From positions 1 to 64,000 of the forward strand of contig NZ_MWLL01000015.1 of NCBI RefSeq assembly GCF_002198675.1: a stretch of DNA of 64,000 nt, read 5' to 3'. A program made the position numbers and the translations under genes. Below are positions 1 through 64,000 of this stretch, one piece after another (the stretch's first letter is position 1; each line of letters starts with the position of its first letter). This DNA is from Kineosporia sp. R_H_3. Lineage in GTDB: Bacteria > Actinomycetota > Actinomycetes > Actinomycetales > Kineosporiaceae. Below the pieces are notes generated by a model that saw nothing but the letters and a program-made list of their open reading frames with translations, did not search any database and was not told where the DNA came from.

Positions 1-2
1 CG

Positions 3-1040
3 CAGGGCCGTCCCGCCGGCCCCGCCCGTCGTGCCCGGGGCACGGCCCTGCGCCGGGCGCTCGCCGCGCTCGTGCTCGCAGTCCTGGCGCTCCCGCTGAC
101 CCCCGTCGCGGCACCGGCGTCCGCGGCCTCGTCCTACGTCGTGGCCCCGTGGGGCAGCGACTCGGCCGCCGGCACGTGGGCCCACCCGTTCCGGACCCTG
201 ACCCGGGGCATGAAGGCGCTGCGGGCCGGCGGCACCCTCGTCGTCCGCGGCGGCACCTACCGGGAGCGGGTCAAGCTCCGCCCGGCCAAGGGGACGGCGT
301 CCCGCCGGATCACGGTCCGGGCCGCCGAGGGCGAGAACCCGGTCGTCCGGGGCGTGCTGTGGCTGTCCGGCGCGGACTACTGGACCCTGCGGAACATCGA
401 TGTGACGTGGAGCACGGCGAACCGGTCGAACGAGCACATGGTCAAGATGAGCGGCGGGGTGGGCTGGCGCATCTGCGACGCCCAGATCTGGGGCGCCCGG
501 TCCTACGCGGCGGTCCTCGTCACGGGCGGCGCGCGTGCCTGGAAGATCGACCACAGCTGGATCCACGACACCTACCGCACGCACACGGTGAACCAGGACC
601 ACCTGATCTACGTCAACGCCGGCATGGGCGGCGGGGTCATCGAGCGCAACGTCCTGTCGCGCAGCACCAACGGCCGCGGCATCAAGGTCGGCCCGGCGTC
701 CCCGTCCGCCGGGGCGGTCGGCAACGTCGTGATCCGCTACAACACCTTCTACGACAACCGCGGCCCGTCGAACGTGCAGCTGTCCTACGGGGCGTCGCGG
801 GTCCGTATCTACCGCAACATCTTCGTCCGCAGCGGGTACGGCAAGCCCAACGTGACGACGTACCGGCTCAGCGGCTACGGCAACGTCATCGCGGACAACG
901 TCGGCTGGGCCTCGACGCGGGTCGTCTACCCGGCCCGAGGGCTGCGCAACGCCGGCGGCAACGTCAAGATCAACCCGTACCTCGGCTGGGGCTACTCCCC
1001 GGGGTCGGCCCGGGTGCGGGGGTACGGGCGCTTCGGCTGA
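3..1040 (+). CDS. Secreted right-handed parallel beta-helix protein (5' end outside window)
   Basis: The frame is open from the window edge, so the true start is probably upstream; a GTG at 72 would cut into the signal peptide. The N-terminus shows Arg-Arg, a Leu/Ala/Val-rich core and an ALA-type cleavage region (PASA|ASS), so export is likely. The mature part has repeated short beta-strand rungs with Asn/Gly turns (VIERNVLS, VVIRYNTFYDN, VRIYRNIFV, NVIADNVGW), typical of pectate-lyase-like parallel beta-helix proteins that bind or cleave polysaccharide. A motif such as WKIDHSWIHD fits this family. No catalytic site can be assigned. It lies upstream of an exopolysaccharide sugar transferase, which supports a role with surface or secreted glycans. 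Confidence 0.75.
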   Translation, partial: QGRPAGPARRARGTALRRALAALVLAVLALPLTPVAAPASAASSYVVAPWGSDSAAGTWAHPFRTLTRGMKALRAGGTLVVRGGTYRERVKLRPAKGTASRRITVRAAEGENPVVRGVLWLSGADYWTLRNIDVTWSTANRSNEHMVKMSGGVGWRICDAQIWGARSYAAVLVTGGARAWKIDHSWIHDTYRTHTVNQDHLIYVNAGMGGGVIERNVLSRSTNGRGIKVGPASPSAGAVGNVVIRYNTFYDNRGPSNVQLSYGASRVRIYRNIFVRSGYGKPNVTTYRLSGYGNVIADNVGWASTRVVYPARGLRNAGGNVKINPYLGWGYSPGSARVRGYGRFG

Positions 1041-1117
1041 GCGCTGGACGCCCCTCACGAGCACGACAACCTCTTCCTCGTCGACCACCCCGGCCGGCGG
1101 AGCCGGGGTCACGGTCC

Positions 1118-1151
1118 GTCAGCGTGCCATCCTCCTGGGTGGCACGCTGAC
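1118..1151 (+). terminator. Hairpin terminator after the beta-helix gene
   Basis: A perfect 12-base inverted repeat (GTCAGCGTGCCA / TGGCACGCTGAC) with a 10-base loop lies 78 bases after the stop at 1040. There is no T-tract, which is usual for high-GC actinobacteria. The rest of 1041-1352 shows no gene; an upstream promoter for the next gene is expected there but not clearly visible. Confidence 0.6.
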
Positions 1152-1352
1152 GCGCCCGTCCATCATGCAAGGAGCGGCCGGTGATCGTCCGGCGATCCGC
1201 CTCGGCCCTCACCTCTTCGGCCCTTTTCCTGCAAACCTCCGACCGGCTATCTGCGCCCGCTGATAACTTCCGGATTCGCAAGGACGCGGTAACCAGGTGT
1301 AACAGGGACCGGTCGTCCGGATGAACGACCTGTAAACGCGCAGGTCGGACTG

Positions 1353-2108
1353 ATGGGACGCCGGGAGCTGGACCTCCGGCTCGTGATCCGGGGCGAAACG
1401 TGCGGAAGGGGCGCAGACTTGTCTGCAGCAACAAAGCGGCTGTCGTTGCTCGGTGTAGCCGTGGCGACGGGGGCCGAGGTGCTCGCGGTCTGGCCGGGGG
1501 TCGAGCGGTGGGCGCTGCGCCTGCTCCTCGCCTTCGTGGCCCTGTTCCTCGTCCTCGTGGTGATCGGCAACACGGGGGGCCGGACGGCGTCCGACTCCCT
1601 CCCGGAGCGCCGGTCCCCGGACCGCTTCAAGGCGGAGATCAACCGGGCCCGCCGCTACGGCCGGGCCGTCGCCCTGGTCCGGGTGCGGACGTCGGCGGTC
1701 GCGGTCGCCGAGCGGCTCGCGACCGACCTCGACTCCCACCTGCGCGCCGACGACGGTCACTGGACCGACGGCCGTGACGTCCTCGTCGTCCTGCCCGAGG
1801 CGAACCGTTCGCACGCGATGCAGTTCGTCCGGCGCTTCCAGGCGACGCTGACCGACGTCCGCGACAGCCAGGTCGTCATCGCCTCCTTCCCGGAGGACGG
1901 CACGACGTTCGGCGCGATCGCGTCGACGATCGAGGCCGCCGCCCCGGTCGAGACGCTCGTCCCGGGCGAGGACGGCGCACCGGTCGCCCTCATCAACCTG
2001 CACGACGCGGACGTCCCGACGGTCCCGCTCCGGCTCGCCGAGGAGCGCGCCCGGCAGCAGGACGACGCCGGCTGGGACGCCGGCGTGGGCGACCGCCGGG
2101 GGGCCTGA
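1353..2108 (+). CDS. Membrane-anchored protein of a polysaccharide locus, function unknown
   Basis: The protein is 251 residues from ATG 1353; a later TTG near 1420 (LSAATKRL) is a possible alternative. Residues about 30-75 hold one or two hydrophobic segments (LSLLGVAVATG, LRLLLAFVALFLVLVVIG). A soluble domain follows, opening with RFKAEINRARRYGRAVALVRV, which resembles the start of degenerate GGDEF-like domains next to polysaccharide genes. No GG(D/E)EF motif is visible, so cyclase activity is not expected. The stop is only 3 bases before the sugar transferase start, indicating one operon, so a role in assembly or control of polysaccharide synthesis is likely. I do not recognise the family firmly. 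Confidence 0.6.
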   Translation: MGRRELDLRLVIRGETCGRGADLSAATKRLSLLGVAVATGAEVLAVWPGVERWALRLLLAFVALFLVLVVIGNTGGRTASDSLPERRSPDRFKAEINRARRYGRAVALVRVRTSAVAVAERLATDLDSHLRADDGHWTDGRDVLVVLPEANRSHAMQFVRRFQATLTDVRDSQVVIASFPEDGTTFGAIASTIEAAAPVETLVPGEDGAPVALINLHDADVPTVPLRLAEERARQQDDAGWDAGVGDRRGA

Positions 2109-2111
2109 GGC

Positions 2112-2714
2112 ATGGCCTTCGACTACCGGCTCGTCAAGCGGCTCGTCGACCTGCTGGTCTGTGCCGTCGTCCTGCCGATGCTGCTGCCGGTCCTCGCGGC
2201 CTGCGCGGTGGCGATCCGGCTCGACACGCCCGGGCCGATCATCTTCGGCCAGTGGCGCACGGGCCGGGACGGCAAGCGCTTCAAGATGTACAAGTTCCGC
2301 ACGATGGTGCGCAACGCCGAGGAGCTCAAGGCGGAGCTCCAGCACCTGAGCATCGTCCGCTGGCCCGACTTCAAGATCATCGACGACCCGCGGATCACGC
2401 GGGTCGGCAAGATCCTGCGCAAGACGAGCCTCGACGAGCTGCCCCAGTTCATCAACGTGCTCAAGGGCGACATGACGCTCGTCGGCCCCCGCCCCACGTC
2501 GTTCTCGGCGGACACCTACGCGCTGTGGCACACCGCCCGGCTCGAGGTGGCCCCCGGGCTGACCGGGCTGTGGCAGATCGAGGGCCGCAACCAGGCCTCG
2601 TTCGACGAGCGGCTCCGGATGGACATCAAGTACATCGCGACGATGCGACCGATGGGCGACCTCAAGATCGTCCTGCGGACCGTGCCGGCCGTCCTGCTCC
2701 GCAAGGGCGCGTAG
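2112..2714 (+). CDS. Initiating sugar transferase (undecaprenyl-phosphate glycosyl-1-phosphate transferase)
   Basis: This 200-residue protein fits the bacterial sugar transferase family (Pfam Bac_transf), the catalytic domain of WcaJ/WbaP/PglC-type enzymes that load the first sugar phosphate onto undecaprenyl phosphate. Visible landmarks are the N-terminal membrane hairpin (LVDLLVCAVVLPMLLPVLAACAVAIRLDTPGPIIF), the KMYKFRTM motif, RKTSLDELPQFINVLKGDMTLVGPRP and the GLTGLWQIEGR tail. It lacks the long N-terminal five-helix domain of WcaJ, so it is the short PglC-like form. It overlaps no other gene but follows the previous one by 3 bases. The substrate sugar cannot be read from sequence. Confidence 0.92.
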   Translation: MAFDYRLVKRLVDLLVCAVVLPMLLPVLAACAVAIRLDTPGPIIFGQWRTGRDGKRFKMYKFRTMVRNAEELKAELQHLSIVRWPDFKIIDDPRITRVGKILRKTSLDELPQFINVLKGDMTLVGPRPTSFSADTYALWHTARLEVAPGLTGLWQIEGRNQASFDERLRMDIKYIATMRPMGDLKIVLRTVPAVLLRKGA

Positions 2715-2757
2715 GCGCCGTCGTGATGCCGGTCCGCGACGCGCGGGCCGAACCGAT

Positions 2758-2788
2758 TTGGAGTCACGCCCCTTCGCTGGGATAGACT
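2758..2788 (+). promoter_or_regulatory. Possible promoter of the tRNA-Ala gene
   Basis: TTGGAG at 2758-2763 and TAGACT at 2783-2788 form a plausible -35/-10 pair with a 19-base spacer, or 17 if GATAGA is used. They end about 45 bases before the tRNA. The spacer is longer than ideal, so this is tentative. Confidence 0.35.
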
Positions 2789-2833
2789 CCTCAAGCCTTC
2801 ACGGACGGGCCCTCGGGCCCTCCGCGAGGTGAA

Positions 2834-2908
<75 letters not shown>

Positions 2909-2920
2909 GCATCACTGCAG

Positions 2921-2959
2921 GTCAGAGGCCCTCTGCTCGAATCGAGTGGAGGGCCTGAC
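2921..2959 (+). terminator. Hairpin after tRNA-Ala
   Basis: GTCAG(A)GGCCCTC pairs with GAGGGCCTGAC across a loop that itself contains CTCG/CGAG. It begins 15 bases after the tRNA and could terminate it. In this position it could also belong to the arm of an attachment site. Confidence 0.55.
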
Positions 2960-2964
2960 TGGCA

Positions 2965-2985
2965 AATGTGGGCAGAATGTGGGCA
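2965..2985. repeat. Two tandem copies of AATGTGGGCA, 11-base period
   Basis: AATGTGGGCA occurs at 2965-2974 and again at 2976-2985, about 60 bases past the tRNA 3' end. Short direct repeats one helical turn apart beside a tRNA resemble arm-type integrase binding sites, so this may be part of attL. That role is inferred; no integrase is in the window. The rest of 2907-3087 shows no gene. Confidence 0.5.
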
Positions 2986-3087
2986 CAGCCCGCCGTCCGC
3001 GGGCGGACTGACGCGGACCACGATGTGACATGTGCTGTAGGACCTGTGATTGCGCGGCACGATGGAGGTGACCCCCGGTAGGGGCTG

Positions 3088-5592
3088 ATGATGGTGGGAC
3101 TCGACTTCGGCAGGCTGACCAGGCGATCTGTCGTGGACACCGCCACGGAACCGAGACGAATCTTTGCCGCGCTGCCCACCCGCGCACCGAAGTACGCCCG
3201 ACCCTGGGACGTGCAGACCCAGGTCTGGGACCGATGGCATGGCCGGCGCACCGAGTCCGACCTGCTGGTCAAGATGAACACCGGTGGCGGCAAGACGGTG
3301 GTCGGGTTGATGATGCTCAAGAGTTGTCTCAACGAGGGCGCCGGCCCGGCCGTCTACATCACGCCTGACATATACCTCGCCAATCAGGTTCGGGCGGAAG
3401 CCGACGCCCTGGGCATCGAGACCACCGACGATCCCCGTTCGGGCCGATTTCAGTCCGGCAAGGCCATCCTCATCACACACATCCACAAGGTGATCAATGG
3501 CTTGTCGGTGTTCGGTGTAATGGGGGACACCCGGCAGCGGATCGAAATGGGCTCTGTGCTGGTTGACGATACGCACGCCTGCTTGGCGACCCTGGAGGAC
3601 CAGTACACCCTCACCATCTCCCGCGGCCACGCAGCCTACAACGAGCTCGCCAACCTGTTCGACGACGCACTGCGTGACCAATCGCCCTCTGCCGTTCGCG
3701 ACCTGGCCGAAGATGTTCCGGGTGTTGCACTGCGCATCCCGTACTGGGCTTGGGCAGACCGCCATGAGCAGGTCCTCAACGTGCTGCACCCGCACCGCGA
3801 GAGCACCAACAAGTTCACGTTCGTGTGGCCACTCATCCGTGAGGTTCTGCACCTATGTGACACCGCGATCAGCTATAGCGAGATCGAGATCAAACCGCCC
3901 TGCCCACCGATTGACCGGATCCCTAGCCTGGTCGCCGCAAAGCGCCGGATCTATCTGACTGCAACTCTGGCCGATGACAGTGTCCTGGTCACGCACTTCG
4001 ACGCCGCGCCCACCACCATCGCGACTCCAATCACCCCGCAAACCGCGGATGACCTTGGCGATCGCATGATCCTCACTCCGCTGGAGACTCACCCCGGCAC
4101 TACGGACGACGAAGTACGAGACTTCCTCGTTGAGCAGGCCGCGCGCCACAACGTCGTGGTCATCGTGCCGTCCCGCCGGCGAGCCGCGTTCTGGAGAGAC
4201 GTCGCGGCCGCCGAGCACGACAGCACCACCATCCACGACGGTGTCCGCAGCCTGCGGGAGGGGCACGTCGGCTTGGTTGTTCTGATCAATAGATACGACG
4301 GCATCGACCTCCCCGGAGACGCCTGCCGCATCCTCGCCCTCGACGGGCTCCCCGAGGCATATAGCGCTCTGGACCGCATCGAAGCCCTTGCCCTGGACGA
4401 GAGCGACGCGATGATCACGCGTCAGATCCAGCGCATCGAACAAGGCATGGGCCGTGGAGTGCGATCCAATGATGACCACTGCGTGGTCCTGCTACTCGGC
4501 TCAAAACTCACCCAGCGCCTGCACAGGGCCGGCGGCGCCGCAAAATTCAGCCCGGCGACCCACGCCCAACTCCTGCTATCTGAGCAAGTCGCCGACATGC
4601 TGCACGGCGTGCCGTTTACCGAGCTCGGCAGCGTGATCAACCAGTGCCTGGACCGGGATCCTGAATGGGTTACCGCGAGCCGTGACGCCCTCGACGGCGT
4701 CACCTACCCAACCACCAGCACCATCTCTGGTATCGCTGTTGCCGAAAGGGAAGCATTCCGACTGGCTGAGCTCGGCCGCTACCGGGATGCTCACGACAAG
4801 ATGCGTGAGGCGATCACCGCCGCCAGCGGCGACCGCCGCCATGAGGGCTGGCTGAAGCAACGCGCCGCCGGCTATCTGCACCTGACTGATCCAGCCGCTG
4901 CGCTGCAGATGCAGAGGTCCGCTCAGATCGACAACAGGGCGGTGCTACGCCCGAGGGATGGCGTCGAGTACCACCGCTTGAGCAGCATCGCTGACCAAGC
5001 GAGGCAGGCCGCCGAGTGCCTGACCACGCGCTACAGCAACGGAAACGATCTGATCGTCGGCGTTGCGGCGATCCTGGAAGACCTCAGCCCTGATCCCGAC
5101 CCGGCCAGCGTGCCGAATTTTGAGCAGGCCGTGCACGATCTCGGCTTGCACCTGGGTCTCGGCGCCCAGCGGCCAGAGCGCGACACCGGGGAAGGCCCGG
5201 ACGTGTTGTGGTCCCTGGGCGAGTTGGCCTACCTCGTCATTGAGTGCAAGAGCGGCAGCACGACTGACGCGATATGGCGCCACGACGCGGAGCAGTTGTC
5301 ACACTCGATGGACTGGTTCGACGAGAAGTACGACCACACGTGCAGCGCGACACCGATCCTGATCCACAAGAGCCTCATGCTGCACAAGCAAGCGTCGGCG
5401 CGGCCAGCGGCCAGAGTGGTCACCTTCGACAACCTCGTCAAGCTGCGCGACGCCGTCAGCAAGTACGCCGCAGCGCTGGCAGCCGACAATGGCTACCGGG
5501 ACACGGGGAAGATCAGCGCCCAACTGGCGACGTGGGGACTCAACGGCAAGTCGTTCGTCCAGAAGTGGGGAGTGGCGCCCCGCAAGACGTGA
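3088..5592 (+). CDS. Superfamily 2 helicase fused to a C-terminal PD-(D/E)XK nuclease
   Basis: This 834-residue protein starts at ATG 3088 or the adjacent ATG 3091, after a GGTAGGGG ribosome site. Residues 63-70 (MNTGGGKT) are a Walker A motif and VLVDDTHA near 156-163 is a DEAH-like Walker B with DDTH. The SAT-like YLTATLAD lies near 290. The C-terminal helicase half contains QRIEQGMGRGVRSND, an arginine-finger motif VI. A helical, TPR-like stretch follows (about 555-660). The end holds D705, E719 and K721 in PDVLW...VIECKSG, the signature of a PD-(D/E)XK nuclease. The likely job is ATP-driven degradation of foreign DNA, as a single-gene defence factor. It is the first gene inside the tRNA-bordered element and stands apart from the operon downstream. 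Confidence 0.8.
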   Translation: MMVGLDFGRLTRRSVVDTATEPRRIFAALPTRAPKYARPWDVQTQVWDRWHGRRTESDLLVKMNTGGGKTVVGLMMLKSCLNEGAGPAVYITPDIYLANQVRAEADALGIETTDDPRSGRFQSGKAILITHIHKVINGLSVFGVMGDTRQRIEMGSVLVDDTHACLATLEDQYTLTISRGHAAYNELANLFDDALRDQSPSAVRDLAEDVPGVALRIPYWAWADRHEQVLNVLHPHRESTNKFTFVWPLIREVLHLCDTAISYSEIEIKPPCPPIDRIPSLVAAKRRIYLTATLADDSVLVTHFDAAPTTIATPITPQTADDLGDRMILTPLETHPGTTDDEVRDFLVEQAARHNVVVIVPSRRRAAFWRDVAAAEHDSTTIHDGVRSLREGHVGLVVLINRYDGIDLPGDACRILALDGLPEAYSALDRIEALALDESDAMITRQIQRIEQGMGRGVRSNDDHCVVLLLGSKLTQRLHRAGGAAKFSPATHAQLLLSEQVADMLHGVPFTELGSVINQCLDRDPEWVTASRDALDGVTYPTTSTISGIAVAEREAFRLAELGRYRDAHDKMREAITAASGDRRHEGWLKQRAAGYLHLTDPAAALQMQRSAQIDNRAVLRPRDGVEYHRLSSIADQARQAAECLTTRYSNGNDLIVGVAAILEDLSPDPDPASVPNFEQAVHDLGLHLGLGAQRPERDTGEGPDVLWSLGELAYLVIECKSGSTTDAIWRHDAEQLSHSMDWFDEKYDHTCSATPILIHKSLMLHKQASARPAARVVTFDNLVKLRDAVSKYAAALAADNGYRDTGKISAQLATWGLNGKSFVQKWGVAPRKT

Positions 5593-6023
5593 CTGTTCGG
5601 GGGTTCATGACGTTTGCGGCATACCGAAGAGGAAGGGACGCGACGCTCGGCTGTTCCATCCGATCTGGGGACCAGGGCTATCGAAGGTGCCAGCGCAGTT
5701 CCGGTGACAGCTTCCCAGGTCTGACGTCAATCCGTCTCCCCTTGCCGAGGTGCAGATGCTCAGCCTTGCGAGCCTGCGCCATGGCGCCCTCAACGAGGTC
5801 GACGAGGTTCGGAACGGTGGGACCGGGGGGACGGAGGCTCCTGCCGGGACGACCGGACCGCTCTCAGCCCCAGCGCTGAGGCTTCGGTCTCCGAGAGTGA
5901 CGTGTCGGTTCCATCGTGGATCCTCTCGACACGAGACAGCTCGGGGGCGGAGTGTCGGACCTCGCGGATAGGGTCAGTGTCATTAAGCCGTGACGAGTGG
6001 AACGTGCCCGAGGAGTATCAGTC
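5593..6023. other. Noncoding stretch before the MORC operon
   Basis: I see no convincing gene in these 431 bases. The last part should hold the promoter of the downstream operon; GGATAGGGT at 5967-5975 could supply a -10 element, but no clear -35 is visible. AGGAG at 6011-6015 is the ribosome site of the next gene. No strong terminator hairpin follows the helicase gene. Confidence 0.5.
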
Positions 6024-8354
6024 GTGACTGAGGAACTGAGCGTCCCCGTGACCGGGACGACGATCGATGTCACCCCGCACCCTCGCCTACTGGCCGTGCT
6101 CGGTGACATCGAATTCGCCCCGTGGCAGTGCCTCGCCGAGCTCATCGACAACGCCTTCGATGACTTCCTCGCGGCACGACCAGTGGGTGAGACGCCGACT
6201 GTTGCCATCTCGCTGCCGGGACGACGCTCAGATCGCCGTGACGCTCAGGTCTGGATCAACGACAACGGTCGGGGAATGAGCTTGGAGCACCTCACCGGTG
6301 CTGTCTCGGCAGGCTGGACCAGCAACGCGCGATACGGAAAGCTCGGCCTGTTCGGCATGGGCTTTAACATCGCAACTGCTCGGCTCGGCAACATCACCAC
6401 AGTCCGCACCACTCGAGCTGGTGACCTTGACTGGCTCATCGTCACGCTCAATCTGCGAGACATGGCGAAGAATGCCAACTTCGAAGTCCCGATCACCCGA
6501 GAGCCTAAAGATGACATCTCGGTACACGGTACAGAGATCATCATCAGTGACCTGAAGCAGGAGCAGCACGAGGCTCTTTCCAGGCAGCAGACCAAGATCC
6601 GGCGTGTCCTCGGTGACGTCTACTCGTTCCTGCTCCGCGAGAAGGGGTTCTCGCTGCTCGTCGACAACACGGCGGTCCAGCCGTTGCTACCATGCGTTTG
6701 GAACCACGACCGTTTCGTGGTGGTTCGAGGTGAGCGCATTACCGCGTACATTGAGATCAACAAGGATCTGACGCCACTGGCGGCCTGCCAGGACTGTGGC
6801 CGATGGCAGGATGCTGGCGTCTCGGCGTGCGAGGAATGCGGAAGTCGCCAGATAGAGGTTCGGGAACGCCGAATCGAGGGTTGGCTGGGAATCCAGCGAT
6901 ACTCTCACAAGACCGACTTCGGTATCGACTTTCTACGCAACGGCCGGAAGATTCTAGTACGTGACCCCAGTCTATTCTCGTGGGTTGACCCGAACGAGCC
7001 GGGAGCCCATCCAGTTCCAGAGTACCCAATTGAAGTGCCCTACGAGGGTCGCATTGTCGGCGAGATCCATCTCGATCACGTGCGGGTCAACTATCAAAAG
7101 AACGCCTTCGAGTTCGACACTCCGGAGTGGAAGTACGCCGTGCGTCAATTGCGCGGCGAAGGACCGCTACGGCCGCAACACGCACGTGCCGCTGGCTACG
7201 ACACCAACGAGTCCCCGATCGGGAGACTTTTCACCGGATACCGGCGACTGGATCCGGGCCTGCGCAGTCTGGTTCCTGGCGACGGATCGCACGCCATCAA
7301 CCAAAGGTCCAGGGACTGGGCGGAAGAATTTCGGAGGGGCAACCCAGACTTCGAGAGCGACGCCATGTGGTACGAGGCCGCTCGCCAGCATGACGAGCCC
7401 AAAGCCAACGTACCTCCGGAGGCCACGCAGACGAGTGACGATCCCGAGCAGGACGCCCGTGCCCGTCTCGGCATCCCGTCGCCGACCGACCCTGTCCCGA
7501 TGGCGCCCGACCTGGCGCAGGTGCGAGAGACCGAGGAACAGAAGCAGGAGCGCTACCGCTCAGCAGGGGAACAGCTACTTGACATCTCAGGCGAGTACTC
7601 GTTACCGAACTACAGTTCCTGGCAGGTAACCGTTTACGGGCTGACTGGGACTGAGATCGTCGACTCCAATGGGCAACGAGTTCCCGTCTATGTCCAGGGG
7701 CAGCGTGGGCCTGAGGTACACGTTTTCGTTGATTTTGAGCACCCGCTCTTCACCGCGTTTGGCGGTGACCCACGCGAGTACGCAGTGATCGGGATTGCGG
7801 AGTACATGCGGGAGCGGCGGGGAAGCAACACGACCCTCAGTTCGATCGTCGCGGACGTCAAGGAGCGTTGCCTACCAGACCAGAAGGTCACGCCAGACGC
7901 GCTGGCTGCTGTAGCGCACGGTCTCTTGAGCCGCCTCCGAGACGCCATGCGTCCCGTGGTCGCCGGCAATGCTGAGGGGTTCTGGGCGCTCATCGGCGCG
8001 GATGACCAGGCGACGGCCGAGCAAGCCTTCGCCGGTGAGGGACTCGACATCGCGTGGGCTGACGTTCGGGCCGAAGGTGAGTGGATCGCCTACGCCCCCG
8101 TCACTGCCGTCACGCGGCTTGTTCAGCAGCGCCCGGACAACTTCTTCGACGGAAAGGTATTCCGCGCCAGCTACGGCTCGTTCCAAGACGCACACGCACG
8201 TTCCCTCGCTGTCAGCCGCATAGCAGGCTATCTGAGCGATGTCGGTTTGCTTGCTGAGCGTCGGACCCGCACGCGGCCGGATGATCTGAACCGTGGGCGT
8301 CTGAGTTGCCGCCTGCTTGACAGTGAGCTCGCTGAGGTTGCGACCAATGACTGA
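6024..8354 (+). CDS. MORC/HSP90-like GHKL ATPase of a restriction-modification operon
   Basis: GTG 6024 is chosen because AGGAG sits 8 bases upstream; the protein is 776 residues. The GHKL ATP-binding motifs are clear: the N box AELIDNAFDDF (E39, D42, N43), the G1 box NDNGRGMS (80-87) and the G2 box GKLGLFGMGFN (105-115). A zinc ribbon with two CxxC pairs (CQDCG and CEECG) lies near residues 255-275. The C-terminal half has no recognised catalytic motif. Prokaryotic MORC-type ATPases are known from comparative genomics in operons with helicases, nucleases and cytosine methyltransferases, where they probably clamp DNA and remodel it for cleavage. This is the first gene of five; its end overlaps the next start by 8 bases. 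Confidence 0.85.
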   Translation: MTEELSVPVTGTTIDVTPHPRLLAVLGDIEFAPWQCLAELIDNAFDDFLAARPVGETPTVAISLPGRRSDRRDAQVWINDNGRGMSLEHLTGAVSAGWTSNARYGKLGLFGMGFNIATARLGNITTVRTTRAGDLDWLIVTLNLRDMAKNANFEVPITREPKDDISVHGTEIIISDLKQEQHEALSRQQTKIRRVLGDVYSFLLREKGFSLLVDNTAVQPLLPCVWNHDRFVVVRGERITAYIEINKDLTPLAACQDCGRWQDAGVSACEECGSRQIEVRERRIEGWLGIQRYSHKTDFGIDFLRNGRKILVRDPSLFSWVDPNEPGAHPVPEYPIEVPYEGRIVGEIHLDHVRVNYQKNAFEFDTPEWKYAVRQLRGEGPLRPQHARAAGYDTNESPIGRLFTGYRRLDPGLRSLVPGDGSHAINQRSRDWAEEFRRGNPDFESDAMWYEAARQHDEPKANVPPEATQTSDDPEQDARARLGIPSPTDPVPMAPDLAQVRETEEQKQERYRSAGEQLLDISGEYSLPNYSSWQVTVYGLTGTEIVDSNGQRVPVYVQGQRGPEVHVFVDFEHPLFTAFGGDPREYAVIGIAEYMRERRGSNTTLSSIVADVKERCLPDQKVTPDALAAVAHGLLSRLRDAMRPVVAGNAEGFWALIGADDQATAEQAFAGEGLDIAWADVRAEGEWIAYAPVTAVTRLVQQRPDNFFDGKVFRASYGSFQDAHARSLAVSRIAGYLSDVGLLAERRTRTRPDDLNRGRLSCRLLDSELAEVATND

Positions 8355-10014
8355 GTCGTATGTCGACCCGCGTCTACTCATTCTTGGTGGACCAGATCGA
8401 TTCACCCGACAGGTGGAGCGACTCCTAGGGCAGCTTGGATATAGCGACATTATCAACATCGACGGAGCGGGTGACCGAGGTGGCGATCTGCTGGCGACCA
8501 TCAGCGGCGTTCAGTGGGTCCTCCAGTGCAAGTGGCAGCGCCGCGGCTCAGTTCCGAAGGCGGGGGTAAACGAGGTTTCCGAGGCCATGGACCATTACCG
8601 CGCAGAGCGTGGGGTCGTTGTCACGAATGTTGCCCCTAGCCGAGACGCGGTGACGCGCGCTCAGACGCTCGCGCGCATTGGCCAGCGGATTGATTTCTGG
8701 ACTGGCGCAGATCTGAGCCAGTTATGGGATCAGTGTCCTGAGCGAGGTGCGCGTATTCGGCTGCGCGACTATCAGCGGGATGCCGTGGCTGCCCTAATCG
8801 AAGACATAGACACTGAAGGTCGCGCGCTATTGGTGCTGGCTACAGGGCTCGGCAAGACAGTCATCGGGGGAGAGGTGATCGCGCATCACCTCGAGCTCGA
8901 CCCGAACGCCGATATTCTAGTGGCCGCCCACACCAAGGAGCTGGTGGCTCAGCTGGAGCGAGCTGTTTGGCGCCACCTCCCTAAGACAGTGAAGAGCCAG
9001 ATATTGACCGGAGACGAGAAACCCGCCGACCTGCACGGCGTCACTTTCGCCACCGTGGCGAGTGCTCTCACGGCCGCACGTCGAGGTTACCGGCCGGCGG
9101 TGGTAATGGTCGACGAGACCCACCACGTCGGCGAGGACGGTCACTACAGCCAGTTGCTTGACGAACTCAAGGACTCCAGTCAGTTCGGTGTCACCGCGAC
9201 GCCATGGCGAGGCGACAAGTACGACATAGAGGACCGGTTCGGCTCGGCCTCTTACAAGCTCGGGATTGAGGAAGGTATGCGTCGGGGGTACTTGGCGCAG
9301 GTCGACTACCGCCTGTTCGTTGACAACATTGACTGGGATGTAGTTAAGGACGCCTCACGCCGCTCGTACTCGATGAAGGAACTCAATACCAAACTCTTCC
9401 TGCCGCAGCGTGATGAGGCAGTGCGTGACGAATTGCTCACCGCGTGGAACTCAACTCTCGATCCACGTGCCATCGTATTCTGCCAGACTATCGAGCACGC
9501 CGAGCGCATGGCGGAATTACTGCGTCGCACGCCGGAGTGGCACAACGCCCAGGCGATCCATACCGGACCCGGTTTGACGATGCGTGACCGGCAACTCCGG
9601 CTCCTCGACTTTAGGGCGGGACGGGTTCCGATTCTCACTGCGGTCGACATCCTGAATGAGGGGGTCGATGTGCCTGACGTCAACATCATCTGTTTCGCGC
9701 GCGTAACCCACAGCCGGCGAATCTTCGTGCAACAACTCGGCCGTGGGCTCCGACTCCGCGAGGGCAAGCACAAGGTCATCGCCCTCGATTTCGTTAGTGA
9801 CCTTCGTCGAGTGGCGGCTGTCCTAAACCTGCGTCGACAGACCGAGGCGGACGAGATCGAGGTTCTGCCGAACGTGCCGCAGCCCGAAATCACTTTCTCC
9901 GACGCCAAAGCCGAATCCCTACTTGAGCAGTGGATCTTGGATGCGGCCTCGCTAGAGACCACGAACGACGATGCGCGCTTGCAGTTCATCGACCCGGAGA
10001 TTGCGGTCCCATGA
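8347..10014 (+). CDS. Mrr-like nuclease fused to superfamily 2 helicase
   Basis: ATG 8347 overlaps the ATPase gene's stop, so the 555-residue form is preferred over an earlier start. Residues about 15-115 form an Mrr-like restriction endonuclease domain with the pattern GAGDRGGDLLA (D47) followed by VLQCKWQ (Q60, K62), a QxK variant of PD-(D/E)XK. Helicase motifs follow: ATGLGKT (K170), VDETHH (D256), TATPWR and QQLGRGLR (about 462-469). The domain order is that of helicases that locate and degrade DNA in restriction systems. It is translationally coupled at both ends, so it is probably made in step with the ATPase and methyltransferase. The helicase call is firm; the nuclease assignment rests on motif pattern. 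Confidence 0.88.
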   Translation: MTESYVDPRLLILGGPDRFTRQVERLLGQLGYSDIINIDGAGDRGGDLLATISGVQWVLQCKWQRRGSVPKAGVNEVSEAMDHYRAERGVVVTNVAPSRDAVTRAQTLARIGQRIDFWTGADLSQLWDQCPERGARIRLRDYQRDAVAALIEDIDTEGRALLVLATGLGKTVIGGEVIAHHLELDPNADILVAAHTKELVAQLERAVWRHLPKTVKSQILTGDEKPADLHGVTFATVASALTAARRGYRPAVVMVDETHHVGEDGHYSQLLDELKDSSQFGVTATPWRGDKYDIEDRFGSASYKLGIEEGMRRGYLAQVDYRLFVDNIDWDVVKDASRRSYSMKELNTKLFLPQRDEAVRDELLTAWNSTLDPRAIVFCQTIEHAERMAELLRRTPEWHNAQAIHTGPGLTMRDRQLRLLDFRAGRVPILTAVDILNEGVDVPDVNIICFARVTHSRRIFVQQLGRGLRLREGKHKVIALDFVSDLRRVAAVLNLRRQTEADEIEVLPNVPQPEITFSDAKAESLLEQWILDAASLETTNDDARLQFIDPEIAVP

Positions 10015-10646
10015 CACGTGCCGACTCTCGCAGAGTGCCCGCCGAGCAAATCGAGTCGGTGGTGAAGGCACTTTACGCGGACGCCGACCGAGGGGGATGG
10101 GAACACCTTTCACCGAACCAGCGCACCGCCCAATATGACAAGTGGGTCTCGGACCCCGAGATCGGTGGCCTGCTCACAGAGTATATGAGTAGCGAAACGG
10201 CACGTTCGTGGATCAAGGACGGACCGATGAAGGAGTATGCCCGGGCCCTCCAGGGCGCGGGTCGATATGCTCGATTCGGTTCCTCGCTGGGGCCAACGCC
10301 GACGCTGATTGCCCGCCATGCACTGGGTCCAGGGGCGATAGTCATCGATGGCAGCACGGGGGTGAAGCCTTTCCATGGCGTCGCGTCTGTTGAGGGAGGA
10401 ACCAAGACATACCTTGCATGGGGCGAGGCTAAGAACTTCCGTTACCTTGTCTGGGCATGCCTGAACTACCTGGCGGCGACGCCAGGTGTGGAGGCGGTCA
10501 TTGTGGTCACGGAGACCATGGCCGACCCGACAACGGCGGCCGAAAGGTCACGACTCGCCATTATCGCGGACCGCTGCTCTCTGGGGCTGAAGTACTACCG
10601 GACCGCGGCAGCGAAGCGCGTAGCAGCTGAAGGGGGTGCGTCATGA
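10011..10646 (+). CDS. Small protein of the MORC operon, possible PD-(D/E)XK restriction nuclease
   Basis: The start ATG 10011 overlaps the helicase stop (ATGA) and gives 211 residues. I do not recognise the family. The C-terminal half contains AIVIDGSTG (D113), a glycine-rich turn and TYLAWGEAKNFRYLVW (E139, K141). This D...ExK arrangement, flanked by hydrophobic strands, is what a PD-(D/E)XK restriction nuclease core looks like. A further strand (VEAVIVVTET) follows. The N-terminal half is helical and charged. It lies between the helicase and Vsr genes, where the sequence-specific cleaving subunit of such a system is often found. The nuclease role is inference, not a family match. Confidence 0.6.
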   Translation: MTRADSRRVPAEQIESVVKALYADADRGGWEHLSPNQRTAQYDKWVSDPEIGGLLTEYMSSETARSWIKDGPMKEYARALQGAGRYARFGSSLGPTPTLIARHALGPGAIVIDGSTGVKPFHGVASVEGGTKTYLAWGEAKNFRYLVWACLNYLAATPGVEAVIVVTETMADPTTAAERSRLAIIADRCSLGLKYYRTAAAKRVAAEGGAS

Positions 10647-11083
10647 GGCGCGACCCTGTGGTGACATCGCGCATCATGGCGGCGGTCAAGAGTTCGGGAA
10701 CTCGCCCCGAACTTGCGTTGCGCCGAGAGTTGTTTGCCCGTGGGCTTCGTTACCGCGTTCGTACCACAGTGCTGGGGCGGCCCGACGTGATCTTCGCCGG
10801 CCCGAAGGTGGCCTGTTTCGTCGACGGCGACCGGTGGCACGGCAATGGCTGGAGGCTACGCGGCTACGCGTCGTTCGAGGACGAGTTCCAACACCATAAC
10901 GCGGAGTTCTGGAGGCAGAAGATCACCCGCAACATGACGCGCGACCGCGAAGTGACCAGACGGCTGCAGGCTGATGGTTGGCTGGTCTTGCGAGCCTGGG
11001 CTTCGGACATCGAGCGCGATCTCGGCGCGGTCGCCGACCGGGTGGAGCTGGCCGTGCGTGCTCGAACGAAGGGGGAGCCCTGA
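10643..11083 (+). CDS. vsr: Vsr-type very short patch repair endonuclease
   Basis: This 146-residue protein starts at ATG 10643 inside an ATGA overlap. It has the Vsr layout: an N-terminal SRIMAAVKSSGTRPELALRRELF, the core GRPDVIF (D48) and FVDGDRWHG (H66), NAEFWRQKITRNMTRD, and DGWLVLRAWASDIERD. Vsr enzymes nick at T:G mismatches left when 5-methylcytosine deaminates, and normally pair with a C5-cytosine methyltransferase, which is the very next gene. The DGCFWHG consensus is changed to DGDRWHG, replacing the Cys/aromatic pair, and a small insertion follows (RLRGYASFEDEFQHH). It may therefore be a repair enzyme or a cleaving subunit adapted to this operon. Confidence 0.9.
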   Translation: MRRDPVVTSRIMAAVKSSGTRPELALRRELFARGLRYRVRTTVLGRPDVIFAGPKVACFVDGDRWHGNGWRLRGYASFEDEFQHHNAEFWRQKITRNMTRDREVTRRLQADGWLVLRAWASDIERDLGAVADRVELAVRARTKGEP

Positions 11084-12258
11084 TGGCCCCCCGACATACC
11101 TCCATCGAGCTGTTCGCCGGTGGAGGAGGAATGGCTCTCGGCACCCGCCAGGCCGACTACGAGCACCTCGCCCTGGTTGAGTGGAACAAGAACGCTGCGG
11201 CGATCTTGCGCCACAACGCCAAGAAGCATCCTGAGCTTTGGCCGGTCGAGGACGTTCACGAACAGGACGTGCGGGAGTGGCTGCGCGAGACCGACATCAA
11301 CGAGGACGAGGTCGACTTGGTGGCCGGGGGACCGCCGTGCCAACCCTTCTCGCTGGCTGGAGTACACGCTGGCGACATGGATGAGCGAAACATGTTTCCG
11401 GCGGCCATCGAAGCGGTTCGAAAGTTTCGTCCACGCTTTGCGCTTTTTGAGAACGTGCCTGGATTGACCCGGCCGTCCTTTGCGCCGTATTTCAGCTACA
11501 TCAAGCACCAATTGGAGAAGCCGACGATCGCGGCCAAGGGTGACGAATTGTGGACTGAACATCACGATCGCGTGAAGAAGGCACGAGCCCGAGAACTCCG
11601 CTACGTTGTTCACGAGCTTCTTCTTGACGCCGCCGACTTCGGGCTTCCACAGAATCGTCGACGCGTCATCCTGGTCGGCATACGTAGCGATGTGCCGGGC
11701 GCCGAGTCGTGGAAGGAGCCTGATGCCACGCATAGCAGGGACGCGTTGCTCTACGACCAGTGGGTTAGCGGAGACTACTGGACAGAACACCGCGAGGCCA
11801 TGCCTGAGTTGCCAGATGGTCTGGAGAGTCGCGTTCGTGACCTGAAGGAGGGTGGACGGCCGCCGGGCCTTCGGTGGCAGACCATTCGTGATTGCATCAG
11901 GGGTCTTCCAGAGCCGGTCGACCGCTTGTCAACACCCGGCTTCGCAAACCATGAAGGGATTCCGGGCGCACGCACTTATGCGAAGCACTCTGGGAGTCCC
12001 TTCGACTGGCCCGCTAAGACAATCAAGGCAGGTGTTCATGGTGTAAGCGGAGGCGAAGCGATGATCCGTTTCGATGACGGGACCGTGCGCTACCTCACTG
12101 TGCGTGAGGCAGCACGGATCCAGGGCTTCCGGGATGACTATGAGTTCCCTGTGGCCCGCTCCCGCAGTATGGGTGCGATCGGCAATGCGGTGGCCGTTCC
12201 GCTGGCCGAGCTACTTACCCGGCGACTGTCTGATCTTACGATGACTGCTGGCGAGTAG
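11083..12258 (+). CDS. DNA (cytosine-5) methyltransferase
   Basis: The start ATG 11083 shares its A with the Vsr stop (TGATG), giving 391 residues. Motifs occur in order: I (IELFAGGGGMALG), IV with the catalytic Cys (GGPPCQPFS, C86), VI (FENVPG, E123), VIII (LPQNRRRVILVG, about 189-200), and IX-X (ARIQGFRDDYEF, AIGNAVAVPLAELL). The target recognition region between VIII and IX is about 100 residues, enough for one sequence specificity, but the target cannot be read. It should protect host DNA from the nucleases of the same operon. It is the last gene; a convergent membrane-protein gene starts the next block. Confidence 0.96.
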   Translation: MAPRHTSIELFAGGGGMALGTRQADYEHLALVEWNKNAAAILRHNAKKHPELWPVEDVHEQDVREWLRETDINEDEVDLVAGGPPCQPFSLAGVHAGDMDERNMFPAAIEAVRKFRPRFALFENVPGLTRPSFAPYFSYIKHQLEKPTIAAKGDELWTEHHDRVKKARARELRYVVHELLLDAADFGLPQNRRRVILVGIRSDVPGAESWKEPDATHSRDALLYDQWVSGDYWTEHREAMPELPDGLESRVRDLKEGGRPPGLRWQTIRDCIRGLPEPVDRLSTPGFANHEGIPGARTYAKHSGSPFDWPAKTIKAGVHGVSGGEAMIRFDDGTVRYLTVREAARIQGFRDDYEFPVARSRSMGAIGNAVAVPLAELLTRRLSDLTMTAGE

Positions 12259-12263
12259 TTGAT

Positions 12264-12279
12264 GAATCGAGCCCGATTC
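12264..12279. terminator. Short hairpin between convergent genes
   Basis: GAATCG-AGCC-CGATTC forms a 6-base stem six bases after the methyltransferase stop and 32 bases before the end of the convergent gene. It is weak for a terminator but well placed for both strands. Confidence 0.3.
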
Positions 12280-12310
12280 TGGCGCACGGCTGGGGTGGGC
12301 ACGAATTGAG

Positions 12311-12928
12311 CTACCTTAGGCTCGCCATGGTCAGCGTCGCGACAGCGAAGCCGACCAAGGCCCCCGTCGATACCTGCGCGACTGTGTGATCGCGCAGACT
12401 GACTCGGGCCCAGGCAATGCCGGCGACGAGAGGGCATAAGGCCCACATGGCTGCTCCGAACTCGAGGACGAGGATGGCGAGGGTGCCGGCGGCGCAGGCT
12501 GTGTGGATCGAGATCTTCCAGAAGATGGTGATGGCGAGCGCGACGGCGACGCCCGCGACCATGGCCGCGACGAGGGCGAACAGGGCACGAGGGGCTCCGA
12601 GCCACCAGGTGAGAAGCAGCCCGACGGTGACCGACACCAATCCGATGACCATCATGATCGGGCGTTCTTGACGCTTGGTGAGGTGGCGGTCGCCAAGGTG
12701 GCCGCGCCGGATGCCGAGCATCATGATCGCGTAGGGGAGACCGCCTGCGAAGAAGGCGGTAACGGCGCCGTAGAGCAGGCCACGTCCCACGCTGGGGCTG
12801 GCGTGGATGGCCACCGCAAACAGCAGGGCGACGATGAGCACGATCGGTGCCAGAGCTTCGGTGAGGAGGCGCGCCACGACCAAGGCACCCGTCCGGCGAG
12901 GCTGCTGTTGTGCGATGTCCCTGGTCAC
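12311..12928 (-). CDS. PAP2-like integral membrane protein
   Basis: This 205-residue protein starts at GTG 12928, overlapping the stop of the upstream gene (GTGA). It has about six hydrophobic segments. The C-terminal part FWKISIHTACAAGTLAIL...LVAGIAWARVSLRDHTVAQVSTGALVG matches the layout of membrane PAP2-type phosphatases, with a SxHxxxxAG-like segment and a late RxxxxDHxxxQVxxGxxxG segment. It may act on a lipid phosphate such as an isoprenoid or phosphatidate. Its coupling to the MAB_1171c-like gene suggests they work at the same membrane. The substrate is unknown. Confidence 0.7.
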   Translation of the reverse strand: MTRDIAQQQPRRTGALVVARLLTEALAPIVLIVALLFAVAIHASPSVGRGLLYGAVTAFFAGGLPYAIMMLGIRRGHLGDRHLTKRQERPIMMVIGLVSVTVGLLLTWWLGAPRALFALVAAMVAGVAVALAITIFWKISIHTACAAGTLAILVLEFGAAMWALCPLVAGIAWARVSLRDHTVAQVSTGALVGFAVATLTMASLR

Positions 12929-14133
12929 GTGGTCGTCCTCGGAGTCGGGTGGCTTGGTGGATTCTCCCCGATGGCGGGACGGGCCGTCACAGCGAGATGG
13001 TGTCGGGGCGACCTGGGCAGCAGGCGCGACACTCGGGCGAGGTGATCCACATCGTCAGCCAGGGTTGAGCTCGCGGGCTTCGACCTGGGTTGCGCATGGG
13101 CGATCCGGCCCTCGCGCTTGTTGGCCACTGCCGCCAGTATCGCGAGCACCTCGGATTGCTCGTCGTCCGGTCGAGCGGGAAGGGAAACGCCGGGAGGCAG
13201 GTATGGGGCAAGAGCGAGGTAACCATCCCGGATCTCGATCACTCTTCGGTACAGCCGCAGGTCCAGGTCGCGTAGTCGGAACACGTCGACCAACCGAGAG
13301 CCAGGCGGATCGAGCGCAAAGCCGGCTTCGGCGCAATACATCAGCTCCCAGAGGCGGTAGAGCCGTTGCAGGTTCCGATACGTCACGATCCACGTACGAG
13401 CGGCTCCGGCGCGGTGGGCCAGGTAGGGGAGCGCTGACCCGATGATGACCAGCAGCCCGCCGGCGACGGCGAGCAGCCGAGAGATCGTCGACTCGATGCC
13501 GCCGTCGGCGCTGCCGCGCCCGGCGACGAGCATGACGACGAAGACGGCCTTGACAGCGACGTAGCCGAGCCCGAGCCAACACCCCAGACCAATCAGCCGC
13601 AGGGCGAGCGCGAGCGGGCGTTGAGCGGCTCGGCCATATCTCATCGTGCCGCGGATGACATCGATCAATGCCAGCCACAGGTAGGCGAGGGACACGACCA
13701 GGTAGGCGGCTACGGCCGGCTCATGGCCGTAGTCGCGGGTGAACCTGGCGGTAGGGGTGTCGACGGGCGCGGCCAGGAAGCACGCCCACAGCGCGACGAC
13801 GAAGGCCCCCAGGACCAGGCCGCGCCGTCCGAACCGAAGCCCGGCGGCCCCCTGGTCGCCCAGCCGGTGGAGCATGATCTGGACCGACCAGGCGGCACCG
13901 AGCAGGGCCGTCCGCGCGATCGGCTCTCCGATGTTGGCGACCCCGGTGACTCGGCCTACGGCCAGGTGTACCGCGGGGACGAAGAACGTCGCCGTGATGG
14001 CGAGCAGCCCGAACGTGACCAGCAGCATGTCGAGGGCAGGTTCGCGGTGGCGCCGTCGCAGCACGCTCGCCGACTCGACTGCAGTGGTCAACCACAGCAA
14101 GACCGCGACGAACGCGACGGCGTCATCGACCAC
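12925..14133 (-). CDS. MAB_1171c-like multipass membrane protein
   Basis: GTG 14133 is chosen because AGGA lies just upstream and it overlaps the ImmA-like stop by 11 bases; the open frame extends further but over that gene. The protein has about 402 residues. The first about 230 hold seven hydrophobic segments (for example AVAFVAVLLWLTTAVESASVL, LALRLIGLGCWLGLGYVAVKAVFVV). A soluble tail follows, with WELMYCAEAGFALDPP and LRLYRRVIEIRDGYLALAPYLPPGV. This tail is the hallmark of the MAB_1171c family, known from mycobacteria and streptomycetes beside an ImmA/IrrE-like protein and a helix-turn-helix regulator, exactly as here. Its role is not established; it may be a sensor or secretion partner. 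Confidence 0.75.
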   Translation of the reverse strand: MVDDAVAFVAVLLWLTTAVESASVLRRRHREPALDMLLVTFGLLAITATFFVPAVHLAVGRVTGVANIGEPIARTALLGAAWSVQIMLHRLGDQGAAGLRFGRRGLVLGAFVVALWACFLAAPVDTPTARFTRDYGHEPAVAAYLVVSLAYLWLALIDVIRGTMRYGRAAQRPLALALRLIGLGCWLGLGYVAVKAVFVVMLVAGRGSADGGIESTISRLLAVAGGLLVIIGSALPYLAHRAGAARTWIVTYRNLQRLYRLWELMYCAEAGFALDPPGSRLVDVFRLRDLDLRLYRRVIEIRDGYLALAPYLPPGVSLPARPDDEQSEVLAILAAVANKREGRIAHAQPRSKPASSTLADDVDHLARVSRLLPRSPRHHLAVTARPAIGENPPSHPTPRTTT

Positions 14134-14659
14134 GACGCTCGTCCTGTCGGCCGCCGAGGGTCGCTTCGAGGCGAGCGAGCACGTCTGCATCCCTCGGTCG
14201 AACGGACGCTCTCGACTCCGTGGACGCCGGCCGTTCGGCCCGTTGCAGGACGAGCGTGGCGATCATCTCGGCTTCCTGCTCCTCGACCGCGGAGTAGCTC
14301 GACCGGGACAACACACGCCTCACCATGCTCGGGTCGAGGTCGGGCAGCAGCCCCGCCAGCAGCTCAGGCGCAAGCTGGGTGGTCGGCTCGTGCGCGGCGA
14401 GCAGGTGGGCCAACTCGTGAACGATGATGTGATCACGGTGCAGCCTGCTGGTGCCGTCCTCATAGAACACCCAGTCGACTGCGGGCAGAGCCAGCCATAT
14501 CCCGCACGGGCCGAGCGGGGAGGTCTTGGCGAGCAGCCGGACCGGCCGGCCACGGCGGCGACTAACGGAGTCCGCGAAGACGTGGACGTCGAAGGGGTCC
14601 GGGACCTCGATGTCCAGCAGGAGCCGCTCGCAGCGCTGACGCAGCGCCTTCAAGTTCAC
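14123..14659 (-). CDS. ImmA/IrrE-type metallopeptidase-like protein
   Basis: GTG 14659 follows GGAGGGGG by 5 bases and is preferred; ATG 14674 is an alternative. The protein is about 178 residues. HIIVHELAHLLAAHEP (about residues 78-93) contains the HExxH zinc motif of the ImmA/IrrE (Peptidase M78) family. Known members cleave a partner repressor to release its targets, and the XRE-type gene directly upstream is the obvious candidate. The C-terminal region is helical and has EEQEAEMIATLVLQRA, a second acidic segment that may give the third zinc ligand. It forms an operon with the regulator and the membrane genes downstream. Confidence 0.82.
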   Translation of the reverse strand: MNLKALRQRCERLLLDIEVPDPFDVHVFADSVSRRRGRPVRLLAKTSPLGPCGIWLALPAVDWVFYEDGTSRLHRDHIIVHELAHLLAAHEPTTQLAPELLAGLLPDLDPSMVRRVLSRSSYSAVEEQEAEMIATLVLQRAERPASTESRASVRPRDADVLARLEATLGGRQDERRGR

Positions 14660-14697
14660 GGCCACCCCCTCCATGGGGTCTGCTTACGCCGAGTACG

Positions 14698-15117
14698 TCA
14701 GTCGTCCAGTCCCTCGAGTTGACGAGCTCGCTCGATCATGTCGGTGATCGCCTTCAGAGTCTGAGTGGACAAACCGGACGCGCGCAAGGCCACGTGGCGA
14801 ACGTCGGCGTCGCGCATGGACGCGAGTAGGTCGAGCTCGACGTCGATGCGGTCGGCAGCGGCCTCGTCGAAGAAGTACGCAACCGGGACGCCGAAGAAAT
14901 CGGCGAGGGCCTCCAGATGCTTCTTAGTGGGGTTGTCGCGCAGCCCCTTGCGCAGCTGCCACAAGTAGGACGCCGAGATGGTCGGCCCGCCGCGCTCCTC
15001 GATCGCCTTGGCAACCTGCTCGTGCGTGTACTCGCCCTTCGCGGGCCGCACCACCTGGAAGAGGTGGTCGATCTTGTCGGCCAGCACCCTCGGAGCCGGG
15101 GGCGAGGGTTCCGTCAT
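14698..15117 (-). CDS. EspR-like XRE-family DNA-binding regulator
   Basis: ATG 15117 is preferred because AGGAGG ends 5 bases upstream; two GTG codons precede it. The 139-residue protein has an N-terminal helix-turn-helix with GPTISASYLWQLRKGLRDNPTK and ALADFFGVPVAYFFDE. This pattern is characteristic of EspR (Rv3849)-like proteins, nucleoid-associated regulators that dimerise through a C-terminal helix pair; the tail here (LKAITDMIERARQLEGLDD) fits that. It probably controls its own operon and the divergent Tad operon, whose first gene begins 143 bases away. Its pairing with an ImmA-like protease suggests it can be removed by cleavage. Confidence 0.85.
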   Translation of the reverse strand: MTEPSPPAPRVLADKIDHLFQVVRPAKGEYTHEQVAKAIEERGGPTISASYLWQLRKGLRDNPTKKHLEALADFFGVPVAYFFDEAAADRIDVELDLLASMRDADVRHVALRASGLSTQTLKAITDMIERARQLEGLDD

Positions 15118-15259
15118 CACCACCTCCTGAGCATCCGACCGTTGACACTCGTCTGCAGTCTACAGTAGTAAAGAGACGTTCCTCTGAAAAAAATGACGAG
15201 CGCTGATGATCATCGGAGTTCAGGTGTAAGGACTGTCCGCCCATCAGGTAGGGGGCACC
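15118..15259. promoter_or_regulatory. Divergent control region between the EspR-like gene and the Tad operon
   Basis: These 142 bases must carry promoters for both directions. Features seen are CTGCAGTCTACAGTAG near 15153-15168 (TACAGT could be a -10) and an unusual A-rich run AAAAAAATG near 15188. TGATGATCATCGG near 15204 contains GATGATCATC, a perfect 10-base palindrome. The last could be an EspR-type operator. No start site can be fixed by eye. Confidence 0.45.
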
Positions 15260-15919
15260 GTGACTGGTTGGAGAGCGCGACAGTCTCGTGGCGCTTGCGG
15301 TCGGGCGCGATATCGAGCCACGACCGGCGTGGTCGCCGTGCTGCTGGTCAGCGTGCTCGTGGCGGCGTGCTCCGGCGACAGTTCGCCTGGCGGGGCGCCG
15401 TCCACCGCATCCACGTCGTCCTCGGGTATCACAAGCACCGCCTCGGGGACCAGTTCGCCCGCGGCGAGCACGTCGCCGTCACCTTCGCCGCCGTCCACCG
15501 CGGACCGAGAGGCGACCGATCGGGTAGCCGTTGAGCAGGCCTGGACGACTTACTGGCAGATCCACCAGGGGCTGTTGGCCAAGCCGTCCACGGAGTGGCC
15601 CGCCACAGTCGCCAACGTCGCAGTGGACCCGACTCGGCAGCAGGTGCTCGACGAGGCGAAGACCTTCGCCGCGTCCGGGCTGGGCTTCTACGGCCAGGTG
15701 GTCAACCACCCGTACTGGAACAGCCCGATCGACGGCAAGGACCTCGCGGTGATGGGGGACTGCATGGACACCAGCCACTACGGAACCCTCGTCGTCAAGA
15801 CCGGCGTCAAGCGCACGGTCGGCCGGGCGAAGGACAACACCCGAGCCACCTTCGTCAAGGGGGACGACGGGACGTGGCGGGTCCAGAAGATCGAGTTCCT
15901 CGTGGATACGCCATGTTGA
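15260..15919 (+). CDS. Secreted lipoprotein at the head of the Tad operon
   Basis: This 219-residue protein starts at GTG 15260. An Arg-rich N-terminus is followed by GVVAVLLVSVLVAACSGDS, with lipobox LVAAC near residues 32-36, so it is probably lipidated and held on the outer face of the membrane. A Ser/Thr/Pro/Gly linker of about 50 residues precedes a globular domain with two well-spaced cysteines (DCMDT and the C-terminal TPC). The domain, with RVAVEQAWTTYWQIH and WRVQKIEFLVD, resembles the small NTF2-like domains common in actinobacterial lipoproteins. Its stop overlaps the next start. It may help anchor or assemble the pilus; this is inference from position. Confidence 0.75.
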   Translation: MTGWRARQSRGACGRARYRATTGVVAVLLVSVLVAACSGDSSPGGAPSTASTSSSGITSTASGTSSPAASTSPSPSPPSTADREATDRVAVEQAWTTYWQIHQGLLAKPSTEWPATVANVAVDPTRQQVLDEAKTFAASGLGFYGQVVNHPYWNSPIDGKDLAVMGDCMDTSHYGTLVVKTGVKRTVGRAKDNTRATFVKGDDGTWRVQKIEFLVDTPC

Positions 15920-16824
15920 CCCGCGGTGCCTGGACGCGGCGACGGGTGCTGGCTTCGGCGCTGGCAGTTGCTGGGATGTCGGTGGCTTCGGTGCTCGCCG
16001 GACCCGTGGCATCCGCTGGCGCGACGGGTGGCGGCAACCCACCGCCGATCATCGTGACGCCCGGTGGAGGTGGGACGGTCGGAATCGACGTGCACGCGCC
16101 GGGGCGCCCTGGTCGTGGCGGGAGCTCCAAGGACGGTGGCCAGGCAGCCACCGTGGCCGACGTATCGGCGGTTGATCCCTGTTCGGTGAACCCGACCAGT
16201 CGTGCCTGTGCGGCGTCCGACCAAGGTCTGTACTGCTACGCCTGGGGATCGGCTTTCCTCCAGGCCGGGCTGCCGCCGACTGGTCTTGGCCCGCTGATGC
16301 AGAGTGTCGGCTGTGCCCCCACGCTCCCGGTGGTCACGCCAGCCATGCTGGCCCAGCAGGCGTACTCGTTGCTGCGCCTACCGGAACCCACGATCGAGAG
16401 ATCACCGACGGCGATCAACAGCGATCGGGGTCGCCCGTACACGTGGGTGAACCTGTGGACCTGGTTCTGGACGGACCCAGCCACCTTCACTCCGAGATCG
16501 CGCACCGCTTCCGCCGGGGCGATCTCGGCGACCGCGACGGCGACTCCGGTCGCGCTGGTCTACGACCCCGGAACCGGCGACGCGCCGGTCACCTGCCCAG
16601 GCCCCGGCCGGCCGTGGCAGGAGCAGGACGGCGACGCTGCGCCGTCTGGCGGCGGCTGCGGCTACACCTACCTGCACGTCCGCGACTCGGTGACGGCCAC
16701 GGTGACGATCCAGTGGCGCGTGACCTGGGTCGGTAGCAACGGCCAGACCGGAGCTCTGCCGGTGTTGCTCACCTCCGCGTCCTCGTCCTTCATGGTGCAG
16801 CAGCTCCAAGCGGTGAACCGCTGA
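15913..16824 (+). CDS. Secreted protein of the Tad locus, function unknown
   Basis: ATG 15913 overlaps the lipoprotein stop and opens a signal peptide (TRRRVLASALAVAGMSVASVLAGPVASAGA), giving 303 residues. A Gly/Pro-rich stretch follows. The mature part has two Cys pairs (DPCSVNPTSRAC and later CPGPGRP...GCGYTYLHV). It also has a beta-rich C-terminal domain, SVTATVTIQWRVTWVGSNGQTG. Proteins of this layout commonly sit in actinobacterial Tad loci between a lipoprotein and the SAF-domain gene. I know no defined function; an extracellular or cell-wall role is likely. Confidence 0.7.
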   Translation: MLTRGAWTRRRVLASALAVAGMSVASVLAGPVASAGATGGGNPPPIIVTPGGGGTVGIDVHAPGRPGRGGSSKDGGQAATVADVSAVDPCSVNPTSRACAASDQGLYCYAWGSAFLQAGLPPTGLGPLMQSVGCAPTLPVVTPAMLAQQAYSLLRLPEPTIERSPTAINSDRGRPYTWVNLWTWFWTDPATFTPRSRTASAGAISATATATPVALVYDPGTGDAPVTCPGPGRPWQEQDGDAAPSGGGCGYTYLHVRDSVTATVTIQWRVTWVGSNGQTGALPVLLTSASSSFMVQQLQAVNR

Positions 16825-17504
16825 TGGCTACCACCGTGTCGCCTCGACCTGCCAAGGCGGGGCGGTCGACGCGCTCGGCGACAACACCCTTGCGGGCAGG
16901 CGCGGCGTTGCCGACTCGTCAACGGCGGCCGGGCTGGACGGCGCTCGCGCTGACTCTGATCGTCGCCTTCGCTGCGATCGGGGCCTGGCTGTACTCCTCG
17001 GCAGGCGCGAAGACCGCCGTGGTCGTGGTCGTGCGGAAGGTACCGGCCGGTCACCTGATCGAACGCGCGGACGTGTCAACGGTCGCGGTGGCCGGCGCCG
17101 TGACTGCGATCGCGGGTCAGAACGTCGAGTCGGTGGTCGGGGAGGTCGCCGCGGTGCCGCTTCTCCCGAACATGTTGCTGCAACGCTCGATGATCACGAC
17201 TGAGCCAGTGCTGGCTCCTACCCAGGCTCAGGTGGGCGTGGCGGTCCGTTCGGGGCAGATCCCCGCCGATGGTCTGGCGCCGGGGGATGCGGTGACCGTG
17301 GTCGAGCTACCGGCGACCGGCGCGCCCGAATCGACTACTGCCTCGGTCCTGGTGGATCGAGCCACGGTGTTCGCCGTCCGGGATGACCCGGCTCTGGCGG
17401 GTGGCACGCTGTTGACGCTCGTTGTGCCCGCGGAGCGGGCGGTGGCAGCTGCGGCGGCGAGTGGCGCTGGCCGGGCCGCGCTGATTCGGGTGGCCCCGCG
17501 ATGA
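16824..17504 (+). CDS. SAF-domain, CpaB/RcpC-like pilus assembly protein
   Basis: This 226-residue protein starts at ATG 16824 within a TGATG overlap. One transmembrane segment (ALALTLIVAFAAIGAWLY, about 40-57) precedes an SAF domain: VVVVRKVPAGHLIERADVSTVAV and PLLPNMLLQRSMI. A CpaB-like region follows (VGVAVRSGQIPADGLAPGDAVTVVEL). CpaB/RcpC proteins are part of the Tad/Flp pilus envelope channel in Gram-negative bacteria. In actinobacteria the short form is membrane-anchored with the SAF domain outside. Coupling to the TadZ-like gene is by an ATGA overlap. Confidence 0.85.
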   Translation: MATTVSPRPAKAGRSTRSATTPLRAGAALPTRQRRPGWTALALTLIVAFAAIGAWLYSSAGAKTAVVVVVRKVPAGHLIERADVSTVAVAGAVTAIAGQNVESVVGEVAAVPLLPNMLLQRSMITTEPVLAPTQAQVGVAVRSGQIPADGLAPGDAVTVVELPATGAPESTTASVLVDRATVFAVRDDPALAGGTLLTLVVPAERAVAAAAASGAGRAALIRVAPR

Positions 17505-18304
17505 TCGTGGCCATTTGCGCGGACAAGGGCTCGCCGGGAGTCACGACGGCCACGGTTGCCCTGGCTATGGCCTGGCCAGGGGAACGGCTGGTGGTGGACG
17601 CCGACCCGGCCGGCGGTGACCTGGAGTTCCGGGCCCGGCATCCCACGACTGGTGGCCGGATCCGCAGCGAGGGCGGCCTGCTTGCTCTGGCGGCCGACAC
17701 CCGCCTCACGCTGTCGCCTGAGGCCCTGCCGGGCTATGCGCAGCCCACGCTCTGGGGTGTCGATGTGATCTGCGGGCCGCCGAACGCTACGTCGTACGCG
17801 CCGATGCGCAGCCTCTGGCCAGCCGTTGCCGACACTCTCGCGGCCTGGCCGGGGACCGCCTTCGCCGATCTCGGGCGGCTCTACCCGGGCACGCCGACGA
17901 TGGCCATTGCTCATCGATCCACCGTGATCTTGGTGCTCACGGAGGTCAGCGTCGAGCACCTGTTCCACCTGCGAGCCCGAGTTCCTGAGCTCGCTTCCCA
18001 GTTCGGTGACCCCTCCCAGCCCGTCAACCCGGTCGCCGTGGTTGCGCTGGCCAGGCGCCGGGACGCAGCAGACGCCGTTCAACAGATCAGCCGGGTGCTG
18101 GAGTCGGTGGGGTGCCCGGTGCCGGTGCTCGCCTCGTTGGCGATAGATCCTGGGTCGGCGCAACGGTTGCGTGAGGGCCAGATCTCGGTGCGGATGAGCC
18201 GTGGACACTTGCTGAGGTCGGCTGCGGATGTCGTCGACAGGGTGACTCAGCGGTGGCCGACGCTTGCCACAGCAGACCCCGCTGCAGCGACGGTGGCATC
18301 GTGA
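17501..18304 (+). CDS. TadZ/CpaE-like MinD-family ATPase
   Basis: The 267-residue protein begins MIVAICADKGSPGVTT, a deviant Walker A of the ParA/MinD group with the first Lys at position 9. LVVDADPAGGDLEFRAR gives the switch I/Walker A' aspartate region, and TAFADLGRL the later Asp. TadZ/CpaE proteins place the Tad secretion machine at its site in the cell. There is no N-terminal response-regulator-like domain, so this is the short actinobacterial form. It overlaps both neighbours by four bases. Confidence 0.85.
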   Translation: MIVAICADKGSPGVTTATVALAMAWPGERLVVDADPAGGDLEFRARHPTTGGRIRSEGGLLALAADTRLTLSPEALPGYAQPTLWGVDVICGPPNATSYAPMRSLWPAVADTLAAWPGTAFADLGRLYPGTPTMAIAHRSTVILVLTEVSVEHLFHLRARVPELASQFGDPSQPVNPVAVVALARRRDAADAVQQISRVLESVGCPVPVLASLAIDPGSAQRLREGQISVRMSRGHLLRSAADVVDRVTQRWPTLATADPAAATVAS

Positions 18305-19731
18305 ACGGCGACCCGGGCTACGGGCTCGTCCGCATCCTTCAGGGTCAGGTCGCGGATCGGATGACCGCGGCGAAGCAGGCACGCCAGAACAGCGGCCAGC
18401 CCGAGCTGACGGCGGCCGACGAACGTCAACTCGCGCTGAGTTTCATTCGGGACGCCGTTGCTCGGCATCGTCGGGCCGAGATCGCCGTAGGCCTTGAATT
18501 GCCCGACCCGGCCCAGGACATCGATCTGGTCGAGGCTGTCGATGCGGCCATGTTCGGCGCCGGTGCCCTGCAGGAGCTGCTTGATGACCCGGACGTCGAG
18601 AACATCGACATCAACGGCTGCGACGAGGTCTGGGTGACCTACGCCGGTGACCGGGGCAAAGTCCGGGCACGCCCTGTCGCCGCGACAGATGAGGACCTGG
18701 TCGACATCGTCCGGACCCTCGGCTCGTACGCCGGGATCAATGCCCGGCCGTTCACTCCTGCTACCCCGGAACTGGATCTGCGTCTGCCGGATGGGTCGCG
18801 CCTGTCGGCGATCATGGGTGCCTGCGAGCGGCCGTCGGTGTCGATCCGTCGCAACCGATTCCCGCAGATGTTCCTCGACGACACCCCGGTCGTAACCGCC
18901 GGTCCCCGAGGCAACGGCCACCGGGACGCTCGTCGTCCAGGCAGTAGCTCTCGTCGGCAGGTGACCCTGCTGGAGTTGGGGTCGATCGACGCCCAGCTCG
19001 CGGCTTTCCTGCGCGCGACGGTCCTCGCGCGATGCAACCTGATGATCGCCGGCGCGACAGACGCCGGGAAGACCACCCTGCTGCGGGCACTGGTGAACTG
19101 CATCCCGCCGTCCGAGCGGCTGATCACGGTGGAACGGGCCATGGAGCTCGGGCTGCGCCGCCACCCCGACCTGCATCCCGACGTGGTCGAGATGGAAGAG
19201 GTGCTGCCGTCGTCCGAGGGCGGCGGAGGGGTCAGCATCGGGGCGCTGGTGCGCCGAACCCGGCGACAGAACCCGTCCCGCGTGATCGTGGGCGAGGTTC
19301 TCGGGCCCGAGGTGGTCGAGATGCTGTCGGCGATGAGTCAGGGCAACGACGGGTCCCTGTCGACGATTCATGCCAGGGACGCCAGCGATGTGTTCCACCG
19401 CCTGGCCACCTACGCCGCCCAGTACGAAGGCCTGTCCTTTGACGTCAGCCATGCCCTCATCGGCTCGACTATCGACTTCGTCGTTTTCGTCCGTAAGAAC
19501 CCGCGGCTCCGTGGCCGCCGCTGTGTGATGGAGGTGCTCGAGGTCACCGGATCCGCGGACGGGCGGGTCACCCGCTCCCGCATCTTTGCCGAAGGGCCGG
19601 ACGGGTCGGCGATCCGCGACCCGGAGGTGGCGATCATGCGGTGGCGGGCGCTCGCGGAGGCCGGCTACGACGACGGCGCCTGGCACGGAGCGGCCGCAGG
19701 CATTCAGCCCTGGGCCTCCGGAACTGGGTGA
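18301..19731 (+). CDS. tadA: TadA/CpaF-type secretion ATPase
   Basis: GTG 18301 overlaps the previous stop (GTGA); the protein is 476 residues. The N-terminal part has LQELLDDPDVENIDINGCDEVWV, typical of CpaF. Walker A is IAGATDAGKTTLLRAL (about 250-265), followed by an Asp-box-like ITVERAMELGL. Walker B is RVIVGEVLGPEVVEML, and the His box STIHARDASDVFHRL follows. This hexameric ATPase powers assembly of the Flp pilus at the cytoplasmic face with TadB and TadC. The Asp box has ERAME where ED(T/N)xEL is usual, a small departure worth noting. Confidence 0.93.
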   Translation: MNGDPGYGLVRILQGQVADRMTAAKQARQNSGQPELTAADERQLALSFIRDAVARHRRAEIAVGLELPDPAQDIDLVEAVDAAMFGAGALQELLDDPDVENIDINGCDEVWVTYAGDRGKVRARPVAATDEDLVDIVRTLGSYAGINARPFTPATPELDLRLPDGSRLSAIMGACERPSVSIRRNRFPQMFLDDTPVVTAGPRGNGHRDARRPGSSSRRQVTLLELGSIDAQLAAFLRATVLARCNLMIAGATDAGKTTLLRALVNCIPPSERLITVERAMELGLRRHPDLHPDVVEMEEVLPSSEGGGGVSIGALVRRTRRQNPSRVIVGEVLGPEVVEMLSAMSQGNDGSLSTIHARDASDVFHRLATYAAQYEGLSFDVSHALIGSTIDFVVFVRKNPRLRGRRCVMEVLEVTGSADGRVTRSRIFAEGPDGSAIRDPEVAIMRWRALAEAGYDDGAWHGAAAGIQPWASGTG

Positions 19732-20696
19732 TCACCATGGGGCTGCAGGCGGAACCACTGCTTGGCGCGTTGATTGGCGCTGGTCTGGCCGGTGCGCTCG
19801 TGCTGCTTGTCGTCGGGATCCGGGGCACCCTCGTCGAGCCGGGCCGCCCGCCCGGACGATGGACGGCGCTGTGGCGCCGGCTCACCTCACCCGCGACGGC
19901 CTCCCGGCTGGTGGGTGTGCTGCTCGTAGGCCTGGTCGTCCTGCTGCTCACCCGATGGCCGGTTGCTGCCGTCGCGGTCGCGGCACTGGTGGCAGGGTGG
20001 CCGCAACTGTTCGGTGGGCTCCGGGCCGAACAGGCCCAGATCGCCCGACTCGAGGCGTTGGTGGTCTGGACCGAGTCGCTGCGGGACACCGTTGCGGCGC
20101 ACGCCAGTCTGGAGCAGGCGATCCCGGCGTCCACGTCGAGCTGCCCACTCCTGCTGCGCCCGGCTCTGACCCGACTGTCCGGTCAGATCCGCGCCCGGGC
20201 CCCGCTGGACGTCGCCCTGCTCAGCCTGGCCGCCGAACTCGACGACGCCAGCGCTGACCTGGTGTGCGCCGCTCTGATCCTCAACGTACGGCGTCGAGGC
20301 GACCGACTCGCCGAAGTGCTCACCGGATTGGCAGTCGCGGCCCGGGAGGAGCTCGACATGCGGCGACGGGTCTCAGCCGGGCGCGCCGGGCTGCGCCGAG
20401 GCGTGCAGATCGTCGTCGGCATGACGGTGGTGTTCGCGGCGTTCCTGATGGCCTTCGGTGGCACCTACGTACGCCCGTACGACACGGTCTCGGGGCAGGT
20501 GGCGCTGCTGGTCGTGGTCAGCATGTTCGCCACCGGGTTCGTCTGGCTGCGCCAACTGTCGGCGGCCGACCCGGTCACGGCCTTCCTGGCCCGGCCTGGC
20601 AGCCCTGCCGTGCTCGACGCAGATCACCAGCGGCTCGTCGCGTCCCTGACGGGGCAGCCAGCTCGGTCCGGTGCTGCGAACGGGGCCCGGCAATGA
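19728..20696 (+). CDS. tadB: TadB-like type II secretion F domain membrane protein
   Basis: GTG 19728 overlaps the ATPase stop (GTGA) and is chosen over ATG 19737. The protein is about 322 residues. It has N-terminal membrane segments (LLGALIGAGLAGALVLLVVGI, LVGVLLVGLVVLLLTRWPVAAVAVAALVAG). A cytoplasmic T2SSF domain follows, with WTESLRDTVAAHASLEQAI and RRRGDRLAEVLTGLAVAAREELDMRRRVSAGRA. A final pair of membrane helices closes the protein. TadB and TadC form the inner-membrane platform on which the ATPase acts. Confidence 0.88.
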   Translation: MITMGLQAEPLLGALIGAGLAGALVLLVVGIRGTLVEPGRPPGRWTALWRRLTSPATASRLVGVLLVGLVVLLLTRWPVAAVAVAALVAGWPQLFGGLRAEQAQIARLEALVVWTESLRDTVAAHASLEQAIPASTSSCPLLLRPALTRLSGQIRARAPLDVALLSLAAELDDASADLVCAALILNVRRRGDRLAEVLTGLAVAAREELDMRRRVSAGRAGLRRGVQIVVGMTVVFAAFLMAFGGTYVRPYDTVSGQVALLVVVSMFATGFVWLRQLSAADPVTAFLARPGSPAVLDADHQRLVASLTGQPARSGAANGARQ

Positions 20697-21640
20697 TCGC
20701 CCTCGCGGTGGTCGGGGCCGGGTTCGGGCTCGCGGTCTTCGCACTGATCTGGCGTCTCGCTGCACCTCGACCGTCGGCGCTCGTGCAGCTCGGACGGTTC
20801 GACGCCCAGCAGCGCGCCGCGACGACGAGCACCTCGACGCTCGGAGGGGCGACGTATGGGCTGACTACGGTGTCCCGGGGCGATGTCGGAGGAAACTCGT
20901 GGCAGCCTGACCGAGCGGGGGCATTGCTGGCCCAGGCGCTCGAGCGACGAGGGGTGTTGCTGACCGCCTTGCGCCGCGACCTCGCCCTGACCGGCCACAG
21001 CCTGGAGTGGGCGCTCGGCCGGAAGCTCCTCGCCGGACTGGCGGGTTTCGCTCTGGTCGCTGTCACCGCGACCGTGATGCAACTGCTCGCCGGCTGGGCA
21101 CTGCCTGCCGGGACGCCGGTGCTGCTCGCTCTCCTGATCGGGGTCGGGTTCTCGTTCCTGACCGATCTGGAAGCGCACCGCTTGGCAAGTGCGCGGCGTC
21201 GGGAGTTCCGCCGCGCTCTGGGTGCCTACCTCGACCTCGTCGCCCTCGAGATGGCCGGCTCGGCCGCACCCAACGAGGCGCTGCCCAACGCCGCCCGGGT
21301 CGGCACGGGGTGGCCGTTGGCGTTGCTGCGGGACACCCTCTGGCGAGCGACTCTGTCCGGCACCGACCCGTGGCAGGCGCTCACCGACCTGGGAGAGCGG
21401 ATCGGGGTCGGCGAGCTCCGCGACCTCGGCACTCTGGTCCGTCTCGTCGGGCGGGACGGCGCCCGAGTCCGCGCCACCCTCACCGCGCGAGCCGCCACGA
21501 TGCGCCGCCGCGAGCTTGCCGAAGCGGAGGGTCGCGCCGGTGAGCAGGAGCAATCGATGCGCCTTGCCCAGGTGCTGATCGGGTTCGGCTTCATCACTTT
21601 CATCTCCTACCCGGCCGTCGTGGCGGTGCTGATGCTCTGA
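20693..21640 (+). CDS. tadC: TadC-like type II secretion F domain membrane protein
   Basis: ATG 20693 overlaps the TadB stop (ATGA), giving 315 residues. An N-terminal helix (LAVVGAGFGLAVFALIWRLA) is followed by a pair around ALVAVTATVMQLLAGWALPAG. The T2SSF domain contains RRREFRRALGAYLDLVALEMAGSAAPNEAL, RIGVGELRDLGTLVRLVGRDGARVRATL and REL-AEAEGRAGEQEQSMRL. The C-terminal helix is VLIGFGFITFISYPAVVAVLML. It is the partner of TadB in the pilus platform. It is followed 11 bases later by a pilin-like gene with its own ribosome site. Confidence 0.87.
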   Translation: MIALAVVGAGFGLAVFALIWRLAAPRPSALVQLGRFDAQQRAATTSTSTLGGATYGLTTVSRGDVGGNSWQPDRAGALLAQALERRGVLLTALRRDLALTGHSLEWALGRKLLAGLAGFALVAVTATVMQLLAGWALPAGTPVLLALLIGVGFSFLTDLEAHRLASARRREFRRALGAYLDLVALEMAGSAAPNEALPNAARVGTGWPLALLRDTLWRATLSGTDPWQALTDLGERIGVGELRDLGTLVRLVGRDGARVRATLTARAATMRRRELAEAEGRAGEQEQSMRLAQVLIGFGFITFISYPAVVAVLML

Positions 21641-21651
21641 GGAGGCAACTC

Positions 21652-21840
21652 GTGTTGACCCAGTTGAACTTCGTGCGGGCCTGGCTTATTACCCGCCTCC
21701 GCGCCCACAGACATGACGACCGTGGCGACATCGTCCAGACCGCCATCATCGTCGGTCTGTTCGCCGCGGCGGCGATCATCGTCGTGGGCATCCTGGTCGC
21801 CAAGGCCATCGGCGCTGCCAACGCCGTGCGCACGCAGTAG
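21652..21840 (+). CDS. Small Flp-pilin-like protein
   Basis: GTG 21652 follows a strong GAGGAGG ribosome site, stronger than those of its neighbours, as expected for an abundant subunit. The 62-residue protein has a positively charged N-terminus, the segment HRHDDRGDIVQTAIIVGLFAAAAIIVVGILVAKAI and a short tail. Actinobacterial Flp-like pilins have this size and a G-D/E at the start of the hydrophobic helix, where a prepilin peptidase would cut (RG|D). This may be the major pilin. No prepilin peptidase gene is visible in the operon. Confidence 0.75.
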   Translation: MLTQLNFVRAWLITRLRAHRHDDRGDIVQTAIIVGLFAAAAIIVVGILVAKAIGAANAVRTQ

Positions 21841-21850
21841 CAGGCCACCG

Positions 21851-22255
21851 GTGAACGGGATCCGTGACCGGCTGCGTCTACGCCGTCGTCGACAGGGCGA
21901 CGGTGGGTACTCCGTCGTGGAGGCGGCGATCACGCTGCCCGCCGTGGTGCTGTTCACGATGCTCGTCGTCCAGTGGGCTCTGCTCTGGCACGGGCGACAC
22001 GTCGTCGAGTCCGCCGTCCAGGACGGCCTCCGCGCTGCTCGTGCCTACCAGGCCACCGCCGCTGACGGTCAGAGCTCCGCACAGAGCTACCTGCAGGCTG
22101 TCGCCCCCACCTTGGTCACCGCGCCACGAGTCGAGGTCTCGCGCACTGCAACCACCGTCACCGTTCACATCCGGGCCGGCGTGCTCTCGGTCATCCCTGG
22201 TGGGCCATTCCAGGTCGACGAGTCCGGAACAGCGCCCGTGGAGCGATTCTCATGA
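21851..22255 (+). CDS. TadE-like pseudopilin
   Basis: GTG 21851 gives 134 residues with a basic leader, then GDGGYSVVEAAITLPAVVLFTMLVVQWALLWHGRHVVESAVQDGLRAARAY. A Gly followed by a Glu five residues on, and a hydrophobic helix, is the TadE prepilin pattern. The remaining domain is beta-rich. TadE-like pseudopilins are minor components of the Tad pilus. The four-base overlap at its end couples it to a second TadE-like gene. Confidence 0.82.
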   Translation: MNGIRDRLRLRRRRQGDGGYSVVEAAITLPAVVLFTMLVVQWALLWHGRHVVESAVQDGLRAARAYQATAADGQSSAQSYLQAVAPTLVTAPRVEVSRTATTVTVHIRAGVLSVIPGGPFQVDESGTAPVERFS

Positions 22256-22716
22256 CACGCAGCGGTGGCAGCGCTCGATGGGCTTGGCGTAGGGCTGCAA
22301 GAGGTGAGGAGGGGTTGATGGCGATCGAACTGGCCATCCTCGCCCCGGTCGTGCTCATCATGCTTCTCGTCGTCGTGGCGTTCGGGCGAGTCACCCACGG
22401 TCGCGCGCTCGTCGACGAAGCCGCTGCCGTCGCCGCCCGCGCCGCATCACTCGCAACCACGCCAGGGCAAGCCCACGCCGACGCTGCGCAGGCCGCTCGC
22501 GAGTCCCTCACGGCCGCGGGCCTGTCCTGCATCGGGGCCGGGGTGACCGTCGACACCGGTGCATTTCGGCCCGGCGGCCAGGTCGCCGTCACCGTGACGT
22601 GCTCCGTGGACCTGTCCGCGACTGCCATGGCCGGACTGCCGGGAACACTTGCCATGCGGGCCTCAGCGAACTCACCGATCGAAGCTCACCGCGACCTCGC
22701 CGGACCGATCCCATGA
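22252..22716 (+). CDS. Second TadE-like pseudopilin
   Basis: This 154-residue protein starts at ATG 22252 in an ATGA overlap. Its leader RAARGEEGLMAIELAILAPVVLIMLLVVVAFGRVTHGRALVDEAAAVAARAA is a classic TadE-like prepilin region. Two later cysteines (LSCIGAG and VTCSVD) may form a disulfide outside the membrane. Two TadE-like genes in a row followed by a TadG-like gene is the usual actinobacterial order. Confidence 0.83.
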   Translation: MTRSGGSARWAWRRAARGEEGLMAIELAILAPVVLIMLLVVVAFGRVTHGRALVDEAAAVAARAASLATTPGQAHADAAQAARESLTAAGLSCIGAGVTVDTGAFRPGGQVAVTVTCSVDLSATAMAGLPGTLAMRASANSPIEAHRDLAGPIP

Positions 22717-23183
22717 CGCCCAGCGCACTGAAACGCAACCGCCGACCGCCCACGGGGTGGAGTGTCCAGGGCGACGAAGGGTCCGTGTCCGTATACCTGG
22801 CGGTGTGGGCGGTAGCGATGATGGCGATGGCTGGACTGGTCATCGATGGGGGAGCAGCGATTGCCGCCCGCGCTCGCGCGGCCGACCTCGCCGAGCAGGC
22901 CGCCCGAGCCGGAGCCGACGCCCTGTCCCCAGCGTCCCTGCGGGGACTCACCCCGACAGACCTGCGAGTCGACCCCACCGCAGCCCGCGCCGCAACTGAT
23001 CGAGTGCTGGCGCTCGGCGGAGCCACAGGTGAGGTAACCATCGCCGGCCTCGACGTATCCGTCACAGCGCACGTGCCGCGGCAGGCCACGGTGCTGACCG
23101 CGGTCGGCATCAACGACCTGACCGGCACCGCAACTGCGACGGCCACTGTCCTTCACGGCACCACGACGCCGGGAGGACCGTGA
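22713..23183 (+). CDS. TadG-like pilus protein (short form)
   Basis: ATG 22713 in an ATGA overlap gives 156 residues. The segment GDEGSVSVYLAVWAVAMMAMAGLVIDGGAAIAARARAADLAEQAARAGADAL is the N-terminal helix typical of TadG and of the Rv3660-type flp-locus proteins. The long von Willebrand domain of Gram-negative TadG is absent, as in most actinobacteria. It ends at the start of the large regulator-like gene. Confidence 0.8.
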   Translation: MTPSALKRNRRPPTGWSVQGDEGSVSVYLAVWAVAMMAMAGLVIDGGAAIAARARAADLAEQAARAGADALSPASLRGLTPTDLRVDPTAARAATDRVLALGGATGEVTIAGLDVSVTAHVPRQATVLTAVGINDLTGTATATATVLHGTTTPGGP

Positions 23184-26059
23184 TGCGATACCTACGCGCC
23201 CTCGGAGCCGGACTGCTGCTCGTAGCAACGGTGATCGGCATCCCCGGCCTCCTCGCCGTGACCATCGGCAACCCCCTGCGCGGCTGGCCAGACCTGGCCG
23301 CCGGCGACCTATCGGACACCGCCCTCATCGACGTCCTGGCTGCAGTCGCCTACGTCGCCTGGGCCCAGTTCGCGATCGCAGTCCTGATAGAGGCGATCGC
23401 GGCGACTACCCGAGTCCGCATCCCCGACCAACTCCCAGTGGTGTTCTCCGGGCAGCGCCGCCTGGCCCACGCGCTCATCACCGCCGCGTTCCTGCTGGCC
23501 AACGGCGCCAGCATCGCGTCCCCGGCACTGTCACCACAAGCCGTCGTCGCCTCGGTTGCCGTTGCCCCGAATGCGGGCACGTCGCAACCACCCAAGTCGG
23601 TTGCCGCTTCGTCTCATGGTGTTGCGGCTGAACAGGTGTCGACCTACACGATCCGCGCCGACAGCCCCGGCACCTTCTGGGATCTCGCCGACCACTTCCT
23701 CGGCAATGGGCAACGATGGCCCGAGATCTGGCAGCTCAACGAAGGGCGTCAGCAGCACGACGGTGTCGTCATGACCTCGCCCGGACTGTTGCGCCCCGGG
23801 TGGACCGTCGCCCTGCCCATCGACCTGCAGGACAAGGCTGCGCCGGCGAACGGCGTATCCACCCGGACCAGCGGCGCCCCGACGCATAGCCCGAGAGACG
23901 GCACGGTGACCGTTCTCCGCGGTGACAGCCTGTGGTCGATCTCGGAGGCGCATCTCGGCGACGGCAACGCGTGGCCCCACCTGTACCGCCTCAACCAGGG
24001 AAGACTCCAGCCGGACGGCGGCCGACTCACCGACCCCGATCTCATCCAACCCGGTTGGATCCTCAGCCTGCCCGACCAGCCCGCATCTCAGCCCCAGCCG
24101 CCACCTTCGCACCGACGGCCGAGCGAACCATCAGCGTCCCCGACCTCGGCCCCTGCGCCGTCGCAACACGGGCTACCGACGCCGTCGTCCTCAACCATCA
24201 CTGAGGCGGCCTCGCCGTCCGTCGCCTCCGTCGCGACGCCCTCGGCGGAGGCAACGCCAACGAATCGTCAGGTCGAGCGCGGGCCCTCGGCCGGGGTCGA
24301 GCTACCTGGCGGGTGGGTCGGGCTGCCGCTGGCAGCTGCCATCAGTGGAGCCGCCGCCATGGTCTGGGTACGCCGTCGCCGCCGACATCGATATCTGCCT
24401 CTCTGGTCGAACCCGGGCGAAGACCGCGACTCCGGAGACCCGTCGTATGTCGACGACGAGGATCTGCAACCACTGCCCGCCGTCGTTGACCGTCTGCGTC
24501 GCACAATCCGTCAGCAGGCACCGACCCTGCTGGAGCCGGTGCCGGCGCCCTCGACAGTCAGCGAACACATCGCCCGTCAGTCGCTGGTGTCTCCTCCGGC
24601 AGTGGGTCCGTCGGGTTTGGAGCTCGCCGATCTCAGCGAGCTTGTTCCGGATCGCGGGTTGGGGTTGATCGGTGCCGGAGCCGACTCTGCTGCCCGCGGT
24701 CTACTCGTCGCCGCGCTGACCTCCGGAGGGACGCACGACCCGGACGTGCAGGGCGAGGTCGTAGTCCCCGAGGCAACGCTCCGACGGCTGCTCGCCAGCG
24801 ACGCCGGCCCGGTGAAGGACCTGCAACGGCTCTGCGTGACTCCTGATCTTGATGAAGCCATCGCCGAGATCGAGGCGATCATCCTGCGTAGGCAGCGACT
24901 CCTGGATGAGCACGACGCTGCCGACATCGCGGCACTGCGCGCCGATCCGACGAACCCACCCATGCCGCAGCTCGTGCTTCTGGCGGACGTCCCAACGGGG
25001 GAGCAGGCGGCGCAACGGCTGATCGCCCTCCTTGAGCAAGGACCCAGCACGAACTCCGCCGCGGTGTTCCTCGGTGACTGGCCCTCCGGCTCTACAGCGA
25101 CCATCGAAGCTGACGGCCGCACTACCGCGGGTGATGGGAAGCCGGGGTCGATCCGAGTCGCGGTCCTCGACCAGCCGACCACCGCACAACTGCTGGGCGT
25201 CATCGCCGAAGCCGAACCGGACCGCGCGGATGACTCGTCCCCAGAAGGGGAGACCGACGGTGATCTCGACGAGCCGCCGACCTTGAATCATGAGCCAGTT
25301 GTCCCGCAGGGCATGAACGCCGCGAAGGTCAGGATCCGACTCTTCGGCAAGGTTGCGGTCCTCGACGACGAAGGCCTACCGGTGCCTGGGCTACGGCAGA
25401 ACGCCGGCACGTTGCTCATCTACCTCGCCCTGCACCGCAAGGGAGCGGACAAGAACGACATCCTTGAAGCGATCTGGCCAGACGCACCGTTGCGCCGCGC
25501 AGCGGAGCGGCTCTCGACCGAGGTCGGGAACCTCCGGCGCTGCATACGCCTCGCCTTGCCCGACCAATCGGCTCAAGCCGTCGTCAACACTGGCGGCCGT
25601 TACCATCTCAACACCGATGTCGTCGACGTAGACCTCTGGCACCTGGAGGACGCCATGGGCGCGGCGGTGGCAGCGTCTGATCCGGCGGAACGAGTGCACC
25701 TATTGCAGGTCGTTGTGAGTGCGCCCGTGCTTGAGCTGGCTCGCGGTCAAGACCACAACTGGCTCGAGCCGGTTCGCGAACAACTACGCCGGAAGGCTAT
25801 CCGCGCCCATACGCAGCTCGCGGATCAAATCGCACCAGAGGATGGTGCGATGGCTGCCCAACTGACCCTGCGTGCCGCTGCGCTCGACGCAACCAACGAG
25901 GAACTGTCTAGAAGGGCGATCACCGCCCTGGCTCGGGCTGGCGACGATGCGGCGATTGACACCGAGCTAAGCCGTCTGCGGGTGGCTCTTCTTGAGATCG
26001 ACGAAGTGCCGTCTCATGAAACTCTTGCCATGGCGAAATCGTATAAACGCGTTGTGTGA
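23183..26059 (+). CDS. LysM-BTAD membrane protein of the Tad locus
   Basis: ATG 23183 lies 6 bases after GGAGG; GTG 23180 is an alternative. The protein has about 958 residues. N-terminal membrane helices are followed by two LysM-like repeats near 150-215 and 240-298 (PGTFWDLADHFLGNGQRWPEIW...LLRPGW and GDSLWSISEAHLGDGNAWPHLY...LIQPGW). A Ser/Pro linker and another membrane helix followed by a run of Arg (AMVWVRRRRRHR, about 390) come next. A large cytoplasmic part ends in a winged helix and BTAD region: RIRLFGKVAVLDD, TLLIYLALHRKGADKNDILEAIWP and NTGGRYHLNTDVVDVDLW. BTAD domains occur in SARP/AfsR regulators. It plausibly links cell-wall sensing to transcription of the pilus operon. Confidence 0.85.
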   Translation: MRYLRALGAGLLLVATVIGIPGLLAVTIGNPLRGWPDLAAGDLSDTALIDVLAAVAYVAWAQFAIAVLIEAIAATTRVRIPDQLPVVFSGQRRLAHALITAAFLLANGASIASPALSPQAVVASVAVAPNAGTSQPPKSVAASSHGVAAEQVSTYTIRADSPGTFWDLADHFLGNGQRWPEIWQLNEGRQQHDGVVMTSPGLLRPGWTVALPIDLQDKAAPANGVSTRTSGAPTHSPRDGTVTVLRGDSLWSISEAHLGDGNAWPHLYRLNQGRLQPDGGRLTDPDLIQPGWILSLPDQPASQPQPPPSHRRPSEPSASPTSAPAPSQHGLPTPSSSTITEAASPSVASVATPSAEATPTNRQVERGPSAGVELPGGWVGLPLAAAISGAAAMVWVRRRRRHRYLPLWSNPGEDRDSGDPSYVDDEDLQPLPAVVDRLRRTIRQQAPTLLEPVPAPSTVSEHIARQSLVSPPAVGPSGLELADLSELVPDRGLGLIGAGADSAARGLLVAALTSGGTHDPDVQGEVVVPEATLRRLLASDAGPVKDLQRLCVTPDLDEAIAEIEAIILRRQRLLDEHDAADIAALRADPTNPPMPQLVLLADVPTGEQAAQRLIALLEQGPSTNSAAVFLGDWPSGSTATIEADGRTTAGDGKPGSIRVAVLDQPTTAQLLGVIAEAEPDRADDSSPEGETDGDLDEPPTLNHEPVVPQGMNAAKVRIRLFGKVAVLDDEGLPVPGLRQNAGTLLIYLALHRKGADKNDILEAIWPDAPLRRAAERLSTEVGNLRRCIRLALPDQSAQAVVNTGGRYHLNTDVVDVDLWHLEDAMGAAVAASDPAERVHLLQVVVSAPVLELARGQDHNWLEPVREQLRRKAIRAHTQLADQIAPEDGAMAAQLTLRAAALDATNEELSRRAITALARAGDDAAIDTELSRLRVALLEIDEVPSHETLAMAKSYKRVV

Positions 26060-26085
26060 TCGCCTTATCTTCAATCCCCAGCCCA

Positions 26086-26101
26086 GGGCGTTCACCCGCC
26101 C
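26086..26101. terminator. Weak hairpin between convergent genes
   Basis: GGGCG-TTCACC-CGCCC follows the BTAD gene stop by 27 bases, in the 125-base gap before the end of the convergent winged-helix gene. The stem is only five bases; the position supports a terminator. Confidence 0.3.
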
Positions 26102-26184
26102 AGAATCGTGAAGGCCGGCAGTCTGCGCAGTTACGCCGTGATGGTCACCGATCTCCGCGACCAAGACTCGCGCCGCTGCGTCCT

Positions 26185-26691
26185 CTATATGCCGAGCAAC
26201 TTGGAGCCTAAGGCGCTCCCTAAGGCGCCGATGAGGATGCCGCGTCCATCCTGTCCGACCGCGTCCAGAAGTCGTCGGGCTCGTGTGCGAGCCTCTGGCG
26301 TCTCTCCCTGCTCGGCGACATCGGTGAGTGCGACGAGTAGTCGCTCGGTAAGCGACTCCGCTGAGGGCCAGGCCCCAACGGCGCGTCGTGCCCGCTCTGT
26401 GACGCCGGTGACCACGACGGGGTACCGCATCTGCGTGGAAACGCCGACGATGTAGCCACCGTCTTCGAGGCGACGAAGGGCGCTTTGTATCTGCCGCTCT
26501 GTCAAATCGCCGACGTGCAGAGGCGTGTCGACACGGTGAGCGCCCTCAACCTCCAGCCGTTGCACCAGCTCAACGAGCACAGGCAGGTCGGACTCCGCCC
26601 ATAGATCGATCACAAGCACCACTCTACGTGCAGCGACCTCAGCGTGCGGGCCCGCCTGCTCTGTCGGTGCCTCGTGGCAGCATGACTCCAT
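26185..26691 (-). CDS. Winged-helix protein divergent from the GHKL ATPase-nuclease
   Basis: ATG 26691 is taken here, giving about 168 residues, but GTG 26622 (VVLVIDLWAE) may be the true start because it would leave room for promoters. The middle section reads as a winged helix: LHVGDLTERQIQSALRRLEDGGYIVGVSTQ, with a basic wing. After it come a helical part (ESLTERLLVALTDVAEQGETPEARTRARRLLDAVG) and an unusual small-residue tail (GRGILIGALGSALGSKLLGI) that could insert in a membrane or drive assembly. I do not recognise a named family. Head-to-head with a putative defence effector, it may be its repressor or its sensor. Confidence 0.6.
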   Translation of the reverse strand: MESCCHEAPTEQAGPHAEVAARRVVLVIDLWAESDLPVLVELVQRLEVEGAHRVDTPLHVGDLTERQIQSALRRLEDGGYIVGVSTQMRYPVVVTGVTERARRAVGAWPSAESLTERLLVALTDVAEQGETPEARTRARRLLDAVGQDGRGILIGALGSALGSKLLGI

Positions 26692-28690
26692 GACAACGGT
26701 CAAGGTCCAGGCGGGGCAGTCGATCTTGGAGGGCTACGTCAAGCGGCCTTCTGTTGGGTTGTCCGAGCTGGTGTGGAACTCCTTCGACGAGGATGCCCAC
26801 GTCGTGACGATTACGTGTGGCTACAACGGCCTTGGTGGCCTCGAAGAGATTGAAGTTGCGGACGATGGCAACGGAATGGGGCTGGAACGTGCTGAACGGT
26901 CCTTCTCTCGGGTCGGTGACAGCTGGAAGTTGATGCCGGGAACCAAGAGCGTCGGCGGTACCAGAGTGGTCCACGGTCGGCATGGCCGGGGGCGATACGC
27001 TGCCTTCGGGTTGGGCAACGTCGTTCGTTGGGTGTCGACTGCCGAAAAGGTAGAGGGTGGCCTCGGAACTGTCCGGGTCACCGGTCGGCGGACATCTCTA
27101 GACAGCTTCGACATCGAGACATTCGAACCTGAGCCGGACACCGCCGAGACGGGTACTCGCGTCTCGGTCATCCAGTTGACTCAAGAGGCGGTCGCTGCAT
27201 TCGATGCCGTCAGCGACTTGCGTCAGTCGATCCTGATCGAGTTTGCGCTCCACCTTGACCGGCACAAGGACTTCAGTATCCGCTTTCTGGGCCATGACAT
27301 CGATCCCGGGTCGGTCCAAGAGCATCGCGAAGTGATTGCGCTGAAGGATGCCGATGAATGGGAAGGCGTCGCGACCCTAACCATCATTGAGTGGAAACTA
27401 CAGAGTGTACGGCGTGCGATCTTCTTGTGCGATGCGGATGACCGCGTTTTCGAGGAGGTTGAGGCGCGGATTCAGGCACCCGGCTCCGAGTTCACTGCCT
27501 ACCTCAAGTGGGACGGTTTCGGCGGTCGGGAACCGATTGGATTGGAAGACGACACTGACACACCCACCGGCCGCCTGATCGCGGCGGCCCGCGATGCCAT
27601 CCGTCAGCATCTGTCGGAGCGGCACCGCCTTCGCGAGGCCGCCACCATCCAGCGATGGCGGGACGAAGGCGTCTGGCCGTATAAGGAGGAGCCGAAAACT
27701 CAGGTTGAGGCCGCTACCCGTGACACCTTCCGAGTTGTTGCCATGGCTGCGTCCCGCACTGTTGACGAGAGCAAGAGTGGGCAATCGAAAGCGCTCGCCC
27801 TCCGGCTGCTCAGGGAGACGTTCGAGAATGATCCCGAGGCGCTGCTCCCGATTCTCACCGACCTCGCGCGGCTTCCGAAGGCACGGATCGACGAGCTTGC
27901 TCAGATGCTGAGGCACACAACCCTGTCTCAACTCATCCAGACAGGCCGGGCGATCGGCTCCAGGATGGACTTCCTGAGCGGCTTGAACACGATCTTGTTT
28001 GATCGGCAGATCAAGAGCCGCTTGCTGGAGCGGCGTCAGCTACACCGGATCTTGGCCCACGAGACCTGGATCTTCGGCGAAGAGTGGAGTCTCACGGGGG
28101 ACGATGAGCGACTGACCAAGGTCCTGAGGAAGTTTCTATCGAAGCTCGGAAAGGAAGTTGAGCTTGCGGACCTGCAAGAAGTCCGCCTTGAGGACGGCTC
28201 CGACGCGATCCCGGACTTGGTCCTAGGGCGGCGACTGCAGACCAACGCCGACTCCTTCGAACAGTTGGTCGTCGAACTCAAGAGGCCGAAACACAAACTC
28301 GACGACGACGACGTCAGCCAGCTTCGGGCGTACGCAAGTGCGATTGTCAATGATGACAGCTTCGCCCAGCCAAACGTGAAATGGGACTTCTGGCTGGTCG
28401 GCAACGAGACGACCCGCACGGTGGACGAACAGCGCCGCCAACGAAACCTACCCTTTGGCGTCGTTCAGGAAACCGACACATACCGCTTGGTGGTCAAGCA
28501 GTGGAGTGAGTTGATCTCCGATGCCCAGCATCGTCTCAAGTTTGTGCAGAACTCTCTGGACTACGAGACTTCGCACGACTCAGGTCTTGCCTATTTGCGC
28601 GAACGCTATCCTCAATACCTACCAGCGGAAGTGTCCAATGGGCGGGGAAGCGAGAGCGACGTCATGGTCGAACGTCCCCAATCTGCGTGA
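26690..28690 (+). CDS. GHKL ATPase fused to a C-terminal PD-(D/E)XK nuclease
   Basis: This 666-residue protein starts at ATG 26690. The N-terminal 200 residues form an HSP90/MutL-type ATPase: LSELVWNSFDEDA (N box, about 24-36), EVADDGNGMGLERA (G1, about 55-68) and GRHGRGRYAAFGLG (G2, about 97-110). A long helical middle region follows. Near the end, AIPDLVLGRR (D509) and LVVELKRPKHKL (E529, K531) form a PD-(D/E)XK nuclease core, then SQLRAYASAIVND. ATP-dependent clamping plus cutting in one chain suggests a DNA-targeting immune effector. It is not similar in layout to the MORC ATPase at 6.0 kb. The partner is the divergent winged-helix gene. The function is inferred from domains and position. 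Confidence 0.75.
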   Translation: MTTVKVQAGQSILEGYVKRPSVGLSELVWNSFDEDAHVVTITCGYNGLGGLEEIEVADDGNGMGLERAERSFSRVGDSWKLMPGTKSVGGTRVVHGRHGRGRYAAFGLGNVVRWVSTAEKVEGGLGTVRVTGRRTSLDSFDIETFEPEPDTAETGTRVSVIQLTQEAVAAFDAVSDLRQSILIEFALHLDRHKDFSIRFLGHDIDPGSVQEHREVIALKDADEWEGVATLTIIEWKLQSVRRAIFLCDADDRVFEEVEARIQAPGSEFTAYLKWDGFGGREPIGLEDDTDTPTGRLIAAARDAIRQHLSERHRLREAATIQRWRDEGVWPYKEEPKTQVEAATRDTFRVVAMAASRTVDESKSGQSKALALRLLRETFENDPEALLPILTDLARLPKARIDELAQMLRHTTLSQLIQTGRAIGSRMDFLSGLNTILFDRQIKSRLLERRQLHRILAHETWIFGEEWSLTGDDERLTKVLRKFLSKLGKEVELADLQEVRLEDGSDAIPDLVLGRRLQTNADSFEQLVVELKRPKHKLDDDDVSQLRAYASAIVNDDSFAQPNVKWDFWLVGNETTRTVDEQRRQRNLPFGVVQETDTYRLVVKQWSELISDAQHRLKFVQNSLDYETSHDSGLAYLRERYPQYLPAEVSNGRGSESDVMVERPQSA

Positions 28691-28810
28691 AGTCACGGCA
28701 TGGGGCGGCGGTCGGCGGAGGTTGGTGCTGAGCCAGTCGGTCGCTTCGACGTGGAGCACCGCACACCTTCCGACGCGGCGACGGTAGCCACGTCCAACAC
28801 GACGGCGGCC

Positions 28811-29930
28811 TTACGCTCGAACCCGCCGTATTTCCGTGATCTGGGTGGCCCATGACCTGATCTTGGTGAGTTGGACGACGGCGCCGGTGTGGGGTGCTTG
28901 AACGACTAGGCCGTCGCCGATGTACATGCCGACGTGGCCGGGGCGGGCTGGGGTGCCGTCGGCGCCGGGGATGAAGACGAGGTCTCCGGGCTTGATGTCG
29001 GCGAGGCTGGGGACGGGCTGGCCGGCTTGGACTTGGTCACCGGTGGTGCGGGGCAGGGGGATCCCGGCATGGGCGTAGGCCTGCTGGACGAGGCTGGAGC
29101 AGTCGCACTGGTGGGCGGGGTTTACGGAGTGGGCGTCGGTGCAGTCGCCGCCGTACGAGTAGGGGGTGCCGAGCTGGCCGAGGGCCCACACGATCGCTGT
29201 CCGGACCGGCAACGGTGTGTCGACGGGCAGGGAGAAGGCGGCGGGCAGCACCGACGCGACGTCGGAGGGCAGCCCGTCGCCGCCGCCGAGCAGGCACCCG
29301 GGGTTGCCCAGGAGTTGATCGACACCGCCAATCGCCGCTGAGGCGCCGGCACCCGTGACCGTGTTGTAGATCTGACGAGCCTTGGCTTCCTGGTCGGCGT
29401 ATGCGGACGGGTGGGCGCTGCGTTGGACAGCGTTCGCCGCTTCGGTGAGCGGTATCTGCTGCCAGTTCGGAATCGCGACCAGGGCTTGGTAGAAGCGGGT
29501 CGCCGCGTAGGTCGGGGTGAGGATCTGGTCGGGGGTGCCCCACCCTTGCGACGGGCGCTGTTGGAACAGGCCGAGGGAGTCGCGGTCGCCGTACGGGAGA
29601 TTGTTCAAGCTGGACTCCTGGAGCGCCACGGCCAGAGCGATGATCCGTCCCGGTGGTGGCACGCCCAGCGAGTTGCCGACGGTGGTGATGATGCGGGCGT
29701 TGGCGAGTTGCTCGGCGTCCCAGACGCTGGCCGGCGTACGTGTCGCTGCGGGGTCGGGCGAACTTATCGTCGCGGCGCTGACAGACGGGCCGTACGAAGC
29801 GGTGGCGATGGCTGGGCTGGCGGCCGGCGCAGGGCAGGCCGCGCCTGCGCCGCTGGTGAGGAGTCCGACGCCGAGGCTCAGGGCAAGTGGGGGGATAGCG
29901 AGTGCCGCGACGGCGGATGGTGCGGTTCAT
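28811..29930 (-). CDS. Secreted NlpC/P60 cell-wall hydrolase, probable frameshift in signal peptide
   Basis: The intact frame runs from 29662 (GTG) down to 28811, but the reading frame is coding for about 250 bases more upstream. It continues through LANARIITTVGNSLGVPP, a Ser/Thr/Pro linker and a hydrophobic signal core (AALAIPPLALSLGVGLLTSGAGA) without any start codon. ATG 29930 supplies a basic leader (MNRTIR) in another frame; removing one base near 29908-29914 joins them. The C-terminal domain has the NlpC/P60 triad region CDCSSLVQQAYAHAG, PGHVGMYIGDG and VVQAPHTG. The N-terminal region (ALQESSLNNL, RDSLGLFQQRPSQGWG) resembles a lytic transglycosylase-like module. Such enzymes open the peptidoglycan for conjugation machinery. 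The frameshift may be real or a sequencing error. Confidence 0.78.
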
Positions 29931-29952
29931 GACGGCGTCCAAACGCAGAAAG

Positions 29953-29972
29953 GCCGGTTATGCGCGACCGGC
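29953..29972 (-). terminator. Hairpin at the end of the first zinc-ribbon gene frame
   Basis: GCCGGT-8 bases-ACCGGC overlaps the stop of the run-on frame from the gene above and sits just before the NlpC/P60 start. A short but GC-rich stem. Confidence 0.35.
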
Positions 29973-30082
29973 GGCGGGGCAGCGGGTGAGGGCGTGCGCT
30001 GGGTGAGCGCGTACCTGGGGGAGCCGAGACAGGCTGGGGTTGAGACGCCGTGGTCGGCTCCCCCAGGGGCGGGGCGAACTGG

Positions 30083-30725
30083 TTATCGAGTGGGCAGGTG
30101 GAGGTCGCAGCGGCGGCCGCAGGTCGGGCAGATGATCCAGGGGATGCCGTCGCAGCCGCACGGCTTCGAGCGATAGCCGCCGATGTAGGCGCGGCAGTGC
30201 GGGCACGGCTTGAACGGGGCATCCACACTGGGACCGAACACTTCGGTGAGGGTGACGAACGACCCGTCCGCGGTGATGAGGTCGCGGTCGCTCCTGCCAA
30301 GTCCAGCCGTGTCCGCCGGGGCAGGTGATGTCGACGCTGTCGGCGTCGAACCAGTCGCCGGAGTCGGTGCAGGCGTCCGCGTACACGGTCGCCGGGTCAT
30401 GGTTGATCCCGACGACGGCGACCGGCCCCCAATCCCGGTGGATGCCGCGCAGGATCCACACTTCGGCGTCGAGCCGGGTCTCGACGTGGGCGATGACGTC
30501 GGTGACGGCGAGCTCGGGGCTCGTGGGCTCGAATCCGCTGGTCGTCATCCAGGTCTGTGCGTTCTCGAGCCAGTCGGGTGCCGCGTCCGGTCGGGATGCC
30601 CAGTTCTGTAGCGCGGTGGTCAGTTCATCGATGGGGCCGCCGGTGCGCTGGTCGAGCCATACAAGGACGTCGACGGTGACGTAGCCGCCGGGATGAATCG
30701 TGACGCGTGAGTCGGGATTGATCAT
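30083..30725 (-). pseudogene. Zinc-ribbon protein of the mobile element, frameshifted copy
   Basis: The frame from ATG 30725 matches its intact paralogue at 31979-32698 through VYADACTDSG...DITCPGGHGWTW. It then turns into Arg/Pro-rich shadow sequence running to 29958. The adjacent frame carries the expected remainder: DRDLITADGSFVTLTEVFG, DAPFKPCPHC, CGCDGIPWIICPTCGRRCDLHLPTR, ending at 30083. The switch lies at about 30290-30297 and needs a single-base change. The intact form would have about 213 residues, with a C-terminal zinc ribbon of CPxC/CGC/CPTCGxxC type. A GAAGGAGAG-like ribosome site precedes the start. The function is unknown; it occurs with DUF932 and DUF4192 genes in conjugative elements. 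Confidence 0.65.
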
Positions 30726-30793
30726 CCTGCTCTCCTTCGTGTCGTAGTAGTCGTCGTGGCTGGTTGCCCGACAGGGAAAGGGGAAGCCGGGAG

Positions 30794-30840
30794 CCGAGGC
30801 GGTGGGGCCAGGGAGGCGCCACCGCCTCGGTCCGGGTGGA
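30794..30840 (-). terminator. Strong hairpin terminator after the DUF932 gene
   Basis: A perfect 12-base stem (CCGAGGCGGTGG / CCACCGCCTCGG) with a 23-base loop begins 8 bases beyond the DUF932 stop on the minus strand. The upstream gene of the next transcript starts at 30725. Confidence 0.7.
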
Positions 30841-30848
30841 GGGGCGGT

Positions 30849-31838
30849 TCAGTTGCGGACGGGGGCGAGCAGGTCGTGTGCCTTCTGCTTGATCCCGGTG
30901 ACCGTGGCCGAGCTGAGGGTGCGTTCGGCGCGCCGGGCCTGGCTGGGGGCGGGGGCGTAGAAGTCGACGTACTCGGTGATGGCCTGCCAGCCGGCCCACG
31001 TCGTCCCGCGGATGTTTGCCTGGGTGGGTGCGTCGGTGAACAGGTAGTCGAGCGTCGCCGCGCGGCGACGGTGGTTGGTCCTGGTCCGCGCAGGGGCGTC
31101 CAGAGGTGGGGTGGGCCAGATCTGCTCGCAGACGGCTCGGAAGGCGTCTTCGGCGAGGGCGGTGTCGAGCATCCGTTCGGCGTCGGCAGCGAACGCGTCG
31201 GCATAGCTGTAGCTGATGCCGATCGCCTGGCGCGCTTGGGCGATCTTCGTCTTGATGTTGGTGGTGTGTCGGAACGTGTAGTGCCCGACGGATCGCTTGA
31301 GGGACAGTCGCTGGGTGTTGGCGCAGACGACCCGGACCGGGGTGGCGTCCACACGCAGGGCCATGGATCCGTCATGGCTGGTCGAGACCGCGAGGAACAG
31401 GTCGAGGTCGTCGATGCCGGCGATGCGGATGCCGTCGGGCATCCGCAGAGTGATGAAGATGCGTCTGCCTTCTCGCAGTGAGCCGGCGGTCTCGAAGTGG
31501 GCGCCGGAGGCGTCGGCGAGCAGGTCGAGCAGTTCGGCGCAGGCCTCGTTCTGGACGGGGGTGTAGTCGCGGCCGACGACGCCGAGGTAGTCGGTGGCGC
31601 CGGTGACGGGGTTGGTCCGTACGGTCATGGCCTTGTCGGGTGCGGCCACGGTTGTGCTGTCCGGAGCGGTGCCGGCGACGGGGATCTTGCGGACGTTCCA
31701 GTCGCCGAGCAGAGCGGTGGTGATGACTTCGGTGGCGGTCATGCAGTCGGTGGTGACGGTGCCCAGTTGGTGCCAGGCGGGCACCCGGGCGGTGGCGAAG
31801 GCCGTGCGGCCGTTGATGGTCTCGAGTTCGTGTGCCAT
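30849..31838 (-). CDS. DUF932 plasmid/phage-type protein
   Basis: ATG 31838 follows GGAAGGAAGAG; the frame is open further upstream but without coding character. The 329-residue protein carries the DUF932 pattern: WHQLGTVTTDCMTATEVI, WNVRKIPV, YLGVVGRDYTPVQNEACAELLD, GRRIFITLRMPDG and RVVCANTQRLSLKRSVGHYTFRHT. The family is widespread on plasmids, phages and integrative elements and has no settled biochemical role; some members relate to anti-restriction or replication contexts. Strong hairpins on both sides suggest that it is transcribed alone. Confidence 0.88.
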   Translation of the reverse strand: MAHELETINGRTAFATARVPAWHQLGTVTTDCMTATEVITTALLGDWNVRKIPVAGTAPDSTTVAAPDKAMTVRTNPVTGATDYLGVVGRDYTPVQNEACAELLDLLADASGAHFETAGSLREGRRIFITLRMPDGIRIAGIDDLDLFLAVSTSHDGSMALRVDATPVRVVCANTQRLSLKRSVGHYTFRHTTNIKTKIAQARQAIGISYSYADAFAADAERMLDTALAEDAFRAVCEQIWPTPPLDAPARTRTNHRRRAATLDYLFTDAPTQANIRGTTWAGWQAITEYVDFYAPAPSQARRAERTLSSATVTGIKQKAHDLLAPVRN

Positions 31839-31910
31839 GACGAGCTCTTCCTTCCTGTCGTTGATTCCTGTCAGCTCGACGGGTTGTCGATCTGTTGGTG
31901 GGCATGCGAA

Positions 31911-31951
31911 AGCCGGCTCCACGTCGTCCCGGTTGGGGAAGTGGGCCGGCT
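31911..31951 (-). terminator. Hairpin terminator after the intact zinc-ribbon gene
   Basis: AGCCGGC(T)CCAC pairs with GTGGGCCGGCT with one bulged base. It lies 28 bases beyond the stop at 31979 and upstream of the DUF932 start, so it separates the two transcripts. Confidence 0.6.
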
Positions 31952-31978
31952 GAGGTGCTGCCTAGTGAGGGTTGGCAG

Positions 31979-32698
31979 TCAGGGGGTGGGCAGGCTGAGG
32001 GTGCAGACCTGGCCGCAGGTGGGGCAGACGATCCAGGGGTCGCGGTCACACCCGCAGGCGGTACGTACGTCGTCCCTGTCGTCGTGCTTGCTTTCGGTCG
32101 TTGCGTCGTCGTCTCGGTCGGTGATCACGCCGGTGCAGGTTGGGCAGGTGGTGAACGGGACGTCGAGGTTGGACCCGAACACGGCGGTGAGGGTGGTTGC
32201 CCGGCCCGTCGTCGTGAGCAGTTCGCGTCCGGTTCGCCAGGTCCAGCCGTGCCCGGCGGGGCAGGTGATGACCAGGCTGTCGGCGTCTCGCCAGGCCCAG
32301 CTGTCGCGGCAGCCGTCGGCGTAGATGGTGGGCGGGCGGCCGTCGACGCCGACGATGACGATGCGGCGGCCGTCGATGGTGGCGGACGGCAGCACCCAGA
32401 CGGCGGCGTCGAGCCGGCTCGCCGAGTGCCTGATCAGACTGGACGCCGCCAGACCGTGGTGGCCTTCTCGACACCAGGCGGTGGCCAGTTCGGGCCAAGC
32501 GGTCTCGGTCGGGTCGTTGCGGTTGCCGGGCTGGGTCCGCAGGCCATGACGGCGCGCCCAGGTATGCAGGTCTCGGGTGAGGCCTTCGTGGACGCCGCGG
32601 GTGCGCAGTGCGAGCCAGGCGACGGTGTGGATGACCGGGGACCCGCCGGGTGTCACGCGGACGGCGCCGTGTCGTGGTCGGTGGCTGTCGTCAGGCAT
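31979..32698 (-). CDS. Zinc-ribbon protein of the mobile element, intact copy
   Basis: ATG 32698 overlaps the DUF4192 stop; GTG 32707 is an alternative. The protein is about 239 residues. The N-terminal half is helical and Arg-rich, and the centre has YADGCRDSWAWRDADSLVITCPAGHGWTW. The end has CPTC, CGC, CPTCG and a further C, enough ligands for one or two zinc ribbons. The frameshifted paralogue lies on the other side of the DUF932 gene, so the two arose by duplication. An Asp/His-rich insertion (DRDDDATTESKHDDRDD) between the ligands is unique to this copy. Function unknown. Confidence 0.75.
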   Translation of the reverse strand: MPDDSHRPRHGAVRVTPGGSPVIHTVAWLALRTRGVHEGLTRDLHTWARRHGLRTQPGNRNDPTETAWPELATAWCREGHHGLAASSLIRHSASRLDAAVWVLPSATIDGRRIVIVGVDGRPPTIYADGCRDSWAWRDADSLVITCPAGHGWTWRTGRELLTTTGRATTLTAVFGSNLDVPFTTCPTCTGVITDRDDDATTESKHDDRDDVRTACGCDRDPWIVCPTCGQVCTLSLPTP

Positions 32699-33683
32699 CG
32701 GGGTCACCGCCCATCAGGTCGGCCAGGCCGGGGTGAAGCTCCGCGACGTCCCGGACGGCGACGGACAGCGCCTCACGGAGTTGGCCGGGGTGGACGTGGG
32801 CTTCGGTCAGACCGACGACGAGCTGGGCGAGGGCGTAGTCGGGGTTGTCGCGCAGGGCGTGTTCTGCGGCGAGCCGGGCCAGGACGGCGTTGCCGCGTTG
32901 GTAGGTGGTGGTCGCGAGGAGTGTTGCCGCGGGGGCGATCCACCCGGTGGGTGCGGTGCGGATCAGGTCGGTCCACAGCCACCAGGCTGCGTCGTCGTGC
33001 CAGCCGCTGGCGGCGTCGCGGACGACGACGTCTGCCAAGGCCTGGAGGAGCAGGGAGGCCTCGTCGGGGGTGAGGGGGAGTGGTCCGTCGGTGCGGGCGG
33101 TGTGGGCGTCGTCGATCGCCCGGTAGGCGTCACCGGTGGTCGGTCGCGGCCGTCGTGGTAGGTGGGCGGCGACGTCGTCCACGAGCTCGTCTGGTCCCGG
33201 CTGCAGGTGCGCGTTGAGGCTGTCCCGGGTCGGGGCGGGGGAGCCGCTCGCGGCGATCAACGCCACGTCGACCGGGGTGTCGGAGCTGATGGGTTGGCCG
33301 GGTGGGCAGCAGTCCTGGGTACAAGTCAGGGACCACCAGCGGCCGTCGTCCACGCGCTGCATCTCCAGCACGGGGAGCGGTGAGGTCGCTGCGAGGGTGA
33401 ACACGATGTCGACCTCGTCGGCGGGCATGTAGCCGATGAGCGCGACGGCGTGGGTGTCGGCGTCGGCGAGGGGACCGGCGAGTCGTCGCCACATCTCGGT
33501 CGGGTCGGTGTGGACGGCGGAGGCGTCGACGCGGGCGGTGATCGCGATCCGGCGCTCGTGCAGGCCGAGGACGACGATGCTGCCGGGGTCGGGGTGGAAG
33601 CCGAGCAGGTACGGCACAGCGGTCACCAGATCGCTGGGCTCGCGGAGGCGCACCGTCGTTGCGGTGCTGGCTGGAGTGGACAT
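32691..33683 (-). CDS. DUF4192 family protein
   Basis: ATG 33683 follows AGGAAGG; the long open frame upstream is not coding-like. The 330-residue protein starts with STATTVRLREPSDLVTAVPYLLGFHPDPGSIVVLGL, the signature of DUF4192. This actinobacterial family is found on chromosomes and mobile elements, with no proven function. It also has IAITARVDASA and the late ARLAAEHALRDNPDYALAQLVVGLTEA. It overlaps the zinc-ribbon gene, forming a two-gene transcript ended by the hairpin at 31911-31951. Confidence 0.87.
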   Translation of the reverse strand: MSTPASTATTVRLREPSDLVTAVPYLLGFHPDPGSIVVLGLHERRIAITARVDASAVHTDPTEMWRRLAGPLADADTHAVALIGYMPADEVDIVFTLAATSPLPVLEMQRVDDGRWWSLTCTQDCCPPGQPISSDTPVDVALIAASGSPAPTRDSLNAHLQPGPDELVDDVAAHLPRRPRPTTGDAYRAIDDAHTARTDGPLPLTPDEASLLLQALADVVVRDAASGWHDDAAWWLWTDLIRTAPTGWIAPAATLLATTTYQRGNAVLARLAAEHALRDNPDYALAQLVVGLTEAHVHPGQLREALSVAVRDVAELHPGLADLMGGDPDA

Positions 33684-34039
33684 CTCGGTTGGTTCCTTCC
33701 TGGTTGGGTGCCCGGAGGTGGGCATGCGGATGCGCCGCGTGGGACGACGTCCCACCCGGTCGCGGGTGATGGCAGGCAGCTGCGAATAGCTGAACCGACA
33801 GGGACTGCCGGGTAGGGGAGTGCCCTCGATGCGGGGCGTGAGTGCTCGCGCGGCGGCGAGTGGGGAGCCCGAGGTGGGCGGCGTAGCTGGGTGGCGATGG
33901 GTTGGCTGTTTGCGGAGAGGTCCGGGCCGACCAGCCGAGAGGCGGTGGGCGATGTCGGATCTGCGGCCGCGATGGCCAAGTCCCGGTGGTGCGGGTGGAT
34001 CTTGTGGGGGTTTCTGTTGTCCCTCGACCGTAGGCGATC
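33684..34039. other. Leader region upstream of the DUF4192 gene
   Basis: No gene is visible in these 356 bases. A hairpin GTGGGAC-GAC-GTCCCAC sits at 33739-33755. The 12-mer GGTGGGCATGCG at 33717-33728 also occurs at 31897-31908 upstream of the DUF932 gene, so it may be a shared control element. A promoter for the minus strand is expected here but not clearly read. Confidence 0.45.
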
Positions 34040-34079
34040 GACCCAACCAGGCAAGCTCCCGAGAGCGGCTGGTTGGGTC
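34040..34079 (-). terminator. Strong terminator at the replication-relaxation gene
   Basis: GACCCAACCAG and CTGGTTGGGTC form a perfect 11-base stem with an 18-base loop; the proximal arm overlaps the stop codon at 34078-34080. Overlap of stop and stem would also make termination sensitive to translation. Confidence 0.7.
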
Positions 34080-35139
34080 AGTTGGGTACGTCGTCGACCA
34101 ACTGGCCGTTGGCGTCGAACTGGCCCTCGTTCTCGAACTGGCCCTCGTCGTGGGGTGGGGGCTGGCGGAGCAGGAACAGGGGGTCCTGGTCGGCGATGGG
34201 CGGGCCCGGGTGATAGGGCCCGGGCCGCCCGGGGCTGCTGGGCAGGTCGATCAGGCAGCACCGAGTCGTGGCGCCGTCCAGCAGCCAGACCGGACCGGTC
34301 AGGGCGTCCGGGCTCGTCGCCGCGGCCGTGGGCGTCGTCGTGGCGACGATGACGCCTGGCCGCTGCGGGCGGTGGGCGAGGAGGTCGTGGAGGTGGGCCT
34401 CACGGGCCGACCCAGGGAGGTGGAACAGGACGGGGTAGTCGGGGCCGCCGGCGGCCTGGAGTCGGGCGTAGGGGTCGAGCTTGCCGATCAGGCGGGCCAG
34501 GGGTTCGGTTCCGGTGTCGTACTCCAGCCAGAATCCGACCTGCCGGTCGCCGTCGTGGCCGTGGGTGTCGTTGTCCTCGGCCCAGACGCCGTGTCCGTCG
34601 GGGTGAACTCGCTGTCCGACGGCTGCCGCCGTCCGTGCTGGTCCCCACCAGCGCGCCAGTTGGGTGCCTGGGTGGGTCCGGCTGTAGGCGAGGAGGTCGA
34701 TGAACACCTGGTTGGCGCCGTGGGTGTGGGTCAGGTGCGTACTGGCGGCGATCGCTTCGACCCGGTCCCGCCAGGCTCGTGGTGTGGGTGCGGAGCTGCC
34801 CTGGTGGACGGCGTGGTAGCGGGCCGCGAGCAGTCCGGCGACCCAGTACGTCTGGCGGTGCTGGCCGGTGCGGACGGGGGTGAACCGGTCCACCCAGCGC
34901 AGGTGTCGCAGCCGGTAGAGGCGGGCCCGGGCGGTGGACGGCGAGTCGAACAGGACGGCAGTGAGCTGGCCGGTGGTCAGGGTGCGGTGCTCGACGAGCA
35001 GAGCGGCGATTACGTGGTCGCGGGGCTGGAGCTGGTGGACGACGGCGAGCATTCTGGATGGCTGATTATGATCCCCCGTACGGGAGGGTGCCCTCTTAGG
35101 GGCTTGTCGGGGTCGGCCCGGCGGCGTCGGATCGGGCAT
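34078..35139 (-). CDS. Replication-relaxation family protein
   Basis: Up to 353 residues from 35139; the coding-like part begins by residue 30 (MLAVVHQLQPRDHVIAALLVEHRTLTTGQL), so ATG 35052 is possible. The N-terminal winged helix has LTTGQLTAVLFDSPSTARARLYRLRHLRWVDRF. It is followed by HTHGANQVFIDLLAYSR and a nuclease-like beta region, EDNDTHGHDGDRQVGFWLEYDTGTEPLARLIGKLDPYARL. This is the Replic_Relax (Pfam 13814) layout, found on actinobacterial plasmids and integrative elements and thought to act in mobilisation or replication initiation. The C-terminus has a small repeat (EGQFENEGQFDANGQL). It lies next to a repeat-rich noncoding tract, which could be its target. Confidence 0.83.
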   Translation of the reverse strand: MPDPTPPGRPRQAPKRAPSRTGDHNQPSRMLAVVHQLQPRDHVIAALLVEHRTLTTGQLTAVLFDSPSTARARLYRLRHLRWVDRFTPVRTGQHRQTYWVAGLLAARYHAVHQGSSAPTPRAWRDRVEAIAASTHLTHTHGANQVFIDLLAYSRTHPGTQLARWWGPARTAAAVGQRVHPDGHGVWAEDNDTHGHDGDRQVGFWLEYDTGTEPLARLIGKLDPYARLQAAGGPDYPVLFHLPGSAREAHLHDLLAHRPQRPGVIVATTTPTAAATSPDALTGPVWLLDGATTRCCLIDLPSSPGRPGPYHPGPPIADQDPLFLLRQPPPHDEGQFENEGQFDANGQLVDDVPN

Positions 35140-35168
35140 CGCGGGCCTCCTACCTGCACGAATGCGCC

Positions 35169-35198
35169 AACGGCCGAGCCGTGGACGGCTCGGCCGTT
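35169..35198. terminator. Perfect 12-base stem hairpin
   Basis: AACGGCCGAGCC-GTGGAC-GGCTCGGCCGTT forms a perfect stem with a 6-base loop 30 bases upstream of the replication-relaxation start. It could be a terminator for rightward or leftward readthrough, or part of an origin structure with the repeats that follow. Confidence 0.55.
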
Positions 35199-35207
35199 GC
35201 TGGGGGG

Positions 35208-35251
35208 TTGTCGGGGGTTTCTCGGGGACTTGTCGGGGGTTTGTCGGGCCC
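35208..35251. repeat. Four tandem 11-base repeats (TTGTCGGGGGT type)
   Basis: Units start at 35208, 35219, 35230 and 35241: TTGTCGGGGGT, TTCTCGGGGAC, TTGTCGGGGGT, TTGTCGGGCCC. The first and third are identical. The exact 11-base period puts each copy on the same face of the helix, as in iterons or protein-loading arrays. It lies between the hairpins at 35169 and 35310. Confidence 0.7.
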
Positions 35252-35309
35252 GTCTACGACGACGCGGATCATCTGGCCCGGCAGGCGGAAGGGTGACTGG
35301 CTGAGGGCG

Positions 35310-35358
35310 CACTGCGGCCCCCAACGGTGGGGGTTGAGGCCCCAGGGGGACCGCAGTG
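35310..35358. repeat. Inverted repeat with inner complementary G/C tracts
   Basis: CACTGCGG (35310-35317) and CCGCAGTG (35351-35358) are perfect complements. Between them CCCCCAAC and GTGGGGGTTG can pair further. This could extrude as a complex hairpin. Confidence 0.5.
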
Positions 35359-35421
35359 GCCCCGGCTGGCTTCGGCTCGAACCCTCAACGCTCTCGCCGA
35401 CGCACCGGGCGTCCAGGTCCT

Positions 35422-35460
35422 GGTTGATGCGGGGAGCTTGAGACTCAACCCGCATCAACC
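35422..35460. repeat. Long cruciform-forming inverted repeat
   Basis: GGTTGATGCGGG and CCCGCATCAACC are perfect 12-base complements; the loop contains TTGAG-A-CTCAA, which forms an inner stem. It ends 102 bases before the XRE gene. It may be an operator for that regulator, a nick-site hairpin or a terminator. The rest of 35140-35561 has no gene. Confidence 0.6.
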
Positions 35461-35561
35461 GGACACGTAGGAGGCTATGGTGTTGCGATACGCAGCGTCA
35501 AGATGCAAAACGCAGCAATCACTCACGCGGCGGTGTTGGTCGGACCTGCGCTCGTTCCACC

Positions 35562-35825
35562 ATGTCACTCGTGTCCCAGCCGCTGTCCGCGCTCCTTGCG
35601 CGCAACGTCGCGGCTGAACGCGTGCGCCGACGCTGGACCCAGGCCGAACTCGCCGGCCAGCTCGGCGTCTCCCGTGCCACGGTCGGCGGTTGGGAAGCCG
35701 GCTCTCGCCAGATCGGCGTCGACTGGCTGCTACCGCTGTGCGGCGCCCTCGACGTCCCGCTGGCGAAGTTGCTCGACGGCCTCGACGGCCCCGGCATGCA
35801 GCGACTCGGCATAGACCGTCGTTGA
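35562..35825 (+). CDS. Small XRE-family regulator
   Basis: This 87-residue protein has one helix-turn-helix: NVAAERVRRRWTQAELAGQLGVSRATVGGWEAGSRQIGVDWLLPLCGALDVPLAKLL. That is a standard Cro/C1-type fold and nearly the whole protein. It reads away from the repeat-rich tract and could control the neighbouring mobile-element genes. There is no clear ribosome site close to ATG 35562 (the surrounding bases are CACC), so it may be leaderless or start elsewhere. Confidence 0.8.
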   Translation: MSLVSQPLSALLARNVAAERVRRRWTQAELAGQLGVSRATVGGWEAGSRQIGVDWLLPLCGALDVPLAKLLDGLDGPGMQRLGIDRR

Positions 35826-35884
35826 CGTCCGTGGACGGCGGTTTGTTAGCCACGCCTTGGCATCGGGTCAGGGTCTCGGCAAAG

Positions 35885-36265
35885 TCAGGTTTCGAGGACC
35901 GATCGCGTAGCCGGCGGTGTCGTCTCGGGTCCGTGCGTTCCCGCCGGGAGGGTTCGGGTGTCGAGGCCACCGACCAACTGGGCGAGCTTGTCGAGGTCGG
36001 GGTGGGCGAGTTCGTAGCGGTTGGCGCGCCCTTGGGCGGTGGCGGTGACCAGGCCTGCCTCGCGCAGGGCGCGCAGGTGGTAGGAGACCAGAGACTGGCT
36101 CAGGCCGGTGACGCGTTCGAGGTCTCGGACCGAGCTGGTGGTTCCGGCCAGCCACAGGGTGATGAGGAGGCGTTCGGGGTTGCCCAAGGCCTGTAGCACC
36201 GGCGCCCAGGTGTGGGCCAGTCGCCGGCATTCGTCGACGACGGCGGAGTCGACCTCACTACTCAT
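35885..36265 (-). CDS. ArsR-family regulator, divergent from a cation transporter
   Basis: ATG 36265 follows AAGGA by a few bases; 126 residues. The winged helix is LQALGNPERLLITLWLAGTTSSVRDLERVTGLSQSLVSYHLRALREAGLVTATAQGRANRYEL. No obvious Cys-rich metal site lies in the recognition helix; a single Cys (VDECRRLAH) and His residues near the N-terminus could contribute. With 44 bases to the divergent transporter start, one operator would control both genes. The likely inducer is a metal, not identifiable by eye. Confidence 0.85.
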   Translation of the reverse strand: MSSEVDSAVVDECRRLAHTWAPVLQALGNPERLLITLWLAGTTSSVRDLERVTGLSQSLVSYHLRALREAGLVTATAQGRANRYELAHPDLDKLAQLVGGLDTRTLPAGTHGPETTPPATRSVLET

Positions 36266-36309
36266 CAAGAATCCTTGCTGATAGTTGGAAGTGTTGCTAC
36301 TTTACGGGG

Positions 36310-36951
36310 ATGGTCCTCGTCCCGGCTACCGCCGGGTCCCCTGATCGGCTCGCGCTGGCCGCGCGGGTCCGGGTGCTGTCCTGGGTGACGTTGGTGTGGT
36401 TGGCGATCGACGGCGTGGTGGGGATGAGCGCCGGGATCGCCGCGGACTCGGTCGCGTTGATCGGATGGGGCCTGGACTGCGCGATCGAGGCCGCCGCCGC
36501 GCTGGTGATCATCTGGCGGTTCAGTGGCGACCGGATCCACTCGGTCACCGCTGAGCGCCTGGCGCAGAAGGTGGTGGCCGTCTCCTTCATCCTCCTGGTG
36601 CCCTACATCGTGGTCGCCGCCATCGACCACCTGGCCACCGGGAACGCTGCGGGCGGCAGCTGGGTCGGGATCGGGCTGGCCGGCATCGACGCGGCGCTGA
36701 TGCCGATCCTCGGGCGAGCCAAGAAGCGCCTCGGCCGCCAGCTCGGCTCCCACGCCACCAGCGGCGCCGGCACCCAGAACATCCTTTGCGCCTACCTGTC
36801 GATCGCGGTCCTGATCGGCCTGGTCGCAAACGCCGCCCTGGGCTGGTGGCGGGCCGACCCCATCGTCGCCCTGGTCGTGGCCGCAGCCTGCCTGCAGGCA
36901 GGGTGGAACACCTGGCGCGGCAACACCTGCGACGACGAGATCAGCTGCTAG
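36310..36951 (+). CDS. Cation-efflux-like membrane transporter (short form)
   Basis: This 213-residue protein starts at ATG 36310. It has about six membrane segments. GMSAGIAADSVALIGWGLDCAIEAAAALVIIWRF resembles the second and third helices of cation diffusion facilitators, with a conserved Asp pair region. IGIGLAGIDAALMPILGRAKKRLGRQLGSHAT and LGWWRADPIVALVVAAACLQAGWNTWRG correspond to later helices. The cytoplasmic C-terminal metal-sensing domain of full CDF proteins is absent. A Cys-containing tail (NTCDDEISC) may bind metal. It is paired with the divergent ArsR gene, as is the related gene at 46.4 kb. Confidence 0.82.
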   Translation: MVLVPATAGSPDRLALAARVRVLSWVTLVWLAIDGVVGMSAGIAADSVALIGWGLDCAIEAAAALVIIWRFSGDRIHSVTAERLAQKVVAVSFILLVPYIVVAAIDHLATGNAAGGSWVGIGLAGIDAALMPILGRAKKRLGRQLGSHATSGAGTQNILCAYLSIAVLIGLVANAALGWWRADPIVALVVAAACLQAGWNTWRGNTCDDEISC

Positions 36952-37261
36952 CCGGACGAACACGGTGACAGCGTCGTTAGGGCCGCGTGTGTCCGTGGAC
37001 CCGCGATCGGTCAGCTCGTGCACCTCGGGCGGTCGCTGATGGAGGCTGCCTCGCTCATAGCGCCCTCGGTGGCCTTCGTAGTATCGGCGGCGGGTGATGT
37101 GTCTCTCCCGTGGGGCTCGGCAGCAGCGACGAGGCCGCGCGCTGACCCAGCAAGTTGACCCTGACCCGCCCGGGGTCTCGTGCCGAAGCGGGATGCGGAG
37201 TCGTGCAGAACCGCTTGGGTCGGCCACCCAGCGAGGATGGAGTTCTGGTCCTTCTGGGTGA
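36952..37261. other. Gap without a recognisable gene
   Basis: These 310 bases separate two transporter genes that converge. Short open frames exist but none resembles a protein. No strong hairpin was found. Confidence 0.4.
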
Positions 37262-37894
37262 TCATTCGATCCTTTCACCGGCCAGGGCTCTGGCGGCCAG
37301 TCGCTCTTCTTCACTGACCTCCCACACTTCCCATCCAGCGCGCAGCGCCAGAGCGATGATGACGCAGCCGAGGATGAGGTCGGGCCAGCCGGACCGCACC
37401 CAGATGGTGCAGATGCCCATGGCGATGATGGCGAGGTTGACCAGAACGTCGTTACGCGCTGACAGGAACGCGGCAGCGCTCAGCGAACCGCCGTGATGTC
37501 GAACGCGGGCCAAGAGCCAGGCGCTGGTGCCGTTCACCGCGATCGCTCCGAGCGATGCGACCACCAGCGGCACCACGTCGGGGATGCGGGGGGCTGTGAG
37601 TCGGTGGATCGCTTCCCATCCCGCCAGGACGGCGGGAGCAAGGATCACCAGTGTCATCACCTTCCCCAGGCGTGACCGGCGCGCAAGCGGCCACCCCAGT
37701 GCGATGAAGATCAGCAGGTTGATCGAGGTGTCCTCGAGGAAGTCGACACTGTCGGCGAGCAGAGACACCGATCCGGCCATCAACGCGACGCTGAACTCGA
37801 CGAAGAAGTACCCGAAGTTCAAGGCGGCCACGATCAGCACTGCGCGCCGCAGTCTGACGGCGTCAAGCTGCGCCATCCCGGCCGGTTGTTCCAT
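37262..37894 (-). CDS. Cation-efflux-like transporter (short CDF type)
   Basis: ATG 37894 is preferred; GTG 37900 is two codons upstream. About 210 residues with six helices. The motif NFGYFFVEFSVALMAGSVSLLADSVDFLEDTSINLL matches the CDF signature with ADSxDxxxD in helix 2. SAAAFLSARNDVLVNLAIIAMGICTIWVRSGWPDLILG corresponds to helix 5, with N/D ligands. This indicates proton-coupled export of Zn, Co, Cd or similar ions. The C-terminal domain is reduced to EVWEVSEEERLAARAL. TACATT near 37905 could be a -10, so the mRNA may be leaderless. Confidence 0.85.
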   Translation of the reverse strand: MEQPAGMAQLDAVRLRRAVLIVAALNFGYFFVEFSVALMAGSVSLLADSVDFLEDTSINLLIFIALGWPLARRSRLGKVMTLVILAPAVLAGWEAIHRLTAPRIPDVVPLVVASLGAIAVNGTSAWLLARVRHHGGSLSAAAFLSARNDVLVNLAIIAMGICTIWVRSGWPDLILGCVIIALALRAGWEVWEVSEEERLAARALAGERIE

Positions 37895-38006
37895 GACCAC
37901 GAATGTATCGGCGTCGATCTCGTCGATCAGCAGTCGACTGCCTGGCTGCCATGTGGGTCGCGGCGAGGAGATCGTCGTGCTGAGCCGTCGTCACCCAAGG
38001 CTTGTG

Positions 38007-38768
38007 TCAGGTGAGGTCGAGCAGTTCACCGACCTCGTGGACGGCCGCGGGGTCGGTGCTGAGCAGCAGCATGGTGTGGGTGTCCGGTCCGCACAGGACG
38101 GTGATGTCGTCCGACTGCAGGCTCCAGGCGGTCTCAGTGCCCGGGATCTCGCGGGACTGGTCGGTTTCGGGGAAGGGCCGGCTGCTGCGGTAGACGGCGA
38201 GTCTGGACCCTGAGTTGGCGCGGTAGGCGTACATCGTCACCTCCGCCTGGTCTTGACGGCCGGTTCCGGCCGCGACCAGCCGCAGACCGAGCGCTGTCAG
38301 GTCCGGGGCCGGCTCGGACGGCACCGCGGTCCCGGGGAGCCGATCGTCTCGGAAGCTGGCCAGCGCGGCATCGAGCGCTGCGGTGGTCGCGATCGCTGCA
38401 GTTGGACCTTGCTCGGAAGTCGGCCGCCACGGCTGCCACACCGAGGCCGCCATGGCGAGGGCCAGTCCGGTCGCCACCACCGTCAGAATCAGCCTTGGGC
38501 GAGGCCGCCGGGCTAGTGGCAGGTCCGCGGCCCGCTGACCTGCTGCGGGATCGGCGGCGGCCGCCGCGACGCTTGCTCGTAGGTGCTCCCGGAGCCCTGC
38601 CGGTGCGGCCTGGTGAGCACTTTCGGCCAGTTCCCGGCCGCGTCGGGCCAGGCTGACCTCGCGCCAGCAGGCCTCGCACGTCAGGAGGTGCTGGTCGTGG
38701 CGGGCGCGGGCCCGGGCCGGCATGTCGGTCAGGTAGGCAGCGGCCAGCGCCTCTGGGTCAGGGCCCAT
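38007..38768 (-). CDS. Anti-sigma factor with zinc-finger and one membrane helix
   Basis: ATG 38768 overlaps the sigma-factor stop. The protein has about 253 residues. The N-terminal segment ARHDQHLLTCEACWREVSLARRGRELA carries HxxxCxxC (zf-HC2), the ZAS-type sigma-binding domain. One membrane helix (LILTVVATGLALAMAASVW, near 95-113) follows. The outer domain (about 140 residues) has a late Cys (ITVLCGPDTH) that could sense redox or metal stress. It would hold the sigma factor at the membrane until a signal arrives. Confidence 0.87.
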   Translation of the reverse strand: MGPDPEALAAAYLTDMPARARARHDQHLLTCEACWREVSLARRGRELAESAHQAAPAGLREHLRASVAAAAADPAAGQRAADLPLARRPRPRLILTVVATGLALAMAASVWQPWRPTSEQGPTAAIATTAALDAALASFRDDRLPGTAVPSEPAPDLTALGLRLVAAGTGRQDQAEVTMYAYRANSGSRLAVYRSSRPFPETDQSREIPGTETAWSLQSDDITVLCGPDTHTMLLLSTDPAAVHEVGELLDLT

Positions 38769-39306
38769 CCGACACCTCCCGGGGCTGTCGCTGTTCGGCT
38801 CGCTCATCGGTCAGGATCAACGCCAGTGTCTTGCGGCCGCGGTGCACGCGGGCCAGGACCGTCCCGCGGGGTGCGGCAGTGATGGTGGCGACCTGGGCCG
38901 CGGTGAACCCGCAGATGTCCATCAGGGTGATCGCGATCCGCTGGACCTCGGGCAGAGTCCACAGGGCCGACTCGATCCGGTCGTTGCCCAGTCGCTCCAG
39001 CGCCGCGTCGGCGGTGTCGACGGCCGAGGGCAGGTCGGGGGCGGGGCGGTCGTCCAGCAGTGTGTTGTGGCGGGCGTGCCTTCGCAGCGCGTCGCGGCCC
39101 ACATTGAGGCAGATGGTGGCCAGCCAGGCCCCGACATCGTCGGGCCGCCGTCGGCCCCAGGCGGCGTACCCCCGTAGGTAGGTCTCCTGCACGATGTCCG
39201 GCGCGTCCTGAGGATGCGGGGCCAGCCTGCGGGCAAGGGCGTGGACCACGTCGGCATGCACCAACGCGGCCTGCAGGAAGTCCTCGCCCTGCCCCGAGCG
39301 GTTCAT
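38758..39306 (-). CDS. ECF-type RNA polymerase sigma factor
   Basis: This 182-residue protein starts at ATG 39306. Region 2 is seen in LARRLAPHPQDAPDIVQETYLRGYAAWGRRRPDDVGAWLATICLNVGRD. Region 4 is LWTLPEVQRIAITLMDICGFTAAQVATITAAPRGTVLARVHRGRKTLALIL. The layout and overlap with an anti-sigma gene are those of a stress-responsive ECF pair. Upstream bases 39307-39360 contain GACGTC twice, which may be part of an autoregulated promoter. Its targets probably include the divergent membrane-protein gene at 39532. Confidence 0.92.
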   Translation of the reverse strand: MNRSGQGEDFLQAALVHADVVHALARRLAPHPQDAPDIVQETYLRGYAAWGRRRPDDVGAWLATICLNVGRDALRRHARHNTLLDDRPAPDLPSAVDTADAALERLGNDRIESALWTLPEVQRIAITLMDICGFTAAQVATITAAPRGTVLARVHRGRKTLALILTDERAEQRQPREVSDGP

Positions 39307-39531
39307 CTGCGCGTTTCACCACCCCTCACTGACAGGGACGTCTCGGACGTCACCGTGATTGCAGCACGCCCCGATCAGACCTGATGCAACCCCGATGCAA
39401 TCAGCCCAGCACCGCCGGCGTCCCTACCAGCGACGACCCTCACCGAAGCCGCCGATGGCGAACCGCGACCTGCTCCATCCGAGTGAGCACGGGGGAGTGC
39501 GTCTGGCGACCACCGACCCGAAGGACTCGAC

Positions 39532-40179
39532 ATGCTGCTGACCCGCGCCAGGATCCTTACTGCCACCCTGCTCCTGGTGTCCGCCGGCGCGTTCGCCGCC
39601 GGCGTCGCTCTCGAACGCGGCGCCACCAGCGCGGAAAGCACTTCGGCCACCATCGCATCCAGCCCCGCGGAACCAGCCAGCACGGCCCAAGGCCCGGCGG
39701 CGACGACGACCGGTGATGGGGACGGTGGCCAGGAAGGAGCGGCTACCTCGACACAGCCCAGTTCTGCCGACGGAGCCGTTTCAGAAGCATCCAAAGCCCC
39801 TGCAGTGGCTGGAGAGTCAGGCGCTGAGTCGGGGACCGAGTCGGGGGCGGTGCATGCGGCGCAGGGCAGCTCGGAGAGCCTGCTCGGCGTCAACCCCGAG
39901 TCCACCTCGCTGGTCGTGGCCGCGGTCCTGCTGTCCGTGCTGCTGGCTGTCCTTGTCCTGACCGTGGGGTCTCCTCTGGTCGCGGTCGCCATCACCGCCA
40001 CGATGGTTGCTTTCACGGCCCTCGATGTCCGGGAGATTGCCCACCAGCTGAACGAGTCGCGCCCGGGTCTGGCCTCCCTGGCGGCTGTGGTTGCGCTCCT
40101 GCACCTGCTGGCGGCCGTAGCTGCCTTCTCCGTGATCCGAGGCAGCGTGTCCAGGCGTGAGGTCAAGGCTCACGCATGA
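39532..40179 (+). CDS. Membrane protein of unknown function
   Basis: This 215-residue protein has an N-terminal signal or anchor helix (ILTATLLLVSAGAFAAGVAL). A low-complexity Ser/Thr/Ala/Gly/Glu stretch of about 80 residues follows, then three hydrophobic segments (SLVVAAVLLSVLLAVLVLTV, LVAVAITATMVAFTALDV, SLAAVVALLHLLAAVAAFSVI). I do not recognise it. It is transcribed divergently from the sigma/anti-sigma pair with 225 bases between them. Confidence 0.65.
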   Translation: MLLTRARILTATLLLVSAGAFAAGVALERGATSAESTSATIASSPAEPASTAQGPAATTTGDGDGGQEGAATSTQPSSADGAVSEASKAPAVAGESGAESGTESGAVHAAQGSSESLLGVNPESTSLVVAAVLLSVLLAVLVLTVGSPLVAVAITATMVAFTALDVREIAHQLNESRPGLASLAAVVALLHLLAAVAAFSVIRGSVSRREVKAHA

Positions 40180-40291
40180 CGCGGAACCTCCGCGCCGCGC
40201 CCGCTCCGACCCGATTCCGGCGCCCACCTCCAGCGGTCCATCGCCGGCCCGGTCAGCCCTGGGTTCAGTCACCCTTGGCGGGTCGGCAGGT

Positions 40292-40714
40292 TCAGGTCGG
40301 GTCGGCTGTGGGGTCGGTGCGTAGTTCGCAGCGGCCGGCGCTGCAGCATTCGAGGACGGCTTGAAGGTCGTTCTGGACGGTGGTCAGTTCGGCCAGCCGG
40401 GCGCGGGTGCGGTCCAGGACTTCCTCCAGCCGCCATCTCTCGGACTGGCACGTGGCGTCCGGGCGGTCGTGCGCGCGCAGCGCGTCGGCGACCTCGTCCA
40501 GCGTCATGCCCAGGGCCTGCAGTCTGCGGGCCAGGGCGATCGTGGCGACCGCCGCCGGGGTGTAGAGCCGGTACCCGGAGGGGAGCCGGCCTGCGGGTGT
40601 GAGCAGCCCGCGTCGTTCGTAGTAGCGGACGGTGTCGATGCTGACCTCGGCCTGGCGGGCCACGGTGCCGATCCTCAGCAGCCGTCCACCGACATGCTCT
40701 TGACTCTGGACCAT
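40292..40714 (-). CDS. MerR-family metal-responsive regulator
   Basis: ATG 40714 lies in the centre of the operator; ATG 40735 is an alternative. About 140 residues. The N-terminal helix-turn-helix LLRIGTVARQAEVSIDTVRYYERRGLLTPAGRLPSGYRLYTPAAVATIALARRLQALGMTLDEV is typical. The long dimer helix ends in AVLECCSAGRCEL, a CC...C metal site; an additional Cys (DATCQSERW) corresponds to the first Cys of MerR. The divergent promoter with a 19-20 base spacer and a perfect dyad is described at 40700. It probably activates the gene at 40771. Confidence 0.88.
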   Translation of the reverse strand: MVQSQEHVGGRLLRIGTVARQAEVSIDTVRYYERRGLLTPAGRLPSGYRLYTPAAVATIALARRLQALGMTLDEVADALRAHDRPDATCQSERWRLEEVLDRTRARLAELTTVQNDLQAVLECCSAGRCELRTDPTADPT

Positions 40715-40731
40715 GGTCCAGAGTCTACGGT
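40700..40731 (+). promoter_or_regulatory. MerR-type promoter and operator
   Basis: TTGACT (40700-40705) and CTACGG or TACGGT (from 40725/40726) are separated by 19-20 bases. A perfect 24-base dyad fills 40702-40725, with half-sites GACTCTGGACC and GGTCCAGAGTC. Long spacers with a central dyad are the hallmark of promoters activated by MerR-type DNA distortion. It reads rightward to the gene at 40771. Confidence 0.8.
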
Positions 40732-40770
40732 CCATCCTGACCGACCGGAATCCATCTGAGGAGCGGACCG

Positions 40771-41319
40771 ATGACCGATGCGACTACCAGCGTCCCCACA
40801 GCCACGAAGCACCCGACAGTGAACCCGGCCGACGGGCTGAGCACGTCGGGGCCGGCCCTGCCGGCCGTGGTATGCGACATGACTGACGCGCCGGACACCG
40901 GCCAGGAACGGCTGCGCGAGTACGCCCGCCTGTTCGACGCGGCCTTCATCTCGCGGGAACACACCGAGGTGGGAATGCGATGGCGGTTGCGCGCCGACGA
41001 CGGCATCGAGGCCTGGGCCAGGGACCTGGCCGCGCGGGAGAACGCCTGCTGCGCGTTCATGACCAACACCGTCACAGTGGTCGCCGACCAGGTGCTGTGG
41101 GAGGCCACCACGATCGACGACGACTCGGCCCGCGCGGTGCTGGACCTGTTCTACGAGTTGCCCGAGCAGCGGTGGACCGACGTGGAGCAGGTCCACGACC
41201 GGTTCGTCGCCGCCACCGGCGTGCCGATCGTGATCACCGAAGGCCAGGTGACCCGGCCCGCCGAACTGCGGGAGATCCGGTCCGGCCGTGCCCACGCTCC
41301 CCTGTCCGGTCAGGGGTGA
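40771..41319 (+). CDS. Cysteine-pair protein under MerR control, function unknown
   Basis: This 182-residue protein starts at ATG 40771, 40 bases after the MerR promoter. ALPAVVCDMTDAPDTGQERLREYARLFDAAFISREHTEVGMRWRLRADDGIEAWARDLAARENACCAFMTNTV gives a conserved pattern: an early CDM and a late E-x-x-CC-x-F. Small proteins with an RxCCPF-type motif are often next to mercury and metal MerR genes and may bind or transfer thiophilic metal ions. It is shorter than organomercurial lyase and lacks a match I can defend, so a MerB call is not made. Confidence 0.6.
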   Translation: MTDATTSVPTATKHPTVNPADGLSTSGPALPAVVCDMTDAPDTGQERLREYARLFDAAFISREHTEVGMRWRLRADDGIEAWARDLAARENACCAFMTNTVTVVADQVLWEATTIDDDSARAVLDLFYELPEQRWTDVEQVHDRFVAATGVPIVITEGQVTRPAELREIRSGRAHAPLSGQG

Positions 41320-42239
41320 GCGGCACCGGTCGCGGCGTGGGTTCCGGATCGTGCCGCGGCCGCCGCGCCCAGCAGCAGGACCAGTAGCCCGTACAGGCCC
41401 AGCGGCGCGGCTGCGGCGTCTCCGAAGGCCTGGGTGGCGATCCCGGCGGCGATCGCGAAGTCACGCATGCCCACGGGCAGGGTCAACGCCACCTGCTCGG
41501 GCGCCGGCAGGCCGGCGCTCAGCAGCAGTCCCAGGGCGGTGGAGCCGACCAGGAACAGCAGCAGGGCGGCCGCCACCATCAGGTACTGCCGGCTCAGCTC
41601 GATCTGTCCGGCGACGAGCCAGGCCAGGAGCAGGACCAACACCAGGCTCCCGGTCTGGCTCGCCTGGGCCGGGCCCGGCCGGTCCCGAAGCAGGGCTCGC
41701 ACCCCGACCCCGACCAGCAGCGGAAGCGCGACCACCAGCAGCAGGCCCCCCAGGATGCTGGCCGGGTCGGCGCTGGCTCCGCGGGCCAGCGCGCTCAGCG
41801 CCGGGCCCGCGATCAGGACGCTGAGCAGGGTGGATCCGATCAGGACGGTCATCGCGGCCGTGGCGGGACCACCGGCCAGTGCAACCAGCGCCACGGAAGC
41901 GACCTCGGCGGGGGCGACACCGGCCGACAGGACCCCACCGCGCAGGGCCGGATCGTCCACCAGCCGGCTGCAGGACCACGCCAGCAGCGGCAGCACCGCC
42001 GCCGCGCCCACCGTGACGACCAGGCAGCGGCCCAGCAGCGCCCGGGGTGGGAACAGGCCACCCGGGTCGACGCCGAGCCCTACCGAGAACACCAGCAACG
42101 CCAGCGCGATGCTGATCCCGTCCACATCGGCGACCGCCCGGGGCAACCCCGGCACGGCTACCCCGAGCGTGCCGACCCCCAGGACCAGAAGCACCAGGCG
42201 TCGCTCGAGCCACCCGGCCAGGGCGAGCACGCCGTCCAT
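41310..42239 (-). CDS. Bile acid:sodium symporter-like membrane transporter
   Basis: ATG 42239 is chosen; the frame extends upstream without coding features. About 309 residues with nine to ten helices. GISIALALLVFSVGLGVDPGGL, LAGGPATAAMTVLIGSTLLSVLIAGPALSAL and EQVALTLPVGMRDFAIAAGIATQAFGDAAAAPLGLYGLLVLLL match the BASS family, which also includes the Acr3 arsenite pump. The Cys of Acr3 is not visible, so arsenite export is not claimed. Its stop overlaps the end of the convergent MerR-regulated gene by 10 bases. Confidence 0.78.
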   Translation of the reverse strand: MDGVLALAGWLERRLVLLVLGVGTLGVAVPGLPRAVADVDGISIALALLVFSVGLGVDPGGLFPPRALLGRCLVVTVGAAAVLPLLAWSCSRLVDDPALRGGVLSAGVAPAEVASVALVALAGGPATAAMTVLIGSTLLSVLIAGPALSALARGASADPASILGGLLLVVALPLLVGVGVRALLRDRPGPAQASQTGSLVLVLLLAWLVAGQIELSRQYLMVAAALLLFLVGSTALGLLLSAGLPAPEQVALTLPVGMRDFAIAAGIATQAFGDAAAAPLGLYGLLVLLLGAAAAARSGTHAATGAAHP

Positions 42240-42349
42240 CCCGGATACCTCCAGCGCGTGGCCAGACGAGAGTGCTGACGCACGATGTCTACACGACCCA
42301 CCCAGCACCCGGCACCTGTGGACGTGACCTGGATCACGGCACGGCGGGC

Positions 42350-42381
42350 TTGAATCCGGTACCCAGGTACAGCCTTAGGGT
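42350..42381 (+). promoter_or_regulatory. Second MerR-type promoter and operator
   Basis: TTGAAT (42350-42355) and TTAGGG/TAGGGT (from 42375/42376) have a 19-20 base spacer. The dyad GTACC-CA-GGTAC (42359-42370) sits inside it. It would drive the rhodanese-MerR-membrane protein operon, placing the regulator under its own control. Confidence 0.72.
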
Positions 42382-42516
42382 CGATCACGTGAGCAACCCA
42401 TCACCCCGCATCGCACGACCGCCGAGGGGAAGGCTGATGGCCCACCAGGATCGCCCGCACCGAGCCGGCGGCGGGCTACCGGCCGCCCCGCGAGCCGGAC
42501 AGCGGGAGGTCTGGTC

Positions 42517-42858
42517 ATGAGGAGCGTGACCCTGGACGAGTTGGTCACCCTGCTCGACGACGGCTCGGCGGTGCTGGTCGAGGCGCTCTCGGTGGCCGCG
42601 TACCAGGCCGGGCACCTACCTGGCGCCGTCAACGTTCCCGGACCGCTGTCCGTCGACCTCGCCGTCGCCTTGGTCCCGCGCAGGTCCGAGTCTGTGGTGG
42701 TGTACTGCTCCGGCCCGGGGTGCGGGCGCTCCACCCTGACCGCCCGCGCGTTCGAACACCTCGGCTACAGCGACGTACGGGTCTATCCCGGCGGCAAGGC
42801 CGAATGGGCCGAAGCGGGCCTGCCGCTGACTTCTCGTGACCCGGTGACCGGACGATGA
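42517..42858 (+). CDS. Rhodanese-domain sulfurtransferase
   Basis: A single rhodanese domain of 113 residues, starting at ATG 42517 after GGGAGG. The typical elements are VLVEALSVAAYQAGHLPGAVNVPG, the active-site loop VVYCSGPGCGRS with Cys at about 66, and VYPGGKAEWAEAGLPL. It can carry a persulfide and pass sulfur or related anions. It is coupled by ATGA overlap to a MerR gene, which suggests metal- or thiol-stress induction. Confidence 0.9.
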   Translation: MRSVTLDELVTLLDDGSAVLVEALSVAAYQAGHLPGAVNVPGPLSVDLAVALVPRRSESVVVYCSGPGCGRSTLTARAFEHLGYSDVRVYPGGKAEWAEAGLPLTSRDPVTGR

Positions 42859-43277
42859 ACCGGGGCCTGCGCACCAGCGAGGTCGCCGAACGGGCCGGGG
42901 TCAACGTCCAGACCCTGCGGTACTACGAACGACGCGAACTGATCACCACCCCGCAACGCAGCCCGGGCGGACACCGCACCTACCCTGCCGAGACCGTCAC
43001 CCTGATCGGGGTGATCAAAGCCGCGCAACGACTCGGGTTCACCCTGGACGAGATCGCCGACCTGCTCGCCACCGGCCGGCGCGCGCACCCGACGCCCGAC
43101 CTTCAGGACCGGGCCCGGGCCAAGCTCGACGAGATCGACCACAAGCTCCGAGACCTCACCCTGATCCGCGACACCCTCAACCAGGTGATAGCCGCCGACT
43201 GCGACAGCCTGACCGCCTGCTCCTGCCACGACTGCCCCCTGCCGTTCGCCTCGCTCGCCGAAGGAGCCACCCCGTGA
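42855..43277 (+). CDS. MerR-family regulator, mercury-type cysteine layout
   Basis: This 140-residue protein starts at ATG 42855. The helix-turn-helix is TSEVAERAGVNVQTLRYYERRELITTPQRSPGGHRTYPAETVTLIGVIKAAQRLGFTLDEIADLL. The end of the dimer helix carries DCDSLTACSCHDCPLPF, several cysteines in the position used by MerR and related metal sensors. The usual single Cys near residue 80 is not obvious (AHPTPDLQD). It lies second in its operon, behind the promoter at 42350 that carries a MerR dyad. Confidence 0.9.
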   Translation: MNRGLRTSEVAERAGVNVQTLRYYERRELITTPQRSPGGHRTYPAETVTLIGVIKAAQRLGFTLDEIADLLATGRRAHPTPDLQDRARAKLDEIDHKLRDLTLIRDTLNQVIAADCDSLTACSCHDCPLPFASLAEGATP

Positions 43278-43582
43278 CCATTCAGGACCACAACCCCGAT
43301 CGCGCCGACCTCGCCGACCTCCACCCCACCGACAGCCGGCCACCGCGCCGCAGCAAGATCGCCGCCGCCCTCGCAGCGCTGGCCTGCGCCGCGTGCTGCG
43401 CGCTCCCGGTCCTGATCACCGGCGGCCTGCTCACCGCCACGGGCGCCGCACTGACCGAGAACATCCTTCTGGCCACAGCCGGCCTCCTGATCGCCGCGGC
43501 AACGGGGATGTGGTGGCTCAAGCGCCGCACCGCTGCCAAGCTTGCAGACTCAGGCTGCGCCTCCGGCAACTGCTCCTGTTAG
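43274..43582 (+). CDS. Small MerT-like membrane protein
   Basis: GTG 43274 overlaps the MerR stop (GTGA). The 102-residue protein has LAALACAACCALPVLITGGLLTATGAAL, then ILLATAGLLIAAATGMWWLKRR, and a Cys-rich tail (CASGNCSC). A CC pair in the first helix and a cytoplasmic Cys motif are the features of mercuric-ion uptake proteins such as MerT and short relatives. No MerA reductase is in the window, so the substrate may be another soft metal. It ends the operon. Confidence 0.7.
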   Translation: MTIQDHNPDRADLADLHPTDSRPPRRSKIAAALAALACAACCALPVLITGGLLTATGAALTENILLATAGLLIAAATGMWWLKRRTAAKLADSGCASGNCSC

Positions 43583-43643
43583 TTCACCCCCGATCGTCGC
43601 TGAACGCTCCAGCACGACCCCAGCACAGCGAGGGAGGGGGTCC

Positions 43644-44561
43644 CTACTTGTGGGTCCACACCTTGATGGCCGAGGCGAGGAGCAGGGCGATGAGGACGGG
43701 GACCAGGAGGACTGCAGGGGCAATGCCGAGGAGTTGGCCGCCGATGACGGTGCCGGTGACGGAGCCTGCGCCCATCACCGTGAGGAACCGGGTGTTAGCG
43801 CGCAGGACGGTGAAGCTGGCGTCGCGGCTGTAGCGGGTGAACGCGGCGAGCATGGTCGGCAGCGAGACGGCCAAGGACAGGCTGCCTGCGATCTTGATGT
43901 CGACCCCGTAGAGCAGCACGAGGGTGGGGATCAAGAGCTCGCCGCCCGCGACGCCCATGAGGGCTGCGACGACGCCGATCGCGGTCCCGGCGGCCAGCCC
44001 GACGATCACGCGTACGGCAGGCGGCAGGTTAAGTGTGGTTAGGGTGCCGAGGTGGTTGGCGGCCAGGGCGGTAGCGATCAGGACGAGCAGGACGGCAAGG
44101 ACCCGGTAGAGGGTGGTCGAGCGCATCCGGGTGGCCCAGGACGCGCCTAGCCAGGCACCGACGACACTGCCGGCGAGCAGGTTGACCACGACGGTCCAGT
44201 GCGGGGACAGGTCGTGCAGGGGCACGGCTGCGAGCCGGGCGGGCAGGGCGCTGGCGACGACGACGAGGCTGAGGGCCTTGTTGACAATCACGGCCTGCAG
44301 GGCGACGAAGCCGAACAGGCCGATCAGCAGCGGGAGCCGGAACTCCGCCCCGCCCAGTCCAATCATCCCACCCAGGATCCCGACAGCCGCGCCGGCGGTG
44401 AAGACGACAGGCATCCCTCGCTGCTGCCGCATCGGGGCAGCCAAGGCCACAGCCGCGGAGCCCGGCCCCGCCGGGGCATCGGTGGCAGGGTTGTTCGACG
44501 AGGGGTTGCTTGGCGCCTGCACGTCCGCACCTAGCCGGACCGCATCCGGGGCCTCACTCAT
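43644..44561 (-). CDS. TauE/SafE family sulfite or sulfur-anion exporter
   Basis: ATG 44561 overlaps the SRPBCC stop; 305 residues. A Ala/Pro-rich leader of about 45 residues precedes eight helices. AGAAVGILGGMIGLGGAEFRLPLLIGLFGF and the internal repeat TAIGVVAALMGVAGGELLIPTLVLLYGVDIKIAGSLSLAVSLPT are TauE/SafE signatures. Members export sulfite, sulfoacetate or other sulfur anions. It fits the sulfur theme of the 42-52 kb region. It is the last gene of a four-gene minus-strand operon beginning at 45867. Confidence 0.87.
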   Translation of the reverse strand: MSEAPDAVRLGADVQAPSNPSSNNPATDAPAGPGSAAVALAAPMRQQRGMPVVFTAGAAVGILGGMIGLGGAEFRLPLLIGLFGFVALQAVIVNKALSLVVVASALPARLAAVPLHDLSPHWTVVVNLLAGSVVGAWLGASWATRMRSTTLYRVLAVLLVLIATALAANHLGTLTTLNLPPAVRVIVGLAAGTAIGVVAALMGVAGGELLIPTLVLLYGVDIKIAGSLSLAVSLPTMLAAFTRYSRDASFTVLRANTRFLTVMGAGSVTGTVIGGQLLGIAPAVLLVPVLIALLLASAIKVWTHK

Positions 44562-45051
44562 TCCCGGACCGAATGCGAGCGCTCGCTTCGATGGTGCGCT
44601 TGAGGTCGGCCAGGTTGTTGGGCATCTCGGTGCGGGCTTGTCGACGGACGACGAGGGGGACGAGCAGTCTGCCGATGCCGTGTCCGGTGAAGTCGACGGA
44701 GATGGTGAGTCGGCTGCGGTTGCCGTCGAGGGGTTCGACGGTGAGGTCGACGATGGCGCGGATGGGTCCGTCGGTGCCGCGGACGCCCCAGGTCCTGGGC
44801 GGGTCGACATGGGTGATCAGGGAGGTGGACGACCGGTTCGCGCCGCCGATGCGTCGGGTGGTCATGCATCGGGTGCCGATCGTCGGCGCCGCAGGTGGAA
44901 CGCCTGCGGCCGCTGTGTGCTCGAGGTGGCCGTCGACGACCCCGGCCTGCCATTGGCTGAAACGGGTCGGGTCGGTGGCATACGCGTACACCTCCGCGGC
45001 ACTGCGGTTGATGTCGGTGCTGACGACCGTCGCGGTCACGTCAGGCACCAC
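44554..45051 (-). CDS. SRPBCC (START-like) domain protein
   Basis: The frame starts at GTG 45051, overlapping the previous stop; a later GTG is possible. About 165 residues. Signature elements are VVSTDINRSAAEVYAYATDPTRFSQWQAGVVDG, TRCMTTRRIGG, TLEPLD-type strands (IVDLTVEPLDGNRSRLTISVDFTGHGIGRLLVPLV) and a C-terminal helix with NLADLKRTIEA. Such folds bind hydrophobic ligands. The ligand is unknown. Confidence 0.83.
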   Translation of the reverse strand: MVPDVTATVVSTDINRSAAEVYAYATDPTRFSQWQAGVVDGHLEHTAAAGVPPAAPTIGTRCMTTRRIGGANRSSTSLITHVDPPRTWGVRGTDGPIRAIVDLTVEPLDGNRSRLTISVDFTGHGIGRLLVPLVVRRQARTEMPNNLADLKRTIEASARIRSGNE

Positions 45052-45514
45052 CGGTTAGCAGGTCGGCGTACCTGGCCAGGTACAGCGGCCAGCCGTCGTC
45101 GGTTCCGATGCCGTCAGCTACGGCTTCCCAGCCCGGCCCGTGGCGGTCGAGGTGGCGGTGCTCGAGCTCGACGCGGGTGCGGTCGGGGGTCTCGGGAACG
45201 AACCGGACCTCGACCTCGCTGGTCAGGGCCGGGTCGGACTCGACCTGCCAGGTCGGGCCGATGTCCCAGCTGAACACCACCCGTTGCGGTGGGTCGAACG
45301 CGAGCACGCGCGCCCACCTGCACTCGGAGCCGTCTTCCCCGCGGTCGTAGATGTGGCCCCCGACCCGCGGCTCGAAGACGGTCTGGGCGATCGGCGAGGC
45401 GAGCATGTTGTGCTCTCGTGGTTTGAAGTCGCCGAACCGTTCGGTGAAGGCATGAAACGCCTTGTCCTGCGGCGCCTGGACGACGACCGTCCTGCGGACC
45501 ACGGCCTCGGTCAT
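45041..45514 (-). CDS. AHSA1-like SRPBCC protein
   Basis: The 157-residue protein begins VRRTVVVQAPQDKAFHAFTERFGDF, the start of activator-of-Hsp90-type SRPBCC domains. It also has EPRVGGHIYDRGEDGSECRWARVLAFDPPQRVVFSWDIGPTWQ and VEVRFVPETPDRTRVELEHRHLDRHGPGWEAV. Pairs of ArsR plus AHSA1-like genes are common in actinobacteria. Its start overlaps the ArsR stop by four bases, so the two are co-translated. Confidence 0.87.
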   Translation of the reverse strand: MTEAVVRRTVVVQAPQDKAFHAFTERFGDFKPREHNMLASPIAQTVFEPRVGGHIYDRGEDGSECRWARVLAFDPPQRVVFSWDIGPTWQVESDPALTSEVEVRFVPETPDRTRVELEHRHLDRHGPGWEAVADGIGTDDGWPLYLARYADLLTGGA

Positions 45515-45867
45515 GAGTTCTCCTCGGGTTGCGACTCGGCCGGTGACGGCTCGGTGAGTCGTGCCTGCGCGGTGACGTCGGCGTAGCCGGCCAGGGCGCG
45601 CTGCCAGTAGGTGTCGAGCTGGTCCCGCAACGCGGCCACCGCGCTGGGATTGAGCCGGTAGATCCGCCGTGTCCCGGCAGCTCGTTCGCTGACCAGCCCG
45701 GCGTCCTTGAGCACCTTCAGGTGCTGCGACACCGCCGACCGCGTGACAGGCAGTCCAACCGCGAGCTCACCGACCGCAAGTTCGCGGTCCGCCAGCCTCG
45801 CAACGATCGCCCGCCGAGTCCCGTCGGCGAGGGCGTCCCAGCCATCAACTGCTCGGTGAGTATCCAC
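45511..45867 (-). CDS. ArsR-family regulator of the SRPBCC/TauE operon
   Basis: GTG 45867 begins WDALADGTRRAIVARLADRELAVGELAVGLPVTRSAVSQHLKVLKDAGLVSERAAGTRRIYRLNPSAVAALRDQLDTYWQRALAGY. This is an ArsR-type winged helix of the subgroup usually paired with AHSA1 proteins, which lacks metal-binding cysteines. The start codon lies at the edge of the operator CTAACGGTTAG, indicating a leaderless, self-repressed transcript. It heads the operon through 43644. Confidence 0.9.
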   Translation of the reverse strand: MDTHRAVDGWDALADGTRRAIVARLADRELAVGELAVGLPVTRSAVSQHLKVLKDAGLVSERAAGTRRIYRLNPSAVAALRDQLDTYWQRALAGYADVTAQARLTEPSPAESQPEENS

Positions 45868-45877
45868 TAACGGTTAG
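45867..45877. promoter_or_regulatory. Palindromic operator at the ArsR start
   Basis: CTAAC-G-GTTAG is a perfect palindrome at the ArsR start codon; CACTAAC occurs again at 45882-45888, so there may be two half-site pairs. Likely the autoregulatory site. Confidence 0.55.
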
Positions 45878-45973
45878 AATTCACTAACAGAATCCCTGCG
45901 TCAAGGGTCGGTCAGTGTGCTCGGTCATATCCAGGAGTGGAGCCTTCCGGCCGCGAAGATCTATCATCGCAAG

Positions 45974-46363
45974 GTGACGATGTTAGCGGTGAACCTCGAT
46001 GGGCATGGCGAGGGAATCTCGGCCGCCGATGCGGAGGTGGGGTTGGTCGCTGCGGCGAGCCTGTTCCGGGGGTTGGGTGATCCGTCGCGGCTGGCGATCG
46101 TGAACCACCTGCTGCTCGGGCAGCACAACGTGCGGGAGCTGACCGAGCACCTGGGGTTGGCGCAGTCGACCGTCTCGGCCCATCTGCGGTGCCTGCTCGA
46201 CTGCCGCATGGTCGCGGTGCAGGCGGTGGGGCGCTCGTCGGTGTACTCGCTGGTTGTCGGGCCGGAGGTGCTCGAGGTCCTTCGGGCCGCAGAGACGCTG
46301 CTGTCCGCCACCGGCCAGGCAGTGGTGCTGTGTCCCAGGTTCGGCGTCGGGGCAGCCTCGTGA
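45974..46363 (+). CDS. ArsR-family metal-responsive regulator
   Basis: GTG 45974 or ATG 45980 is the start; the frame further left is not coding-like. About 129 residues: LVAAASLFRGLGDPSRLAIVNHLLLGQHNVRELTEHLGLAQSTVSAHLRCLLDCRMVAVQAVGRSSVYSL. LRCLLDCRMV places two Cys in the recognition helix region. This resembles CmtR-type sensors for Cd/Pb, which use such Cys and a C-terminal Cys; LCPRFGVG may supply the latter. It overlaps the transporter gene by GTGA. Confidence 0.88.
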   Translation: MTMLAVNLDGHGEGISAADAEVGLVAAASLFRGLGDPSRLAIVNHLLLGQHNVRELTEHLGLAQSTVSAHLRCLLDCRMVAVQAVGRSSVYSLVVGPEVLEVLRAAETLLSATGQAVVLCPRFGVGAAS

Positions 46364-47061
46364 GCGGGACGGCGATCGCGCTCGAGGCCGGCGCGCGAGC
46401 CCGGCTGGGACGGCGGGCGCAGCAGCTGGCTGCCGCCTCGGTCGCGTACAACCTCGTCGAGGCGGTCGTCTCGATCGCCGCCGGCGCCGCGGCGTCCTCG
46501 ATCGCGCTGGTCGGGTTCGGGCTGGACTCGATCGTGGAGATGTCCTCCGGGCTGGTCATCCTGTGGCAGTTCCGTCACCCACTGCCCGAGACCCGCGAAC
46601 GCCAGGCGCTGCGACTGATCGGGATCTCATTCTTCGCCCTCGCCACCTACGTGACCTTCGAGTCGGTGCGGGCCCTGACGGGCGGCGACCAGGCGAACCC
46701 GTCACGGATCGGGATCGCCGTCGCCGCCCTGTCTCTGATGGTGATGCCGTTCCTGTCGTGGGCGCAGCGCCGCACCGGACGACGACTCGGGTCGGCCGCG
46801 GTGGTCGCCGACTCGAGCCAGACCCTGCTGTGCACCTACCTTTCGGCGGTGTTGCTCGCCGGGCTCGCGCTCAACGCAGCGTTCGGCTGGTGGTGGGCCG
46901 ACGCCGTGGTCGGTCTGCTCGTCGCCAGCCTCGCCGTACGCGAAGGAAGGACGGCCTGGCGAGGCGAGGCCTGCTCTTGCGCGCCGATCGCCCAGGATTC
47001 GGGTCGCGAAGGGGCCGGGGACGACGCGTGCGGCTGCCCCGACCAAGGATGCGAGTCGTGA
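46360..47061 (+). CDS. Cation-efflux-like transporter paired with CmtR-like ArsR
   Basis: GTG 46360 overlaps the regulator stop; 233 residues. Six helices with AYNLVEAVVSIAAGAAASSIALVGFGLDSIVEMSSGLVILWQFRH (GxDSxxE motif) and LGSAAVVADSSQTLLCTYLSAVLLAGLALNAAFGWWWADAVVGLLVA, as in CDF relatives. The C-terminal tail is Cys-rich (EACSCAPIA, DACGCPDQGCES) and could bind soft metals. The protein resembles the transporter at 36.3 kb in size and layout. Cd, Pb or Zn export is likely, by regulator type. Confidence 0.86.
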   Translation: MSGTAIALEAGARARLGRRAQQLAAASVAYNLVEAVVSIAAGAAASSIALVGFGLDSIVEMSSGLVILWQFRHPLPETRERQALRLIGISFFALATYVTFESVRALTGGDQANPSRIGIAVAALSLMVMPFLSWAQRRTGRRLGSAAVVADSSQTLLCTYLSAVLLAGLALNAAFGWWWADAVVGLLVASLAVREGRTAWRGEACSCAPIAQDSGREGAGDDACGCPDQGCES

Positions 47062-47121
47062 CCGGACGGCCATGGTGAAGGCCACCAGGGATGTGTGTCG
47101 TTCCTGGGTTCTGGTGGCCGA

Positions 47122-48324
47122 TCAGGTCACGGCGGCTGCAGCGCCCAGAGCGTCGGCGGCGGCCGTGACCGACGCGTGGGTCGTCCACCGCCCGAGTGAG
47201 AGGCGGACCGCGGAGAGTGCCTGCTGAGGTGTCCGTCCCATCGCGGTCAGGACCGGTGACGGCTCGGTTCGGCCGCTGTGGCAGGCCGATCCGGTGGACG
47301 CGGCGACCGAGGGGAGATCGGCGAGCAGGGCGTCGGCGCTGAGTCCGTCGATGCTGATGTTGAGGGTGTTGGGCAGCCTGCCGTGCAGCGGACCGTTGAG
47401 GTGGACCCTGCCCGGGAGTCGTTGTTCCAGTAGGTCGTGCAGGGTGTCACGCAGGTCGCGCAGGCGCTCGGTCTCGCCGGCGGCGATGGCGTGGGCGGTG
47501 AGATCCGCGGCAGAGCCGAGGGCCACGGCGAACGCGACGTTCTCGGTACCCGCGCGCAGTCCGCGTTCTTGCCCGCCGCCGGGGACGACGGGCTCGAGGC
47601 GGAGCCCCTCGCGAACGTAGAGGGCAGCGATTCCCTTGGGGGCGTACATCTTGTGCCCGACGACGGTGAGCAGGTCTGCCCCGAGGGTGTCGACGTGGAC
47701 GGCGACCTTGCCGATGCTCTGGGCCGCATCGGTGTGCAGGAGCGCGCCGTGGGCGTGGGTGACCTCGGCGAGTTCGGCGATGGGTTGGATGGTGCCGGTC
47801 TCGTTGTTCGCATGCATCACAGTGACCAGGACCGTGCGGTCGGTCATGGCGTCGGCGAGGGCGCCGGGGTCGACCAAGCCGTCGGTGTCGACGGGTAGGT
47901 AGGTGACGTCGATGCCGTGGAGGCGGTGCAGGGCTTCACATGCACGCAGGACGGCGGGGTGTTCGGTGACCTGGGTGATGACGTGCGGGCGGCCGTGCGC
48001 CCACCGGGTCGGGTCGTCGGTGAGGGCGGCCAGGACGACGCCGCGGATGGCGAGGGTATCGGCCTCGGAGCCGCTGCCGGTGAAGACGATCTCGCCCGCG
48101 GCAGCGCCGACGAGGGCGGCGACCTGGGCTCGGGCGGCGGCGAGAGCCGCGCGGGGAGCGGTGCCGTTGGCGTGGCTGCTGGACGGGTTGCCGAAGTGCT
48201 CCGCGAAGTACGGCCGCATGGCGTCGGTGACTCCTGGGTCGATCGGGGTGGTGGCGTTGTAGTCCAGGTAGATCGGTCCGTTCCGGAACGGGCCGGCTCC
48301 CGTGTCGGTGGCGATGTCGGTCAT
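47122..48324 (-). CDS. Cysteine desulfurase (NifS/IscS-like)
   Basis: ATG 48324 overlaps the preceding stop (ATGA); 400 residues. The PLP fold is clear: IYLDYNATTPIDPGV, HFGNPSSSHANG, FTGSGSEADTLAIRG, HANNETGTIQPI, LLHTDAAQSIGK, and the Schiff-base Lys in TVVGHKMYAPKGIAALYVREG. The catalytic Cys loop is STGSACHSGRTEPSPVLTAMG. It removes sulfur from cysteine to give an enzyme persulfide. The company of rhodanese, DsrE and persulfide dioxygenase genes suggests a dedicated persulfide pathway rather than general Fe-S assembly. Confidence 0.93.
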   Translation of the reverse strand: MTDIATDTGAGPFRNGPIYLDYNATTPIDPGVTDAMRPYFAEHFGNPSSSHANGTAPRAALAAARAQVAALVGAAAGEIVFTGSGSEADTLAIRGVVLAALTDDPTRWAHGRPHVITQVTEHPAVLRACEALHRLHGIDVTYLPVDTDGLVDPGALADAMTDRTVLVTVMHANNETGTIQPIAELAEVTHAHGALLHTDAAQSIGKVAVHVDTLGADLLTVVGHKMYAPKGIAALYVREGLRLEPVVPGGGQERGLRAGTENVAFAVALGSAADLTAHAIAAGETERLRDLRDTLHDLLEQRLPGRVHLNGPLHGRLPNTLNISIDGLSADALLADLPSVAASTGSACHSGRTEPSPVLTAMGRTPQQALSAVRLSLGRWTTHASVTAAADALGAAAAVT

Positions 48325-48998
48325 GCGACGTCGTCCGCGAAGGCGGTGGCGACGGGGAGGTCGGCGAGACGCCACTCGAGCATGCCGTGGCGCAGGCGGG
48401 CGGCGGGGCGTCCGTCGGCGCGCAGGCGGCGGACGGCGTCGTGGGCCATGACGCAGTAGGCGCCGCGGCAGTAGGCGACGATCTGCCGGTCGGCGGGAAG
48501 GGTGTCGAGGCGGTCGGCGAGCTCGGCGAGCGGGACGGACACGGCGCCGGGGATGTGCCCGGCGGCGTACTCCTCGGCGGGGCGGACGTCGATGACGGTG
48601 ACCTGGCCGGCACGGGCGCGGCGCAGCAGCTCGTCGCGGTCGACGGCCTCGGTGTCCTCGGGGCCGAGATAGGCGCGGGCGGCGGGCTGCAGGTCGCTGA
48701 GGTGGGTGGCGGCGACCTCCTGGAGGTGGCCGTACAGGGCGGCGACGTCGGGGCCGGTGAGGCGGTAGTGGACGCGGACGCCGTCCTTTCGGGTGGTGAC
48801 GAGGTGGGCCTGCTTGAGGGTCTGCAGGTGTGCCGAGCAGGTCGTCACGCCCAGGTTCGCGGTGCGGGCGAGGGATTCCACGGTGCGTTCGCCCTGGGCG
48901 AGGAGGTCGAGCAGCTCCAGCCGCTTGGGGCTGGCCAAGGCCTTGCCGATGCGGGCGAACTGCTCGAACAGTGCGTCCTTGTCCGCGCGGCGGCTCAT
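48321..48998 (-). CDS. ArsR regulator fused to a rhodanese domain
   Basis: ATG 48998 gives 225 residues. The first 100 are an ArsR winged helix (RIGKALASPKRLELLDLLAQGERTVESLARTANLGVTTCSAHLQTLKQAHLVTTRKDGVRVHYRL). Its TTCSAHLQ puts a Cys in the recognition helix. From about 125 a rhodanese domain follows: GQVTVIDVRPAEEYAAGHIPGAVSVPLAELADRLDTLPADRQIVAYCRGAYCVMAHDAVRRLRA, with the active Cys in YCRGAYC. Such ArsR-rhodanese fusions are known near sulfur genes and may sense persulfides directly. It is coupled to the desulfurase and probably acts at the divergent promoter near 49430. Confidence 0.9.
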   Translation of the reverse strand: MSRRADKDALFEQFARIGKALASPKRLELLDLLAQGERTVESLARTANLGVTTCSAHLQTLKQAHLVTTRKDGVRVHYRLTGPDVAALYGHLQEVAATHLSDLQPAARAYLGPEDTEAVDRDELLRRARAGQVTVIDVRPAEEYAAGHIPGAVSVPLAELADRLDTLPADRQIVAYCRGAYCVMAHDAVRRLRADGRPAARLRHGMLEWRLADLPVATAFADDVA

Positions 48999-49044
48999 CG
49001 CGTGCCTTCGTTCCACAGGCGCCTGGCGGTCAGACGTCTGACGG

Positions 49045-49395
49045 TCAGAAGGAGATGACCTTGTCGGCCCACAGCGTCCAGTCGGTGCACAGGTCCAGCG
49101 TTCCGCGCTCCGCGCCGTCCACGAGGGAGACATCGGTCAGGCCGCGGGCGTCCAGGCAGGTCCCGCAGCAGCCGATCTGGCCGCCGTGCCGGAGGACACC
49201 GGACGTCATCCGGTCGAGGTGGTAGTAGCCGTCGGGCACCTTCTGGCCGGCGACCGCCGCCCCGACCGAGTCGCCGAACAGGAACACCCGCACCTCGACG
49301 TCGTCGCGGTGGGCCAGTGACCCCGCCAGTCGCAGCCCGTTCCAGGTCCGCTCGCTCCCGTAGGGAGGGTCGTTCAGCAGTATGAGGATCTTCAC
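49045..49395 (-). CDS. DsrE/F-like sulfur-carrier protein
   Basis: GTG 49395 begins VKILILLNDPPYGSERTWNGLRLAGSLA, typical for DsrE-like proteins; 116 residues. It continues with VRVFLFGDSVGAAVAGQKVPDGYYHLDRM and HGGQIGCCGTCLDARGL, with a CCGTC cluster where DsrE-type sulfur transfer occurs. It probably accepts sulfur from rhodanese or desulfurase partners. It is the first gene of the three-gene minus-strand operon and starts close to the divergent operator. Confidence 0.88.
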   Translation of the reverse strand: MKILILLNDPPYGSERTWNGLRLAGSLAHRDDVEVRVFLFGDSVGAAVAGQKVPDGYYHLDRMTSGVLRHGGQIGCCGTCLDARGLTDVSLVDGAERGTLDLCTDWTLWADKVISF

Positions 49396-49411
49396 CCATC
49401 CGACGATACCG

Positions 49412-49444
49412 TCCAATCTTCCAGAGATTATTGGACTATAGTCC
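49412..49444. promoter_or_regulatory. Divergent operator of the persulfide genes
   Basis: TCCAAT-12 bases-ATTGGA (49412-49435) overlaps the perfect palindrome GGACTATAGTCC (49433-49444). It lies between the DsrE-like gene (minus) and the hydrolase-rhodanese gene (plus), the expected place for the ArsR-rhodanese protein. ACTATAGT also has -10-like TATAGT on both strands. Confidence 0.65.
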
Positions 49445-49494
49445 CGATCGGTTGTCCACGTTGGGATATCGCAGGGGCGAGCGAGGAGGCTGAC

Positions 49495-50991
49495 GTGGCG
49501 AGCGTGTCAGGGGTGCCGGGTGTTCCGGGTGTGATTGCTCTCGTCGACGAGGGGCTGGGCAACTCGGCCTACCTGGTGGATCTCGGTGATGGGCGTGCTC
49601 TTGCTGTGGACGCCAGCCGGGACCTGCGCCGTCTGCGCGGGGCCGCTGCGGGGTCCGGGCTTCGGGTGACGTTCGCCGCCGAAACCCACCTGCACGCCGA
49701 CTTCTTGTCCGGGGCGGTCCAGCTCGCCGCTGACGAGGGAGCCCGGGTTTTGGCGTCCGCCGCCGGCGAGCGGCAGTTCCCGCACACGGGCCTGAAGGAC
49801 GGCGACGAGGTCGACCTCGGCGGGTTGCGGCTGCAGGTTCTGGCGACGCCTGGGCACACCGGTGAGCACCTGGCGTTCCTGCTCCTGGACGGCGACCGCC
49901 CGCTCGGGGTGTTCACCGGTGGGTCGCTCATCGTGGGCTCCGCCGCCCGTACCGATCTGGTGTCCCCGGACCGGACCGTCGAGCTCGCTCGGGCCCAGTA
50001 CGCATCGGTCCGACGGCTGCTGACACTGTCCGACGACCTGCCGGTATGGCCGACGCACGGCGCCGGTTCGTTCTGCTCGGCTCCTCCTGGCGCCGACCGG
50101 ACCACGACGATCGGCCGGGAGCGGACGACCAACCCGCTGCTCGTCGGGATCGGTGGGCCCCCCGCGGGCGAGGACGAGTTCGTGTCCCGGCTCCTGGCCG
50201 GCCTCGGCACCTACCCCACCTACTTCGGTCGCCTCGGCGAGCTCAACCGCCGTGGGCCGGCTCTGGTCCCGGTCCCGGTCACCCCATCGGCGCTTAGCGT
50301 CGATGACGTCCTGGCCCTGCAGGGCAGGGGCGCTCAGGTAGTCGACGTTCGACCCGTCGAAGCCTTCGCCGCCGGTCACGTTCCCGGATCGTTGTCGAAC
50401 CCGCTGCGCCCGGCCTTCGGTACCTGGCTCGGCTGGCTCGCCGATCCCGAGCGTCCCGTGGTCGTCGTCTGCGACCGGCCCACCCCGCACGACGTCGATG
50501 ACCGCGACAACGTCGACGAAATGGACGAGGTCGTGTGGCAGGCCCTCAAGGTCGGCTTCGACAATGTCGTCGGCGAACTCGCCGGTGGCCTGCGCGCGTG
50601 GCGTGACGCTGGGCTGCCGGTCACCGCCACGAGCGTCGTCTCTGCGTCCGAGGCGGCCGGCGACACTGGACGGACGACCGTCCTGGACGTCCGTCAGGAC
50701 AGCGAGTTCGCGGCCGGGCATGTGCCGGGAGCGGTCCACCTCGAGCTGGGCCGGCTCCTGGACCCTGAGGCGGTGGCGGCGATCCGGCCCGGGCCGGTGC
50801 TGGTCATGTGCGGGCACGGCGAACGGGCGATGTCCGCCGCGAGCCTGCTGCTCGCGGCCGGGCGCACCGATGTCGCCGTCCTTGCCGGAGGCCCGGACGA
50901 CCTCTGCGCCGCCACTGGCACCGACCTGGCCCGTGGTCCGGCAGTCTCTGGGAGCCCGGCCGTCTCCGAGGGCGCGGGGGAGCGGTCGTGA
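49495..50991 (+). CDS. Persulfide dioxygenase-like metallo-beta-lactamase fused to two rhodanese domains
   Basis: GTG 49495 follows GAGGAGG by 6 bases; 498 residues. Residues 1-230 are a metallo-beta-lactamase domain with AETHLHADFLSG (HxHxDxxxG), ATPGHTGEHLAFLL and WPTHGAGS, the pattern of ETHE1/BigR-operon persulfide dioxygenases. A rhodanese domain follows at about 265-375 (GAQVVDVRPVEAFAAGHVPGS, VVVCDRPTPHDV). A second is at about 395-480 (TVLDVRQDSEFAAGHVPGAVH, VLVMCGHGERAM with catalytic Cys). The dual rhodanese tail would load glutathione- or protein-persulfide for oxidation to sulfite. It is coupled to a transporter gene. Confidence 0.9.
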   Translation: MASVSGVPGVPGVIALVDEGLGNSAYLVDLGDGRALAVDASRDLRRLRGAAAGSGLRVTFAAETHLHADFLSGAVQLAADEGARVLASAAGERQFPHTGLKDGDEVDLGGLRLQVLATPGHTGEHLAFLLLDGDRPLGVFTGGSLIVGSAARTDLVSPDRTVELARAQYASVRRLLTLSDDLPVWPTHGAGSFCSAPPGADRTTTIGRERTTNPLLVGIGGPPAGEDEFVSRLLAGLGTYPTYFGRLGELNRRGPALVPVPVTPSALSVDDVLALQGRGAQVVDVRPVEAFAAGHVPGSLSNPLRPAFGTWLGWLADPERPVVVVCDRPTPHDVDDRDNVDEMDEVVWQALKVGFDNVVGELAGGLRAWRDAGLPVTATSVVSASEAAGDTGRTTVLDVRQDSEFAAGHVPGAVHLELGRLLDPEAVAAIRPGPVLVMCGHGERAMSAASLLLAAGRTDVAVLAGGPDDLCAATGTDLARGPAVSGSPAVSEGAGERS

Positions 50992-52274
50992 TCCCGGATC
51001 GGGGTACTCCCAGGCTCGGGCTCGGCGTCAACGCGGCCCAGTTCACCCTGCTCGTCGCCGTCAACGCGCTCGTCGGAGGGATGCTCGGCCAGGAACGCAC
51101 CGTCCTGCCGCTGCTCGCCGACCAGGTCTTCAAGGTCCCGGCGTACACCTCGGCTTTGGGCTACATCGCCGCGTTCGGTGCCGTGAAGGCCGCGACGAAC
51201 TACCTTGCCGGCACCCTGTCCGACCGGTACGGGCGCAAGCCCGTCCTCGTCGCCGGCTGGCTCGTCGGGCTGCCCGTCCCGCTGCTGCTCATCTGGGCGC
51301 CTTCCTGGGGTTGGGTGATCGCCGCGAACGTGCTGCTCGGCGTCAACCAGGGCCTGACCTGGTCGACCACGGTCATCATGAAGATCGACCTCGTCGGCCC
51401 CGCCCGACGCGGGCTCGCGATGGGCCTCAACGAGGCCGCCGGGTACGGCGCCGTCGCCGCGACCGCCCTGGCGACCGGCTACCTCGCCGCCCGCTACGGG
51501 CTGCGACCGGCACCGTTCTACCTCGGCCTCGCCTTCGCCGCCCTCGGCCTGGGGGTCTCTACCCTGTTCGTCCGCGAGACCCACCACCACGCACGCCTGG
51601 AAGCGGGCACCCGCACCACCCCTGTCCCCAAGTCGGACGACGGGGCGAGCCATCACGGTGGGCTGACCGACCGGCAGATCTTCACGCGGACATCGTTCAG
51701 CGACCGTGCACTGTCGTCGGCCAGCCAGGCCGGGATGGTGAACAACCTCAACGACGGCCTCGCCTGGGGCCTGTTCCCGCTGCTGTTCGCCGCAGCCGGG
51801 CTGTCCGTGGCCCGGATCGGCGTCCTGGCCGCGCTCTACCCGGCGGTCTGGGGCGCCGGCCAACTCGTCACCGGTGCCCTGTCCGACCGGGTCGGACGCA
51901 AACCGCTCATCGTCGCCGGGATGCTCCTGCAGGCCGCAGCCCTGGCGGGGTTCGCCATCGCCACGTCGTTCGCGGGCTGGGCCGGTGCTGCGGTCGCCCT
52001 CGGCGCCGGGACCGCGATGGTCTACCCGACCCTGCTCGCCGCGATCGGCGACGTCGCCCACCCGACCTGGCGGGCCCGCTCGGTCGGGATCTACCGGCTC
52101 TGGCGTGACGGCGGGTTCGCCGTCGGCGCCCTGCTCTGCGGCCTCGTCGCCGACGCCTGGGGCATCCGCCCGGCGATCTGGACCGTCGCGGCCCTCACCG
52201 CCGCCTCCGGCCTGCTCGTCGCCGCCAGGATGTACGAGACCATGCACCGCGAACCCGCATCGCAATCGGCCTGA
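50988..52274 (+). CDS. MFS transporter in the persulfide operon
   Basis: GTG 50988 overlaps the hydrolase-rhodanese stop (GTGA); 428 residues and about 12 helices. MFS motif A is present: AGTLSDRYGRKPVLVAGW and again TGALSDRVGRKPLIVAGM. MGLNEAAGYGAVAATALATGYLA resembles the helix 5 motif. The middle loop is long and His-rich (RETHHHARLEAGTRTT, GASHHGGLTD). Export of a small sulfur compound or a drug is possible; the operon suggests sulfite or thiosulfate relatives, but no homologue can be fixed by eye. Confidence 0.85.
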   Translation: MIPDRGTPRLGLGVNAAQFTLLVAVNALVGGMLGQERTVLPLLADQVFKVPAYTSALGYIAAFGAVKAATNYLAGTLSDRYGRKPVLVAGWLVGLPVPLLLIWAPSWGWVIAANVLLGVNQGLTWSTTVIMKIDLVGPARRGLAMGLNEAAGYGAVAATALATGYLAARYGLRPAPFYLGLAFAALGLGVSTLFVRETHHHARLEAGTRTTPVPKSDDGASHHGGLTDRQIFTRTSFSDRALSSASQAGMVNNLNDGLAWGLFPLLFAAAGLSVARIGVLAALYPAVWGAGQLVTGALSDRVGRKPLIVAGMLLQAAALAGFAIATSFAGWAGAAVALGAGTAMVYPTLLAAIGDVAHPTWRARSVGIYRLWRDGGFAVGALLCGLVADAWGIRPAIWTVAALTAASGLLVAARMYETMHREPASQSA

Positions 52275-52336
52275 CCGCCGGTCAGCAGACACGCACCTGG
52301 ACTGGCGACATGTGTCGGCCGAGAGGAGCCCTGACC

Positions 52337-53140
52337 GTGAAGCTCGCGTCGACCGGTGGCGCACCACCATTGCTCCAAGGCAAGGCGTACGCCGAGCCGT
52401 CGGTCTTCCGGCCGGAGAACCTGCTGCGCGAGGCGCGCCGGCAGAAGCAGCTGTCGGACCGGCCCGTCCCGGACGTCTGCCTCCTCGACCCCGACGGTGA
52501 CGTCGTCCGCCACCTCGTCGAGACCGGGCGCGGTCGCCTCGAGCCGGGCTGGGCGTGCTACCACACCCAGATGTGGACCACCGAGTGGGACGGCCTGCGC
52601 GCGGGCGTCGTCGGTTGCGCGGTCGGAGCCCCGTTCGCGGTCCTCGTCGCCGAGCAGCTCGCCGTCAGCGGAGCGACCCTCGTCGTCAGCATCACCTCCG
52701 CCGGCCAGCTTGCGCCACTGGCTGACCCGCCGTACTTCGTCCTCATCGACCGCGCCCTGCGCGACGAAGGAACGAGCCTGCACTACCAACCACCGAGCAC
52801 CTGGTCCGACCTCTCCGGCCACCTCGCCGCAGCACTCGCACCCCTCACCACCCCACGCGGCACACTGTTCAGCGGCTCGTCGTGGACGACCGACGCGCCT
52901 TACCGCGAGACCGAGGCAGCGATCGCCGTGGCCGTCGACGCCGGTGCTATCTGTGTGGAGATGGAGGCCGCAGCCCTGTACGCCTACGCCGCCGCCCGCG
53001 ATCGCGACGTGGTCTGCATCGCCCACGTCACCAACTCGATGGCCGTCGCCGGCGACGACTTCGAGAAGGGCGACACCAACGGCGCCGGCGCAGCGCTCAC
53101 CCTGGCCGCCGCTGTCGCCCGTGCCGTCGCTGCTCGCTGA
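52337..53140 (+). CDS. Nucleoside phosphorylase-like protein
   Basis: GTG 52337 lies after GAGAGGAG; 267 residues. AGVVGCAVGAPFAVLVAEQLAVSGATLVVSITSAGQL and the late AIAVAVDAGAICVEMEAAALYAYAAARDRDVVCIAHVTNSMA are signatures of the PNP/UDP phosphorylase family. EMEAAALYA is the base/ribose-binding motif. GTLFSGSSWTTDAPYRET resembles the loop that precedes it. The purpose within metal/sulfur cargo is unclear; methylthioadenosine handling would be one link, but this is a guess. Confidence 0.8.
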   Translation: MKLASTGGAPPLLQGKAYAEPSVFRPENLLREARRQKQLSDRPVPDVCLLDPDGDVVRHLVETGRGRLEPGWACYHTQMWTTEWDGLRAGVVGCAVGAPFAVLVAEQLAVSGATLVVSITSAGQLAPLADPPYFVLIDRALRDEGTSLHYQPPSTWSDLSGHLAAALAPLTTPRGTLFSGSSWTTDAPYRETEAAIAVAVDAGAICVEMEAAALYAYAAARDRDVVCIAHVTNSMAVAGDDFEKGDTNGAGAALTLAAAVARAVAAR

Positions 53141-53157
53141 GTCACGTCAGGCGCGGC

Positions 53158-53784
53158 TCATGGCGCCCACAAGGTGCCGGTGACCCACTCCCGGGTCACC
53201 GGCAGCCCGGGAACGTCGATCCGTCGCAGCCCGCCGGTGTCGAAGCCTGCTGCGGTGAACGTGGCGGCCGTGTCCCGGGTTGGGTTACAGCCGGCGCCGA
53301 ACCACCGCCAAGGCACCCGCAGCCGTTGCTGCCACGCGGCCAGAGCCGGGTCTAGGGACCGCACGTGCTCCAGGACGAGGACCTGTCCACCCGGCCGCAA
53401 GACGCGCCGGATCTCCGCGACTGCGGCGGTCGGGTCCTGCACGGTGCACAGGGTCAGCGTCGCGAGGACGGTGTCTACGCTGGCGTCATCCAACGGCAGC
53501 GTCTCGGCCCCCACTTGGTGCACGACCGCGCCCGGTGGCAAGTTCGGGGTGAGCCGGCGGACCATGTGCGGGTCGGGCTCGATCGCGTGGACGGCGGTCA
53601 CGGCCGGGCCGAGGTGCGGCAGGTTCAGCCCCACCCCCGACCCGAGGTCGACGACCACGCCCCTGGCGGACGCCAGCAGCGCCCGACGTTCCGCGCCGAC
53701 GGGACCGGCCTCGATGCCGCGGGCCATCCGGGTGTAGAGCGCTGCGAACACCGGGTGCGCGACGTGCGTCCCCGCCGCCGTCAC
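53158..53784 (-). CDS. Class I SAM-dependent methyltransferase
   Basis: GTG 53784 overlaps the TetR stop (GTGA), giving 208 residues; the frame stays open upstream but only as a shadow of the regulator gene. Motif I is GVVVDLGSGVGLNLPHLG, followed by AVHAIEPDPHMVRRL, the post-I DDASVDTVLATLTLCTVQDP and RPGGQVLVLEHVRSLD. The end has WQQRLRVPWRWFGAGCNPTRDTAATFTAAGF, typical of UbiE-like small-molecule methyltransferases, sometimes annotated as arsenite or lipid methyltransferases. The substrate is not known. Confidence 0.88.
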   Translation of the reverse strand: MTAAGTHVAHPVFAALYTRMARGIEAGPVGAERRALLASARGVVVDLGSGVGLNLPHLGPAVTAVHAIEPDPHMVRRLTPNLPPGAVVHQVGAETLPLDDASVDTVLATLTLCTVQDPTAAVAEIRRVLRPGGQVLVLEHVRSLDPALAAWQQRLRVPWRWFGAGCNPTRDTAATFTAAGFDTGGLRRIDVPGLPVTREWVTGTLWAP

Positions 53785-54545
53785 CGTCGCCCACCGGTCT
53801 TGGTAGCGACAGACGGCGCGGGCGCCGTCCCGCGGGCCAGGAGCTGGGTGAGCATGTCGACCACCTCGTCGTCGTCGAAGTCTTCCCGGCCGGCGGGCAG
53901 GCCGACCGGGGTGCCGGCGGGGTCCCAGTGCCGGTGTACCGCCCACAGCACACACAGCTCCACGACGGTGCGGGCCACCAGCTCGACCACCCCGGGGACG
54001 ACCAGGTGGCCGCTGGCGCCGCGCCGACGCAGATAGTCGGCCATCGCCCCCATCTGCAGGGAGCGGCCGTCCTCGAACCAGACCTGCCCCAGCTCGGAGA
54101 ACTCCGGCGCGCAGCGATCGACCAGCTTGATCCCGAACCGGTTCGCGGACAGCCGCCGGTACAGGTCGGCCACCACCGCGGTGAGCTCCTGCGGCCCCGT
54201 GACGCCGTCTGGTGGTTCGTCCCGCAACAGTGCCGCCGTCAGCTCGAGGTCCGGGAGCTGCGCGGCGAGCCTGCCCCGGACGACCGCCGCGAGGTCGCCG
54301 GGCAGCCCTGGTGCGACCGGCAGCATCGACCGGTCCGGCAGCGGCTCGACCCCGTCGGCGTACCTCAACGCCGCAGAGAAGAGCGCGAGCTTGCCGGTCG
54401 CGTACCCGTACAGCGCGCCCTTGCTGACCCCGAGCACGTCCGCGACGTCCTGCACCTGCGCCCTCTGAAACCCATGCGCCACGAACACCTGTGCAGACGC
54501 CGCGACCACAGCGGCGAACCGGTCCGGCGGCATCCGACGAGGCAT
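53781..54545 (-). CDS. TetR-family regulator
   Basis: ATG 54545 starts a 254-residue protein with an N-terminal helix-turn-helix (AAVVAASAQVFVAHGFQRAQVQDVADVLGVSKGALYGYATGKLALFSAALRY). It is followed by a ligand domain of about 180 residues with RFGIKLVDRCAPEFSELGQVWFEDGR. A dyad at 54565-54579 upstream is the probable autoregulatory site. It is coupled to the methyltransferase gene, which it probably represses. Confidence 0.92.
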   Translation of the reverse strand: MPRRMPPDRFAAVVAASAQVFVAHGFQRAQVQDVADVLGVSKGALYGYATGKLALFSAALRYADGVEPLPDRSMLPVAPGLPGDLAAVVRGRLAAQLPDLELTAALLRDEPPDGVTGPQELTAVVADLYRRLSANRFGIKLVDRCAPEFSELGQVWFEDGRSLQMGAMADYLRRRGASGHLVVPGVVELVARTVVELCVLWAVHRHWDPAGTPVGLPAGREDFDDDEVVDMLTQLLARGTAPAPSVATKTGGRR

Positions 54546-54564
54546 GATGTGACTGTTTCATAAC

Positions 54565-54579
54565 TGACCCAGTCGGTCA
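54565..54579. promoter_or_regulatory. TetR-type operator
   Basis: TGACC-CAGTC-GGTCA is a 15-base dyad 20 bases upstream of the TetR start, at the expected promoter position. Confidence 0.6.
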
Positions 54580-54650
54580 ATATTGGCGGCGTTCTCAATC
54601 AGTTGGCGATATCGGTCCGCATCGTGCCTGTGTTGCCGCGGGGCCTCCGG

Positions 54651-57110
54651 TCAACTGTCCGACACCTTCGCAGGCGCGAGCGGCATCGGGGTGGGACGGC
54701 TGGTGTCCGCAGCTGTGCGTTGAGCGGGCTGAAGCTCGTTCGTGCGGAGCGTGAATGCGGGGTTCTCCCGGCCGTTGGTGACGAGCCGGGTGGCAGCGGT
54801 GTAGGCGTCGAGGTGGGCGAGGTCATGTTCGTCCAGTTCGGGGAGGGTGTGCCGCGCGAGGGCGTGGGCATCTTCGGGCGAGCAGGTGAAGTAGATCTTG
54901 TTGCGGGCGTTGGCGGAGATCGCCAGCTGGGTGTCGCGGGGGAGCTGGGCGAGGTGCTGATGGGCCAGGACGAGCGAGAGATGGTAGCCGCGGGCTTCGG
55001 CGAGCATGTCGTTGACGGAGCCGGCGAGGTTGAGGATGTTGTGGGCCTCGTCGATCACGACGGTGGCGTCCCGGCGGCCAGGCTCCGACTGTCGGGTTCG
55101 GGCGGTGGCGGCCTGCCAGACCGACGCGAAGATCATGGAGCCGAGCAGCCGGGAAGTCTCTTCGCCGAGTTGGCCTTTTGGCAGGCGCGCGATGAGGATG
55201 CCGCCGCGGTCGAGGATGCGGGTCATGTCGACGCTGGATCTTGGTGTCCCGATGGTGGCGCGGACGAAGTCGCGCAACAGGAAGGCCCGGAGCCGGGCCA
55301 GGACGGGGCCGGTAACTTGGGCCCGCAGCGCGGGTGGCGTGGCTTCGAACCATTCCCAGAAGCCTTTGAGGCCTTCGGGGTCGGTCAGGTCGACGGTGAA
55401 CGGGGCACGGAACTGCCTGTTGTTCAACAGCGGCGGCACGGTGAGCAGAGTGGGGTCGGGGTGGCGCATCACGGTCAGGCAGGCCACGCGCATGACGTCG
55501 TCGATGCGAGGTCCCCAGTGGCGTTGGAAGATCGCGGCGAAGATCGAGACGATGTTGTCGACGATGAGGTCTTCGTCGCCGCCGGGGCGTAGCTCGAGCG
55601 GGTTCAGAGTGGCGCTCTTGGTGGGCTGATCGGGGTCGATGACCACGAGCCGCTCGAGGGCGTGGTCGGGGATGCGGTCTTGGACGTCGCGGGCGAGGTC
55701 GCCCTTGGGGTCGATGAGGACGACGCCTCGGCCGGCGCGGATGTCGTCGAGGACGAGGTGGGCGAGCAAGGTGGATTTGCCGACGCCGGTCGAACCGAGG
55801 ACGTGCAGGTGGTGGCGGGCATCGACAACCGGCAGGGCGACGGTGTGCCCGCCGACGGCGGCCCGACCGAGGACCTTGGTGCCGCGACCACCGGCCGGCA
55901 CACCGATGGGCGCCGGGACGCTCTTCGCACGGGCCCGCTCAAGCCCAGACACTGCGAGGTCTGTCGGGAGAGCGGCGAGAGCAGTGAATTCGGCCGCATC
56001 GACGAGGAACCCTCGGTGAAGTCGCCGGTCAGCGAGCACACGGTCTGCGTGAGTCATGGGAAGCGCCCGGAACCTGTTGCTGCCCGCGTAGACGGCATGC
56101 GCGGCTGCGATTGCGTGGGCGAGCGTGATCAGGCGTCGCGCTATCGCGTCGGACTGTCTCTGTCGGCGCCGCAGTGGACTATCCGGTGCCGATGTTGTGC
56201 CGTCAACCAAAGCAGCGGTGTGGGCGACGGCGTACCGCAGGGCGATCTCCCAGTGCGGACCGTTGGCTTTGGCCAGGACCTCCGTGTTGTCGTGACGCTG
56301 CATGGGGTCGGCAGCTGTGCTCCGACCTGCAGCTGTGGTAGTTCGGGGCGGGTGGCTGAGCAGGCCCGTCAGGGTGCCGGCGAGCAACCCGGCAGCCGCC
56401 TCGGGGAGGCCGCGACTCGTGCGTCGTCCGCTCGCGATGGCTGCAGCGGAGGCGCGCAGGCGGGCGATCTGGCGGGGGCTGGCCGGTCGGGCCAGGACCT
56501 GGACGCAGGCGGCCTCGGTGCCTCGCAGGTGGGAGGCGGCACCGAGTAGGGCGCGCTTTGGGTCGCTCTGGTGGTCGGTGGCGATCGGGTAGCAGTGCGC
56601 CCGAGCGGGGACAAGGGCCCCGCCCGTCGCTCGTGCCGACCGTTGACCCCGCGGGCCTCGCGGACTGTCGCTGGCGGGGATGGTGGGGAGGGGCGTGACG
56701 GCGGGGTCGATGCGGGTGGTGGCGCCGGGCCAGGCGGCGACGACTGCGGCGGCGATCGGTGCGGCGGGGACGGTGCCGGGGACCCAGAGCAGGATCTGCA
56801 GGTGGCGGCCTGTCCACCGGTATTCGAGGCTGACGTGAGGGGCCCCGGTCCGCAGGCGGCGCCGTCGGGACGGGATGAGCAGTCCGTGCAGGTTCGCCCA
56901 GAAGGCTGCGGCACCATCCGCTTCGACGGTCGCGGGTGGGGTGATGAGGACCTGTTGTGCGCCGGTGAGGAGTCGTTGGTGCCGTCGCGTTCGGATGGCG
57001 CGCCCGGCGAGCTGCCAGCCCCCAGCTCCGCAGATGGCCGTTGTGAGGACGGCCGCGAGCGTGAGGGCGTGGGCAGCGATCAGTCCGGCGGGGGTGATCG
57101 GCGGTGTCAC
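54651..57110 (-). CDS. VirD4/TraG-type conjugative coupling ATPase
   Basis: This 819-residue protein has an N-terminal membrane helix (LTLAAVLTTAICGAGGWQLAG). A long non-catalytic region comes next, then the ATPase domain from about 420. HHLHVLGSTGVGKSTLLAHL is Walker A (K near 443), GRGVVLIDPKGDLARDV follows, then RRDATVVIDEAHNILNL (Walker B) and LSLVLAHQHLAQL. This is the layout of TraD/TraG/VirD4 and of type IV coupling proteins in actinobacterial integrative elements. It would feed DNA to the transfer channel. It overlaps the VirB4 gene by four bases and is the last gene of the operon. Confidence 0.9.
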   Translation of the reverse strand: MTPPITPAGLIAAHALTLAAVLTTAICGAGGWQLAGRAIRTRRHQRLLTGAQQVLITPPATVEADGAAAFWANLHGLLIPSRRRRLRTGAPHVSLEYRWTGRHLQILLWVPGTVPAAPIAAAVVAAWPGATTRIDPAVTPLPTIPASDSPRGPRGQRSARATGGALVPARAHCYPIATDHQSDPKRALLGAASHLRGTEAACVQVLARPASPRQIARLRASAAAIASGRRTSRGLPEAAAGLLAGTLTGLLSHPPRTTTAAGRSTAADPMQRHDNTEVLAKANGPHWEIALRYAVAHTAALVDGTTSAPDSPLRRRQRQSDAIARRLITLAHAIAAAHAVYAGSNRFRALPMTHADRVLADRRLHRGFLVDAAEFTALAALPTDLAVSGLERARAKSVPAPIGVPAGGRGTKVLGRAAVGGHTVALPVVDARHHLHVLGSTGVGKSTLLAHLVLDDIRAGRGVVLIDPKGDLARDVQDRIPDHALERLVVIDPDQPTKSATLNPLELRPGGDEDLIVDNIVSIFAAIFQRHWGPRIDDVMRVACLTVMRHPDPTLLTVPPLLNNRQFRAPFTVDLTDPEGLKGFWEWFEATPPALRAQVTGPVLARLRAFLLRDFVRATIGTPRSSVDMTRILDRGGILIARLPKGQLGEETSRLLGSMIFASVWQAATARTRQSEPGRRDATVVIDEAHNILNLAGSVNDMLAEARGYHLSLVLAHQHLAQLPRDTQLAISANARNKIYFTCSPEDAHALARHTLPELDEHDLAHLDAYTAATRLVTNGRENPAFTLRTNELQPAQRTAADTSRPTPMPLAPAKVSDS

Positions 57111-59080
57111 GTCGCCGCCGCGGTGTCGTCGTCCGGCTCGCTGCTGAGGACGGCGGTGACGGTGGCATGTTCGGTGGGGGAGGCGATGGCGAGGTAGCTG
57201 ACGCGGGATGCGCCGGCGACGAGCAGAGCTTCACCGCGGGGTGCTGCGAGTAGCAGTCGGGCTTCGCCGGTCGTGAGGTGGAAGACGTCGGCGACGGCGT
57301 CGATGGCTTGTGGTGCCTGCCGCATGAGGATCTGGGTGGCGGCGTTGGCGATGACGACCTGGCCGAGGTCGGAGCTGAGCAGGTCGGCTGCGTCCTGGGT
57401 GACTACGGTGATCCCGGCGTTGCGTTTGCGGGCTGACTTGGACATCCGGGCCAGGAACCGGGCGCCGTCGGGTTCGCGCATCAGCGTCCAGGCCTCGTCG
57501 ACCACGACCAGTCGGCGTTGTGGTCCCAATCGGAGGTCTGACGCCTGCCGGGGTGGTAGGTATCGGACGCCTGGTTGGCCAACCCGTCGGGTGGCCCGAC
57601 TCACCGAGTTGGCCAACCGGGCTTGCCGGTGCGCGCTGGTTGGACCCTTTGACGGGTCTGGCGGGGATGGTTGGTCGACGTCGCGCCAGATGGCGTCGAG
57701 GGCGAGCAGCATGCCGGCGGCGCGTAGTTCGTCGGGGAGGTGGCGGGTGGACCAGACGACGAGGTGCCCGCTGGGGTTGGTGGTGGTGGGTCCGGCGAAC
57801 AGGTCCTTGAAGGCGCCCTCGACCCAGGGTGACAGTCGGGCGGCCAGGGTCGCGGCGGCCGGGTTGGTCTCGCCGATCCGGGTCAAGGCGGCGGCGAGGT
57901 CGGCGAGCACGGGCGCCGGCCTGGTCCAGGTCGACGGGTCGTGGCTGATGCCGGCGGCGGTGTAGGTGGCGGTGATCGCGGCGTCGAGTGCGGCTCGTTC
58001 CTGCGGTGGCGGCTGTTCGCCGAGCAGGACGCCGATCAGGGTGTGCAGGAACAGCGCTCGCCGGGTCAATGCATCGCGCGGGGTGGGCCCGCTGGGAATG
58101 TCGAACGGATTGACCCGGACCTCGGCAGCGCCGAGGCGGACCACGCGTCCGTCGACGGCTGCGGCCAGGGCGGTGTACTCGTCCTCGGGGTCAATCACGG
58201 CGACGTGGACGCCGTCGTACAGCTGGCGCAGCACATCGAGCTTGACGAGGTAGGACTTGCCGGCGCCGGAGCGGGCCAGGACGACCGCGTTGTGGTTGTC
58301 CTGGGCCCAGCGGTCCCACCAGACGATCCCGCCGGAGGCGGTGTTCACTCCGTAGAGGACGCCCCCGGGTGTGGCGTCCTCGCCGGGCAGTGGCCCGGGT
58401 AGATCGGGGCAGGCCAACGGGAACGCGGCTGCGAGAGCGTCGGTGTCCATCACCCGCCGCTGGTTCAGACCGTCGTGGCCGAGGGGCAGGGTGGAGCACC
58501 ACCCTGGGAGTTGGCGCCAGGTTGCGGGGTGGGTGTCGAGCAGGACGGAGGCGGCTGCCGCGCGGACCTCGGCAACGGCGTCCGCCAGGAGCGCCCGGGT
58601 GGGGGCGTGAACGGTCAGGTAGAGCCCGACCCGGAACAGGCGTGCTTGCCCTCTGGCCAACCGGTCGGCGAGGGCGGCGGCGTCATCCGCGGCGGCCTCG
58701 ACGAGGGGGTCGTCGAGTCGGCCGCGGTCAGCGTCGATGCGGCGGGAGGACTCCAATCGAGCCCGTTGCCGCCGCAGCCTGCCCGTGGCGACCTCGGTCG
58801 GTAGCGGGTCGATGTGGACCGCGACGTCCAACCTGCCGGCCCAGGCCAGCAGTGGCTCGAGCCAAGCGATGCCGACTTCGGCCGGATAGCCGCAGACGAT
58901 CAGGGTGGCCGCGTAGCCGTCGCCGACCCGCACGTAGCCACCGGCTGTGGTCACCGCTGACGGGCCGATGACCTCCGCGAGGGTTGGGCCGTCGGCCCGG
59001 CCCGCGAGCAGGTCGCTGCGGCGGTGACCGCGGCGTCGTCCGTCTCGCCTTGCCCGGTCGGAAGCCCGCGAAGCTCTCAC
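57107..59080 (-). CDS. VirB4-type conjugation ATPase
   Basis: GTG 59080 overlaps the PrgI-like stop (GTGA); 657 residues. The N-terminal half has GPSAVTTAGGYVRVGDGYAATLIVCGYPAEVGIAWLEPLL, seen in SCO6880-like and VirB4-like proteins. Walker A is HNAVVLARSGAGKSYLVKLDVLRQL (K near 273). VIDPEDEYTALA follows, and the C-terminal half has RLVVVDEAWTLMREPDGARFLARMSKSARKRNAGITVVTQDAADLL. It probably drives assembly of the type IV secretion channel. The gene contains two copies of the GGTTGGCCAACC palindrome, one shortened. Confidence 0.9.
   Translation of the reverse strand: MRASRASDRARRDGRRRGHRRSDLLAGRADGPTLAEVIGPSAVTTAGGYVRVGDGYAATLIVCGYPAEVGIAWLEPLLAWAGRLDVAVHIDPLPTEVATGRLRRQRARLESSRRIDADRGRLDDPLVEAAADDAAALADRLARGQARLFRVGLYLTVHAPTRALLADAVAEVRAAAASVLLDTHPATWRQLPGWCSTLPLGHDGLNQRRVMDTDALAAAFPLACPDLPGPLPGEDATPGGVLYGVNTASGGIVWWDRWAQDNHNAVVLARSGAGKSYLVKLDVLRQLYDGVHVAVIDPEDEYTALAAAVDGRVVRLGAAEVRVNPFDIPSGPTPRDALTRRALFLHTLIGVLLGEQPPPQERAALDAAITATYTAAGISHDPSTWTRPAPVLADLAAALTRIGETNPAAATLAARLSPWVEGAFKDLFAGPTTTNPSGHLVVWSTRHLPDELRAAGMLLALDAIWRDVDQPSPPDPSKGPTSAHRQARLANSVSRATRRVGQPGVRYLPPRQASDLRLGPQRRLVVVDEAWTLMREPDGARFLARMSKSARKRNAGITVVTQDAADLLSSDLGQVVIANAATQILMRQAPQAIDAVADVFHLTTGEARLLLAAPRGEALLVAGASRVSYLAIASPTEHATVTAVLSSEPDDDTAAAT
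57573..57584. repeat. Palindrome GGTTGGCCAACC, copy 1
   Basis: A perfect 12-base palindrome inside the VirB4 gene. An 11-base version (GTTGGCCAACC) follows at 57608-57618. The same sequence occurs at 62045 and 62914. Confidence 0.6.
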
Positions 59081-60132
59081 CGCCGCCCCCAGGAGGCTGG
59101 GCGTCCGGCGGGCTCGTCAGCGAGGTTGTCGTCCAGGCTGAGATCGTCGATGGCGCTGTCGGTGTACTCGTCCCAGGCGGTGGTGGTGGCTGTGACCGGG
59201 ATGCCGGGGGCGGTACGGGGGCTGGTGGCATCGGTGGACCCGTACGGGTCGGCTGCCGCGGAGAGGACGGCGGTAACCTCGCCGGCGCTGAGGACCCGGC
59301 AGCGCACTCCGACAGCGGACAGAGCATCAGCGGTCGCGGCAGCTCGGCGTTGCACGTCCGATCCCACGGTGCCGGCTCGGCTGACGCTGGGGCTGGTTAC
59401 GGCGATGGTTACGGTTCGCTGGAGCGGGTCGTGGGACTCCATCAAGTCGAGCAGGAACCAGGCGTAGTCGACGGCAGCACCGGCCAGGGCCGGTGAGGTC
59501 AGGTCGTGGGCCTGCTCGACGACGCGTTCAGCGTGAGTGCCGAGGTCGAGTCGCGTCGTCGACAGGACGATCTGCGCCGGGCTGGTCAAGGCGTTGAGCC
59601 ACCGTGCGAAGGCGCCGACCTGGGCGGCCTGTTCCGCCGAGCTGTTCAGGTTCGCGGTGACCGTGGTCGAGGCGACCAACGCGACTGCGGTCGCTCCCGT
59701 GACGAGCGTGCCGTCGTCGTCGATCGCCGAGGTCGGCAGCCGCAACATACCCAACCGGCCCGTCTCCGCCGTGGGGTTCGTGGTCGTCAGGGGCGCCCAG
59801 TCCGGCGTCCCTGAGGATGGATGGACTGGCAGAAGCCGGCGCGGGCCGCGGCGATGGGTGAGCGCAGCGAGCAGCCAGGCATCGAGGCTGACCCCGTCAC
59901 GTCGTCCCATGGCGACGGCGGCGGCCAACGCGGCAACCGGACTGGTCGTAGCGACCAGGACTGGAATGGGCACCCGGCCGGCGAGGACTTGCCAGGCGAG
60001 GTAGATCGGGACCACGGCGACGGCGAGGACCGCGACCTGCCGGGTGGTCAACCCGAGCATGATCCGGTCGGGGGCATCCAGGTCGGCCGGGATCCGGGCC
60101 TGCACGGGCAACTCATCGACGACGCGGTTCAT
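59077..60132 (-). CDS. PrgI-like membrane protein of the transfer system
   Basis: This 351-residue protein starts at ATG 60132, overlapping the VirB6-like gene. ARIPADLDAPDRIMLGLTTRQVAVLAVAVVPIYLAWQVLA, a second helix (PIPVLVATTSPVAALAAAVAMG) and GVSLDAWLLAALTHRRGPRRLLP are the PrgI signature; PrgI is a VirB3-like channel subunit. Further on it has a soluble domain of about 220 residues, as in actinobacterial SCO6880-type proteins. Its position directly before VirB4 is typical. Confidence 0.85.
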   Translation of the reverse strand: MNRVVDELPVQARIPADLDAPDRIMLGLTTRQVAVLAVAVVPIYLAWQVLAGRVPIPVLVATTSPVAALAAAVAMGRRDGVSLDAWLLAALTHRRGPRRLLPVHPSSGTPDWAPLTTTNPTAETGRLGMLRLPTSAIDDDGTLVTGATAVALVASTTVTANLNSSAEQAAQVGAFARWLNALTSPAQIVLSTTRLDLGTHAERVVEQAHDLTSPALAGAAVDYAWFLLDLMESHDPLQRTVTIAVTSPSVSRAGTVGSDVQRRAAATADALSAVGVRCRVLSAGEVTAVLSAAADPYGSTDATSPRTAPGIPVTATTTAWDEYTDSAIDDLSLDDNLADEPAGRPASWGRR

Positions 60133-61504
60133 CGCGCCTCCTCCCAGTGGATGGACGTTCAGGTGCGGCAGGAGCTGGCCGGCGCGGGGCTGTCCACGGG
60201 ACAGGACGCGAAGGCGAGGTCGAGATCACCGGTGGGGATGCGGCCGGAGGGATCGCGGGTTGTCGGGAGCGGTCTGGCCTGCGCTCGCGGGTCGACGCCC
60301 CTGCCGTGGGCCGAGGGCTCGCTGCGGTGACAGGTGTCGCGGACGTGGCCGGAACACCGGAGGGTGGCGGAGCCGACGTTGCGGAGGGGTTGGCGGACCT
60401 CGGGCGAGCGGGTGCTGGGCCTGAGCCCGTTCCTGAACTTGGGTGGGCTGGGGCTCGACCTGGTCCCGATGGTGGGCGCCGAGGAGGAACGCCGCCGTGT
60501 GGCGGCCTGCCGGGGCCACCGCCGCGGCGAGGGCTTGGTCCGCCAGTCCCGCCGGAGCCGCGGCTTGGCCCCGGGGGCCGCGACTTGGCGAGTCGTCCGG
60601 CGCCGAAGGCGGTGCGCAGTCCGGTGCCGAGGCCGCGGGTGAGCTGCTGGACGACGACGAAGCGAAGGATGGTGCCGACCAGATTCGGACGCCCGCCCGG
60701 GGTGAGTTGGCGGCGCACCAGCGCGGGGATGCGCACCGTGGCGTACAGCAGGACGGCGACGATAAATAGGTTGAACAGCCCGGTCGGGTCCGACGGCATG
60801 CCGTAGCTGGGCAGGTTCGCGGCCGGGTCGAGGAAGATCGCCAGGCTGGTGTTGAGTGCCACGGCTTGCAGGACGACGGTGATCGACAGGCCGCCCATGG
60901 TGCGCCACCAGGCCTGGGCGATCGGTTCGGTCCAGGGCAGGGCGTGGCAGGCCAGGGCGGCGGGGGCGACGCCGACGGCGACGATGAGTGCGACGAATCG
61001 GGCGATCCAGCCGACCAGTAGCAACGCCAAGAGCACGTCGATGGTCAGCCCGATCAGGGTTACCAGCAATGCGGAAGCTGGGTTCGTCAAGGCGCCGGTC
61101 ACCACGCGCAGCAACGCAGCCAGGGAGCGTTCGGAGGCGATGCCCTGCCCGGTCAGCGCCTCGACGAGCGCGTTCGCCGTGGTAGTGATGGCCTGGCAGA
61201 TCGGTGGCGCGAAGTTCGCCGCGACCAGTCCGATCACCATTCGGGGCGCCAACTCGGCCAGCCCGTATCTGGACTGGACGGTGTCACGCGTCATCACGAC
61301 GATGCCCACGGTCATGATGACGACGACGAAGCCGGTGTTCACGATCGCCAGTGCCCGGCCCGAGACGGCGGCGACTTGAGGGAGGCCGGTGACGTCGGGT
61401 AGGTGGAACAGAGTGGCGACCAGCAGGGCCCAGGTCTGGTTCAGGGTGTCGCGGGTGAAGGCCAGCAGCCAGGCGGTGGCCTGATCGAACAACCAGCCCA
61501 TCAT
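60113..61504 (-). CDS. VirB6/TrbL-like channel protein
   Basis: ATG 61504 is preferred because it shares a base with the stop of the pilin gene; 463 residues. About seven helices occupy residues 1-290, including MGWLFDQATAWLLAFTRDTLNQTW, LAIVNTGFVVVIMTVGIVVMTRD and VLLALLLVGWIARFVALIVAVGVAPAALACHALPWTEPIAQAW. The layout matches TrbL/VirB6. The last about 150 residues are very rich in Pro, Arg, Ser and Gly (RRGGGPGRPPHGGVPPRRP) and probably disordered and cytoplasmic. Confidence 0.83.
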   Translation of the reverse strand: MMGWLFDQATAWLLAFTRDTLNQTWALLVATLFHLPDVTGLPQVAAVSGRALAIVNTGFVVVIMTVGIVVMTRDTVQSRYGLAELAPRMVIGLVAANFAPPICQAITTTANALVEALTGQGIASERSLAALLRVVTGALTNPASALLVTLIGLTIDVLLALLLVGWIARFVALIVAVGVAPAALACHALPWTEPIAQAWWRTMGGLSITVVLQAVALNTSLAIFLDPAANLPSYGMPSDPTGLFNLFIVAVLLYATVRIPALVRRQLTPGGRPNLVGTILRFVVVQQLTRGLGTGLRTAFGAGRLAKSRPPGPSRGSGGTGGPSPRRGGGPGRPPHGGVPPRRPPSGPGRAPAHPSSGTGSGPAPARPRSANPSATSAPPPSGVPATSATPVTAASPRPTAGASTRERRPDRSRQPAIPPAASPPVISTSPSRPVPWTAPRRPAPAAPERPSTGRRRDEPRRR

Positions 61505-61770
61505 CAGACCCCCAGGATCTGCTTCAGAACGGTGAGTACCACCGGCGCCAGGATCGCCAACCCGTATCCGATGGCTGCCGACCGCAGGGCGCTCTTGGCT
61601 CGCTCGACCTCGGACGGGTTGCCGTCGGCGGCCATATAACGCAGCCCGCCCAGGGTCAGGAAGAAGGTGGCGAGGGCAGCGAGAATCCCGACCAGCCACC
61701 CCGTCGCGTTGTTGATCACGGTGGGTAGGTCCGCGGCCGCCGCGAGCATCAAGACCGCTGTCGTATGCAC
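61504..61770 (-). CDS. Small VirB2/TrbC-like pilin-type membrane protein
   Basis: GTG 61770 follows GAGGAGG by 10 bases. The frame extends upstream but without a plausible sequence. The 88-residue product has a short leader and two hydrophobic helices: TGWLVGILAALATFFLTLGGLRYMAADG and AAIGYGLAILAPVVLTVLKQILGV, with SEVERAKSALRSA between them. This matches TrbC/VirB2-like pilins and related channel subunits in actinobacterial type IV systems. It heads the coupled channel operon. Confidence 0.8.
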   Translation of the reverse strand: MHTTAVLMLAAAADLPTVINNATGWLVGILAALATFFLTLGGLRYMAADGNPSEVERAKSALRSAAIGYGLAILAPVVLTVLKQILGV

Positions 61771-62058
61771 CGGGACGTCACCTCCTCGTCGAGCTCGCAG
61801 AATCCGTAAGTCGGGTGTGGGGATGCCACCGCGGGCGTGGACGGCGGTCGAGCAGAACCCGTCCCTCCCTTCGAGGCACGTCAGCGGTTCTGATGCGGTC
61901 CGAGGCGTGAACACGGTCACCGACTCGACCGCCGTCGCCGGCTCCGCGGTGGCATCCAGAACCAGAGGCACACACCTGGTTCCGCCCACCCACGGCCCGG
62001 CAACGCCACCCAACCGGACGACGTCGAGGCGCCCGTGAGTCAACGGTTGGCCAACCAG
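61771..62058. other. Leader region before the transfer operon
   Basis: These 288 bases contain no gene I would defend, though a frame stays open on the minus strand. The palindrome GGTTGGCCAACC lies at 62045-62056, just at the end of the upstream gene, and a promoter for the transfer operon is likely here. Confidence 0.4.
62045..62056. repeat. Palindrome GGTTGGCCAACC, copy 3
   Basis: This perfect 12-base palindrome lies 275 bases upstream of the pilin-like start and 3 bases downstream of the neighbouring gene's end. It may be an operator for transfer genes. Confidence 0.55.
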
Positions 62059-62844
62059 TCACCCGGCGGGGGACAGGGCCACCCAGTCCAGATCGCCGGA
62101 CCGGATAGCCGCGACCAGGCGGCGTTCGCCGTCGCGACGCCACGACGCTGCCAGATCGACCGTGACCCCGAGCCGGTCGGCGACCACCGTGAGTGGGACG
62201 TCGTCCAGGCGGGTGGCGGAGATGAGAAGGCACTCTTCCGGGTCGATCACCGCGGCCGTGAGCGCTCGGGTCAGGACCCAGTCGGGGTGACCCCAGGGCC
62301 TCGGTGGTGGGCCCCACGCTTCCTGGACCCGGATGACGTCGTTGTCCCGCACGCTGTTGCGGGCGCGGCGGACGGCGCGGGCGCCGGCGTCGATCAACCG
62401 GGAGCAGATGTTCGCTCCGTCGAGGTCGATCGTGGACAGTCGATCGAGGAACCCGGCCAACAGTTCGGCGTCCAGGTCGGCGGTCTCGCCGTGCCAGCCG
62501 AACGCCAGCCGGCCAGCCCGGCGACGAAGCCCCGGGATGGCCAACCCGACCACGGCCAGCACCCACGCGGGGTCGCCGCTGCGGGCCAGGGTTACAAGCT
62601 CGCGCCACACCGCGTCTCTGACCGTTCGAGGCGTCGCGTCGTCGATCAACAGCCGCCGCAGCCGGTCGACGGCGATTGGTCGATCAGGCAGGCAGTCGAT
62701 CCGGCCGCCGTCGAAGGTCAACGGTTTCGGGGGAGCGGTGAGCAGTTCGAATGCGCGCTGCGCGGCGTCCAACGGGCTTGCCGGCCATTCCCGTGACGGT
62801 GATGCGCAGTCGCGTTCCTCGAGAGCGTGCTCCAAGTGGGTCAT
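62059..62844 (-). CDS. Helix-turn-helix-like protein beside the transfer genes, function unknown
   Basis: ATG 62844 follows GGAG by 7 bases; earlier ATGs at 62856 and 62874 are possible. About 261 residues, mostly helical and Arg/Asp rich. The C-terminal part (ALTAAVIDPEECLLISATRLDDVPLTVVADRLGVTVDLAASWRRDGERRLVAAIR) looks like sigma region 4 or a similar helix-turn-helix. The middle (DLDAELLAGFLDRLSTIDLDGANICSRLIDAGARAVRRAR) recalls sigma region 2-type helices. It may be a transcription factor for the transfer genes. I cannot name the family. Confidence 0.65.
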   Translation of the reverse strand: MTHLEHALEERDCASPSREWPASPLDAAQRAFELLTAPPKPLTFDGGRIDCLPDRPIAVDRLRRLLIDDATPRTVRDAVWRELVTLARSGDPAWVLAVVGLAIPGLRRRAGRLAFGWHGETADLDAELLAGFLDRLSTIDLDGANICSRLIDAGARAVRRARNSVRDNDVIRVQEAWGPPPRPWGHPDWVLTRALTAAVIDPEECLLISATRLDDVPLTVVADRLGVTVDLAASWRRDGERRLVAAIRSGDLDWVALSPAG

Positions 62845-62913
62845 GACGATCTCCATCAGTAGAGGTCGGCGCATGCCGCCGACGCCCGTCCATGGGCTCA
62901 CGCCACTCCAACC

Positions 62914-62925
62914 GGTTGGCCAACC
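62914..62925. repeat. Palindrome GGTTGGCCAACC, copy 4
   Basis: This perfect copy sits 70 bases upstream of the helix-turn-helix-like gene's start (62844, minus strand), between it and the divergent gene at 63064. The position suits an operator. Confidence 0.55.
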
Positions 62926-63063
62926 GTCCCTGGAGGCCATGAGCCGGGTGCGATCCCGTTGGTGCCGGTTGGTCGGCTGCCTCCATCGAACGCTCCCGGA
63001 CGGTGGGGAACCCGAGCCATGGGTAGGCGTGAACACGACGTCACCGGCAGAACCCCGAACACC

Positions 63064-63666
63064 ATGACCGACAACCACCCCCACCAGCCCGGACCTGAGA
63101 CGCCGCCTGCGCGACAGCCGCAGTCCGGGCCTTCTGCGGAGGCGATCAACGGTCGCGTTCCGCTCGGTGAGCGCGCTGCGGACAACCTCATCCGGATGGC
63201 CACCGCCGCCAGCGGGACCGTCATCGATCTCGACGAGGACCCCACCCTGCGAGCGGCAGCCCTCGCGCTCGGGCGCAGCTACCTGGCCGTTGACCTGACC
63301 ACGATCGACACCCCGCCGGACCGACCCGCGGACCTGGTCGTGCTTCGCTGGCCCCGTCCGGGCGATCACTCATGGCTCAGCACGGCCGGCGAGGTATTCG
63401 CCGGGGCCGAGGGCATCTTGGCGCAGATGGGGCGCGTGGCCGTTTTGCTCGATCCGACTGCGGCCCTCGAATTCGGCATCACGTGGACCGGAACTCTGCT
63501 CGCCGCCGCTACCACCGTTGGACTGCCGGTGCTCCAGGACGTCGTCTGCATGCACGACCTGGAGTCAGAAGCAGTGGGCCAGTCCGAAGCGTCCGGATCC
63601 GCGACGCTGCGGCACCGCGTCATCCTCCTGCTCGGGACAGGGAGGGCACGCCATGTCGCACACTGA
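63064..63666 (+). CDS. Uncharacterised protein of the mobile element
   Basis: ATG 63064 (MTDNHPHQPGPETPP) is preferred over an earlier in-frame start at 62959. About 200 residues. A Pro-rich leader of about 30 residues precedes a globular part with ADNLIRMATAASGTVIDLDEDPTLRAAALALGRSYLAVDLTTIDTPPDRPADLVVLRWPRPGDHSWL and GRVAVLLDPTAALEFGITW. It resembles an alpha/beta, methyltransferase-like fold without a clear SAM motif. It overlaps the excisionase-like gene and is divergent from the transfer operon. No function is assigned. Confidence 0.65.
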   Translation: MTDNHPHQPGPETPPARQPQSGPSAEAINGRVPLGERAADNLIRMATAASGTVIDLDEDPTLRAAALALGRSYLAVDLTTIDTPPDRPADLVVLRWPRPGDHSWLSTAGEVFAGAEGILAQMGRVAVLLDPTAALEFGITWTGTLLAAATTVGLPVLQDVVCMHDLESEAVGQSEASGSATLRHRVILLLGTGRARHVAH

Positions 63667-63904
63667 GCCAGCCAGCAGAGGTCGGTCGCCGGTCGGGCCG
63701 ACGCAGCGACGTGCCTGGACCCCCGACGAGGTCCGAGCTCTCGGTCTGACCACCAGCCTCGAGACCGCCGCCGAGATCATCGGCATCGGCCGAACCCTCG
63801 CCTACGAGCTCGTCAAGAACCAGGCGTTCCCGGTCCGGCTGCTGCGGCTGGGACGACGGGTCGTCGTTCCCATCCCAGATCTCCTTCACTACCTCGGAGC
63901 CTGA
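63653..63904 (+). CDS. Excisionase-type helix-turn-helix protein
   Basis: ATG 63653 overlaps the preceding stop; 83 residues. The core TTSLETAAEIIGIGRTLAYELVKNQAFPVRLLRLGRRVVVPIPDLLHYLG is a winged MerR/Xis-like helix-turn-helix, the pattern of excise-family (HTH_17) proteins. These usually lie directly before a tyrosine integrase gene in actinobacterial integrative elements. The following 96 bases to the window end show no gene start; the integrase may begin beyond 64000. Confidence 0.85.
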   Translation: MSHTEPASRGRSPVGPTQRRAWTPDEVRALGLTTSLETAAEIIGIGRTLAYELVKNQAFPVRLLRLGRRVVVPIPDLLHYLGA

Positions 63905-64000
63905 GATGAGGCGGGCTTCGCCGACATGATGTCGATGATCGCTACCCGGGCGGCATTCACCCCCGCGCGAGAAGCCAGGAGCCTTGAGGCGATCTCGCCC

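Follow-up and report, generated by a model that had tools for sequence, protein, structure and literature searches.

We analyzed a window of 64,000 nucleotides (bases 1 to 64,000 of a contig of 67,784 bases), in which the start of a relaxase gene and the tract upstream of it (positions 35073-35245) very probably constitute the origin of transfer (oriT) of a conjugative island of the type IV secretion system (T4SS) type. As judged from the DNA itself, this candidate oriT contains four 11-bp direct repeats (iterons), which are best read as its relaxase-binding half, and a conserved element termed here the CGAC-hairpin, which represents the putative nic region. At the iteron end, the oriT reading is well supported by comparative anatomy, by the family of the relaxase and by the presence of conjugation genes. 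Our confidence is slightly lowered by the weaker spacing of the two elements outside the family and by the presence of a second module: the tract most likely consists of two modules side by side, an oriT part and a control region of an XRE-family gene (Table 1).

Table 1. Coordinates of the features of the candidate oriT, of the adjacent XRE-linked region and of the conjugation genes in the window.
Feature	Position	Strand	Basis
MOBC-type (Replic_Relax) relaxase gene; ATG 35137-35139	34078..35139	-	PF13814
AGGAGG ribosome-binding site of relaxase	35146..35151	-	sequence
Putative nic region, within relaxase ORF	35073..35112	-	conserved in relatives; spacing
CCCCGAC of putative nic region	35106-35112	-	
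Hairpin 1 of putative nic region	35090-35103	-	
Hairpin 2 of putative nic region	~35073-35086	-	
Inverted repeat with perfect 15-bp arms, lying between relaxase start and iterons	35168..35199	.	
Four 11-bp iterons, putative relaxase-binding site	35202..35245	-	
First hairpin of putative XRE leader, 18-bp arms at 83%	35305..35363	+	
Block GGCCCCGG-N37-CACCGGGCGT, also present at two XRE-linked loci	35358..35412	+	
Second hairpin of putative XRE leader, perfect 12-bp arms	35422..35460	+	
Two TGC(G/A)A(T/A)ACGCA sites 20 bp apart, operator-like	35484..35516	+	
XRE-family regulator gene	35562..35825	+	HTH_3 6.8e-10
TraG/VirD4-like coupling protein	54651..57110	-	
VirB4-like ATPase	57107..59080	-	
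PrgI-family protein	59077..60132	-	
T4SS pilin	61504..62043	-	PF18895

Relaxase, conjugation, cargo and defence genes are found between tRNA-Ala (2834-2908) and cobQ (near contig base 66601). A relaxase, a coupling protein and a VirB4 homologue are encoded in the same element, as in integrative and conjugative elements (ICEs) of the T4SS type, and the island presumably still moves. We use the term island on the basis of gene content, since no integrase was found among the window proteins scanned and the tRNA-Ala end has no second copy on the contig that could form an attachment repeat. The element is likely chromosomal because the contig ends in cobQ. In the window, the coupling-protein gene is located about 19.5 kb from the relaxase gene. 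In 59 of 85 relatives, the gene immediately upstream of the relaxase encodes a homologue of the coupling protein, and the tract therefore usually corresponds to the gap between both genes.

Several other regions of the window were annotated. A defence-like block (3088-12258) encodes a PDC-S28 helicase identified by PADLOC (1028.7 bits), a HATPase protein, a type IV restriction-like helicase and a DNA cytosine methylase. The genes at 16824-22716 form a row resembling Tad/Flp pilus genes: a SAF-domain protein and a T2SSE ATPase were identified by Pfam, and the other members of the row are a guess from reading the ORFs. Metal- and sulfur-related cargo was observed at 36310-53140 (cation efflux, TauE, an SBF transporter, rhodanese and ArsR-type regulators). 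Finally, the genes downstream of the relaxase on the same strand (30849-34046) encode a DUF4192 protein, an unnamed protein and a DUF932/TIGR03299 phage-plasmid-like protein.

The relaxase matches PF13814 with high significance (E-value 2e-42, 145.9 bits; cut-off 25.3) and is the only Replic_Relax match of the genome. The available text of one study indicates that the CONJscan server assigns PF13814 proteins to MobC (PMC5357655), and our assignment to MOBC combines the PF13814 match with this correspondence; a contrary label exists in the available part of another paper, where a table types a Replic_Relax element as MOBT (PMC11104534). Five residues (P152, D153, E178, D180 and K192, numbered on a 325-residue fragment, with 28 to be added for positions in the 353-residue ORF) were invariant in 48/48 sequences, i.e., the window protein and 47 relatives, and these P-D, E-x-D and K positions fit a catalytic core of the PD-(D/E)XK type. 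The predicted structure (pLDDT 92.3) presents an N-terminal winged helix formed mostly by residues 1-88, which resembles MarR/ArsR repressors, with fold matches of Z 9.2-10.6 among the 50 matches listed. Because winged helices filled the whole-protein fold search, the C-terminal domain was predicted separately (pLDDT 94.3) and its best matches were restriction endonucleases: PaqCI (Z 8.5, 136 aligned residues, 4.5 A), BsaWI (Z 7.6), BstEII (7.1), FokI (6.8) and the nickase Nt.BspD6I (6.6). PaqCI is the only match that reaches Z 8 and the Foldseek E-values are weak (3.5e-3 at best), so that the nuclease fold is supportive and not decisive. Relatives of the relaxase were searched in genome contigs, where the single protein gave no matches and an alignment (A1) provided the best 80 of 258 loci. 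The search of plasmids returned three weak matches and the search of phages returned no matches.

The four iteron units read, on the minus strand, GACAAACCCCC, GACAAGTCCCC, GAGAAACCCCC and GACAACCCCCC. The sequence-only reading had described four tandem repeats of 11 bases next to a replication-relaxation gene and near an XRE gene, and both genes are indeed present. The repeats are likewise confirmed: their period-11 score is 26/33 and exceeds those of all 1000 dinucleotide shuffles (mean 15.5, maximum 22). Among 579 segments of 330 nt taken from the 64 kb, only three reached a score of 26 at period 11 and all of them overlap the tract; when any period from 7 to 24 was allowed, three more segments also reached this score (33880-34430, coding). 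The same reading had placed the repeats in exact helical phase, which overstates the case: 11 bp is merely near the helical repeat and the relatives mostly use units of 12 bp.

We then considered the 330 nt upstream of the relaxase homologues (106 loci, reduced to 86 by de-duplication and by requiring 330 nt of sequence). Conservation of the repeats beside homologous genes had been put forward as a check, and phased arrays do recur there: period-12 arrays scoring at least 22/30 were found in 18/86 loci, relative to 1/85 further upstream and 0/86 within the gene. Arrays of period 24, the harmonic, occurred in 10 loci (1 and 0 in the respective controls), and arrays of period 11 in 2/86 loci (1/85 and 0/86 in these controls). 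Overall, 20/86 loci passed the threshold for a strong array. The unit itself varies by lineage, as exemplified by TCCAACGAGNNN, GGAGCGTTCCGT and CGGCGTCTCNNN. As in oriTs of the MOBC type, tandem direct repeats are thus located near the relaxase gene, and the protein binding these iterons would presumably be the relaxase.

The second element of the candidate oriT was recognized by comparing relatives. In the eight family loci examined, a small hairpin follows CGA(C/A), either at the relaxase or upstream of it, and a second hairpin formed by a C-run and a G-run is usually present. The window copy reads CCCCGACAAGCCCCTAAGAGGGCACCCTCCCGTACGGGGG (minus strand, 35073-35112). The exact pattern CGACTATCTCN{0,12}GGGAGAT yielded five matches in 98 genomes and none for the reversed control; four of these matches adjoin Replic_Relax genes and the fifth is an orphan tract described below (L028), while the diverged copy of the window does not match the pattern. 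The loose motif CGACWA was found in 13/80 loci, three of them with a hairpin. Because MAFFT misplaces the hairpin loop, we relied on shuffles and arm swaps rather than on a covariance model or a count of pairs. Across 15 motif sequences (nine family loci and six chosen by eye), the perfect stems sum to 88 bp, whereas half-shuffles give 43.0 +- 3.3 and arm swaps 64.7 +- 4.3 (0/2000 in both tests). Individually, the hairpins are modest: hairpin 1 of the window has 4 bp and a stability similar to shuffles (z -0.10), and seven other motif sequences folded alone have z-scores of -0.11 to -1.89.

A motif rule was also applied to 97 out-of-family loci, with duplicates retained and with the rule written after 43 of these loci had been read: the motif was found upstream in 20/97 loci in the sense orientation and in 3/97 in antisense, relative to 9/89 (sense) and 2/89 further upstream and to 2/97 and 5/97 in the gene. 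Among the 86 de-duplicated loci, 26 pass the rule, the window passing with a relaxed stem of 4 bp and one family member (L014) failing. The failure of the other 60 relatives indicates that the consensus is limited to certain lineages or that the rule is too strict.

In the window and in six relatives (L013, L060, L062, L064, L065 and L068), the motif lies inside the relaxase ORF and begins 21 or 30 nt downstream of a start codon that has a perfect ribosome-binding site. Nicking would consequently fall within the relaxase gene, and peptide conservation may contribute to the similarity. It is even conceivable, albeit improbable, that the similarity reflects a conserved N-terminal peptide of the relaxase and no DNA site at all; against this explanation, in-frame stops put the motif outside the ORF in four loci (L016, L015, L020 and L136), it also lies outside the relaxase ORF in the orphan tract, and the stems exceed those obtained after arm swaps. 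We retain the CGAC-hairpin as the putative nic region, in which the exact nick and strand are presumptive.

The distance between the two elements is also informative. In the window, 92 nt separate the last iteron from the CGAC-hairpin. In the 26/86 loci with a motif found by rule, the best score for iterons located 75-104 nt ahead of the motif averaged 17.5, relative to 13.9 at random positions (0/1000) and to 14.8 for permuted positions (0/1000). This profile involved no hand-picking, in contrast to an earlier profile of 20/27 loci for which one position was set by hand. The peak in spacing is less pronounced outside the family: the score averaged 15.9 at 75-89 nt and 11.9-14.2 in most other spacing bins, and 4/18 loci scored at least 19/30.

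One tract with this organization stands apart from any relaxase gene. This orphan tract (L028/L139, near position 69099 of contig G012:C67) presents 12-bp iterons, a gap of 100 nt and a CGAC-hairpin, and over 277 bp it shares 76% identity with the relaxase-side tract of the same genome; a search of the 19 kb around it gave no match to a relaxase. The tract could be a hitch-hiking element or a relic. Retention of the iterons and of the motif without the relaxase would be expected if the site is acted on in trans, and it bears on the possibility that the iterons are simply an operator at which the relaxase or the XRE protein represses the relaxase promoter, with no oriT involved. The position of the iterons upstream of the relaxase gene, the MarR/ArsR-like winged helix and the proximity of the XRE gene would all suit an operator. 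However, the orphan tract retains both elements in the absence of a relaxase gene, and a second element at a fixed distance inside the ORF would be unusual for it, making this explanation unlikely. Relaxases often autoregulate, and the roles of operator and oriT can coexist.

The sequence-only reading had offered a replication origin as an alternative to the oriT, and the tract could in principle serve as the origin of a plasmid or of the excised island. The Pfam name of the relaxase family refers to replication-relaxation and iterons are typical of plasmid origins, but no replication initiator was found among the window proteins scanned, the element is chromosomal as judged from the cobQ end of the contig, and the arrays track MOBC relaxase genes. 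We consider this option highly improbable and favor an origin of transfer.

The inverted repeats of the tract present a different picture. Three had been announced, two of them with perfect 12-base stems; all three exist, and the stem is 12 bp in the repeat at 35422-35460 and 15 bp in the one at 35168-35199. Their fold z-scores as DNA relative to shuffles are -7.8 (35168-35199), -6.9 (35422-35460) and -4.5 (35305-35363). The palindrome at 35168-35199 had no blastn counterpart in 134 loci, and it presents no T-run and no terminator call. Perfect repeats of at least 12 bp with a loop of at most 30 nt were found within 450 nt upstream of only 4/86 relaxase homologues, including that of the window.

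The two other inverted repeats (35305-35460) probably form a module of their own that belongs to the XRE gene, a structured leader or a small RNA, a conclusion held with modest confidence. Across 297 genomes of the order, the XRE protein was found in 17 places in 12 genomes. In three of these loci (the window, G006:C120 and G012:C34), the roughly 260 nt preceding the XRE gene contain a strong hairpin and, after it, GGCCCCGG-N36/37-CACCGGGCGT; the remaining loci lack this arrangement. An alternative is that these inverted repeats are part of the oriT, as nic hairpins or as a start site for the second strand, without any XRE leader. They do adjoin the iterons, and oriTs often contain inverted repeats according to the available text of PMC6414798, yet the hairpin and block precede an XRE gene at G006:C120 and G012:C34, and searches covering 18 kb and 3.2 kb there, respectively, detected no relaxase. 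We regard this alternative as rather unlikely and favor an XRE-linked module.

Taken alone, the pattern of the block is no more frequent in the family than expected by chance (8 places and 8 for the reversed controls, 13 genomes), and in the phylum it was found in 2/296 genomes, the window among them; hence, the linkage to the XRE gene, rather than the pattern, constitutes the evidence. For the three XRE-linked sequences, the RNA-fold z-scores are -4.56, -1.94 and -2.29, and RNAalifold identified two-sided changes in 12/45 pairs. The covariation term is unfavorable (+2.55), and the RNA reading is thus only suggestive. Possible structured leaders or small RNAs before an XRE gene were noted in three family loci, at 35300-35560 in the window, at 1502-1672 in L005 and at 1830-2010 in L159. 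A similarity search with the whole tract in 58 genomes returned short matches, of which that of L005 is real: its counterpart of 35422-35460 has different stem bases and keeps the GAGCT start of the loop. The match in L004, inside an ispE-like gene, was attributed to chance. The search of plasmids with the XRE protein returned no matches, the Rfam scan detected nothing near threshold, and no promoter or terminator was found by scanning. These results redraw the interval 35160-35465 that had been delimited as a candidate oriT: it includes the iterons, for which the proposal is well supported, as well as the XRE-linked repeats, which probably do not belong to the oriT, and the conserved unit extends beyond it to about 35073.

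Based on this anatomy, the phased iterons (35202-35245) would be the docking site for the winged helix of the relaxase, which is encoded just downstream. The restriction-nuclease-like domain of the enzyme would nick at the CGAC-hairpin (35073-35109) or next to it, about 92 nt from the iterons. The nicked strand would then be handed to the TraG-like coupling protein. The closest parallel is the oriT/TraX system of pAD1 from Enterococcus faecalis. The available text of PMC12857230 describes TraX as a MOBC relaxase with a winged helix and a restriction-endonuclease-like active site, whose binding site consists of five direct repeats located about 70-120 bp away from nic; it names TraX as one experimentally studied MOBC prototype, and it places MOBC relaxases in the restriction-endonuclease superfamily, with no covalent DNA intermediate seen. 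As far as this text describes, the domain layout of the relaxase and the distance of the direct repeats are similar in the window, the 92 nt and the clustered spacing being measured here to the conserved CGAC-hairpin, i.e., to a putative nic. In contrast to pAD1, which we compared by layout and not by nic sequence, the window harbors an actinobacterial island with four G+C-rich units of 11 bp (12 bp in most relatives), and its putative nic region falls within the relaxase gene.

Other known systems share some of these features. MobC of CloDF13, also of the MOBC type, is listed together with TraX as a restriction-endonuclease type in the available text of PMC12857230, a likeness by description. 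Streptococcal class 8 integrative and mobilizable elements (IMEs) combine a PF13814/MobC relaxase with a VirD4-type coupling protein, as far as the available text of PMC5357655 indicates; these elements borrow the mating pore of another element, whereas the window island encodes VirB4, PrgI and a pilin. Like TraB-type actinomycete ICEs (AICEs), the window element is a conjugative island of actinobacteria, but it possesses T4SS genes and a relaxase, whereas AICEs transfer double-stranded DNA without a genuine T4SS according to the available text of PMC3218068. In the literature searched, seen in part and mostly outside subscription journals, we found no description of an oriT of an actinobacterial MOBC element.

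We tentatively propose, at somewhat less than even confidence, a blueprint for the oriT of actinobacterial MOBC elements, in which the 11-12 bp phase and the distance of about 75-105 nt to the CGAC-hairpin are maintained, whereas the sequence of the iterons can vary freely. Lineage-specific winged helices would recognize this geometry, and the nick would fall in the first relaxase codons in several lineages. If so, each transfer would separate the relaxase gene from its promoter. A recognizable actinobacterial cis-signature would also provide many natural substrates for studies of MOBC nicking and strand handover. With it, the oriTs of islands from antibiotic-producing genera could be located, and hitch-hiking DNA of the kind seen in the orphan tract could be detected.
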